A stretch of DNA of 37,134 bases from a virus: IMG/VR virus record IMGVR_UViG_3300006128_000025, positions 1 through 37,134 of that record; one strand, 5' to 3'. The notes under the pieces are model-generated. The model saw only the letters and a program-made list of their open reading frames with translations, did not search any database and was not told the DNA's origin. This document shows, one piece after another, positions 1 through 37,134 of the stretch. Each line of letters begins with the position of its first letter. The stretch's first letter is position 1. A program made the position numbers and the translations under genes.

Positions 1-968
1 AACTCTCGTACCTTGATGTCGTGTGGTGCAAAGTGTTCGCCGTACACGTATGGTTTGTTTTGTAGAACTTTAATGTAGTGGTCAAGTCCTTTACCATTGC
101 CTTCGTAATAGTCTATGAGATTAACCTTATCATTAATAAACTGAGCAAACCAAATTCCAGTAGCGTCACCAACACCAAGATCCCAATAAGTATGAACAGG
201 GTGTTCCTGACGATAAGGTACCTCTCCAATCCTATCCGTTTCTTCGGCAAGTGCAATGAGATCACCGTAATAAGAACCTTGAATCGGCTCATCAAACGAA
301 CACATAAACTCTTGATTGAATAGTCTTTCATCACCATATAATCCTTTATATTCCTTTTTTATTTCATCTAACTCTTGATCGCTAAACTGTCCTGCATCTT
401 TTGCCGTGAGATATGATACAAACCAACCGTTTTTCATGCCTTGTTGGTAAAGTGTACGTGCGTGGTTATCTCCACGAGGAGTAAAGTTAAACCACATAAA
501 TCCTTTGTTTTCAACTACAATCGGTAGCAAGAATCCAATAATGTTTGGACTCATAAGTGAATACTCACTAAAGACTATCCCAGCTGGGTTTGTTCCAACA
601 ATACGGTTAATGTCTGACGCACCTATGATTTGGAAGATTGAACCATTATAAAGTTCTATAAGCATTTGCTGTTGATCGGTACGCTTTCTAAGTTCTTGTG
701 GAATATGGTCCATTGTTTTAAAGCCGTTGGAGTCAAGGTTGTCCCACAACGCTTTACGCCCTTGGTTAAACTCTGGAAACACGTAATAGTAATTGGCAAC
801 ACGTTTAAGCATTTGAATAAGCAACGCATTAATCATAGTCTTGTCTTTACCATGACGACGTGGCCAAACAATAATAGCTCGGCTTGCTGGCTCGTCTTGT
901 ACAGCTAACCAGAATTCTTTTTGGTATTCCCGGGCTTCGTATTTATATGGGATAGTTATATCGGCCAT
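1..968 (-). CDS. terL: Terminase large subunit, N-terminal part (split by window ends)
   Basis: Packaging ATPase-nuclease that pumps DNA into the prohead at the portal. The frame starts at ATG 968 after an AAGAGA-type site and runs off position 1 without a stop. A Walker A-like loop PRRHGKDKT lies near residues 36-44, a Walker B-like GIVFSEYS near residue 130, and the nuclease domain begins around WDLGVGDATG near residue 264. The last residues before the edge, HDIKVRE, are typical of TerL shortly before its C-terminal third. The two leftover bases join in phase to the frame that enters at 37134, giving about 462 aa in all, a normal TerL length. It overlaps the zinc-finger gene upstream by 26 nt. 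Identity as TerL is secure; the exactness of the join is not (see findings). Confidence 0.93.
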   Translation of the reverse strand, partial: MADITIPYKYEAREYQKEFWLAVQDEPASRAIIVWPRRHGKDKTMINALLIQMLKRVANYYYVFPEFNQGRKALWDNLDSNGFKTMDHIPQELRKRTDQQQMLIELYNGSIFQIIGASDINRIVGTNPAGIVFSEYSLMSPNIIGFLLPIVVENKGFMWFNFTPRGDNHARTLYQQGMKNGWFVSYLTAKDAGQFSDQELDEIKKEYKGLYGDERLFNQEFMCSFDEPIQGSYYGDLIALAEETDRIGEVPYRQEHPVHTYWDLGVGDATGIWFAQFINDKVNLIDYYEGNGKGLDHYIKVLQNKPYVYGEHFAPHDIKVRE

Positions 969-1140
969 CTAATCTCTTTCGTTTAATTACATGATTCTTA
1001 ATGCAGTTCAGTACTAACGGATTGTAAACTTCAAAACAAAGTGGACATTGCCATCCCATGTATGGTTTAAGAAAATGTTTTTCTAATTCATTTTCTTTTT
1101 TGTCTTTAAATATTTCTGCTAGATCATCTTCAATGCTCAT
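943..1140 (-). CDS. Small zinc-finger protein, 65 aa
   Basis: Starts at ATG 1140, with GGAG five bases upstream, overlapping the end of the glycosyltransferase by 11 nt; its own end overlaps the terL start. A longer upstream reading of the frame would run deep into the glycosyltransferase and is less likely. The C-terminal half holds CPLC followed by C-x3-H (CIKNH), a plausible one-zinc site, after a charged helix rich in Glu/Lys. Its position directly before terL suggests a packaging accessory or DNA-binding role, but that is inference. No family recognised. Confidence 0.7.
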   Translation of the reverse strand: MSIEDDLAEIFKDKKENELEKHFLKPYMGWQCPLCFEVYNPLVLNCIKNHVIKRKRLDGRYNYPI

Positions 1141-1747
1141 AGTTTCTCCAAGTAAAATTACTTTTGTCAAATGGATACACACCAATATCTCTTTGCTTTG
1201 CATATACAGGATTTCTAAACACACTATTGTTTACCCAAAAATCATAATAGTAAAGAATGTCGTCAATAAAATAATAGCCTTTACTCATTGCTCCAGCCTT
1301 GTGAGCTAATGTAACATCGTCACTTATGTTTGGTTCGAGTTTGAGTTGTTTCATTATATCAGTGTTAAACAAACACTTGATTGAATAATAATCACCACTA
1401 GCTTCTTTGTCTGATGTAATCTCATGAAACTTGCCGTCATACGTCATTAAAATTTGGTAGCCAATGTAATCTATTCCATCTCTAAGTTTATCTTTTGAGT
1501 ACGCTGCTTTAACTACTTGCTCAACATAATTAGGTGATAAGTAATCATCATCATCAATAAGAGCTATAAAACCTTTTGGTGCATCAGCTACAATAGAATT
1601 AAACTTATCGCTTTGTTTACCCCACCCCTCTGCTATGACAACTTCTACTTTATCTTTGTAGGGTTCTAGTTGATCGTTTAGAGAAAATAATAATCGAGAT
1701 AATAAACTTGCTCTTGTAGATATGGTACAGACAGCAATTGTAATCAT
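1130..1747 (-). CDS. GT-A fold glycosyltransferase (family 2-like), 205 aa
   Basis: Predicted to transfer a sugar from a nucleotide-sugar donor. The N-terminus ITIAVCTISTR is the usual first beta strand of family-2 glycosyltransferases. A run of four aspartates (DDDDYL, residues 65-70) supplies the DxD metal/nucleotide-binding motif. A second acidic site, ISDDVTLAHKAG, lies near residue 140, where these enzymes often hold the catalytic base region. Starts by a 4-nt ATGA overlap with the regulator gene upstream, so it is translationally coupled. The acceptor is unknown: phage enzymes of this type modify DNA, virion proteins or host envelope. A second, unrelated-looking glycosyltransferase sits at 10093-10812 in the early block. 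Confidence 0.82.
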   Translation of the reverse strand: MITIAVCTISTRASLLSRLLFSLNDQLEPYKDKVEVVIAEGWGKQSDKFNSIVADAPKGFIALIDDDDYLSPNYVEQVVKAAYSKDKLRDGIDYIGYQILMTYDGKFHEITSDKEASGDYYSIKCLFNTDIMKQLKLEPNISDDVTLAHKAGAMSKGYYFIDDILYYYDFWVNNSVFRNPVYAKQRDIGVYPFDKSNFTWRNYEH

Positions 1748-2043
1748 CGCTTACAGCCAAATTTACAAAGCCCAACAGAGTAATTGTGTTTACAAACTTT
1801 AATTTTACGCGACGCAAGTAAAGTATTTAAATCTAATTGATTAATTTTTGGTGGACGTTCATCAACGTGTTGAATTAAAACAACGTCAGCTGTATCAGTT
1901 TCTTTTTGTTCATTAGATTCCCCGTTCTCTAATTGTTCATCGAGTATTGCATTGAGATGCTTACTTAACCACTCAGACTTATCTTTCAAGTCTTTCCAGA
2001 TCTTTAAATCTTTCTTTCTAACGTAAACCGTTACTTGTGGCAT
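1744..2043 (-). CDS. Ribbon-helix-helix protein with C-terminal Cys cluster, 99 aa
   Basis: Residues 3-32 (VTVYVRKKDLKIW, then a charged helix and SEWLSKHLNAIL) match the strand-helix-helix pattern of Arc/CopG-type DNA-binding proteins. The middle is acidic and low in structure. The C-terminus has C-x-H and CKFGC, a possible zinc site. Starts at ATG 2043 behind a GGGTAGGGT stretch. The promoter region carries two perfect inverted repeats (2053-2069, 2072-2092), the second centred on the -10. RHH dimers commonly bind such sites, so autorepression is a reasonable inference. Alternatively, a DNA-recognition partner in packaging, since terL lies three genes downstream. Confidence 0.65.
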   Translation of the reverse strand: MPQVTVYVRKKDLKIWKDLKDKSEWLSKHLNAILDEQLENGESNEQKETDTADVVLIQHVDERPPKINQLDLNTLLASRKIKVCKHNYSVGLCKFGCKR

Positions 2044-2052
2044 ACCCTACCC

Positions 2053-2069
2053 ATAAATTAAAAATTTAT
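2053..2069. promoter_or_regulatory. Inverted repeat between promoter and start of the RHH gene
   Basis: ATAAATT (2053-2059), three bases, AATTTAT (2063-2069): a perfect 7-bp inverted repeat in the 5' untranslated stretch of the RHH gene. Could be a second operator site or simply AT-rich sequence. Confidence 0.4.
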
Positions 2070-2071
2070 TT

Positions 2072-2092
2072 TATAGTATACATTATACTATA
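2072..2092. promoter_or_regulatory. 21-bp palindromic operator covering the -10 of the RHH gene
   Basis: TATAGTATA (2072-2080), cat, TATACTATA (2084-2092) form a perfect 9-bp inverted repeat with a 3-bp centre. The minus-strand -10 hexamer TATAAT (2082-2087) lies inside it, so a protein bound here would block initiation. The half-site GTATA recurs in the 2949-2999 cluster. Confidence 0.6.
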
Positions 2093-2107
2093 TGGTTTTG
2101 AGTATGT

Positions 2108-2473
2108 CTAGACGTAGATAAGAGTAATGTTGTCAGCAGCAGTTGTAACTACTGTAAGTCCGTTGGAGTAGCGTGCACCTATCTGGAAACCAAACGTTCC
2201 CGTACCAGTACCAAATTGAGTAATGACTGTACCGGATCCTGCAGTGTTGTCATACACCGTAACTGTTCCAGTAGTTGCTTTACCAACAACAACTGCTATA
2301 AGAACACCAGGACCTGTAACAAGAGTTGTAGTGGTTGCTGTACCTATAAATCTATAGTTACCTATTGTTAAGCTAGTAGCTTCATAAACTCCACTAGTTC
2401 CTACTTCTATTTGAGCATTAGCCGAGGGGGTGTCTGTAATGATCTCTGCTGGTGTTACTGTTACTGTTGCCAC
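2108..2473 (-). CDS. Beta-rich structural protein, 121 aa (decoration-type)
   Basis: Begins at GTG 2473, with AGGAG six bases upstream. The sequence is Thr/Val/Gly-rich with almost no charged residues, typical of small beta-sandwich virion proteins. The C-terminal half (TVTVYDNTAGSG, ARYSNGLTVVTT, ending ITLIYV) resembles a common phage structural-protein pattern. It has its own extended -10 promoter (2503-2511) and the strongest ribosome site of this end of the genome, suggesting high copy number, for example a head decoration protein. That function is inference; its place far from the capsid gene is unusual. Confidence 0.6.
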   Translation of the reverse strand: MATVTVTPAEIITDTPSANAQIEVGTSGVYEATSLTIGNYRFIGTATTTTLVTGPGVLIAVVVGKATTGTVTVYDNTAGSGTVITQFGTGTGTFGFQIGARYSNGLTVVTTAADNITLIYV

Positions 2474-2502
2474 TTTTATCTCCTGTTTTTTTTCTTTTCT
2501 AC

Positions 2503-2511
2503 ATTATAACA
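2503..2511 (-). promoter_or_regulatory. Extended -10 promoter for the 121-aa structural gene
   Basis: Reads TGTTATAAT on the minus strand, about 30 nt before the GTG start. No clear -35. The short leader is A-rich and unstructured. Confidence 0.6.
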
Positions 2512-2897
2512 CATTTGGGGCCTTACACGAATATAAAAAATATTTTTGGGGGTCTTAATTACTTAACTAGTTGTGTGTTTCTATACAATTGTATTTATCT
2601 CAATTACTAATAATTCATTTACCTAGAGAGCCCCCACAGGGAACCCCCTCTGTACGTTATTTTTTTTGTGTTTTTATTTTTCTATTTCTGTATGTATAAA
2701 TAGTCGCAATATATAAGGAATTATATGAGAGAACCACCCCACGTATGAGCAAGCAATAAAAGAAGGTCTAATTGTTTGAGCTGTAAGCGAGTAAAGCATA
2801 TATGAGAATGTCCGATTGAAGCGATTTTCAGGGGTAGTAACTATACATTGTGAAGTAACTATGACTAATAAAACAGAGGTAGCAGTAAGTAATAGTA

Positions 2898-2927
2898 GTA
2901 CGATTGGTTGAGGTACGATTGATTGAG
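2898..2927. repeat. Tandem 15-bp direct repeat (iteron-like)
   Basis: GTACGATTGGTTGAG is followed at once by GTACGATTGATTGAG: 14 of 15 positions identical. A related CGATTGA occurs near 2814. Tandem repeats beside AT-rich DNA are a feature of iteron origins; no initiator gene was recognised. Confidence 0.6.
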
Positions 2928-2948
2928 TTTAGCTTGATATTAATGCTC

Positions 2949-2999
2949 ACTGTATAACAAGTATACTGTATATCTAACTATTTAGTGTATTACTGTATA
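2949..2999. repeat. Three ACTGTATA sites, one inside a TATAC-t-GTATA palindrome
   Basis: ACTGTATA occurs at 2949-2956, 2965-2972 and 2992-2999. The middle copy forms the palindrome TATAC-T-GTATA (2962-2972). These look like binding sites for a small dimeric regulator. The GTATA/TATAC half-site is shared with the operator at 2072-2092. Confidence 0.5.
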
Positions 3000-3142
3000 G
3001 AAGAAACATTGTACTAACTGTGCTCACTAGTTCGAACAATCAGCCCGGACAATACGACTGCATTTTTTGTCAATCGTAAACTGTGCATAACTTGTAAATT
3101 TTCTTTGATAAACTACTTGCATATATCAATTTGATTTGATAT

Positions 3143-3148
3143 TATAAT
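3143..3148 (+). promoter_or_regulatory. -10 box for the first early operon
   Basis: Perfect TATAAT, 28 bases before the ATG at 3177. The best -35 candidate, TTGCAT at 3117-3122, has an overlong 20-base spacer. The region between is strongly AT-rich. Confidence 0.5.
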
Positions 3149-3176
3149 AGTGTAAACATAACGAAAGGCACAACAA

Positions 3177-3377
3177 ATGGAAACTACTACTAAAACTCTA
3201 ACTTGTTGCGACAATCAGCATTTAATTGTTGATGAGCAATTTGAATACAAATGCGAATTTGTAGACGGAAAACTAGCTATCTATCTTAACGAATATGAAA
3301 CAGAGGGCTTTGAAAATCTTAGGTGTGATAACTGTTACGAAACGTTCAACATTGATAATTTAGAAGTGGAGTACTAA
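3177..3377 (+). CDS. Small Cys-containing protein, 66 aa
   Basis: First gene of the rightward block, with AAAGG upstream of the ATG. Contains CC-x-NQH near the N-terminus and CDNC near residue 50, compatible with one zinc site. Very acidic overall. No family recognised; position suggests an early host-directed protein. Confidence 0.6.
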   Translation: METTTKTLTCCDNQHLIVDEQFEYKCEFVDGKLAIYLNEYETEGFENLRCDNCYETFNIDNLEVEY

Positions 3378-3379
3378 AA

Positions 3380-3592
3380 ATGCTTACAGAAATTGAATAT
3401 AGAGTTTGTAGCACTTGTAATAATACGCTTGATATTGATACAAAAAATAAACTTCAAACAGGTTGGTACTGTTGCGATAACTACTATTGCTCGGAGGCGT
3501 GCTTAAATAAGTCTTTACAGGCTACAGATACAACCTGGCTCGAGCATTATGATGATGATGGGGACTGTTATTGGACAGAGTGGGAAATATAA
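3380..3592 (+). CDS. Small zinc-ribbon-like protein, 70 aa
   Basis: Starts two bases after the preceding stop, with GGAG upstream. Cysteines occur as CSTC, then CC and CSEAC, a treble-clef/zinc-ribbon-like spacing. The C-terminus is an acidic Asp/Glu/Trp tail (HYDDDGDCYWTEWEI). Possibly a nucleic-acid mimic or protein-binding early factor. No family recognised. Confidence 0.6.
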   Translation: MLTEIEYRVCSTCNNTLDIDTKNKLQTGWYCCDNYYCSEACLNKSLQATDTTWLEHYDDDGDCYWTEWEI

Positions 3593-3605
3593 ATTAACTA
3601 ATAGC

Positions 3606-3629
3606 CTGAGCAAGCTTATAACTGCTCAG
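3606..3629 (+). promoter_or_regulatory. Intergenic stem-loop before the 94-aa gene
   Basis: CTGAGCA (3606-3612) pairs perfectly with TGCTCAG (3623-3629) around a 10-base loop. There is no T-run, so it is not a terminator. It may be an mRNA processing or stability element between the second and third early genes. Confidence 0.5.
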
Positions 3630-3641
3630 AATAGGTAAATT

Positions 3642-3926
3642 ATGACAACAAAAGTACATCTAATAGAAGTTAAATATTTAAGTGCTACTCATACAAAGGG
3701 TAGTAGAATAAAAATCACGAGTTTACGTTTTAAGGATAGCGTTACAATATCATACGATTATAAATACAATCAGATAAACGATATGTTTGAGGCGTGGTTA
3801 AAACAATTAAATAATGATTTGGGCATACTATCGGTCGGCTACAATGAATATAACGGCACTTACATTTATGGTGTTACAGTTTTTGAGCCTATGAAAAATA
3901 TTAAAAAAGGGGGGGTATTAGCATAA
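3642..3926 (+). CDS. Hypothetical early protein, 94 aa
   Basis: Beta-strand pattern with alternating hydrophobics (KVHLIEVKYL, RIKITSLRF, VTISYDY) and a central helix (MFEAWLKQL). No motif or family recognised. Its stop shares bases with the next ATG (TAATG). Preceded by the 3606-3629 stem-loop and a weak AGG site. Confidence 0.6.
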   Translation: MTTKVHLIEVKYLSATHTKGSRIKITSLRFKDSVTISYDYKYNQINDMFEAWLKQLNNDLGILSVGYNEYNGTYIYGVTVFEPMKNIKKGGVLA

Positions 3927-4051
3927 TGACACAAAAAGAAAATATCAGATTTTACGACTTGCTAGTAAAGCTAGCCGATACGGACGATATGGCAAACATG
4001 AATATCATCAACAAAGCAAACGAACTATTACAATTAATTAATGAGGTTTAA
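3926..4051 (+). CDS. Microprotein, 41 aa
   Basis: ATG shares its A with the upstream TAA stop, and a G-rich run lies about 10 bases before it. Encodes a short amphipathic helical protein (FYDLLVKLADTDDMAN, then KANELLQLINEV). Supported by the unbroken chain of coupled genes. Function unknown. Confidence 0.5.
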   Translation: MTQKENIRFYDLLVKLADTDDMANMNIINKANELLQLINEV

Positions 4052-4053
4052 AT

Positions 4054-4143
4054 ATGAAATTTATCAGAAACAATTGGGAACTATTATTAACAATAATTGC
4101 CGTACTCTATATTGGGGTACGGACATTACAGGAGGGCATATAG
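4054..4143 (+). CDS. Single-pass membrane microprotein, 29 aa
   Basis: MKFIRNNWELLLTIIAVLY and ten more residues: a basic N-terminus and one hydrophobic span (about residues 8-22). The stop TAG directly abuts the next ATG. The coding sequence contains a CCGTAC/GTACGG stem-loop and ends with the AGGAGG ribosome site of the next gene. May act on the host membrane; function unknown. Confidence 0.5.
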   Translation: MKFIRNNWELLLTIIAVLYIGVRTLQEGI

Positions 4144-4341
4144 ATGTTAGATTATAAAATAACAATAACAGTACGTGATGAAACAATGGTTTCTGCTCAT
4201 AGCGATATGGAGGCATTAAACTTAGCTGAGGAAGTTTTTAAGGAACATGGTTACGATATAACAAACGCTGATTTGGATATTCTCGAAGTATACGAGGCTG
4301 AATACGACGACAGCGACGAACTTAAAATGGAGAATATGTAG
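4144..4341 (+). CDS. Hypothetical acidic protein, 65 aa
   Basis: Strong AGGAGG site upstream of the ATG. Beta strand (YKITITVRD), helix (SDMEALNLAEEVFKEHG), second strand and a very acidic tail: a small alpha/beta fold. No family recognised. Confidence 0.6.
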   Translation: MLDYKITITVRDETMVSAHSDMEALNLAEEVFKEHGYDITNADLDILEVYEAEYDDSDELKMENM

Positions 4342-4342
4342 T

Positions 4343-4495
4343 ATGACACAAGAAAAAGTAAACACGATTTTTGAATACGCCATAGCAGAACACGGCGATT
4401 GGATAAAAAACTATATGTATATGGGTACATATGATGGACAACATCATTTTAAAAATATAATGACACGTCGTTACGTGTTTATAAAGGAACAATAA
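4343..4495 (+). CDS. Hypothetical microprotein, 50 aa
   Basis: Begins one base after the previous stop. Aromatic- and His-rich (NYMYMGTYDGQHHFKN) with a basic C-terminus. No family recognised. Kept because gene spacing in this block is consistently 0-3 bases. Confidence 0.5.
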   Translation: MTQEKVNTIFEYAIAEHGDWIKNYMYMGTYDGQHHFKNIMTRRYVFIKEQ

Positions 4496-4496
4496 A

Positions 4497-4652
4497 ATGT
4501 GGGATTTTATTTTTGGCTTGATTGCCGGTTTAATCTTATGCGATTGGGCAAAGCTACGGATCGAGAGTACAGCAGGAAGGCGACTGATTAAAGCTAGTGC
4601 TAAAGCCGGGAACGTGCTCGGCAAACATAAACTAAAGTACGAAAGGATTTAA
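4497..4652 (+). CDS. Membrane-anchored basic microprotein, 51 aa
   Basis: N-terminal hydrophobic span FIFGLIAGLILCDWA (residues 4-18), then a basic helix of about 30 residues rich in Lys/Arg/Ala. The topology suggests an inner-membrane anchor with a cytoplasmic cationic domain. Follows the previous stop by one base. Function unknown. Confidence 0.5.
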   Translation: MWDFIFGLIAGLILCDWAKLRIESTAGRRLIKASAKAGNVLGKHKLKYERI

Positions 4653-4653
4653 A

Positions 4654-4890
4654 ATGTATATGCATTTATTGGTTTTGACTTATGAGGGCGAGCCGTATTG
4701 GGAAGTGTTTACATCAAAAAGCGAATTTGTCGGCACTACGGAGGCAATAAAGCGAATCGATAATTTATTCAAATATGAAATGGATATGGACAAGGACGAC
4801 AGGCTGGAGGTAATGACAAAATGCGAATGGAGGATTAACCGGATCGATAAAGTAGACAATTATAAAGTAGAACTAAAAAAAGTAAAATAA
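4654..4890 (+). CDS. Hypothetical protein, 78 aa
   Basis: GAAAGGA site before the ATG. Beta-rich start (YMHLLVLTYEGEPYWEVF), a charged middle (ideal helix with KYEMDMDKDD) and a Lys-rich end. Stop and next ATG overlap (TAATG). No family recognised. Confidence 0.6.
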   Translation: MYMHLLVLTYEGEPYWEVFTSKSEFVGTTEAIKRIDNLFKYEMDMDKDDRLEVMTKCEWRINRIDKVDNYKVELKKVK

Positions 4891-4955
4891 TGGACTACGA
4901 CACAGAGGGTATATTGTATGAGATTGAGGACTACCCGGAACTATTTGATAGTTAA
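4890..4955 (+). CDS. Possible acidic microprotein, 21 aa
   Basis: MDYDTEGILYEIEDYPELFDS: seven Asp/Glu in 21 residues. Its start is coupled to the preceding stop. Its last four bases overlap the end of the convergent terS-like gene. Short enough to be chance, but it continues the coupled chain. Confidence 0.3.
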   Translation: MDYDTEGILYEIEDYPELFDS

Positions 4956-5296
4956 AGATCAATAACCGGTTTATCAGGTTTCACTCGGTTAAAAATAATA
5001 TTGATAGGGGCAGACTGCGAGCTGTCCTTATCATTATTTTTGGGCTTGCCGTATGCTGTTTCGATAAGAGTTTTACCGGCTTGAACTCTGGCTATTTCGT
5101 TGCTACCTGTCCTGGCAATGTTGTCGAGAACATCTAATCCTGTTTCTCCGTATTTTTCCATCTTTTTTTTAAGGCGTGTCATTGATGATTTAACAGATGT
5201 TTCGGAATAACCAGCAATAAGTCCAGCTTGTTTATAAGTCTTAACTTTTGGATCTTTGAGAGCCTCTAAAGCTCTCTTTTGTTTAAGCGTTGCCAT
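4952..5296 (-). CDS. Terminase small-subunit-like protein, 114 aa
   Basis: Residues about 5-45 (ALEALKDPKVKTYKQAGLIA, then GYSETSVKSSMTRLKKKME) resemble the helix-turn-helix N-terminus of phage small terminases, which bind the packaging site and recruit TerL. A helical stretch follows, then a flexible polar tail rich in Lys/Asp/Ser. It is the only leftward gene between 2.5 and 11 kb, lying some 4 kb from the terL start with ten opposed early genes between. A consensus promoter places transcription start about three bases before the ATG, and no Shine-Dalgarno is present, so the mRNA is probably leaderless. An HTH regulator is the alternative reading. Confidence 0.6.
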   Translation of the reverse strand: MATLKQKRALEALKDPKVKTYKQAGLIAGYSETSVKSSMTRLKKKMEKYGETGLDVLDNIARTGSNEIARVQAGKTLIETAYGKPKNNDKDSSQSAPINIIFNRVKPDKPVIDL

Positions 5297-5305
5297 TTGG
5301 TGTGC

Positions 5306-5334
5306 ATTATATCAATATCTGTATAACTAATCAA
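5306..5334 (-). promoter_or_regulatory. Promoter of the terS-like gene
   Basis: On the minus strand: TTGATT (5329-5334), 17-base spacer, TATAAT (5306-5311), with the extended TGA in front of the -10. Only nine bases separate the -10 from the ATG at 5296. Confidence 0.7.
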
Positions 5335-5440
5335 TAACAGTAAATATTATAATATTATTATAACACAGTTAATCCAGAGTTTTGAGTTAGATTAGAGGTT
5401 GGTGTTGGTAATAATAAGACAAAGAAAAATTATAAAGGTT

Positions 5441-5587
5441 CGAGGCATAAGCAAACAGGGTAAACGACTACCCTCAGTGTTTACTTGCCTGCTTGCTAAT
5501 CCGTCGCTCGTCGTTGAGTTCTCGGTCTAGGCTTACAGATTATTGACGCATATCTGTTTTAAGTTGGTGCGGATCTTACGTGCCTTG
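5441..5587 (+). ncRNA. Candidate structured RNA A (three-stem fold)
   Basis: No ORF. Complementary arms nest: an outer stem 5441-5448/5580-5587 (8 bp, including two G-U pairs that favour the plus strand as the RNA); a long hairpin 5451-5459/5488-5496 (one mismatch) continued by 5460-5465/5479-5484; and a domain closed by 5499-5503/5570-5574 containing hairpin 5535-5540/5552-5557. An alternative small hairpin GGGTA/TACCC (5458-5462/5469-5473) competes with the long one. Upstream promoter evidence is weak: TATAAT at 5348-5353 without a good -35. No known RNA class recognised. Pairings were found by eye. Confidence 0.45.
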
Positions 5588-5655
5588 CATTATAATAACA
5601 ATTAGAAAACACGTCAAACATATTTATTATAATAAACGCTTATAGTAAAATTGTA

Positions 5656-5684
5656 TTGACAATAAAATAGTTAGCATATACAAT
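5656..5684 (+). promoter_or_regulatory. Strong sigma70-type promoter for the replication block
   Basis: TTGACA (5656-5661), 17-base spacer, TACAAT (5679-5684). It is the best full consensus promoter in the window. Expected start near 5691, giving a leader of about 165 bases. Confidence 0.8.
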
Positions 5685-5690
5685 AGACGT

Positions 5691-5854
5691 AATGCCGAGC
5701 GTGCAGGGTAACGCAAGCAGAAATTAATCAATCGTTAGCACAAGATAGAAGTAGAGTGCTAGTTTGTAACTAACAATTGGTCGATTGGCAATGGGCGATC
5801 GCCATAAGTATCGCCTTACCCTACAAGTAATAAATAATAAATGACGGGGGTTTT
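5691..5854 (+). ncRNA. Candidate structured RNA B / long 5' leader
   Basis: Lies directly downstream of the 5656-5684 promoter and ends at the ATG at 5855. Arms: AGGGTAA 5705-5711 with TTACCCT 5816-5822 closing the fold; CAATCG 5729-5734 with CGATTG 5782-5787; TAGCAC 5736-5741 with GTGCTA 5756-5761; GGCGAT 5794-5799 with ATCGCC 5810-5815, which abuts the closing stem as if stacked on it. This could be a cis-regulatory leader or a separate RNA. It matches no riboswitch I recognise. The AGGGTAA motif also occurs in RNA A (5457-5463). Confidence 0.5.
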
Positions 5855-6049
5855 ATGAGTGGAGTGGTGTATTTATTAGTTTTTATTTGTTTAGCTACAA
5901 CTAGCTGGGCAATGATAAAGCTAGCTAGCAGAGTGGAGTGGCTAGAATTCCAACTACACGAAATAACAAGCATAGATGTAGAAAAGGAACTAAAAAAATT
6001 AACTAAAGAACTTAGCAAAGGAGTCAACAATGTCAAACGCAGTAAATGA
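5855..6049 (+). CDS. Membrane-anchored coiled-coil protein, 64 aa
   Basis: N-terminal transmembrane span VVYLLVFICLATTSWAMI (residues 4-21), followed by a heptad-like charged helix (VEWLEFQLHEI to about residue 57) and a basic end. First gene of the replication operon, with a GGGGG site before the ATG. The shape resembles an i-spanin-like or membrane-tether protein, but it sits in the early block, so a lysis role is doubtful. Confidence 0.6.
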   Translation: MSGVVYLLVFICLATTSWAMIKLASRVEWLEFQLHEITSIDVEKELKKLTKELSKGVNNVKRSK

Positions 6050-6221
6050 TGTTATATTTGAAAATTTATTAGATGAATTTAGTGATCTCATCACGGAAAG
6101 TGATATATCAAACGATACTAAAGATAGAATTTTATTATTAATTGAACAAGGTGATTTTGAAAGTGCACAACAAGCACTTAGTTATGTTGCAAAGTACGCT
6201 ATGAAAGGATTGCCTGTATGA
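6030..6221 (+). CDS. Hypothetical helical protein, 63 aa
   Basis: Good AAAGGAG site; overlaps the preceding gene by 20 nt. All-helical and acidic (VIFENLLDEFSDLI; DRILLLIEQGDFESAQQALS). No family recognised. Its stop forms an ATGA overlap with the next gene. Confidence 0.6.
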   Translation: MSNAVNDVIFENLLDEFSDLITESDISNDTKDRILLLIEQGDFESAQQALSYVAKYAMKGLPV

Positions 6222-6388
6222 GCGAATTAGAACTATTGAATAACGAGTATCTTGAAGAAGTTAAGCGAGCATATATTATTGCTGGATTGAAAGAATTAAA
6301 CAGCGTTATGATACCCCGGAAACCTGAATTGATACAGGACGTAACACCTAAACGAGTGAAACATATCGAGATTATATACGAGGCATAA
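6218..6388 (+). CDS. Hypothetical protein, 56 aa
   Basis: Coupled by ATGA to the upstream gene, with AAAGGA about 11 bases before. Helical first half (LELLNNEYLEEVKRAYII), then a Pro/Lys segment and a short strand. Function unknown. Confidence 0.55.
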   Translation: MSELELLNNEYLEEVKRAYIIAGLKELNSVMIPRKPELIQDVTPKRVKHIEIIYEA

Positions 6389-6595
6389 ATGACGTACGCA
6401 GAATACTTACGACAAGAACAAACAATGGACAAGTATATTTTATTACTTATGTCGTTGGAACTGCCACTGGAAAGCAAGAAAAAACAATTAGGCGTATATC
6501 AGGTTGCAGATCTGTTAAGCATATCGCACCAGACTGTATACAATTGCCTGGAACGTAATGCAGAATTAGTAAAGGAATATATAAATGGATTCTAA
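6389..6595 (+). CDS. Small helix-turn-helix protein, 68 aa
   Basis: Starts immediately after the previous stop. Residues about 34-58 (LGVYQVADLLSISHQTVYNC) fit a helix-turn-helix of the excisionase/MerR or helix-turn-helix 17 type: alpha helix, turn at SIS, recognition helix. Directly upstream of the Cas4-like nuclease with an 11-nt overlap. Could regulate the early operon or assist recombination. Confidence 0.6.
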   Translation: MTYAEYLRQEQTMDKYILLLMSLELPLESKKKQLGVYQVADLLSISHQTVYNCLERNAELVKEYINGF

Positions 6596-7352
6596 CGAGC
6601 CAAAAGACTATTTGATGCCTTATATTAATAAGTACCTTAAAGATAAGTCAGAAGAAGTGCGAGATTATGGAGATTATTGGTCAGCTAGTAGTGCCGGAAT
6701 GTGCCAACGACTGTTGGTTTTTAGACGGCTCAAGTTACCAAAAGTGCCAGAACTTAATGATGACTTCGGAACAGCACAACGAAACTTCGGTATTGGACAC
6801 GCTGTACATGGCTGGGTTCAAGGTATCACACAAGCTACTGGTATATCAGTATCACAAGAAAAAGAACTTCAGGACGAAACGTATATGATAAGAGGCCATT
6901 ATGACGATGTTGTAAAGATCGACGGCAAGTATATCCTGATTGATTACAAAACAGTAAACTCTAAAGCATTTGGTTACCCTAAAAAAGAAATGGGACAGCT
7001 ACATCGTATGCAACTAGGTACTTACCTAATGATGTTGCAGAAAGATCACCCAAAGCTGGTAGATGCAATGATTTACGAATTTGAGAAAGATAACGGCCGT
7101 TACCGCTTTCAAAGTACAAAGTGGGACAATGTATTGGAAAATGACGTAAAAGGCTTCTGGCGGGCTTTAAATGCGTCGTGGGGGGCATATAAAGAGTATG
7201 GAGAGATACCAGACTGTACTTGCCACCTTATCGACAATGGCTGGATGGCTAAACGTACAAAGATGGGTAAAGTGTACAATGATTATTTTTTTAACAATGA
7301 GCCGTGCAGTTTAGAATGGCTTGCAAGAAACAAGGAGAATATAAGTGTTTAA
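6585..7352 (+). CDS. Cas4/RecB-like PD-(D/E)XK nuclease with Fe-S cysteines, 255 aa
   Basis: Predicted DNA exonuclease. Motifs in order: Cys40 in AGMCQR; a conserved His in GHAVHGWVQ; GHYDDVV (catalytic Asp); LIDYKTV, the D-x-K motif; and QLGTYL, the Q-x3-Y motif of RecB nucleases. The C-terminal third has CTC and a final PCSLEWL cysteine. With Cys40 these make the four ligands of a 4Fe-4S cluster as in Cas4 and AddB-type nucleases. No cas1, cas2 or CRISPR array is present, so this is a stand-alone phage enzyme, likely in recombination or DNA-end processing. It sits upstream of an SSB-like gene and, further down, ninG, as in a recombination module. Confidence 0.85.
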   Translation: MDSNEPKDYLMPYINKYLKDKSEEVRDYGDYWSASSAGMCQRLLVFRRLKLPKVPELNDDFGTAQRNFGIGHAVHGWVQGITQATGISVSQEKELQDETYMIRGHYDDVVKIDGKYILIDYKTVNSKAFGYPKKEMGQLHRMQLGTYLMMLQKDHPKLVDAMIYEFEKDNGRYRFQSTKWDNVLENDVKGFWRALNASWGAYKEYGEIPDCTCHLIDNGWMAKRTKMGKVYNDYFFNNEPCSLEWLARNKENISV

Positions 7353-7554
7353 GAGAAAACCAAGCAAACAAGAACAACTTGATAATTTAGTTGATGATAT
7401 TACAGAATTGTATTGGAATATTGACGATAAAATGAATGAGATAAATAACACAATTAACGATTTATTTATTTATCTTGAAGTATCGAGAGTAGATGTAGAT
7501 CCAGCAACAGGTATTGGTAAAGTAGTTAGCATTAGAAAGAAAGGTAAAAAATAA
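7345..7554 (+). CDS. Coiled-coil protein, 69 aa
   Basis: Begins at GTG 7345 with AAGGAG upstream, overlapping the nuclease end. Residues about 8-45 form an acidic coiled coil (LDNLVDDITELYWNIDD, then MNEINNTINDLF). A basic tail follows (SIRKKGKK). May accompany the nuclease or SSB; unknown. Confidence 0.65.
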   Translation: MFKRKPSKQEQLDNLVDDITELYWNIDDKMNEINNTINDLFIYLEVSRVDVDPATGIGKVVSIRKKGKK

Positions 7555-8033
7555 TGCCGGAAGATATGTTAAAGCAGTTCGAAACTGTAACAGAAATTTT
7601 AAACAACGGACAAGTTGCTAAAGAAGGACAGTACGTTGATAAAAAAACTAATCAAACTAAAACTTGGGAAAAATACCATATTCTTACCGATCAAGGACAA
7701 AGTTTATACGTGTTCGGGCCGGTACAAGTAGGCGATACTGTCGAAACTTGGGATGATCCAAAGTGGGGACATCAGGGTAAAGTTGTCAAGAAAGACAAGT
7801 TCGGTACAATTATTGACAAGCTTGATGAGATTTTAAAACTTCTTAGAAATCAGCCAACAGGCCGTGATAAATTTATTGAAGTCGCTAGTCAAATTCGCAC
7901 ACGGGTAGATGAAAAACGTGAGCAAGAAGCAAAACGAGAAGCCGTACAGCCAAAACCACCTGTCGATGAGTGGGGTAATACTGATGAATATTATGATGAT
8001 CAACCAATCAACTTAGCAGATATTCCATTCTAA
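7554..8033 (+). CDS. SSB-like single-stranded DNA-binding protein, 159 aa
   Basis: The N-terminal 80 residues are strand-rich with aromatic residues (WEKYHILTD, SLYVFGPVQVGDTVETW), consistent with an OB-fold. A Glu/Lys-rich helix follows, then a flexible acidic tail ending DDQPINLADIPF. The terminal acidic-IPF motif is the signature by which bacterial SSB recruits partner proteins. I infer an SSB analogue that coats ssDNA and docks host SSB-binding enzymes. The OB domain itself is too divergent to identify by eye. Confidence 0.65.
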   Translation: MPEDMLKQFETVTEILNNGQVAKEGQYVDKKTNQTKTWEKYHILTDQGQSLYVFGPVQVGDTVETWDDPKWGHQGKVVKKDKFGTIIDKLDEILKLLRNQPTGRDKFIEVASQIRTRVDEKREQEAKREAVQPKPPVDEWGNTDEYYDDQPINLADIPF

Positions 8034-8081
8034 TTTTTCGCCAATTAACAGATTGAAAAAATCGGTAGACAAGGAACAAAC

Positions 8082-8351
8082 ATGAAATTAGCACGTACGA
8101 CATCAGTCCAACATATAGTGATTGAAAAACCACGTTGGAAACAACGAGTTATAGGCGTAGCTACATTTAGAGTAGGTCAGCATAATATGATTGAAATTAC
8201 AGCTACAAAAAAAGACGGAACACGATATTACCCTGATGAGTATTACATGTCAGGAGAAAGTATTAAAAAACACGAGATTCAGACGTTACCTTCCGGGGTC
8301 AAGCTGTATCTTATACCAATTAATGAATTAGAAATTTTAGAAAGAGAGTAA
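8082..8351 (+). CDS. Hypothetical protein, 89 aa
   Basis: Preceded by AAGGAA and a small A/T-rich stem-loop in the 48-base gap after the SSB-like gene. Basic start, then alternating strands (VIGVATFRVG, MIEITATKKDG, GVKLYLIPINEL), probably a small beta barrel. No family recognised. Confidence 0.6.
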   Translation: MKLARTTSVQHIVIEKPRWKQRVIGVATFRVGQHNMIEITATKKDGTRYYPDEYYMSGESIKKHEIQTLPSGVKLYLIPINELEILERE

Positions 8352-8353
8352 TT

Positions 8354-8506
8354 ATGTTGTTATTACTAATAAGTGCGATATGGGCAGTAGTATGCGGTAG
8401 AATGGCTGAAGATCGCAACAGAGATGTATTATTAGGTTTTATAGCTGGCTTCTTTTTTGGAGTGCTATCAGTAGCTTATTATTACATTGTGGGGGACAAA
8501 GAATAA
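8354..8506 (+). CDS. Two-pass membrane microprotein, 50 aa
   Basis: Two hydrophobic spans, LLLLISAIWAVVCG and VLLGFIAGFFFGVLSVAYYY, joined by a charged turn (RMAEDRNRD). Stop overlaps the next ATG. Holin-like in shape, but it lies among early genes; function unknown. Confidence 0.55.
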   Translation: MLLLLISAIWAVVCGRMAEDRNRDVLLGFIAGFFFGVLSVAYYYIVGDKE

Positions 8507-8709
8507 TGGAAAATACTAGAAAAAAAAGTTTAACTGAATTAACAACTAAAGCACGACATGGAGAAGATTTTTACTCAAAAATTGGTGCAATTGGTGGAAG
8601 TAAAAAAGTGCCAAAAGGTTTTGCAGTAGATAGAGAACTTGCTAGTCAAGCAGGGCGTAAAGGCGGATTAAAATCACGTCGAGGTAAAGTACAATCACAT
8701 AATCAATAA
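8506..8709 (+). CDS. KGG-motif (con-10/stress-repeat-like) protein, 67 aa
   Basis: Contains IGAIGGSKKVPKGFAVD followed by ASQAGRKGG, matching the short Lys-Gly-Gly repeat of general-stress proteins (con-10/YciG-type). Highly basic and probably disordered until bound. In bacteria such proteins relate to stress; in phages their role is not established. The Lys/Arg content suggests nucleic-acid binding. Confidence 0.65.
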   Translation: MENTRKKSLTELTTKARHGEDFYSKIGAIGGSKKVPKGFAVDRELASQAGRKGGLKSRRGKVQSHNQ

Positions 8710-8719
8710 GGGGGGTCTT

Positions 8720-8887
8720 ATGAAAAAGTATCTTTATATTAGTAAGCCAAGAAAAAGAAAAGGACCATTATTTGTAGATCAAAAGTATATTGAACAAGAA
8801 TTTAAAGAAGTTAAGGAGTGGTATAATAGCCCTCAATACAAAAGAATGATGGAGAAGGTTGCAACACGACCTTTCTATACAAAATGA
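8720..8887 (+). CDS. Basic hypothetical protein, 55 aa
   Basis: GGGGGG site before the ATG. Lys-rich start (YLYISKPRKRKGP), then a helix (IEQEFKEVKEWYNS) and a basic end. Overlaps the next gene by four bases. A TGGTATAAT extended -10 lies inside it (8819-8827). Confidence 0.55.
   Translation: MKKYLYISKPRKRKGPLFVDQKYIEQEFKEVKEWYNSPQYKRMMEKVATRPFYTK
8819..8827 (+). promoter_or_regulatory. Possible internal extended -10 promoter
   Basis: TGGTATAAT inside the 55-aa gene; no -35 seen. Would feed the 8884-10901 genes. Confidence 0.3.
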
Positions 8888-9078
8888 ACTTAGATGAAAA
8901 GCTAGATGAGATACTTGTAAACTTTTTTAATAAAGCTGAAATAGATGTGCATAGTAAAAATAATAATAATGGAAGTGTTTTTACGAAAGCTGGAACGGAA
9001 GCTAAGGAAGCTATTAAACAACTCATAGAAGACGAAGTTGAAGAAAATAACTGGCACAGAACAATAGGAGATGAATAA
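8884..9078 (+). CDS. Hypothetical helical protein, 64 aa
   Basis: ATGA coupling to the upstream stop and no own Shine-Dalgarno. Helix, Asn-rich loop (SKNNNNGS), helix (EAKEAIKQLIEDEVEE). Acidic. No family recognised. Confidence 0.6.
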   Translation: MNLDEKLDEILVNFFNKAEIDVHSKNNNNGSVFTKAGTEAKEAIKQLIEDEVEENNWHRTIGDE

Positions 9079-9401
9079 TGAGCCAAAAAAACGAGCATGG
9101 TGGGGGCGAGAAAGCCATGAGGGAAATAGCCGAAGCCTGTGAGCAAGAGGAAATAGAAACAGCTAATCGTAGGATTGCTGCATTTCATAAATCGGAACAG
9201 TATTTAGCTTATCTAGCCCTGCATGAAATAGATAGAATTATCCAAGCGGAAAATGATAATTGTTCACTACAACAGCTTTATGTTGCACCGCCGTTTGGAG
9301 ATTTGCCATACTCAAGAGATAGATTTTCACCAAGTAATCAACAAAGGGATTGGGATAATGAAGAAAAAACCGACAGTAGCACAACTGAAGAAGAAAGCTG
9401 A
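9078..9401 (+). CDS. Hypothetical protein, 107 aa
   Basis: AGGAG before the ATG; TAATG overlap with the previous gene. Helical and charged first half (EKAMREIAEACEQEEIET), then a Pro/Tyr region and an acidic Ser/Thr/Glu tail. Its last 44 bases overlap ninG in another frame. No family recognised. Confidence 0.55.
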   Translation: MSQKNEHGGGEKAMREIAEACEQEEIETANRRIAAFHKSEQYLAYLALHEIDRIIQAENDNCSLQQLYVAPPFGDLPYSRDRFSPSNQQRDWDNEEKTDSSTTEEES

Positions 9402-9765
9402 TTTATATTTTAGTAAATATATTAGATACAGAGATGCAACCAAAAAAGGTGGAGTTTACTACGCTCCTTGTATAACATGCGACAAACAATTACCTATTAA
9501 ACAGATGCACGCTGGGCACTTTCAATCACGTAGACATAACTCAACCAGATACGATGATGAAAACGTAAATGCTCAGTGTGCCGCCTGTAACACGTATAAT
9601 CAGGGTGAACAATACCGATACGCAAAAGCCCTTGATCTAAAGTTTGGAGATGGTACAGCAGATAAACTTGTGGCATTGGCTCAGGAATATCATAAATTAA
9701 CAATAGAAGAATTAGAAGGCATAATTGATGAATCAAAATCCAACATCCGACACTACGAAGCTTGA
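9358..9765 (+). CDS. ninG: NinG/Rap-like recombination endonuclease, 135 aa
   Basis: NinG (Rap) proteins of lambdoid phages cleave Holliday-junction and D-loop recombination intermediates. Features seen: basic N-terminus with LKKKADLYFSKYIRYRD; a CITC pair; HAGHFQSRRHNSTRYDDENV, the family's central motif; CAACNTYNQGEQYRYA, the second Cys pair and NxxxxG element. The MKKK start at 9358 is preferred to the first possible start at 9253 because it has its own GGGAT site and opens at the family N-terminus. Together with the Cas4-like nuclease and SSB it indicates recombination-dependent DNA metabolism. No polymerase accompanies it. Confidence 0.85.
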   Translation: MKKKPTVAQLKKKADLYFSKYIRYRDATKKGGVYYAPCITCDKQLPIKQMHAGHFQSRRHNSTRYDDENVNAQCAACNTYNQGEQYRYAKALDLKFGDGTADKLVALAQEYHKLTIEELEGIIDESKSNIRHYEA

Positions 9766-9964
9766 AATATTTGTAACGTTTGCTAAGAAGAAAGATAGTC
9801 TAACTTTTACTCATAACAAAGAAGTTTATAAAGTTTCATTAGATGGTACTAAAATAGATATTATTAAATTAGATGAAATAATTACCAAAATTATAGTTAA
9901 AGAAGGACAGTTGCGTAAAATACGACAGGAATTAATGGGAGATTCTGCTATAATAGGAGCATAA
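9728..9964 (+). CDS. Hypothetical protein, 78 aa
   Basis: ATG 9728 chosen over the TTG at 9725; AAGG lies about 12 bases upstream. Beta-rich start (KLEIFVTFAKKKDSLTFTH) then a long amphipathic helix (KLDEIITKIIVKEGQLRKIR). No family recognised. An extended -10 (9946-9954) lies at its end. Confidence 0.55.
   Translation: MNQNPTSDTTKLEIFVTFAKKKDSLTFTHNKEVYKVSLDGTKIDIIKLDEIITKIIVKEGQLRKIRQELMGDSAIIGA
9946..9954 (+). promoter_or_regulatory. Possible extended -10 promoter before the glycosyltransferase
   Basis: TGCTATAAT, about 22 bases before the ATG of the 37-aa gene. No -35 seen. Confidence 0.35.
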
Positions 9965-9976
9965 ATAAAGGAATCA

Positions 9977-10090
9977 ATGAAGCTTTGGCTTCGGATGATG
10001 ATTAAATTTACACTGTATTACGAAGATGTGAAATTAGATCCATATCGACGTAAACATTACAAAAAACCAAAGATAATCAAGAAAAGATAA
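9977..10090 (+). CDS. Very basic microprotein, 37 aa
   Basis: AAAGGA site six bases before the ATG. Hydrophobic-basic start (KLWLRMMIKFTLYY) and a Lys/Arg-rich end (RRKHYKKPKIIKKR). Likely translated to couple the glycosyltransferase two bases downstream, or a nucleic-acid/membrane-binding peptide. Confidence 0.5.
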   Translation: MKLWLRMMIKFTLYYEDVKLDPYRRKHYKKPKIIKKR

Positions 10091-10092
10091 TT

Positions 10093-10812
10093 ATGCGAAT
10101 TGGGGTGTGTTTGCCAAGCAGGGGTTACGTTTATTCCAGAACAATGGAAGATATTTTGCGTAACACTCAGGGTAGAACAGACATCGAATTCTTTTTTTCT
10201 CACGGTCGGGGTATTCCTGATAGTGCTAATTTTATTACTAACAATGCATTAGATGCAGGCGTAGACTATATTTGGTTTGTCGAAGATGATCAGAAACTTC
10301 CTGCTGATATATTAGAACAGATGCTGGCACAAAATGAAGATGTAGTTATTTGTGATTACCCTATCGGAAGGTTTGGTAACTGCGTAAAAGTTTATCCTAA
10401 TGGAACAATCCGTGCAGGTTTAGGTTGTGCATTAATTAAAGCAAGTGTATTTGAAAAGCTAGAACGGCCGTATTTTTCGGCTGATTATGAATTTGGTGTT
10501 ACTACTGAAGGTATACAGCCAATGGAATTAAATCCTGATAGAGATAAAACTAAAATACATGGCAATCATGATCTTATATTTTATTATCGGCTCTGGGAAG
10601 CTAAGGTGAAATTTGTAATACACCACACCCCCGTAGGTCATTACTTTTTTATAACGCCTAAGCTTCCTAAATCTGGTAACAAAACAGGTGAATCGTACGT
10701 TTGTGAAGTATGGGAATATGGTGACATTAGAATAATCGACAGCAATGGCGATCGTTATGATGGTCCTATAATTACAGAAGAATATTCAATAGAAAATCCG
10801 GTATATACATGA
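10093..10812 (+). CDS. GT-A fold glycosyltransferase, 239 aa
   Basis: Starts RIGVCLPSRG, the first Rossmann-like strand, with WFVEDDQKLP (EDD at about residues 64-66) as the metal-binding DxD element and a later GNHDLIFYYRLWEAK acidic/helix segment typical of the acceptor side. Resembles phage-encoded GT2-like enzymes that decorate DNA bases or virion surface. Differs clearly from the 205-aa enzyme at 1130-1747. Placement in the early block favours modification of DNA or host targets; the other, in the late block, might act on virions. This division is inference. Confidence 0.75.
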   Translation: MRIGVCLPSRGYVYSRTMEDILRNTQGRTDIEFFFSHGRGIPDSANFITNNALDAGVDYIWFVEDDQKLPADILEQMLAQNEDVVICDYPIGRFGNCVKVYPNGTIRAGLGCALIKASVFEKLERPYFSADYEFGVTTEGIQPMELNPDRDKTKIHGNHDLIFYYRLWEAKVKFVIHHTPVGHYFFITPKLPKSGNKTGESYVCEVWEYGDIRIIDSNGDRYDGPIITEEYSIENPVYT

Positions 10813-10901
10813 AGTTTGTAGTTTATATTATTGGTTCAATATTCTATCTACCACTCTATCTATTAGAGGTATGGGTATTAAATAAGTTCAATATTCGTTA
10901 A
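10809..10901 (+). CDS. Membrane microprotein, 30 aa
   Basis: ATGA coupling to the glycosyltransferase stop. Almost wholly hydrophobic (FVVYIIGSIFYLPLYLLEVW) with a basic C-terminus. Possibly anchors or assists the glycosyltransferase. Confidence 0.45.
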   Translation: MKFVVYIIGSIFYLPLYLLEVWVLNKFNIR

Positions 10902-10905
10902 AATA

Positions 10906-10914
10906 TGTTATAAT
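10906..10914 (+). promoter_or_regulatory. Extended -10 promoter directly before the 61-aa gene
   Basis: TGTTATAAT ending eight bases before the ATG at 10923, too close for a Shine-Dalgarno; implies a leaderless mRNA. Confidence 0.6.
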
Positions 10915-10922
10915 ATATAGCT

Positions 10923-11108
10923 ATGGAAAAACAAAAACAATTAGGATTTGAAATATTAGACATGACTATTGATGAAATAGTCGAAACGTTAGTAGCACAA
11001 CGTAGAGAAGCTGAATCTCGTGAAAAAGCACAGCAAGTTGGAAGTTTTGTTATACGAGAATGTTCAGATGTCGATTGGGATCCGGATTCATTACCTCTTT
11101 ATGATTGA
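10923..11108 (+). CDS. Hypothetical acidic protein, 61 aa (leaderless)
   Basis: Last rightward gene. Helical, acidic (LDMTIDEIVETLVAQRREAE), with an Asp-rich end (CSDVDWDPDSLPLYD). Own extended -10 promoter and no leader. Its end overlaps the convergent late gene by 10 bases with no terminator in between. A separate promoter for so small a gene suggests a timing role. No family recognised. Confidence 0.6.
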   Translation: MEKQKQLGFEILDMTIDEIVETLVAQRREAESREKAQQVGSFVIRECSDVDWDPDSLPLYD

Positions 11109-11506
11109 TCAATATCTCTCATTATAATTCGCATTACATATTCAGCTATGGTTTGAGGTGGATATTTTGTGTGTACAACCATAACTTCATCGCCAATATT
11201 ATCGTATAAATCCTCAAATTCCTCATCACCTAATTGCTCACGTGAGAACCACCAATCACCACCTTTATCCCGGTGATCCATTACTACAATACAATCAAAG
11301 TCACTGTTGGTATCGTTAATATAAAACACGCAATTAGTTTGATTAAGCTGCTCACAAAACTCTCCTAGTTCATCTATACATTCAGCCCATACAGGCGGTT
11401 GTTCGTAATCTGGATTATTGTTTTCCCACGCTTCTTGCCAGGCCACCCCTGCATAATTTGGCAAGAACTCTCGTGATTCTCCAAATCCAAAACTAAGTTC
11501 ACTCAT
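11099..11506 (-). CDS. Hypothetical protein, 135 aa
   Basis: ATG 11506 is preferred over GTG 11521, as it overlaps the upstream stop by eight bases (ATGAGTGA). Acidic, Trp-rich alpha/beta protein (AGVAWQEAWENNNPDYEQ; DKGGDWWFSREQLGDEEF). Last gene of the leftward lysis-end transcript. No family recognised. Confidence 0.6.
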   Translation of the reverse strand: MSELSFGFGESREFLPNYAGVAWQEAWENNNPDYEQPPVWAECIDELGEFCEQLNQTNCVFYINDTNSDFDCIVVMDHRDKGGDWWFSREQLGDEEFEDLYDNIGDEVMVVHTKYPPQTIAEYVMRIIMRDIDQS

Positions 11507-11708
11507 ATTTTCGAAGTTCACGTTGATGTTTTATGGTAAGTAAATAAATTACTTGATCAATAGCTTCGTCTATAGCCATATCAATTAATCCTTCTTTTTG
11601 CCATAATTGACCACCATGTTCTAATTGACCCTTTTCATACTTTTCAGTAGCTAGTTCTTCAAATTCAGATAGGATGTCATCAAGATGATCGTAGTGTCGT
11701 GCTTCCAT
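11499..11708 (-). CDS. Small MazG-like helical protein, 69 aa
   Basis: Two helices: ILSEFEELATEKYEKGQLEHG and LIDMAIDEAIDQVIYLLT. The E-x2-E ... D-E-A-x-D layout recalls the metal-binding helices of all-alpha NTP pyrophosphatases (MazG/dUTPase-like), but the protein is short for a full fold unless it oligomerises. It directly precedes the 135-aa gene and follows the phosphoesterase with a one-base overlap. Confidence 0.5.
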   Translation of the reverse strand: MEARHYDHLDDILSEFEELATEKYEKGQLEHGGQLWQKEGLIDMAIDEAIDQVIYLLTIKHQRELRKYE

Positions 11709-13009
11709 TATTTTTCCTCATTTGGTAAATACAATTTACCGTTAAATCGAGTTTGATACCCATTGTGTGTTTGTATTGTTATTTGTTGTGTATCGAAAGG
11801 TTTATCTCCGTCTTGGTAATAAACAGCTCCGATACCTTGTTGCCAGTTTTCCCAGTTTTCTACAGGTTTGTCAGTCATTTCATCCACGCTTGAGCCGTAG
11901 CTAGGAACAGCACCATCTACACGTGCTAGGCATCCAAACGACTGAGCTATTACAAATCGTGCTCCTGAGAAGTTGTGAGCCGTTCTGGCGGCGTATTCGT
12001 GTCGATGTATATGTCCAAACAAGGTTGATGTTTCTTCTTTACCTACAATAGCTGCGGCGGTTTTGCCTGCGGGTCGGACCAAATTCCCGTGAATAGCTTT
12101 CAATCTTTCATTAATCCAGTACTGTGCTGCTGGGTAGCCTGATTTGTATTCGCACTCTATATCTGCAAGGTTAAGTAAGAATGGAATAGTAAGGACTTTA
12201 TCAGTTGTACCAGCTTGTCGTACCCCGTACAGCCGTTCTGCGTATTGCATGATATATTTACTAAGCCTAAGTTCGTGATTGCCTGCCAAATAAACTATTT
12301 TAGTGTCGGGGGCGTTGGCTCGAATTTGAGCTAAAAATTGATGCACATAATCTAGGGTTGGATTAAGAGTTTGTGCAAAAGTATTCTCCTGCGAAAAACG
12401 TCCTAATTGTGGAAAATCTAGATTATCTCCGTTAAGCACTACTTGGTCTGGTTTACAGTCCTTGATTAACTGTAAAGCAATGTCTAACGCTTTTGTGTCG
12501 TGGATAGGGTCAAGCGTACCATCTTCGTATCTTCGGAAGCCAGCTTGTATGTCTGGTAATACAATAGCAAGTTTTTCAGATGTAGATTTTTTAGCTGTAC
12601 TCTTGGTTGGTCGGATGATAGTTGGTTTAGCCTGTGAGATAAACATATCTTCCGTAAGCTCAGTAGATTTAGGTACATATTGTACGCTCATAAGATCAAC
12701 AGTTTCAAACTCGTTGTCTTCGTTCTTCATGTACCCTTGATATAAATTAACTCGGTTTACTTTAAGTATATCGTTTGGATCAATACCACTACGCTCAAAT
12801 AACTCGGCTAATTTATCGACTTCTGCTGTTTTTTTTTCAGGTTTGTTTTCCACTTCAACTACCTTTCTTGCTTTTGTTCTATATTTGTTTCTGGTTCTTC
12901 TGATAACATCCCAACTCATCCAAAAGTATTTAGCTTTCAGTTCAGCGTTGGTCATAGTCAGTAAGTTTTTTAAGTCTTGCCCTTCCCAACTGACTTTGTA
13001 TGGTTGCAT
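11708..13009 (-). CDS. Calcineurin-like metallophosphoesterase with N-terminal extension, 433 aa
   Basis: All five motifs of the two-metal phosphoesterase fold are visible in order: LPDIQAGF (about residue 152), GDNLDFP (about 195), GNHELRL (about 245), HGNLVR (about 305) and GHIHRHEY (about 335). The first 150 residues are a basic helical region followed by a linker, possibly nucleic-acid binding. Such enzymes cleave phosphodiesters in nucleic acids or nucleotides. Substrate cannot be told. Sits next to the holin and endolysin in the leftward block, an unusual partner for a lysis cassette. Confidence 0.85.
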   Translation of the reverse strand: MQPYKVSWEGQDLKNLLTMTNAELKAKYFWMSWDVIRRTRNKYRTKARKVVEVENKPEKKTAEVDKLAELFERSGIDPNDILKVNRVNLYQGYMKNEDNEFETVDLMSVQYVPKSTELTEDMFISQAKPTIIRPTKSTAKKSTSEKLAIVLPDIQAGFRRYEDGTLDPIHDTKALDIALQLIKDCKPDQVVLNGDNLDFPQLGRFSQENTFAQTLNPTLDYVHQFLAQIRANAPDTKIVYLAGNHELRLSKYIMQYAERLYGVRQAGTTDKVLTIPFLLNLADIECEYKSGYPAAQYWINERLKAIHGNLVRPAGKTAAAIVGKEETSTLFGHIHRHEYAARTAHNFSGARFVIAQSFGCLARVDGAVPSYGSSVDEMTDKPVENWENWQQGIGAVYYQDGDKPFDTQQITIQTHNGYQTRFNGKLYLPNEEK

Positions 13010-13016
13010 AATATGC

Positions 13017-13223
13017 CTATAACGTGGTGAATATACTCTTAATAACTGTTATTGCTGCCGATACACCTGCGACTGCTCCAGCTTTAATAGCTGTTTTTGT
13101 AAACGAGCCGTCCCATGTTGCCGTAAATGTACTAAGAAAAGCCACTGCTACTAGCCAAACATCGTGTTTAACTTGTGGTGCACTTGGTTTACCAAAACTA
13201 ATTATGTCTTTAAGCTGTACCAT
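13017..13223 (-). CDS. Candidate holin, 68 aa
   Basis: Immediately downstream of the endolysin (13 bases), with AAGGAGA before the ATG. Two hydrophobic stretches, VWLVAVAFLSTFTATW (about residues 22-37) and AIKAGAVAGVSAAITVIKSIF (about 45-65), separated by a polar turn with Asp and Lys. Size, topology and place match class II holins, which open the membrane for the endolysin. No sequence family recognised. Confidence 0.65.
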   Translation of the reverse strand: MVQLKDIISFGKPSAPQVKHDVWLVAVAFLSTFTATWDGSFTKTAIKAGAVAGVSAAITVIKSIFTTL

Positions 13224-13233
13224 TTAAATCTCC

Positions 13234-13911
13234 TTATCGTGTTTTTACTTTAATATCAAAAAAATACAGTATTGCATTCCAAACTTTTTTTACCCAGCCT
13301 GGTTTTTTGCTTGAAGGCGGTACAGGCTTGTCTACTGGCTTTAAGCTAATAGTTGATGTTGATGTCGTCTGTACAGTTATAACCGGTTTAACAGGCTCTG
13401 GTGCAGGCGTAGGCTGTGGTGTAGGCTCTGGAGTTGGTGCTGGAGTTGGTTCTGGAGCAGGTGCTGGAGCTTCTACTTTGAATCGTGGTCGCATTACCCC
13501 TGTTAGTCCACTTTGTTGTCCCCAAGTTCGGTAACCTTCAGTTACGCAAGTGTTGTATGGGTTTCCATTTTCGTTTTGGCCTGAGAATGTCGAACCATTA
13601 TTGTCACTTACAATACACATGTCTACGTGTCCATAACCACCGCCCCAACTAGCACCATAAATAAATACGTCACCAGGTAATGGGAATAGCGTGTCACTGT
13701 CTGGTATGAGGTCAAAATAATCGTTGGTTTGCCAAAGATCTTTAGCACCTTCGTAATAACCAAATACTGAATATGGACTTACACCTTCAGAAATAAACTG
13801 AAAGTAAAAATTAAAGTAATCCGCACATTGACAGCCATATGCTCCGTCAAAATCTAATGGTTTACCTTCTTGACTATGTAGCCAGTCAATTGCTTGTTGT
13901 TGTGTAACCAT
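13234..13911 (-). CDS. CHAP-domain endolysin with Pro-rich linker, 225 aa
   Basis: Peptidoglycan amidase/endopeptidase for lysis. N-terminal CHAP domain about residues 1-145: DGAYGCQCADYF with the catalytic Cys in QCAD (Cys29), and GYGHVDMC with the catalytic His near residue 97. A linker of repeated EPTPAP-type units (about 150-185) follows, then a polar stretch and a C-terminal amphipathic basic-aromatic segment (GWVKKVWNAILYFFDIKVK), which may bind the wall or membrane in place of a recognised cell-wall-binding domain. No signal peptide, so it depends on a holin. ATG has AAGGA upstream. Confidence 0.88.
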   Translation of the reverse strand: MVTQQQAIDWLHSQEGKPLDFDGAYGCQCADYFNFYFQFISEGVSPYSVFGYYEGAKDLWQTNDYFDLIPDSDTLFPLPGDVFIYGASWGGGYGHVDMCIVSDNNGSTFSGQNENGNPYNTCVTEGYRTWGQQSGLTGVMRPRFKVEAPAPAPEPTPAPTPEPTPQPTPAPEPVKPVITVQTTSTSTISLKPVDKPVPPSSKKPGWVKKVWNAILYFFDIKVKTR

Positions 13912-13938
13912 AGTTACATCCTTTCTTATTTACTTTAC

Positions 13939-16542
13939 TCATGGAAATGAAACAATAATGCTTATAGTAATAGGTGTACTCGCAACTACAGGTATTGTCA
14001 ATACAGGATTTTGCGTAACAGAGGTAGTGACGGAAGTTTGTACGGTTGTTGGCAACGTTATAGTGCCTTGCTGTGTTACAGGTATGGATATATAGCGTAA
14101 GTCGGTAACAGGAAGTGCAATTGGACTTTGTTGAGTTACTGGTAATGCAATGGGTGATTGTTGGGTAACTGGAACGTTTATTACAGTTCCTTTAATAGGT
14201 GCAACCTTAGCTATTGATGTTTGCGTAATTGATTGCGTGTTTTGAATAGCACCTTTAGATGTTTGTGTAGTAGTTCGAAGTTCTACAATCCGGGCTATAG
14301 CTGTTTGTAAAGCAGTAAGAGTATTTTTAATTCTTGCTTTAGACGGTTGGTTGCTGGCTTCGTAGGCAAAGTAAAGCCCATAAGTCATTTCAACACCAGA
14401 AACAATAAAACTTAACGAATAAGCTGTAGGTGTAAATGATGAAACACCAAAAACTGTGGCACTAGATGATGCAACGCCTGGAACAGTACTACTAGATGCA
14501 GTTGAAAGTTGGTTACCCTGCATATTACTTGGGTAAGAAGTAACTGATATAGTTGTTCCATTGGTCATATTTAAAGCATTAAATACTAAATAGTTATTAG
14601 AACCACTAAATGTTATAGCTGGTGGTATAACTAAAGTTGTAAAGTTAGCTGATACCGCTCCAGCAGTAAGAACTTTGTAAGGTGTAGGACCAGCGTTAAT
14701 TGTGTATTGAGTAGTTCGTGCAGTACCAGCTGTAGTAAGTGTAATAGAAAGTGTTGAACCTTCCGATCCATTCATTATTTTGTAAATAGCATATAAATAA
14801 CTACCTCTTGAACCAATTAACGTCCAACCAGTCGGAACAGTTATTGGTTGAGTAGAAGATATGTTAATTACTACTGTTTGATTAGCTGAATATGTTGGGT
14901 AAGTTACAGTTAAAGTTGTTCCAGCTGTTGTAAGCGAACTTTGACCTGAAGCAGCAACGGTAGGAACAATCTGCACATTAGCAACAGATGGCTGTGTAGA
15001 AGTAAAAGTTTTTTGTATACGTGTTATTTCACTTTGAGTAGCAGTAAATGTTTTAGCTATACGTGTAACGGCAGATTGAGTTGTAGTAAAGGTTTTTTGT
15101 AACCGAGATACTGCAGTTTGTATTGTAGTAAGCGTAGAGGCGATTCTAGCCTTACTAGGTTGCGTTGCGGTACGAAGTTCAACTATGCGTGAAACGGCTG
15201 TCTGAACGGCTGTAATCGTCTTCTGTATGCGAGATATGCTAGTTTGTGTGGTGTATTCTTGCTCTACTATACGAGCGACAGATGGCTGTGTGGACGTAAA
15301 GGTCTTAGCAATTCTGGAAACTGATGGCTGAGTGCTAGTTTGAGTTTTAGTAATACGAGTTACTTCACTTTGTATAGTCGTAAAGCTCTTGCTTATGCGT
15401 GCTGTAGATGGTTGGTTACTTGTACGATTTATTTGTACTCTTGAAACGGACGATTGAGTTGTACTAGATGTTTTAACTATTCTAGCTTTGGAAGTCTGAT
15501 TAACAGTTTCTTGTTCTATGATCCGTGCTACAGATGTCTGGTTACTACTAAAAGATTTAGCTATACGAGCTTTAGAAGTCTGTGTAGTTGTACGAGAACT
15601 TGGAGTAATGTTAGCTACAGAAGTCTGAGTTGCTGTAAAAGTTTTACTTATTCTTGCAATGCTAGGTTGTGTTGAGGTAAGAGTTTTAGATATTCTGGCT
15701 TTACTTGGTTGAGAATTTGTAAGCGTGTTAGTAATACGGGCTTTAGATGGTTCTGTACTAGTTAAGGTGTTTTGTATACGAGCTTTGCTGGGTTCAGTAG
15801 ATGTAAGTGTTTTTTGTATACGAGCTTGGCTAGGTTCAGTAGAAGTAATAGATTTTTGAATACGAGCTGTTGAAGTAGTAGTAACTGTGTTTACTGTTCC
15901 AGCTGGGAAAAATGCAATACCACCAAAAACATAACCTACGGATCCTGACCAACCAATTTGAGGGTTAGCTGCACCTTTTGTTGACTGTATCTGGTAAACC
16001 ATTGCTGTCTGTTTAGTTGTATCCGTAGATGCTAAAACAGTTCCAGTAGATGATGTAAATGTTTGAGAACCTGCTCCAGAAGTTCCCACTGCTGCAATAA
16101 TAAGGTCTGGAGCTGTTGTAGTTCCAAGTGCAATAGTTTTTGTTGTAGCAGCACTTTGTAATCCTGAAGTAGCACCTGTTGTTAAATCCCAATAACTTCC
16201 TGCAAATTGTCCAACCTGCGAAAATGAAGCAGCAATAATGTTGACAATTTGAGTGGTACCACCGCTGGCTGTTACTGTAAGTAAATCGTTCGTGGCTATA
16301 CCTGTAGTTATGTATGAATACCAAATTTCAACATCTGGACCACTAGATGAATTATATGCAGGATTAACCCAAGTGTTACTTTTTGCATCTGATACTGAGT
16401 TTACAACGTAACCACCAGATACTTTAATCACGACAACAACAAATTTACCAGCAGTGGCTGCAGCGGTAAACTTACCTGTAGCAGTAGTTCCAGAGTTGGT
16501 ATTAAGTGAAGTAATTAAGGACTGTGTAAAAGTAATTGCCAT
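13939..16542 (-). CDS. Repeat-rich tail fibre, 867 aa
   Basis: Residues 1-215: Ser/Thr/Gly-rich beta domain with structural-protein composition. About 225-525: some 22 copies of a 14-residue unit, consensus S-T-Q-P-S-x-A-R-I-x-K-T-x-T, with occasional VEL/IEQ variants; four more copies near 730-780. A second globular beta domain lies between (about 525-725). The C-terminus has shorter VTQQSPIALP-type repeats. Short regular repeats with a conserved Pro/Thr turn and alternating hydrophobics are typical of trimeric fibre shafts. Likely host-recognition fibre. Following gene is the endolysin. No recognised enzymatic domain. Confidence 0.75.
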   Translation of the reverse strand: MAITFTQSLITSLNTNSGTTATGKFTAAATAGKFVVVVIKVSGGYVVNSVSDAKSNTWVNPAYNSSSGPDVEIWYSYITTGIATNDLLTVTASGGTTQIVNIIAASFSQVGQFAGSYWDLTTGATSGLQSAATTKTIALGTTTAPDLIIAAVGTSGAGSQTFTSSTGTVLASTDTTKQTAMVYQIQSTKGAANPQIGWSGSVGYVFGGIAFFPAGTVNTVTTTSTARIQKSITSTEPSQARIQKTLTSTEPSKARIQNTLTSTEPSKARITNTLTNSQPSKARISKTLTSTQPSIARISKTFTATQTSVANITPSSRTTTQTSKARIAKSFSSNQTSVARIIEQETVNQTSKARIVKTSSTTQSSVSRVQINRTSNQPSTARISKSFTTIQSEVTRITKTQTSTQPSVSRIAKTFTSTQPSVARIVEQEYTTQTSISRIQKTITAVQTAVSRIVELRTATQPSKARIASTLTTIQTAVSRLQKTFTTTQSAVTRIAKTFTATQSEITRIQKTFTSTQPSVANVQIVPTVAASGQSSLTTAGTTLTVTYPTYSANQTVVINISSTQPITVPTGWTLIGSRGSYLYAIYKIMNGSEGSTLSITLTTAGTARTTQYTINAGPTPYKVLTAGAVSANFTTLVIPPAITFSGSNNYLVFNALNMTNGTTISVTSYPSNMQGNQLSTASSSTVPGVASSSATVFGVSSFTPTAYSLSFIVSGVEMTYGLYFAYEASNQPSKARIKNTLTALQTAIARIVELRTTTQTSKGAIQNTQSITQTSIAKVAPIKGTVINVPVTQQSPIALPVTQQSPIALPVTDLRYISIPVTQQGTITLPTTVQTSVTTSVTQNPVLTIPVVASTPITISIIVSFP
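14981..15870 (-). repeat. About 22 tandem 42-bp coding repeats in the fibre gene
   Basis: Degenerate direct repeats encoding the 14-residue ARI-x-KT unit. Protein-level conservation exceeds DNA-level conservation, so they are old and under selection rather than recent slippage. A few units are 15-16 residues. Confidence 0.8.
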
Positions 16543-16551
16543 TTATATTCT

Positions 16552-16911
16552 TTATTTTATTTCCTGTATTTTTTGTACATTCATTTTTGTTTCTGGGTCT
16601 AGATACTCATAACCAAATACTATTTTTTGTAGCATAGGGTCTGATGTTTCACCTGTCGCAAAGTTTCGTTCTATTGCGTAAGTCTTAAATCTAATAGGTT
16701 TAGCGTTGTCAGGAACTGATGTCCAGTCTATGTCTAATTTCTGTTTTGGAACATGCAAAGACAAGCGTACCATAGGGCCATGGTCGGCTTCTGGTAGCTT
16801 GTTTAAGATGTCATAAAAGGTGTTTCGCCCTTCTTCGTAGATAGACTTATCGTCTTGCTCTAGTTCACTAAGAACGAAACCATCCTTATATTCTGCTTCT
16901 ATGTGGGGCAT
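16552..16911 (-). CDS. Hypothetical tail-block protein, 119 aa
   Basis: Mixed alpha/beta, acidic, without the Thr/Ser bias of neighbouring fibre proteins. Segments MVRLSLHVPKQKLDI and KIVFGYEYLDPETKM read as strands. Preceded by a small GTCC/GGAC hairpin. Possibly a fibre chaperone or connector; no family recognised. Confidence 0.55.
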   Translation of the reverse strand: MPHIEAEYKDGFVLSELEQDDKSIYEEGRNTFYDILNKLPEADHGPMVRLSLHVPKQKLDIDWTSVPDNAKPIRFKTYAIERNFATGETSDPMLQKIVFGYEYLDPETKMNVQKIQEIK

Positions 16912-16945
16912 TGTATTGCTTTTCCCTGTCCGTTAGGACAATTAA

Positions 16946-17443
16946 TTAACTTTCAGTCCAAGTGTAAGTGATAGTTTCTGAAGTTGTATCTCCAGGAGCT
17001 GCACTTGTAGTTGTCTGTAGTTGAAGTCGTAATGGGTTTACATATACACCACCAGCTGTAGTGTAAGTAGATGTACCAGTACCGACACCTGTTGAGCTTG
17101 AATTAAAGTTAGCAGTCATAGCTGAAGTTGTAACTGTTGAGTCACCGCTAGCTGTTGTTGCTGGAGTTGTGTAACTAGTCTTAACTCCACCTACTAATGT
17201 TAAACCTGTTCCAAGGCTTCCACCTGCTACGCTCATTGTGTATGAAGCTGAAGATAGTGTGTTGTATGTGCCTGCGTGTACTGCTGATTGGTACTTAGTA
17301 AAACTGTTGTTACCAGCTGTAATTGGGCTAGATGAATAAGCTGTTGTGCTGTCATCTATGTTTTTTAGGTTCATTTCAGTTCTAGAACCTGTAATTGTTG
17401 GGGTTGCTCCGTTATATTCAGACCATGATACTGTTGATGCCAT
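16946..17443 (-). CDS. Thr/Ser-rich virion protein, 165 aa
   Basis: Over a third Thr/Ser/Gly with few charges; beta-rich (VSWSEYNGATPTIT; SYTMSVAGGSLG; ending ETITYTWTES). Typical of tail appendage or decoration proteins. Start coupled by TAATG to the 57-aa gene upstream. Confidence 0.6.
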   Translation of the reverse strand: MASTVSWSEYNGATPTITGSRTEMNLKNIDDSTTAYSSSPITAGNNSFTKYQSAVHAGTYNTLSSASYTMSVAGGSLGTGLTLVGGVKTSYTTPATTASGDSTVTTSAMTANFNSSSTGVGTGTSTYTTAGGVYVNPLRLQLQTTTSAAPGDTTSETITYTWTES

Positions 17444-17616
17444 TAGTTAGATCCTCCTGCTGGTTCTTTGTGCCAGCCTATTACGTTACCATTTTCGTCT
17501 TTGTCAGCGACAATAGTTTCACCGCTTGCATCGACAAATCCTTCTGGATGTCCAGATAGAATTTCAACGGAAACTACATCTTCGACAATTGTTGCATCGA
17601 TAGGTTGATTATCCAT
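17443..17616 (-). CDS. Small acidic tail-block protein, 57 aa
   Basis: AAGGAG before ATG 17616; TAATG overlap with the next gene. Acidic beta-type sequence (VEDVVSVEILSGHPEGFVD; GETIVADKDENGNVIGW). Length and place suit a fibre-associated or connector peptide. No family recognised. Confidence 0.6.
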   Translation of the reverse strand: MDNQPIDATIVEDVVSVEILSGHPEGFVDASGETIVADKDENGNVIGWHKEPAGGSN

Positions 17617-17626
17617 AATTTTCTCC

Positions 17627-18019
17627 TTAACTTACTCTTGTTGTTATGTCATCTATTACTGTAAAAGTATTTGCCTGTAGCGAAATGATATTACCTGACG
17701 AATCTTTAACTTGAACGTCGTAATAATAAGTACCTTGGCTTAAACCAGATGTATCGGTATTAGCGAGTACAATCTGAGCTTGGCTTGGGTATGTCCCACC
17801 ACTAGGTGTAATAAATGAACTAACTTGTTTTTTAATTGCAGCAGAAGCGTCCGTACCATCACTTGCAGGAGTTGATGAACTATTAAGAGTAAAGTAAACT
17901 GTTCCTCCCGTTAAGTTAAATGGTGTAACACCGTCTGACTGATATACAGGTATGTTTAAAATGTAGGTATTCCCACGTATTGCATTCTGTATAGCTGGAG
18001 TTTGTGAACTTACTTTCAT
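17627..18019 (-). CDS. BppU/Ig-like baseplate-type protein, 130 aa
   Basis: One immunoglobulin-like domain: RGNTYILNIPVYQSDG, FNLTGGTVYFTL, then IVLANTDTSGLSQGTYYYDV and QVKDSSGNII. This order matches the N-terminal domain of upper-baseplate/BppU-type proteins of Gram-positive phages, which attach receptor-binding proteins to the tail. Overlaps the upstream membrane-protein gene by four bases. Confidence 0.65.
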   Translation of the reverse strand: MKVSSQTPAIQNAIRGNTYILNIPVYQSDGVTPFNLTGGTVYFTLNSSSTPASDGTDASAAIKKQVSSFITPSGGTYPSQAQIVLANTDTSGLSQGTYYYDVQVKDSSGNIISLQANTFTVIDDITTRVS

Positions 18020-18294
18020 TTTTTTACTCCTAAATGTTTATGTAATTTCTTTAAATGTTTGATGGTATCTTGATGTTTTTCAGTTTGAATTCTTTGTCCA
18101 ACCATAATTATTGGAAGTAATACTAACTGTAAAAAATATCCAGAAAAAGCACTAATGATTAAGACAAGTTTTACATTATTAGTAAAAGCACCAACCATAC
18201 CCATTATTCCTACAATAGCGAATAAATAGGCACAGTACATTGTTCCAACACCTTCAGTAATTTTGTCCGCTAACAAATCATTAAACTTTTTCAT
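18016..18294 (-). CDS. Two-TM protein, DUF1003-like, 92 aa
   Basis: The MKKF start at 18294 is chosen: AGAGG precedes it, and it overlaps the upstream TGA (ATGA). Two membrane spans, about residues 20-38 and 44-66, are followed by a charged helix (VGQRIQTEKHQDTIKHLKKL). This resembles the DUF1003 arrangement (two helices then a Gln/Arg/Lys helix). Following an XhlA-like gene it may be a holin partner. The family call is tentative. Confidence 0.55.
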   Translation of the reverse strand: MKKFNDLLADKITEGVGTMYCAYLFAIVGIMGMVGAFTNNVKLVLIISAFSGYFLQLVLLPIIMVGQRIQTEKHQDTIKHLKKLHKHLGVKK

Positions 18295-18521
18295 TTGCCA
18301 CCTCTTAAAATAACGTCCCAAACGTAAATGAAAGCCGTAAAAACAGAAATGATTACACCAGCAATCCAACGAGCAGTGTTTTTAGTAATATAGTTTTGTC
18401 TAACATCGTACATCATAGATTTAAGCTCTTTGATATCTTGTTTAATTTCTTCTAAATTATCACTCATATTCTTTTGGTTTGCCTCCACTATAGCTAGTCT
18501 TTCAGTTTCACGTTGGGTCAT
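18291..18521 (-). CDS. XhlA-like coiled-coil membrane protein, 76 aa
   Basis: ATG 18521 lies directly after the previous stop. Residues 1-45 form a coiled coil (LAIVEANQKNMSDNLEEIK and IKELKSMMYDV), followed by one C-terminal membrane span (WIAGVIISVFTAFIYVW). This is the layout of hemolysin XhlA, a Gram-positive phage protein that works with a holin. The lysis genes are thus in two places, here and at 13.0-13.9 kb. Confidence 0.65.
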   Translation of the reverse strand: MTQRETERLAIVEANQKNMSDNLEEIKQDIKELKSMMYDVRQNYITKNTARWIAGVIISVFTAFIYVWDVILRGGK

Positions 18522-18522
18522 G

Positions 18523-18702
18523 CTATTTTTTTCCTGCTCTTTTTTTACCTTGTGCTGAAAATGAAGCCATCTTTTTTGCTCCATACTTTTTTCTTCCAAT
18601 GTATGCTGCAAGGGCAGGGGATTTGCCAGATGCTACCATCTTAGCGAATCGTCCACCACCACCCGGTTTCATACTTTTACCTTTGAAAGATTTAGCTGGC
18701 AT
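18523..18702 (-). CDS. Very basic Gly-rich protein, 59 aa
   Basis: Start at ATG 18702, two bases beyond the previous stop, with AAGG upstream. Lys/Arg about one quarter; motif GGGGRFAKMVASGKSPALAAY then IGRKKYGAKK and a Lys-rich tail. Short basic proteins of this look occur near structural genes of many phages. Probably nucleic-acid binding and possibly packaged. Confidence 0.6.
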   Translation of the reverse strand: MPAKSFKGKSMKPGGGGRFAKMVASGKSPALAAYIGRKKYGAKKMASFSAQGKKRAGKK

Positions 18703-18703
18703 A

Positions 18704-19285
18704 TTACTTACCTTTTCTAACAGAAGCCATGTAGCCACTGCCGTCTTTGTTGCTTTTTCCTGCTCGTGCCATTTGAGATGTAGCTCGGTTGCTTCCGCTT
18801 CCTATTTTGCTTGAACCGCCACCACGCTTGCTAGAACCACCACGTACTGTTGGTGTAGTTCTATTAGCTTTATTGCTTCCAGCTGGGTTGCTTTTCATTG
18901 GATCGTTGTAGCTACCACCGTACATTTTTTGTACAGTTAATGAAGCACCAGTTCCTGCACCTGAGGGAGTTTTGAAACTTGAAATGCTTGATGTGCTACC
19001 ATTTCGTGCCATTTTACCGTAATTATTAAGGCTTGCGAAGGTTGGGCCACCGTATGGTCCACGGCTCTTAATTCCACGTGTGAAGGTATTAATATCGTTG
19101 TGTGTGCTTATTGCGGCCGTACCGAAGTTATCGCCTGGCTTAAAGTCTTTACCTTTTTGTGCTGTTACTTTGTTTACTGATGATTGTCGTGCACCACCAG
19201 CTTTTTTTGCGTCGTAAACGTTTGGTAATGGAGCAATGTTCATTCCAATTTTACCGCCACTTGCAAATTTATTTTGTGTACTCAT
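18704..19285 (-). CDS. Basic Ser/Gly/Thr-rich protein, 193 aa
   Basis: Low-complexity, mostly disordered, basic: SGGKIGMNIAPLPNVYDAKK, then repeated Ser-Gly, SKRGGG and GSSK elements in the second half, ending MASVRKGK. No aromatic core. Member of the run of four basic proteins; may coat DNA inside the head or fill a tail compartment. No family recognised. Confidence 0.55.
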   Translation of the reverse strand: MSTQNKFASGGKIGMNIAPLPNVYDAKKAGGARQSSVNKVTAQKGKDFKPGDNFGTAAISTHNDINTFTRGIKSRGPYGGPTFASLNNYGKMARNGSTSSISSFKTPSGAGTGASLTVQKMYGGSYNDPMKSNPAGSNKANRTTPTVRGGSSKRGGGSSKIGSGSNRATSQMARAGKSNKDGSGYMASVRKGK

Positions 19286-19294
19286 ATTATCTCC

Positions 19295-19486
19295 TTATTT
19301 TGTTCTTGTTGTTGCATACTTGGATTTCATAGCTTTCCTCACCCTCAAGAGTTCCGCTTTGTGATCTTCCATATGCTGCTTGTTGTATTTAAGTGACTGC
19401 TTGAGCATTTTCTTTCCGGCCGCTATATGTCTTTTGCTCATTTTCTTATCTGATGGGGTTGCTGGCTTAACGCCTCTTTTTGCCAT
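19295..19486 (-). CDS. Lys-rich helical protein, 63 aa
   Basis: AAGGAG upstream of the ATG. Lys/Arg about one third and His-containing; one long basic helix (KMSKRHIAAGKKMLKQSLKY). Likely nucleic-acid-binding, resembling histone-tail or protamine composition. Function inferred only from composition. Confidence 0.6.
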   Translation of the reverse strand: MAKRGVKPATPSDKKMSKRHIAAGKKMLKQSLKYNKQHMEDHKAELLRVRKAMKSKYATTRTK

Positions 19487-19606
19487 TTAATAACTCCTTA
19501 ATTTTTTAGGTCGTTTATCTGTTTTCATTTTAATTTTTGGTGTAACTTTACCCATGACCTTTTTGGGTTTGGCTTTGTTTTCAAGTGTTAGTTTTTTGTA
19601 ATCCAT
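19487..19606 (-). CDS. Lys-rich microprotein, 39 aa
   Basis: AAAGGA before ATG 19606; its stop abuts the next ATG. About one third Lys (LENKAKPKKVMGKVTPKIK, then TDKRPKK). First of the four consecutive basic genes. Confidence 0.55.
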   Translation of the reverse strand: MDYKKLTLENKAKPKKVMGKVTPKIKMKTDKRPKKLRSY

Positions 19607-19619
19607 GTTTTTCCTTTCT

Positions 19620-20300
19620 TTAAAATGGTTCTATCATTAATGCTGAATTATTAGGTAAAGTGGTTACTTGTAATAAAGATGAATATGAATTAAATCCTGA
19701 ATATGGGTCTACGCCATCCATGTAACAGTTATAGGTAGTTCCGCCATTAAGTCCTGTAAACACTTTTGTACCTGAACTTGACCCTGTAGATGCAGTTACA
19801 TACGTTGTTCCATTATCTGTCGAAAACTTAATAGTTGAATCTGATTCATTAGTAGTACCGCTAAGTGTAAAACCAGTTGCAGTTATTGCACTTGATGTAA
19901 AAGTTTGTGGTACTGCGTATCTTTGAATGTTATCTAACGCAAATGAAGTGTTACCGACATTCATTGTTCCTAAGTAACCGTCTACCATTGAACCTGAAAT
20001 TGTAATTGATTGTGTACCGTCTGAATTGTGTCCTATAGTCCACGTATTTGAAGCGATTAAATATGTACCTGGGCCAGTTCCACGACTTTGACTACCATTG
20101 TTATAATTGTAAGTACTTCCGTTTACTGTGATACTTCCAGATTCGGTAGAAACTTTTGAAACACCATTACCTAATACAAGTGAAAGATTAACAGTTACCG
20201 AACTGTTGTTAGATGGTCGGTTGGCTGTTGAACTCCAGTCTAATCGAATATATGATCCGTATAAACCAGTTCCACTTCCTGCTACACCTCCAGAAGCCAT
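19620..20300 (-). CDS. DUF859-like tail protein with FN3-type domain, 226 aa
   Basis: Residues 1-135 show the pattern of siphovirus DUF859 tail proteins: LYGSYIRLDWSST, NWTIGH-type element (here NTWTIGHNSDGTQSITISG), and a closing FALDNIQRYAVP. Residues about 136-216 look like a fibronectin-type III/Ig domain (GFTLSGTTNESDSTI; GLNGGTTYNCY). Likely a distal adhesion protein. Follows the 291-aa fibre by three bases. Confidence 0.65.
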   Translation of the reverse strand: MASGGVAGSGTGLYGSYIRLDWSSTANRPSNNSSVTVNLSLVLGNGVSKVSTESGSITVNGSTYNYNNGSQSRGTGPGTYLIASNTWTIGHNSDGTQSITISGSMVDGYLGTMNVGNTSFALDNIQRYAVPQTFTSSAITATGFTLSGTTNESDSTIKFSTDNGTTYVTASTGSSSGTKVFTGLNGGTTYNCYMDGVDPYSGFNSYSSLLQVTTLPNNSALMIEPF

Positions 20301-20303
20301 CTA

Positions 20304-21179
20304 TTAACCCTTTCCTACGCTAAGTACATCCCATTTTGAAGTTGCTGCATTGTACTTACATCCAATGTAGTGCGTGTTGCTAATTGTTGTAGCTGTTGGA
20401 AGTGTTACTTGAATAACATTGTAAATTGCGTTCCAGCTAAGTGTTTGTGATGTTCCATTATCTCTAATACGAATAATAAGAGATTGACCATCGCTTGGTG
20501 TGCCTGTTGGGGCTGCAATTGTGGCACCAGTAGCTAATGCTGATACTATATACATGGTTGATGTAAGTGTAGGTGTAATAGTAGAACCTGATGTTGTTGA
20601 TGATGGAGTTACTACTACAGCATTGTTAAAAGTAGTTGCACCGCTATGGGTAGTAGTACCAGACAGCGTAGTAGCACCAGATACAGATAAAGTACCTGTT
20701 ATTGAAGTATTACCAAGACTAGGAAGCGTAGCTGTTCCAGAAACTGTAAGTGTATCTGTAGATAATCCACCCGAGTTACTCATACCACCCGTGTTTGATA
20801 GTCCTACGTGATATCCAGCTTGTGTATGTTGCGTAAGGTAAGCTGTTTGAAAATCGTTCCATAAGTTAGCTGTAATCCACATTGTAACGTTTGCACCATT
20901 ATTGTGTGATTGTGCTGTGGTACCGTCTTTACCACGTAACAAGCTACCAATACCAGTTGAACTTGTAACTACACCTGTAATTACTTCTTTAAGTGAGTTT
21001 GTAGCTAATCCTGATATAGGATCAGTTGCATCAATAACTAAAGTAATAGCAGTACCCGTAGGTAATCCTGTAGTTGAAGATACAGCCATTGTTGTATCAC
21101 TTGAAAGCATAGAGCTAGTCAATGCTGTTGCAAAGTTTGGTGCTGCGTTTCGTACTAAATCTGTGTTAGCTGCTGCCAT
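20304..21179 (-). CDS. Tail fibre/spike protein, 291 aa
   Basis: N-terminal domain with LLRGKDGTTAQSHNNGANV and WNDFQTAYLTQHTQAG, an attachment-type motif common in phage tail fibres. The middle has short repeats (LTVSGTATLPSLG; TLSVSGATTLSGTT; THSGATTF) that look like a beta-helical stalk. The C-terminal domain (residues about 205-291) is beta-rich and may bind a receptor. Own promoter and terminator-like hairpin precede it (21200-21262). Confidence 0.7.
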   Translation of the reverse strand: MAAANTDLVRNAAPNFATALTSSMLSSDTTMAVSSTTGLPTGTAITLVIDATDPISGLATNSLKEVITGVVTSSTGIGSLLRGKDGTTAQSHNNGANVTMWITANLWNDFQTAYLTQHTQAGYHVGLSNTGGMSNSGGLSTDTLTVSGTATLPSLGNTSITGTLSVSGATTLSGTTTHSGATTFNNAVVVTPSSTTSGSTITPTLTSTMYIVSALATGATIAAPTGTPSDGQSLIIRIRDNGTSQTLSWNAIYNVIQVTLPTATTISNTHYIGCKYNAATSKWDVLSVGKG

Positions 21180-21190
21180 ATTATTCTCCT

Positions 21191-21227
21191 AAATAAAAAA
21201 CAGGCACTCCGATTAGGGAGAACCTGT
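21191..21227 (-). terminator. Terminator-like hairpin before the 291-aa fibre gene
   Basis: On the minus strand ACAGG...CCTGT (21223-21227 with 21200-21204) encloses CTCC...GGAG, followed by six T then ATTT. It lies between the promoter at 21254-21262 and the fibre ATG at 21179, so it can act as an attenuator of that promoter as well as ending upstream transcripts. Confidence 0.65.
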
Positions 21228-21253
21228 CACTCTCGACTGAGTTTTCGTTTGTT

Positions 21254-21262
21254 ATTATATCA
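21254..21262 (-). promoter_or_regulatory. Extended -10 promoter for the fibre/lysis half
   Basis: TGATATAAT on the minus strand, preceded by TTTAAC and an A-run, a context shared with the 24587 promoter. Confidence 0.6.
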
Positions 21263-21284
21263 TTTTTAAGCGTTAAAGTACACA

Positions 21285-23684
21285 TTAGTTTAAAATCCAA
21301 GCTGTAGGATCTTGAGTTGGTATTAAGAAACCTTTAACTACAAGTTGGTTCATAGTATAGTCACCAGACAATGAATTAGTAGTTATTTCAGCTTCCCAGT
21401 TATTAAGCAGTTTAGTAATACGCACACGTTTTTTATCTGCTAATTGCGTTACTTGTAATGGAGCAGTTGTTACAGCCGAAAAAGCTACAGCACTAAATGC
21501 AAAGCTAGAAAATCCTATGTTATCTGCCGAACTACCAGCGGTATAAGTATAAGAAGCTAATTGACTAAGAGGTGAGTTTTTAGTTGTACCCGAGAACGTT
21601 AAATTTATTTGTCCTTGTGGTGATCCTAATTCCCAGTAAGCATATTGGATGTTAGCAAATTGAATGTGGTCTTGTGATACGTGAACTAAACCTGTTTGCA
21701 AATGAGTTTGAAAAGGTACACCGTTATCTCCATTAAAACTAGAGTTTATTTCAAGTAGATAATTACCAGCCGTAGGATTGCTTGGTACACCTAGTAAGTG
21801 AAGTACACCAGAGTTGTCGGTATATTTAATAAAATGATTTACACCAAAGTTAAACGCAGCCGGGTTCCAATTCTGTTTGGCCGTATCGTATACAAATATT
21901 TGGTTGTTAGTTGTACCGCCATAAGGTACCGACCAAAAGATTTTTTTGTCAAACTCTACTCCAGCTATAGCTTGATTAACACTATAAGTAATAGCTTTAC
22001 AATCAGGCCGAATTACAAGACTTATCTCATTAGTTGCAAGCACGTTAAACAGCGTCTGTACGCTTCCGTTTGAATAAAAGCCCGCAGGTCCAGGTGAGTA
22101 GTAATAAACGTTCTGTAGCGTCTGTACGACGCTTCTAGGGGCTGTTGTACCAAACGATTGCATAGCTTGGACAAGATTAGGTATTGTAACTGGTATATTA
22201 GCTATAAATTGCGTGGTTAATTGACAATGCCATACTGAACCATAGCCTGAAGCTTCTGACAACAAAATAGTAGTCATAGGCGTACCTTTGCCGTCCCTAA
22301 ATTGTCCTACCCAGCGTGGTGTTTCAGTTGAGCCGTATTTAATGTCTGTCCAACCACCACCAACAAAAGGTGAAAAACCTAATGAATAATTAAGTTGTGA
22401 ACCAGCCCAATAAAGTCGGTTAGGGTTAGCAGGGTCACCAATAGCCCATAATCTGTTGTCTGATAATCCTACCCAGCTAAACTTTGGTGCAGCCGTAGTA
22501 TCTGATATAGGAGCAACAATAAAATTGTTTACATTATGATCGCCATAATCCGTATAAGTAGTTGTACCAGTTAATGTTCCACCAATTTGAGGAACAGTAT
22601 CTAAGAAATATGGTACTCCACCAGAATTTTCAGCAAGATATATATTATAACCAATAACGTTAGGATCTGTTGATACGTTCCATGTAAGGTTTATGTATGT
22701 TGAAGAAGAATAAGATGAAGTTGCTGTATTCCACCAATTAGAACGAGCAGGAATTGTGTAAGCAGTTGGAAAAGCTGTTGCTACTGTTTCTCCAGTTTTA
22801 GTTACAGCAGATACATAATAATTAAGTGCATTTTGTGTAGTAGCTGTGTTATGTGTTGTAACACCACTACCAAATCCTAAAGGTACACCACTGGGTGAAT
22901 AGTTAGTTGTTGCAGGAATTGTTGGTGCGGTTACTTGTGAAAAACCTACCCAGCTAAATGGAGAAGTAGTAAGATCTACATATCCAAAATTGTCTACACC
23001 ATTACTAATTAATACTTTGTTTTGAAATTGGAGCAAGTTAGTCCAAATTTGATTTCCAGATTTAACTAATGCATATTGTGCGTGCGTTGCAGCTGTAGTT
23101 CCATTGTACCCACGGGTTACTGTAAGCGTAGTAGTTCCAGCACCAGCTGTAACATACATTTGTTCGTTGTCTATAGTTAATCCGTAACCGTTAGATGATG
23201 GAAGTGATGCAGCAGTTGTAATTGAAATACTTGTAGCTGTTGTTGAAGATATAGCTGTTGCAAGCGTTGTAGTGTATTGGTTAGTTGATACAAAATGATT
23301 TGTACTTCCCGGAGTTGTAGTTGAGTTAGTTACAGTAGTCCATGATCCACCATCTTTTGAATATTTAAGAATACCATTGTCTACTATCATTAAGTAATTA
23401 ACAGCAGCACCAGTGGTTGTGTTAAACGTCGTACAGTCAGTTCCACCTGTTACTGGTCCAGTATAAGCAGCACCATAATTCTTTGATCCCCAACGGGTAG
23501 TCCATACACCGTCTTGCGACATCATCATATTTTTAGCTTGAACTACAGAACCAAGTGGAAGTCGGTCTTCATTTACAAATGAAATAACACCCGGTCGCCA
23601 GCTAATAGGATTACCTTGACCACCAATAACTTGCTCATAACGTTTGATGTTACTTTGTTTAATTTTAGTTGTTTTACTGGGCAT
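21285..23684 (-). CDS. Tail hub/tube protein (P22 gp10-like beta-propeller type), 799 aa
   Basis: N-terminal WRPGVISFVNEDRLPLGSVV and AKNMMMSQDGVWTTRWGSK fit the start of podovirus tail-accessory proteins that plug onto the adaptor. The body has regular beta-blade segments, an insert near residue 165-195 (TSISITTAASLPSSNGYG; TVTRGYNGTTAATHA) and an FN3-like element near 340 (VIGYNIYLAENSGGVPYFLD). It lies next to the adaptor gene, as tail-hub genes do. Family assignment is from pattern and place, not from a search. Confidence 0.6.
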   Translation of the reverse strand: MPSKTTKIKQSNIKRYEQVIGGQGNPISWRPGVISFVNEDRLPLGSVVQAKNMMMSQDGVWTTRWGSKNYGAAYTGPVTGGTDCTTFNTTTGAAVNYLMIVDNGILKYSKDGGSWTTVTNSTTTPGSTNHFVSTNQYTTTLATAISSTTATSISITTAASLPSSNGYGLTIDNEQMYVTAGAGTTTLTVTRGYNGTTAATHAQYALVKSGNQIWTNLLQFQNKVLISNGVDNFGYVDLTTSPFSWVGFSQVTAPTIPATTNYSPSGVPLGFGSGVTTHNTATTQNALNYYVSAVTKTGETVATAFPTAYTIPARSNWWNTATSSYSSSTYINLTWNVSTDPNVIGYNIYLAENSGGVPYFLDTVPQIGGTLTGTTTYTDYGDHNVNNFIVAPISDTTAAPKFSWVGLSDNRLWAIGDPANPNRLYWAGSQLNYSLGFSPFVGGGWTDIKYGSTETPRWVGQFRDGKGTPMTTILLSEASGYGSVWHCQLTTQFIANIPVTIPNLVQAMQSFGTTAPRSVVQTLQNVYYYSPGPAGFYSNGSVQTLFNVLATNEISLVIRPDCKAITYSVNQAIAGVEFDKKIFWSVPYGGTTNNQIFVYDTAKQNWNPAAFNFGVNHFIKYTDNSGVLHLLGVPSNPTAGNYLLEINSSFNGDNGVPFQTHLQTGLVHVSQDHIQFANIQYAYWELGSPQGQINLTFSGTTKNSPLSQLASYTYTAGSSADNIGFSSFAFSAVAFSAVTTAPLQVTQLADKKRVRITKLLNNWEAEITTNSLSGDYTMNQLVVKGFLIPTQDPTAWILN

Positions 23685-23692
23685 TTATCCTC

Positions 23693-24514
23693 CTACGCGT
23701 AACCGGTACCATTGTTGGTCCAGAATCCGCTATTCATTCTATTAGGTAGGTAAGTACTGTAACCAATAAGAGCATCAACATCTTTAACATAGTCATCTTG
23801 GAAGTTAGCACTCATCTCTTGTGCCATACGCATGTTGAGAAGTGAGTAGTTAGCCTTGTCTTCCATAATCTGGTAAAGGGTAGTATTAAAGTTATTAGCA
23901 GATACCTGTGCAGATACTTTGTAAATAATAAAGTTAGGGTCGCTCATTTCAGGAGTGTCGTTTGGATTTTGAAGAGCACCTGAACTTGTTACGTCAGGAA
24001 TGTTAGCAAACTTGTAATAACGAAAAGAGATTGTAGCACCTATTTCAGCAGAACCAGCTTGTGGCCACCAGCCCATTATTAAGTTATAACCTGATACCGG
24101 GTTACCACTAATATAAAACTCTGGAAGTGAGTTACGTGGGTTAAGAGCCATTTCATTAAGTTTTTTAAGTCTAAATGCACGTACGTTTGGTGCAGAATTA
24201 GTTGAAGATGGATACGTTATGTTTATTGTACCGTCAAACATAAATTTAAAGTCACCTGGAAGCGGTATTGTTATCGGAGTAGTAGTAGTGGAAGGTGTAG
24301 CTGTAATAGTGTAATAAGCAGGCTGATATACCCATAACTCATCCCATAATACACCACGTTCGTTTTCCCATGTAGGAATAGCAAGAGAACGAATCATACC
24401 AACGTATATATTGTATTCTTGTGAACCTACTACTGGTGCCGTAGGATCATTAAGTGTCTGTAACTGAATGGCATTGATGATGTTTTGGTAACTCATCGGA
24501 CTCGTATTTGCCAT
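23693..24514 (-). CDS. Head-tail adaptor (SU10/P22 gp4-like), 273 aa
   Basis: N-terminal SPMSYQNIINAIQLQTLND and MIRSLAIPTWENERGVLWDE are helices typical of adaptors that dock on the portal ring. A beta insert (TITATPSTTTTPITIPLPGDF), a strand-rich middle and a C-terminal helical stretch follow (NYSLLNMRMAQEMSANFQDD). Preceded by its own promoter-hairpin cassette. Lies directly before the tail hub gene. Confidence 0.6.
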   Translation of the reverse strand: MANTSPMSYQNIINAIQLQTLNDPTAPVVGSQEYNIYVGMIRSLAIPTWENERGVLWDELWVYQPAYYTITATPSTTTTPITIPLPGDFKFMFDGTINITYPSSTNSAPNVRAFRLKKLNEMALNPRNSLPEFYISGNPVSGYNLIMGWWPQAGSAEIGATISFRYYKFANIPDVTSSGALQNPNDTPEMSDPNFIIYKVSAQVSANNFNTTLYQIMEDKANYSLLNMRMAQEMSANFQDDYVKDVDALIGYSTYLPNRMNSGFWTNNGTGYA

Positions 24515-24531
24515 GTATTTCCTTTCTTAAT

Positions 24532-24557
24532 AAAAAAAACACTCCAACAAGGGAGTG
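24532..24557 (-). terminator. Strong terminator-like hairpin before the adaptor gene
   Basis: On the minus strand CACTCC (24552-24557 complement) and GGAGTG (24540-24545 complement) form a 6-bp stem followed by eight T. A smaller hairpin GCTC...GAGC (24563-24576) precedes it. It lies between the promoter at 24587-24595 and the adaptor ATG at 24514. Confidence 0.75.
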
Positions 24558-24586
24558 CTTCAGCTCTGCTGTGAGCAATCAACTGT

Positions 24587-24595
24587 ATTATAACA
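24587..24595 (-). promoter_or_regulatory. Extended -10 promoter for the adaptor gene
   Basis: TGTTATAAT on the minus strand, with TTTTAACTG and an A-run upstream as at 21254. Confidence 0.6.
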
Positions 24596-24612
24596 TTTTT
24601 ACAGTTAAAATC

Positions 24613-27600
24613 CTACCCTTTTATTTTAATAGAACGTTGTTTAGCAAGACGTACAGGCCGTGATTTAGGTGCTTTTTTTAAACGAACTTTAATGCTTTTA
24701 GCTTTTTTAGCTCGATAAACAATAGGTTTAATTCTACGTGTACCACTTCCCGGTACTGTAGTGCCAGAAGGAAATCCACCATTTTGCATAATTTGATATA
24801 CACCCGTTGATGCATCTTTACCAATATCATAACGACCCAAATTAGATACATCTTTTAAGAATGTTTGTCCTTGCTTAGATTCTGCATTTACATTTTGACC
24901 AATTGTTTGATTAGGAAATTGTGGATTAACGTATTTAAATTGTGAACCAAGGTTAGTTACTTCCCATAGATTAACATCAGTAAGATATTGCCGTAATTTT
25001 GCATTGTTATTAATTAAATTAGCTCTGGCAGCTTTAGATGCTGTATCTGCACCTTGAGGCATTGAATCTAATATTTTTTGTATTTCTGAACTAGCTTGCG
25101 GATAACCTTGTAATTGTGGTTGACCACGTTGTTTTGCAACAGCAGCAGAATGTACGGCTAATTGATCAAATACTGTGTTAAGAACAGCTTTATTAGCTTT
25201 AAAATAATTTGCAGCTTCTACTGGGTCTGATTGTGCTAATTGTTGGTAATTAGTTACAATTTGTTGGCTAGCTTGAGATATATTTAATTGATCAACTGGG
25301 TCAGGTGTTGATGGATGTTTTGTCCAATAATCATCAATAGCATTTTGTGTCCATCCTAAATTTTGTAAATAATTAGTAACATTAGCTTGATAGTTTTGTG
25401 AATATTTACCTAAATCAGCTTGATAAGCAGCAAGCCACCCATTAGCACCACCATTTGCTTGCATTAAAAGAGCTTTAGCAGCTGGGTCTTGATTTAATCT
25501 ATATTCAATTGCTACTAATGCTTTATCAGCGTTTTGATTACCAGCAAAATCTGTACCTGTACCTTCAAGTTTGTATAAAGGGTTTGTAGGATAATTAGGA
25601 GTAGATGTTGCTAATTCTTTATCAGCGTAAAATATTGCACCAAGCTTAGGTGATGTACCACTTGTATCAAGTTCCGTTTCATATTTTTTATCACCTGAAT
25701 ATGCATCAAATGGAGTTGCAATTTTATTACCATATATATCTGTAAGATTAGTTGGATGTAGATAATTAAATTCATTTAGTAAAGCTTGTGCAGCATTTTT
25801 GTCTGTGCCTTCTTGTCCGGGATATTGACCATTTAATAGTTTGTTTTTTACATTTTGATTATTTTGTGCAATAGCAGCATTTTGTTGTGCTTGTGGATCA
25901 TTAGGATCTACTTTAAGCCGTAAACCAAGTTGTTGTTCAAATGATTGTGCAATTGACGGGTTATTAATATTATTATTTACATTTAAGAAACCTTGTGCCG
26001 CCATTGGTATAAATGAATTTTCAGCAGCATATTTAGCTCTATCTACAAAACTTTGACCCGGTTGTTGGATAGTTTGGTTATTATAGTTTTTATTTGTAAT
26101 TAATTGATTAGCAAAGTTTATTATTGGAGCTGTACGACTAGCAAGAAATTGACTAGGATTTTTAATTAAATTAAATACTAAAGTTAATGGATCGGCCGGT
26201 AAATCAAATTGTTGTTTTTCACCCTTTTGATTTTTACCTGAAATTTTAATATTAGGACTTGTATCTTTACCAGTTAAACCTACTTCTTGTTGTAGTTCAT
26301 CTTTAGTAGGTTTGCGACCTAATATAATTGTGGTAATTGTAACTGCCAGTGCAGCTTCTAATGCTCTTTTACCTATTACAAAACCACGAGCCGCACCACC
26401 AGGAGTAAATTTACTAATTAATGGTCCTTTTCCACCACCACCACCGCCACCACCAGCACCACCACCGCCTCCACCACCGTCACCACCATCTCTTCCAAGT
26501 CCACGTGCAAATTTTGGTAATTCACGACCAGCAATATTACGTGGGAAAAACGCATCTCTAAATAATGTAAGGTTTGCTCTAAGGTAATTAGGTGCAAGAG
26601 AAAAAATACTTATTATTCTTTGTATATCTTTATTAAAACCTTGTATTATAGGGTTAATACGGCCTGCTGCAGCTGCGTTATAAACTTTTCCGAGTTCTAT
26701 ACCGTCTTTACTATAAGGATTGATTACATGGATTTTATTGTCTAATGCTGCATCTGCCATTTTAAGTAGCATTGAAGTTTCATAACGTTCAAGTGTAGTA
26801 TTATATTTAATAACTATACCCATAGCTCGCATTTGGTCTAATTTACCTGATTGCCTATATTCATCTAAATGGTTAAAAAATCCTTCTTTGGTTTCTATAA
26901 TTGATTTAAGTCCACTAAGTATTTCTTTTTGTCCTTGTATAGCATGACCTGTAATAGCATTTAAGCCTTCTACTCCATACCCAAGGTTAAAATAGTGATA
27001 CGGACTTAATAACCATTCAACACCTTTAGCTATATTGCCAGCTTTTTCTACGCTTTTTATTGCTATAGCACCAACACCTTTAATTGGTATTCTTGATTCT
27101 TTAAAATAATTTAAAAATGGTTTTATATCATCAGATACAAAAAATTTGTTCTTATTTAATTGTGTAAAATCTTTTCCATTTATTGTGGCATAAGGATCTA
27201 ACGATACATGTTCAGGGACATGAGCTTGTAAAGATTCACGCAAAAGATTAGATTGCATTTGAATACTATTATTTTTTAAGTTTAATTTAAGATCTTCAAT
27301 AACATCTTTATTTAGTGGTTTTAAAATACCACCGCTTTTTTCGTAAGCATCTGTGTAATCATTGTATTTACGTTGATACATTCTGCTAGTCCATCTATCA
27401 AATCCGGGTTCTACTTTGTCGGGTGAATAACCAACTTTACCATTGCTTAATTCAAATCTATCTTTTTGTGGTACACCTAATTTATCTAATTGTTCTTTAT
27501 CAGCTTGAAAATATAACGGTGCAGTATTGCCATCATTACGTTTTAATTCCATTCGACCAGAAATACGTTTAACAGCTAAGTTATGATCCATGTAATCAAT

Positions 27601-29631
27601 AATGTCGTTTTTAAGCTCATCAAATAATTCTGGATCATCTAATTTACCTTTAGGTATTAAATTACCATTAACGGCGTCGGATAATAATTCTCTATCGTTT
27701 TTAGATAATTTTTTAGCTTTATTTTCTATTGCGTTAAGTAAATCTTCTAAATCATTGTAATGACCGACAGCTTCGGCAATAGCAGTTTTAGTTCTATATT
27801 CTAATGGTTGTTCATAATCAGCGTGCCATTGAGGCTGGTACTTTGTTTGTTGTGCCGGATCATTTACATCAGGCCGTCTATTTTCTTGTGATACATCAGA
27901 TATAATTTTTTTAACTGGTTCTTCAGTAGGTAAATTATCTTCAATAACTGCATTTTTAATTGTAGCTTCATAGTCTTTGCGAATATCATAAGCATCTAAT
28001 TCTTCTTTAGGTATTTCAGGATTTTTATTTTCAAAATCGTTACGAGCTTGACTTTCATAAGTTGTGTCAGATTTTAATTTTCCAGTTTCAAGTTCTTTTA
28101 ATTCTTTGGCACGTAATTCAATCATTTTGTCAATATTGCGGTTAGCAGCTATTATTGATGATAAACGTTCCATTGCTTTTGATTGTTCATGTCGTTTTAA
28201 TGCAGTTTCTTGTTCTAGATTAGGTTGAGTTCTATAACTTACATTTGAATCAGGACGTTTTGTATATTCCTGTTGCATTTCGCCATTATAATCAGTTGGC
28301 TTTATATCTGTTCCATTATCTTTAAGGTTTTGCAAATCCGTCATGCGTTTTTCATTATTAAGCATATCTGGATGATCTTCAGGTAAACCTTGATCCATCA
28401 TACGTGCTCTATTAATAGTTGTACGTTCTAATTCATTATCAATATTAGGTGTTTCTATTCGTGGGACTGGGGTGTCAGTTTGATTGTAGATATCGGTATC
28501 ATTTTCTTTGGCATTTTTTAATAACGTTTTTATATCACTAAGTGCTGTTGCTTGTGCTACTGTTCTTTTATTTAAAGGTATAGAAGATAATTCATTATGT
28601 TCATCAATTAAATCAAACATTTGTTTTTCGCTTAAATTGACGTTATTGCCTTTAAAATCTGTCGAAATATATCCAGAAGATGAAGGCTTTTCTAGAGGTT
28701 GTGTTTGTTCTAATTCACCTAAACGGTCATCAATTTTTTGAATATGTTGAGCTGTTTGAGATAAATTATCAATTCTATTTGGGTCATCAACTGCTAGTTT
28801 AAGTGCGTCATGATTATTTTTTTCAATATTAAGTTTATTTAATTCATCAGCAGATTGTTTAATAGGAATATCATTATTTGCTATTTTATCAAATGTATTA
28901 TTTTTAATTGAATTTTCAATATTAGATGTAGTAGGAGCTGGTACAATTTTTTTTGCTACATTTGCTGCTTCTTCAGCTGCGGATTGTTTAGCTATATCAC
29001 CAACACCACCACCTGTAGAACCCAAAGCTATATTTGTTGAATATGCGGCAAGTTTTTGTAATCCTTCTTTACTAATAATTAATTTACCTTGCGAATTACG
29101 TGTAACATCATTTCCAGTTGGCATTTGGGCACCACCACCGAAATTTTGTATACCTTTTATTATTTCAATTCTGGCATTGGTTGCGGCTTGTTTATTATTT
29201 GTTAAATTAGCAGTTGCAAGTTTAATATCACCAGTTACAATGTTATGCGTAACACCTTCGTAAAGATTTTTTACTGAATTAACAACAGTATCAGAAACAT
29301 TTTTTCCATAAGAAACTATATCTTTACCTATTCTATTAAGACCCCAACCCTGAGGTTGAGCTGGTTGAGGTTGTTGTGTGTCTTGTGATGGTGTAGGTAT
29401 AGATATTGATGAAGGTGCTTGAGCAGGAGCAATACTAAGATTTTGTTGAGGTAATGGAGCAACACTTATATCGCTAGGTGGTATAGGTATTGGTTTTAGA
29501 GTAGCAGTTGATGGTGGAGCTAAACTAATAGTTTGTTGTGCAGGTTGAGCAATACTAATAGGCGTTTGTGGCACATTAGGAATAACACTAATAGATTGTG
29601 GGGTTTCATCTTTAACCTTTAATGGACCCAT
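24613..29631 (-). CDS. Giant internal-virion/polyvalent-type protein, 1672 aa
   Basis: Largest gene. Residues 1-95 are Pro/Gln/Ser/Ile-rich and disordered. About 95-900 is mostly charged helix with many Asn/Asp/Glu/Lys. A more hydrophobic region follows (WLLSPYHYFNLGYGVEGLNA; FSLAPNYLRANLTLFRDAFF, about 880-1040), then a glycine linker near 1050-1070, and a likely membrane helix ALEAALAVTITTIILG near 1095. About 1130-1620 is Asn/Gln-rich helix. The last 45 residues are strongly basic. Large helical proteins beside an adaptor are commonly ejected with DNA and span the envelope. No catalytic motif seen. Function is inference. Confidence 0.6.
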   Translation of the reverse strand: MGPLKVKDETPQSISVIPNVPQTPISIAQPAQQTISLAPPSTATLKPIPIPPSDISVAPLPQQNLSIAPAQAPSSISIPTPSQDTQQPQPAQPQGWGLNRIGKDIVSYGKNVSDTVVNSVKNLYEGVTHNIVTGDIKLATANLTNNKQAATNARIEIIKGIQNFGGGAQMPTGNDVTRNSQGKLIISKEGLQKLAAYSTNIALGSTGGGVGDIAKQSAAEEAANVAKKIVPAPTTSNIENSIKNNTFDKIANNDIPIKQSADELNKLNIEKNNHDALKLAVDDPNRIDNLSQTAQHIQKIDDRLGELEQTQPLEKPSSSGYISTDFKGNNVNLSEKQMFDLIDEHNELSSIPLNKRTVAQATALSDIKTLLKNAKENDTDIYNQTDTPVPRIETPNIDNELERTTINRARMMDQGLPEDHPDMLNNEKRMTDLQNLKDNGTDIKPTDYNGEMQQEYTKRPDSNVSYRTQPNLEQETALKRHEQSKAMERLSSIIAANRNIDKMIELRAKELKELETGKLKSDTTYESQARNDFENKNPEIPKEELDAYDIRKDYEATIKNAVIEDNLPTEEPVKKIISDVSQENRRPDVNDPAQQTKYQPQWHADYEQPLEYRTKTAIAEAVGHYNDLEDLLNAIENKAKKLSKNDRELLSDAVNGNLIPKGKLDDPELFDELKNDIIDYMDHNLAVKRISGRMELKRNDGNTAPLYFQADKEQLDKLGVPQKDRFELSNGKVGYSPDKVEPGFDRWTSRMYQRKYNDYTDAYEKSGGILKPLNKDVIEDLKLNLKNNSIQMQSNLLRESLQAHVPEHVSLDPYATINGKDFTQLNKNKFFVSDDIKPFLNYFKESRIPIKGVGAIAIKSVEKAGNIAKGVEWLLSPYHYFNLGYGVEGLNAITGHAIQGQKEILSGLKSIIETKEGFFNHLDEYRQSGKLDQMRAMGIVIKYNTTLERYETSMLLKMADAALDNKIHVINPYSKDGIELGKVYNAAAAGRINPIIQGFNKDIQRIISIFSLAPNYLRANLTLFRDAFFPRNIAGRELPKFARGLGRDGGDGGGGGGGAGGGGGGGGKGPLISKFTPGGAARGFVIGKRALEAALAVTITTIILGRKPTKDELQQEVGLTGKDTSPNIKISGKNQKGEKQQFDLPADPLTLVFNLIKNPSQFLASRTAPIINFANQLITNKNYNNQTIQQPGQSFVDRAKYAAENSFIPMAAQGFLNVNNNINNPSIAQSFEQQLGLRLKVDPNDPQAQQNAAIAQNNQNVKNKLLNGQYPGQEGTDKNAAQALLNEFNYLHPTNLTDIYGNKIATPFDAYSGDKKYETELDTSGTSPKLGAIFYADKELATSTPNYPTNPLYKLEGTGTDFAGNQNADKALVAIEYRLNQDPAAKALLMQANGGANGWLAAYQADLGKYSQNYQANVTNYLQNLGWTQNAIDDYWTKHPSTPDPVDQLNISQASQQIVTNYQQLAQSDPVEAANYFKANKAVLNTVFDQLAVHSAAVAKQRGQPQLQGYPQASSEIQKILDSMPQGADTASKAARANLINNNAKLRQYLTDVNLWEVTNLGSQFKYVNPQFPNQTIGQNVNAESKQGQTFLKDVSNLGRYDIGKDASTGVYQIMQNGGFPSGTTVPGSGTRRIKPIVYRAKKAKSIKVRLKKAPKSRPVRLAKQRSIKIKG
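26420..26490 (-). repeat. GGN trinucleotide tract coding a glycine linker
   Basis: Plus strand shows CCA/CCG/CCT repeats, coding about 18 glycines broken by one Ala and two Asp in the 1672-aa protein. GC content here is far above its surroundings; a likely slippage site. Confidence 0.8.
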
Positions 29632-29640
29632 TTAATTCTC

Positions 29641-30702
29641 CTAACGGTTTAGTATTTGTGATAGACCTTGAGTACTACCTTGTAAATTTGGTGAAGGTAA
29701 TGGAAGAGTAGCCCCGGGTGTTGTAGGTGCTGTAGCCATTGGAGCGTTTGCAGTTACTTGATTACCTGAATTAATTGAATTTGTATAAGCTGTTGTAGCA
29801 GCGTTTACATTGTCGTTCAAACTTTGTAAATCAGCTAATGTAGTAGCATCTAATGCTTGTTTAGTGTAATAAATTTGATCTCGTGCTTGAGAACCTACTG
29901 CTGTTGAAAGTTGATTTTGAAGATTTATTATGTTATTTTGGTATGTTTGTGTAATATTATCTAATGTTTGTTTTTTCTGTGTTCCAATAACCTGTTGTAC
30001 ATCTACACCATTTTTAAGGTCGGCATCAATTTGAGCTTGTAAATTTTGATTGTTTACTGCTGTATTAAGATTAATTGAAGATTGTTCTTTAGCTTGTTCT
30101 TTGCCATAGGCATATTCACCCATTTGTACAGCACTTGAACTACCAGCTCCCGTGTTACCTAATGCATTTTGAAAACCTTGATTTTGACCTCTAATTGAAT
30201 CAGCAAGTTGTGCAAGTGAAAGTTGTTTTAAAGCGGTATTGCCTGCTTGTTGTTGTCCTAAAACATTTACTTGACCTTGTGTTGTATCTGCACTTTGTTG
30301 AGATAATGCACTATAATAAGCGTTTGTATCACCTACGTTTTGTGCATAATTTGCTGGACCTGAAACCATTAATTGATTAATGTAATTTTTAATTGGGTTA
30401 GAATAGGTAGTTTTAATAGCTTCCGATAATTGAGCTGTTGCTAAAGGGTCTAAACCTGTTGATGTACCGCTTGTAACTGCTGTATTAATATTTCCTGCGT
30501 TTGGATTGTTATTGGGATCTGTAGCCGTGTTTTGTCCCGGAGGAGTTAGTTGAACATCTGTTGCATTTGAACCTTGTATTAACCCTGCTGGATAATTAGT
30601 TACACCAAGTGTATTGCCTTGTAATGCGTTACTCATTCCTGCACCTGCTTGTGGATTGCTTGCACCATATTGTGGATTGCCTGCACCTCCTTGTAAATCC
30701 AT
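29641..30702 (-). CDS. Gln/Asn-rich helical internal-type protein, 353 aa
   Basis: Residues 1-85 are low-complexity (Gly/Asn/Pro/Gln). About 85-320 is long amphipathic helix rich in Gln/Ala/Asn (DPLATAQLSEAIKTTYSNP; LKQLSLAQLADSIRGQNQG; ITQTYQNNIINLQNQL). The end is Pro/Thr-rich. The composition matches ejected core proteins of podoviruses. Gene order, before the 1672-aa protein, supports an internal-core role. Preceded by a promoter-attenuator cassette. Confidence 0.55.
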   Translation of the reverse strand: MDLQGGAGNPQYGASNPQAGAGMSNALQGNTLGVTNYPAGLIQGSNATDVQLTPPGQNTATDPNNNPNAGNINTAVTSGTSTGLDPLATAQLSEAIKTTYSNPIKNYINQLMVSGPANYAQNVGDTNAYYSALSQQSADTTQGQVNVLGQQQAGNTALKQLSLAQLADSIRGQNQGFQNALGNTGAGSSSAVQMGEYAYGKEQAKEQSSINLNTAVNNQNLQAQIDADLKNGVDVQQVIGTQKKQTLDNITQTYQNNIINLQNQLSTAVGSQARDQIYYTKQALDATTLADLQSLNDNVNAATTAYTNSINSGNQVTANAPMATAPTTPGATLPLPSPNLQGSTQGLSQILNR

Positions 30703-30717
30703 AAAAATCTCCTATTT

Positions 30718-30764
30718 AAAAAAGAGTCATACCTAAAAGAAGGCACAACTCTTTGATTTCAAAG
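30718..30764 (-). terminator. Terminator with overlapping alternative hairpin before the 353-aa gene
   Basis: On the minus strand the 7-bp stem AAAGAGT/ACTCTTT (30748-30754 with 30721-30727), with inner CCT/AGG pairing, is followed by a T-run. A second perfect hairpin, CTTTGA/TCAAAG (30751-30764), shares bases with its 5' arm, so the two are mutually exclusive, as in attenuators. Confidence 0.6.
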
Positions 30765-30779
30765 TCATTGATTACATAC

Positions 30780-30788
30780 ATTATATCA
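30780..30788 (-). promoter_or_regulatory. Extended -10 promoter for the 353-aa gene
   Basis: TGATATAAT on the minus strand, downstream of the 86-aa gene's stop. Confidence 0.6.
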
Positions 30789-30804
30789 GAAAAGAAGCTT
30801 TATA

Positions 30805-31065
30805 TCAACTAAACTTCCAGTCCCTATCAACTTTTTGAGCAATTTCACCTAGTTTTTCTATTTTATCTTTATCACCATTAATAACAGCAGCTTTCATTTG
30901 TTCTCGTAGCTTTTGAATAGCCGGTGAACGTTGCTGTAAATTAATAGCGTAAATAATATCGTTTGCACGACGTTTTTCTAATTCAGATGTATTAGGATCA
31001 GAAAGTTTTTTTTGCATTTTTAAATAATCAGCTTGTCGAGAAGCATCTAACTTACGTGGATCCAT
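30805..31065 (-). CDS. Hypothetical head-region protein, 86 aa
   Basis: The MDPRKL start at 31065 (after TAAT of the previous gene, with AAGGA upstream) is preferred to 31083. Entirely helical and basic (YLKMQKKLSDPNTSELEKRR; IQKLREQMKAAV). Perhaps a head-completion or chaperone protein. No family recognised. Confidence 0.6.
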   Translation of the reverse strand: MDPRKLDASRQADYLKMQKKLSDPNTSELEKRRANDIIYAINLQQRSPAIQKLREQMKAAVINGDKDKIEKLGEIAQKVDRDWKFS

Positions 31066-31066
31066 A

Positions 31067-31375
31067 TTACGATCCTTCTGCAAATGAATAACCGAGGTCT
31101 TTAAGCCTGCGTGTTACGTCCATAGGTTCCCAGTTAAGGATTTCAGCTATTTGGTCTATGTTTGCATCACGTGCTTCATAATGTTTTTTAATAAAACCAT
31201 CGATTTGATTATCTACACCTTTAACAGTACTTAAATCTTCAGTATCAATTTCTTCATAAAGTTCATCAAGACTTTTTTGTTTAGCAATAATTCCGTGTAC
31301 AGGTACTTTTTCTTCTGTAAGTGGAACCATTATGCCTGCATCTGTTGATGCTGGTGTTGCCGGTTTGCTTGCCAT
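31067..31375 (-). CDS. Hypothetical head-region protein, 102 aa
   Basis: AAGGAG site before the ATG. Disordered N-terminus, acidic helix (LDELYEEIDTEDLSTV), then a C-terminal winged-helix-like element (NIDQIAEILNWEPMDVTRRL then KDLGY). It is the gene after the capsid, separated from it by a terminator hairpin, so it should be made in lower amounts. Confidence 0.6.
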   Translation of the reverse strand: MASKPATPASTDAGIMVPLTEEKVPVHGIIAKQKSLDELYEEIDTEDLSTVKGVDNQIDGFIKKHYEARDANIDQIAEILNWEPMDVTRRLKDLGYSFAEGS

Positions 31376-31390
31376 TATTTTCTCCTTATT

Positions 31391-31430
31391 TAATTAAAAG
31401 AAGGTAGAAGCGATAAAACTCCTACCTCCT
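31391..31430 (-). terminator. Terminator downstream of the capsid gene
   Basis: 12-bp stem on the minus strand (31419-31430 pairs with 31399-31410, two G-U pairs), 8-base loop, then TTTAATTAAAT. Ends strong capsid transcription just before the ribosome site of the 102-aa gene. No promoter lies between. Confidence 0.7.
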
Positions 31431-31452
31431 ATGACTTTATTCTGTTTATCTA

Positions 31453-32397
31453 TTAAGAAATAGATGCACCAGATATAACGTCGATGACCCATGATGAGTT
31501 CAAAGTCTTTGCAGCGAACTGACCAGCCCATGAAATGGTGTGGTATCGTTCTGCAGCATTGGCTGAATCTGCACCTGTGACAATGTAGAGCTTTGGAGCG
31601 TCTAATTGATTGTCGTATACACCAAATGCTTCTCGTCCGTGGATGAAGTTGTGGTATTGAGTTGTAGGAGTAGCAGTTTGAGTAGTAGTCTGACCTTGGT
31701 TAGATACTAGGAAACGTACACCATACAAAGCACCAATTTCACCAGCGTAAAGAGCTTGTACATTTGAGTATGCTGCTGCGTTCTGCCAAGTACTTGTAAG
31801 GATTAGGTCGTATTCTGACTGAGGTTGAATCTTACCGATCCAGCCAAAAGTACCATCATACATTAAAGCCTTATTTTCTTTGAGAGTTGCAACGGCTTGA
31901 GCAATATATTGAGCTTGCATCGTAGCATTGGTGTTAGCAGTAGAAGTTGGGATTGTAAGAGCAGTATTACCTGCATACAATGCGTTTCTTACTAGTGCGT
32001 CTAAAGTTTCACCCATGTTCTGAGCAACAACGTCAATTTTTTCTTTGTCGCGGTCATCAATGTCTACAGTACCCAAGAGTCGAGTAACTTGAATTGAGTT
32101 ACCATATTCCTGAAGAGTAACAGTAACCTGAGTATCAGTTAGAGTAACTAATGTTGGGTTTGTTCCTTCAGTAAGTGGAGTTACGGCTGTAGCAAGTGGT
32201 GAGAAGCGGTTAAAGATAACTTGCTTTCCAGCGTTGCCTTCTAAAGCTCGTAACTGAGCACCTTCTTGGTGTACTAACATAGCACGTGCACGTTCTAGGA
32301 ACCTTCGTTCGTAGTAAACGGCTACTTCAGCTGATAGACCACCAGGGTTTAAACTGGAGTCATAAGCAGCGGTTGTATTCTGTGTTGTATTTGCCAT
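31453..32397 (-). CDS. Major capsid protein, N4-gp56-like family, 314 aa
   Basis: Forms the HK97-fold head shell. Family features in order: EVAVYYERRFLERARAML near the N-terminus; KQVIFNRFSPLATAVTPLTE (E-loop/P-domain start); QVTVTLQEYGNSIQVTRLL; GETLDALVRNALYAGN in the spine helix region. The C-terminus has the usual aromatic AERYHTISWAGQFAAK. The length suits the family. Scaffold upstream and terminator downstream fit a head operon. Confidence 0.85.
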   Translation of the reverse strand: MANTTQNTTAAYDSSLNPGGLSAEVAVYYERRFLERARAMLVHQEGAQLRALEGNAGKQVIFNRFSPLATAVTPLTEGTNPTLVTLTDTQVTVTLQEYGNSIQVTRLLGTVDIDDRDKEKIDVVAQNMGETLDALVRNALYAGNTALTIPTSTANTNATMQAQYIAQAVATLKENKALMYDGTFGWIGKIQPQSEYDLILTSTWQNAAAYSNVQALYAGEIGALYGVRFLVSNQGQTTTQTATPTTQYHNFIHGREAFGVYDNQLDAPKLYIVTGADSANAAERYHTISWAGQFAAKTLNSSWVIDVISGASIS

Positions 32398-32417
32398 TGA
32401 ATTTTATGCCTTTGTTT

Positions 32418-33233
32418 TTAACGACGATTCATTACGAACCAGTCCTCCATCTCTTTGGAACTCATTTCGTTAAACGATTTCTGTATTTTTACAGTAGCGT
32501 TTGGACGATTAGCAGATTTCCCTTTTGATGCTGATTCTGAATTTGTCGCTCCTTGCGGATTTGTATTTGATAACGAGTCCAATACCCGAGTTAAAGGCTG
32601 TAGGAATTTCGTAAAGCTATATGTAGGGTCTTTGGCATATATGTCACCGTAAGATTCGGTAATTTCATGAACCAAGTCTTCATCATAATCATCGCTATTT
32701 GGATTAAGGACTGAATATTTGGTTTCAGCTTTTTCAATTTCTTGAGCCCGTTTCTCAGATGCTTGTTGTCGAGTTAAGTTAGATTCCAAAACCTTTGCGG
32801 TTGTTTGCATTTTCAGGTCTACTATTTGACTAGCGGCGTTGATTATATCCTGCTTAATTTGGTCAGGAGTAATCTCGCTCATCTGTGAATAGTCAGGCAA
32901 CTGAACACTTGATGGACTAACTTGGTTGTTAGACAAGACATCGGATAATGAACTGGGTTGCTGTAAAGCACTTTCTAGTTCCCTAATCTTAGTTGTTAAT
33001 TCGCTAATTCGCCTCTCTGCACGAGAAGGTCGTTGTCGAGCCCCATCACTACTATTTGCACCGTTACTCTCATCACTAGAGTCGGAATTACCATTATCCT
33101 GATCAATACCGCTATCGACATTGGCGTTAGATCGTTGTAGTGCTTCGGCACCTGCGTTCGAGTTTACATCTGATGACGAATCTGATGTTCCACCTGCAGT
33201 GGTGGTGTTTTGCGTCATTTGTGAATCAGCCAT
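32418..33233 (-). CDS. Scaffolding protein, 271 aa
   Basis: ATG 33233 has AAGGAG five bases upstream; the GTG 33254 reading would start inside that site. Residues 1-70 are disordered and Ser/Asn/Asp-rich. A coiled coil follows near 72-90 (AERRISELTTKIRELESALQ), then a second helix with VLESNLTRQQASEKRAQEI, and a C-terminal basic segment (KGKSANRPNATVKIQ) followed by a short helix expected to touch the capsid. Composition and place directly before the capsid support the role. Confidence 0.8.
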   Translation of the reverse strand: MADSQMTQNTTTAGGTSDSSSDVNSNAGAEALQRSNANVDSGIDQDNGNSDSSDESNGANSSDGARQRPSRAERRISELTTKIRELESALQQPSSLSDVLSNNQVSPSSVQLPDYSQMSEITPDQIKQDIINAASQIVDLKMQTTAKVLESNLTRQQASEKRAQEIEKAETKYSVLNPNSDDYDEDLVHEITESYGDIYAKDPTYSFTKFLQPLTRVLDSLSNTNPQGATNSESASKGKSANRPNATVKIQKSFNEMSSKEMEDWFVMNRR

Positions 33234-33276
33234 GGCTGCTCCTTTCTTACACACTTGTTAAGGCTCGTGCGTCGCC

Positions 33277-33294
33277 TGGGGGTGATGTCCCCCA
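33277..33294 (-). promoter_or_regulatory. GC-rich hairpin upstream of the scaffold gene
   Basis: TGGGGG/CCCCCA with a 6-base loop, in otherwise AT-rich DNA. No T-run on either side. Lies about 45 bases before the scaffold start; could stabilise or process the scaffold-capsid mRNA. Confidence 0.55.
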
Positions 33295-33336
33295 ACGCCT
33301 GCTCATCTATTTGGGACGAACAGGAGTTGAAGGGCA

Positions 33337-33588
33337 TTACCTATCTTTTACAATAGGATCTCCGTTCTGCTTAACACCAACAAGCATCTTATCCATCCCG
33401 ACAAAAGCAAGCGTATGCTGGTGGTCGCAGCTTCTACATATAAGATATGGCCCTTGTTGGATTGGCGAATGATAAACACCGGAAGCACTTTTCTCAGATA
33501 GTTGTTTATTGATTTTGGTAAAGTCAGGGAATTGTACAGGTTGAGCATTTAGTATTTCCTCCTTAAATTCCTTGTTGTCGTTTTCCAT
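33337..33588 (-). CDS. Hypothetical protein with C-x2-C, 83 aa
   Basis: Charged N-terminal helix (NDNKEFKEEILNAQP), then GPYLICRSCDHQHTLAFVG with two Cys and two His in a zinc-finger-like cluster. Overlaps the upstream gene by 26 nt. Another frame of the same region is open but lacks support. No family recognised. Confidence 0.6.
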   Translation of the reverse strand: MENDNKEFKEEILNAQPVQFPDFTKINKQLSEKSASGVYHSPIQQGPYLICRSCDHQHTLAFVGMDKMLVGVKQNGDPIVKDR

Positions 33589-33940
33589 TCTTAATCTTCT
33601 CCTCTACTTGAGCGACTGCTGTTTCTACGGTTAAGATAATCTTTTCTAGCTCATCAGCTATTGCATTAGTAGTGATAGTAAGACGGCCAATTTCTTCAAG
33701 TGATTTGTTAGGTATTGCAGCCTGTAATGGTTTGCCAGAACGGTATGAATTAATGGTTGCTTCAAAGTCTTTTTTAATTAATTCCCATCCTGCGTGTGAA
33801 GCAAGTGAAGCATAGGTATTAATTATTTCTTCTTCTTGTGCAACAAAATTATCATCTTCTTCAATATGTGGTTCTTGGTATAGGGCTTCATCAAAATTAA
33901 CTTTCATGTTACCCCGTATTGCTGATTGTCCTCGATTCAT
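33563..33940 (-). CDS. Hypothetical helical protein, 125 aa
   Basis: Acidic N-terminus (EPHIEEDDNFVAQEEEI), then helices including EEIGRLTITTNAIADELEKI and VETAVAQVEEKI, probably a C-terminal coiled coil. Four-base overlap with the portal end. Perhaps a portal or scaffold partner; unknown. Confidence 0.6.
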   Translation of the reverse strand: MNRGQSAIRGNMKVNFDEALYQEPHIEEDDNFVAQEEEIINTYASLASHAGWELIKKDFEATINSYRSGKPLQAAIPNKSLEEIGRLTITTNAIADELEKIILTVETAVAQVEEKIKNGKRQQGI

Positions 33941-36144
33941 AGCTGACTATTCCTTATCTTTGCCATTGCTTGTGCTATTTCTGGATCACCAATGCTCATA
34001 GGGCCTTGTGGCTGACCCATAGGTTGTCCCTGAGCCATAGGTTGTCCCTGAGCCATTTGTGGGGGCATAGGAGCAGCGTTTGGTGCTGGAGCTGGTACTT
34101 GACCCATTTGCGGTTGTACTGGCTGTTGTGGAGCTTGCATTCCGTTCTTAGCGTTTTGTAATGCAATCTTAGATTGTGTTTCCATTTGCATCTTAGCTTG
34201 TTGGTATTGCAAAAAGTCGTTTGGATCTATGTTAATGCCGGCTTGTTGAGCCATTTGTGCTGCACCAGATGGTGGTAAGTCTTTAATATTAATGTTTTCA
34301 CGTAGACTTTCTTGTGGTCCTTGCTGTTGTCCTTGTTGTCCGGGCATTCCGGGCTGTCCGGGTTGTTGTTGAGGTAGTGGTTTAAGCAAAAGTTTAGTAT
34401 CTCTTATACCACCAGTCATAAATAGTTCTTTGTAGTACTCGCCATAATCAAACATTAGTCCAGCTTGTTGTAATTGTGCGTCCATAATGCCAGGATTTGC
34501 CATTAATGTGTTGTGAATCTCAAGCAGTTGGGCGTGTTTTTCGTCCATATTTTGTTTGTAAGTAGATTTAGCTTTAATTTTGTAGACATAGCCCTTTTCG
34601 TTCTTAATTCGGCTAGGTTTAATAGTAATTTTGGCACTTTTACCATTCTTAGAGAGCTTAATTGCGTCCTGAATGTCGGGATACGTGGCTGCAATCTGGC
34701 CAATTTCTTCGTTAAACATAAATATTTCAATAGGATTGTCGTGTTCTATATTGTTTACAAGGTCAATCATGCCGTTAAACAGCTCTTCGATAGCTTTGTC
34801 CATAAAATTGGTGTCTATTTCATCACGTGTGGATTGACTAGCATTCTGAGCTTGAATAGCTTGTGGAGTTTTACCTTGTGTTGGTGTGTTAGATTCAGCA
34901 CTAGCTCGTGTAGTAGTTTGACCTGTAATGTTACTCATTATGCCTTGAAGCATTTGGAATGTAAGGTTGTTGTTGCCGTCTACATCTGGGAATTGGTGGT
35001 GACTAATGTCGTTAGGGTTAGATACAAGCCATTTAGCACCCGGTTGGAAGCGTACAGATGGCATTACAACATTACCGTTAAGTACTTTAATTGGTGGGTA
35101 AGTTCTAAGCTTTATACCATCTACAAGAAGGTTTGTAACAGTATCAATAGCGTACTGAGCGTATCGTCCTTTTTCCATGTCACCAAGTCCAATAACTGAA
35201 TCAAGTGTTGGCATAGCGTATTTAAGAACAATAGGAATCTTGCCGTTTTTGTGTGGGTTAGGTATGTTACGGATTACGATGTTACCAAAGTCAGGTAGAA
35301 AGTCTATCCAACGTCCATCTTCACCAGCTTCGTATTTAGTAACTACTTCAATTTCACCAGTATCGGTAAAAACAGTTCGCCTTCGGAATGTCCACATTGG
35401 GTTGTGTCGCAAGTAATCATCATAGCTAGTTGGTCGTGTCTTACCTTGTTTAGTTCGTTCTAGCACTTGAGCTATGGCGTCAAGGTCGTAATCATTAACT
35501 TCATTTTCTACAAGATCTTCAAGGTAATCTCGACTAATGTAATTAGACACAAACGCAAAATCACAGTTGTGCATAGAGTATCGTCCCTGTTGTGGAAAGA
35601 AGTTTCTAATAGGCACTAACCAGCAATCTGGTCCGGTGTAATTTTGAGTGTATGTCCAGTCGTAGCACATTGGCATCGTACCGTAAACATTTGAATACAT
35701 ATCCCATAGGAATAGTTTAGTTTCTAAATCATATTGGTATGTTGCATTTGGATAGATCCACTTGTGTAAAAGCAGGTCCATTAATTGCCCTTTACCTTGG
35801 TCTTGTAACCCATAGGATTGAACTGTACCGTGTGGCAAATTGGCCATTACACGCCCAGCACGTTCTATAACAATGGTAGATAAGCTACCTTCACTAAGTC
35901 TAATTTTAGAGTTATCAGGGGTTCTGCCTTGGACAAATAGTAAATCTTCGTATTCATCCCAGTCGAGGGACATGTAACGAAGTGCTTGTTGGGCTACTTG
36001 GAATTGAGATGCTAACATTCCTCGAAGTTGAGGGTCACCGCCAATAACATTGTCGGACTCTTCAAGGTTTTGCATGCGGGTGTCATAGTCGGCACCCTTG
36101 CGGTTTTTTATCTCATTGAGAAGTCTAGGTTGTTTCTTATCCAA
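33937..36144 (-). CDS. Portal protein, 735 aa
   Basis: Dodecameric ring at the head vertex for DNA entry and exit. TTG start at 36144 behind GGGAG; the next in-frame ATG would cut 22 residues or so. The body (about 60-560) has portal-type features: long helical stem and clip segments, WDEYEDLLFVQGRTP, TRASAESNTPTQGKTPQAIQ near 420-440, and a crown helix region. The C-terminal 130 residues are Gln/Pro/Met/Gly-rich, including MAQGQPMAQGQPMGQP repeats, longer than in most portals. Both SD and start codon are in a hairpin (36142-36180). Identity supported by gene order with terL, scaffold and capsid. Confidence 0.8.
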   Translation of the reverse strand: MDKKQPRLLNEIKNRKGADYDTRMQNLEESDNVIGGDPQLRGMLASQFQVAQQALRYMSLDWDEYEDLLFVQGRTPDNSKIRLSEGSLSTIVIERAGRVMANLPHGTVQSYGLQDQGKGQLMDLLLHKWIYPNATYQYDLETKLFLWDMYSNVYGTMPMCYDWTYTQNYTGPDCWLVPIRNFFPQQGRYSMHNCDFAFVSNYISRDYLEDLVENEVNDYDLDAIAQVLERTKQGKTRPTSYDDYLRHNPMWTFRRRTVFTDTGEIEVVTKYEAGEDGRWIDFLPDFGNIVIRNIPNPHKNGKIPIVLKYAMPTLDSVIGLGDMEKGRYAQYAIDTVTNLLVDGIKLRTYPPIKVLNGNVVMPSVRFQPGAKWLVSNPNDISHHQFPDVDGNNNLTFQMLQGIMSNITGQTTTRASAESNTPTQGKTPQAIQAQNASQSTRDEIDTNFMDKAIEELFNGMIDLVNNIEHDNPIEIFMFNEEIGQIAATYPDIQDAIKLSKNGKSAKITIKPSRIKNEKGYVYKIKAKSTYKQNMDEKHAQLLEIHNTLMANPGIMDAQLQQAGLMFDYGEYYKELFMTGGIRDTKLLLKPLPQQQPGQPGMPGQQGQQQGPQESLRENINIKDLPPSGAAQMAQQAGINIDPNDFLQYQQAKMQMETQSKIALQNAKNGMQAPQQPVQPQMGQVPAPAPNAAPMPPQMAQGQPMAQGQPMGQPQGPMSIGDPEIAQAMAKIRNSQL

Positions 36145-36180
36145 AGCAAAATACTCCCTTAATTAGGAGTACCTGCTTTG
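36142..36180 (-). promoter_or_regulatory. Leader hairpin masking the portal ribosome site and start codon
   Basis: CAAAGCA/TGCTTTG (36174-36180 with 36142-36148) and TACTCC/GGAGTA (36166-36171 with 36152-36157) stack around a small internal loop, with an 8-base apical loop. GGGAG lies in the upper 3' arm and the TTG codon at the base of the lower 3' arm. After the upper stem comes TTTT, so it may also terminate. Confidence 0.65.
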
Positions 36181-36202
36181 CCTAGGCTCAGTACTGGTAT
36201 GT

Positions 36203-36232
36203 ATTATAACAATTTGTTGGTGTATTCGTCAA
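36203..36232 (-). promoter_or_regulatory. Promoter of the portal gene
   Basis: On the minus strand TTGACG (36227-36232), 18-base spacer, TATAAT (36203-36208) with the TGT extension (36209-36211). The stop codon of the 103-aa gene lies inside the -10 region. Confidence 0.7.
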
Positions 36233-36515
36233 GTAAAATGTGTGATATGTGACCTTTGTTATACGTGAGTGTAAACGTACGTGCACCAGTAAAGTTATTC
36301 TTTTCGGTAGTTTCCATTTCCTGTGCAACTGACAACTTGGCTATTTCATCTGTTGGGTATTTCTTTTTAATAGACTTGCTAAGAATAATTACTTTAGGTT
36401 GGCCTTCCATGTATTTAATTTCAAGTAAGCTGTGCCCAAACTGTACTTCTTCGCCGTGGTCTATAAGTTCTTTACCAACTTCAGCCCACATTTTCCAAAA
36501 ATCATCGTGATGCAT
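36204..36515 (-). CDS. Hypothetical protein, 103 aa
   Basis: Overlaps the 67-aa gene by 14 nt. Helix (FWKMWAEVGKELIDHGEEV), strands and a Lys-rich middle (KSIKKKYPTDEIAKL), then strands ARTFTLTYNKGHISHILL. Located between terL and portal, so packaging or vertex-related. No family recognised. Confidence 0.6.
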   Translation of the reverse strand: MHHDDFWKMWAEVGKELIDHGEEVQFGHSLLEIKYMEGQPKVIILSKSIKKKYPTDEIAKLSVAQEMETTEKNNFTGARTFTLTYNKGHISHILLDEYTNKLL

Positions 36516-36705
36516 TAAATCGCCTTATTTGATCTTCCATTTCCATGTTGTTTCTAATAAGTTCGCGATAACATTGTTTAATAGCATCTACAGTTCCGGC
36601 ACAAGATCCGGCAAACGTTCCTACTTTTATTCCTACACCACCATCATTAGATACGACAACATTGTCAGCTTTAGGACAAAGTTTTTTAATATCCTCTATA
36701 GTCAT
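36502..36705 (-). CDS. Hypothetical protein, 67 aa
   Basis: GGAGGG three bases before the ATG; eight bases after the terL stop. Small alpha/beta fold (DNVVVSNDGGVGIKVGTF), then helix TVDAIKQCYRELIRNNMEM and a basic end. No family recognised. Confidence 0.6.
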   Translation of the reverse strand: MTIEDIKKLCPKADNVVVSNDGGVGIKVGTFAGSCAGTVDAIKQCYRELIRNNMEMEDQIRRFNASR

Positions 36706-36713
36706 ATACCCTC

Positions 36714-37134
36714 CTATCTATAGAATCCGTTTTTATCAAAGCCATCGACAGTTGTACCGTTGTCAGCATGGCGGTTAAATCTACTTGTTGATTGTTGATT
36801 GTATGAATCGAATCCTGAACGTGCATATTCAGGAATATCGTCATACGTTGCATTATTACTAGTTATTTGGTTTTGTTTAACAGATACTGCAAGGTAGCGA
36901 AAAGCATCAGCCCCGTTAGAACTCCAATCATGAAGTGGTTTATTATCATACACCCTCGTTTCTTCGTTATACTTTCTATGGTAATTTTTTAAGCAAGCTA
37001 TGCCTATTTCACATTTCTTTTTATCAAAATAACATCGTTGAAGTAATATTCTTGTTGCATTAATACCATCTTCAATTTTAAGTTTAGGTGCTACACGGAA
37101 ATTTATTCCGAGATTACGAGCTGTTTCTACACGA
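36714..37134 (-). CDS. terL: Terminase large subunit, C-terminal part (split by window ends)
   Basis: Continues the frame that leaves the window at position 1. Reads RVETARNLGINFRVAPKLK, then INATRILLQRCYFDKKKCE and LHDWSSNGADAFRYLAVSV, the last carrying the C-terminal catalytic Asp (ADAFRYL) of the RNase H-type nuclease that cuts the concatemer. The extra base at 37134 completes the codon broken at position 1. Stop TAG at 36714-36716. About 139 residues here. Some relatives carry a Gly-Thr-Gly-Lys-type stretch between the VRE and the R-x-E-x-A segments that is absent at this join. Confidence 0.92.
   Translation of the reverse strand, partial: RVETARNLGINFRVAPKLKIEDGINATRILLQRCYFDKKKCEIGIACLKNYHRKYNEETRVYDNKPLHDWSSNGADAFRYLAVSVKQNQITSNNATYDDIPEYARSGFDSYNQQSTSRFNRHADNGTTVDGFDKNGFYR

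Follow-up and report, generated by a model that had tools for sequence, protein, structure and literature searches.

The window analysed here comprises positions 1-37,134 of the record of an uncultured freshwater phage (IMG/VR record IMGVR_UViG_3300006128_000025). The terminase large subunit gene spans both of its ends (1-968 and 36714-37134, minus strand; compare the relative G007), indicating that the map is probably circular and complete. On the minus strand the genes for the portal, a 353-aa protein, the adaptor and a fibre are each preceded by a promoter and a structured leader. An extended −10 element of the form TGWTATAAT is present in all four cassettes, at 36211, 30788, 24595 and 21262, and is followed after 8, 9, 9 and 10 nt respectively by a shared RNA motif. 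The preliminary description had proposed four such cassettes with a common layout; they are confirmed at these positions, and all carry the motif.

36204-36515, minus: gene for a 103-aa protein, conserved in all relatives reaching the region; the 3′ end of its coding sequence contains the portal promoter
36203-36232, minus: portal promoter, −35 TTGACG (36232-36227), extended −10 TGTTATAAT (36211-36203)
30780-30788, minus: 353-aa extended −10 TGATATAAT, with −35-like TTGATA at 30808-30803
24587-24595, minus: adaptor extended −10 TGTTATAAT
21254-21262, minus: fibre extended −10 TGATATAAT

The −35 and −10 elements are separated by 18 nt in the portal promoter and 17 nt in that of the 353-aa gene, and no −35 is recognisable at the adaptor and fibre promoters. 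The window has 12 occurrences of the sequence TGNTATAAT, compared with 3.9 (maximum 9) in dinucleotide shuffles. It is followed by a strict terminator within 85 nt four times, against 0.1 in shuffles; three of these pairs are cassette sites and one (+8819) falls within coding sequence. The strict ungapped terminator scan misses the fibre site only because the stem there contains a mismatch. Two further boxes stand much closer to a gene:

5296-5314, minus: TGWTATAAT box 8-9 nt before the ATG of the terminase small subunit
10906-10923, plus: TGWTATAAT box 8-9 nt before the ATG of a 61-aa protein

As read from this spacing, the messages of these two genes are probably leaderless. The 8-10 nt gap in the four cassettes therefore probably sets the 5′ end of the RNA at the shared motif.

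Two mutually exclusive hairpins

The shared motif is a small hairpin of about 22-28 nt, here termed H1. Its elements run in the order P1 (3-5 bp), pyrimidine-N-A, P2 (2-5 bp), loop, P2′, A-purine (rarely AC) and P1′. A larger hairpin, H2, can form in the same leader. The matches to our covariance model R1 are given with each H1.

36169-36194, minus: portal H1, GTAC-TGA-GC-CTAGGCAAA-GC-AG-GTAC (P1 GTAC/GTAC, P2 GC/GC); covariation; R1 match 36166-36211
36142-36180, minus: portal H2, with the ribosome site GGGAG and the start codon TTG (36144) in its 3′ arm; no U-tract
30746-30770, minus: 353-aa H1, CAA-TGA-CTTTG-AAAT-CAAAG-AG-TTG (P1 CAA/TTG, P2 CTTTG/CAAAG); R1 match 30742-30788
30716-30754, minus: 353-aa H2, intrinsic terminator including its U-tract; gene start 30702
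24556-24577, minus: adaptor H1, TGC-TCA-CAGC-AGA-GCTG-AA-GCA (P1 TGC/GCA, P2 CAGC/GCTG); R1 match 24552-24595
24529-24561, minus: adaptor H2, intrinsic terminator with a U8 tract; gene start 24514
21221-21243, minus: fibre H1, AAC-TCA-GTC-GAGAGT-GAC-AG-GTT (P1 AAC/GTT, P2 GTC/GAC); R1 match 21217-21262
21194-21228, minus: fibre H2, intrinsic terminator with a U-tract; gene start 21179

The terminal loops of H1 are AGA, AAAT, GAGAGT/CAGAGT or 7-9 nt in length. The stems vary freely, and within some 25 nt only two adenines, one on each side of the internal loop, and one pyrimidine are invariant across the aligned sites. RNAalifold recovers P1 and P2 from the alignment unaided; in its fold a further Y-R pair closes P1, leaving an asymmetric NA/A loop. 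In the fibre leader the energy model favours another small hairpin (ACTC/GAGT) over H1. The invariance of the internal-loop adenines suggests that H1 may be recognised by a putative factor.

The segment P2′-AR-P1′ of H1 doubles as the 5′ arm of H2, which takes in P1′ and the A-R at nearly every site, the A-R being excepted in the portal leader of L027. Since they share sequence, H1 and H2 cannot coexist. A small and a larger hairpin had been described earlier as standing one after the other; both are present, but as overlapping alternatives. Nor is the larger hairpin terminator-like throughout. At the 353-aa, adaptor and fibre genes it is, with a U-tract and a separate ribosome site after H2, while at the portal it masks the start site.

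At every leader that has an H2, this is modelled to be more stable than H1, by 1.2-12.4 kcal/mol. On folding successively longer prefixes, five of six leaders form H1 before H2, H1 being weak and transient. The greater stability of H2 and the earlier formation of H1 indicate that the modelled default is OFF, and that stabilising H1 would turn the gene on. The leader of L018, where GGAG lies within H2 and is followed by U8 and then ATG, looks like an intermediate between the terminator and start-masking outputs.

Conservation and covariation in relatives

IMG/VR was searched with the MCP, portal, adaptor and 103-aa proteins, giving about 20 contigs of one family in which the homologous genes are preceded by equivalent leaders. 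In an alignment of 16 sites the covariation of H1 is 0.75, compared with 0.216 (sd 0.039) in shuffles, none of 500 of which is as high, and at most 0.11 in controls with slid partners. All eight pairs of H1 show two-sided changes; 83.6% of cells are paired, against 54% in shuffles, and P1 is 100% paired. This alignment was fitted by hand, which together with its N-padding makes the statistics somewhat optimistic; padding was used because MAFFT by itself placed the 353-type sites one column out. An alignment-free test detects H1 in all 19 leaders examined, including relatives down to 56% portal identity, where about 0.05 would be expected by chance, with a descriptor drawn from some of those leaders. 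Within the window, the four leaders are the only matches to model R1 at E < 0.01, and all four were in its training set. The held-out model R2, trained without the distant phages, matches the L018 portal leader (E = 6e-4), the G003 adaptor leader (E = 0.01) and the G004 353-type leader (E = 5e-6). In the distant G005 its two best matches are true leaders, though weak and non-significant (E = 0.5 and 4).

Individual comparisons reveal how pairing is maintained. Between our fibre leader and its L033 relative there are five differences in H1, four of which make up two exact compensations. In G003 and G004 an additional ORF stands between the cassette and the adaptor gene. Going from the first to the second of these adaptor leaders, CTCC/GGAG in the H2 stem gives way to TCTC/GAGA, both arms changing in step. 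G005, with 57% portal identity, keeps H1 at its adaptor, fibre and portal leaders. The stems are wholly different at the adaptor (ACGC/GCGT) and fibre (CGC/GCG), P1 at the portal is still GTAC/GTAC, and in two G005 leaders AC replaces the A-purine. At all three, H2 hides the ribosome site and a GTG start, and none is a terminator. In the 353-type leader of G005 a large hairpin is present without a clear H1. No model match is found in G006, the most distant of the complete relatives, whose 353-type leader has H1-like stems without H2. There is likewise no model match in four phages, cultured or named, whose capsids are related, and two leader-sequence patterns searched in viral contigs match in this phage family only.

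The preliminary description had made its reading depend on conservation of the hairpins among relatives, and they are both conserved and covarying. Attenuation-type control at each virion module, as it proposed, is supported by this conservation and by the overlap of H1 with H2, though not as a matter of termination alone, since relatives also mask starts at the adaptor and fibre. The observation thus holds, and is stronger than first described.

A probable leader switch with two outputs

The anatomy of the switch is well supported. As judged from sequence, this is a leader switch with two outputs and not only a terminator attenuator, and the presence of one motif at both terminator and start-masking hairpins fits a regulatory sensor rather than a bare terminator. 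The best reading is an antiterminator leader switch like the RAT systems, repeated across the late regulon. We consider it probable that a bistable leader follows each promoter, held OFF by H2, and that a putative trans-acting factor holding H1 turns the four modules on together. RNA from the local promoter would begin within a few nucleotides of H1, which would fold first and be displaced once the 3′ arm of H2 emerges. H2 would then stop expression, through intrinsic termination at the 353-aa, adaptor and fibre genes and, at the portal, by sequestering both the start codon and the ribosome site. The factor, which is most likely an RNA-binding protein expressed at an earlier stage of infection but could be a host protein, would recognise the invariant asymmetric internal loop and hold H1, so that all four modules come on together. 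We infer that the promoters are used and start transcription at these sites, and that in vivo the ON state is H1, stabilised by a protein acting in trans. More tentatively, and with the odds lying a little against it, the whole late regulon may be controlled by one RNA-binding activator that reads a structure-only hairpin at transcript 5′ ends. OFF would then be the default, by termination or start masking, and control would be exerted after initiation through leader RNA and not by sigma factors or polymerase modification.

Might H1 work without a factor? A kinetic attenuator, in which H1 delays H2 so that a fixed fraction of polymerases or ribosomes passes and the stoichiometry of the virion modules is tuned, an idea raised in the preliminary description, would be in keeping with the weak and transient H1 of prefix folding; nothing in the sequence demands a factor, and our search for a regulator found none. 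Yet a plain delay needs no invariant A/A internal loop amid freely varying stems, nor the same loop at both terminator and start-masking leaders, and we regard this as unlikely. Less credible again is a space-saving overlap of promoter and terminator, where H2 ends the upstream operon and H1 shields local transcripts, for example if ribosomes ending upstream disrupt H1 only on read-through RNA. The upstream stop codon does lie within the −10 itself in the portal cassette and in the 353-type leader of several relatives. However, the distance from stop to H1 is not conserved (adaptor, fibre and G005), and the H2 hairpins of the portal and of G005 are non-terminators.

Hairpins adjoin several T7 promoters, as RNase sites or in a 5′ protective role. 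Our hairpins too come directly after promoters at module boundaries, but an mRNA processing or stability element of this sort would require neither two exclusive folds, nor U-tracts, nor burial of a start codon, and there is little to commend it. The least plausible reading takes H1 as an inverted repeat in DNA, an operator close to where transcription begins, at which a repressor or activator would bind. While its fixed position 8-10 nt after the −10 would suit this, the stem sequences differ at nearly every site with pairing kept, which a reader of DNA sequence would not tolerate.

The preferred switch can be compared with known systems. Lambda-type Q works at a single site, through the DNA of a late promoter that is followed by a terminator. 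That order is shared by our cassettes, but this phage has several RNA switches, some acting on translation. In the RAT elements of BglG, SacY and LicT a short 5′ hairpin with one or more asymmetric internal loops overlaps the foot of a terminator, giving exclusive folds (PMC9981650). At the 353-aa, adaptor and fibre leaders H1 is likewise mutually exclusive with an intrinsic terminator; the portal H2 is no terminator. The phage leaders differ in serving virion genes and in that H2 can mask a start codon, and Pfam and PHROGs scans of the late-region proteins and of ten early ones found no BglG-type protein. EutV-type ANTAR systems also use a small protein-stabilised hairpin that overlaps a terminator. 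Their motif requires two hexaloops with A1 and G4 (PMC8934654), in contrast to the single hairpin here, whose loops of 3-9 nt differ in sequence. HK022 put is another phage cis-RNA lying right after a promoter. This RNA, of about 70 nt, forms two stem-loops and binds polymerase, and it needs no factor to act on distant terminators (PMC9378689), whereas H1 is a single stem of about 25 nt overlapping its terminator. The SAS/ESAS repeats of cluster K mycobacteriophages similarly stand before several genes of one actinophage genome, but are conserved sequences (PMC3203893), while here structure is conserved and stem sequence variable. At about 25 nt H1 is small for known metabolite aptamers. An Rfam search of the window and relatives gave no credible match and no family at the curated threshold, and no earlier description of the leader switch was found in the literature library searched.

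The proteins conserved in all complete relatives include no candidate factor, comprising only structural proteins, terminase, a NinG-like nuclease and a probable glycosyltransferase. A 239-aa early protein was considered as regulator and rejected, as by our own reading its sequence, which has no family match, looks like a glycosyltransferase. The 103-aa protein gives a low-confidence structure model with no significant fold match. With a defined candidate recognition site the putative regulator becomes searchable, by RNA pull-down or among small early genes. For most uncultured phages it is not known how the late genes are controlled, and here sequence alone exposes what would be a regulon-wide RNA switch. 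One sensor hairpin with two outputs in related phages would show how attenuators and translational switches interconvert.

The host and other elements in the window

The matches to the metallophosphoesterase are almost all in actinophages, and the capsid, metallophosphoesterase and Cas4-type genes are also found in Streptomyces phage Immanuel3. From these and the putative leaderless messages we infer an actinobacterial host. No prophage relatives were found in 84,980 genomes searched with capsid and portal alignments.

In a genome-wide descriptor count, matches outside the leaders, such as that at +5679, are at chance level. This one lies near an early promoter (5656-5720, plus; TTGACA and TACAAT), which is followed after 8 nt by an H1-like hairpin (TGC-CGA-GCGT...ACGC-AA-GCA).

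A second conserved structured RNA lies within the range spanned by the four cassettes.

33250-33339, minus: conserved structured RNA between the 83-aa and scaffold genes; no promoter

It comprises an invariant GGGGACATCACCCC hairpin (GGGG-ACATCA-CCCC) and then an H-type pseudoknot, in which AGGY/RCCT is combined with CGCAC/GTGTG, or CGACC/GGTCG in L015. It matches no credible Rfam family. The RNA is kept across the whole phage family, with 99.2% of cells able to pair and a covariation of 0.258 against 0.127 in shuffles (0 of 500 as high).

Lastly, a terminator-like hairpin without a promoter lies just past the major capsid gene (31399-31430, minus). Terminators are annotated at the equivalent position after the capsid gene in Bacillus phage Page and Paenibacillus phage API480.
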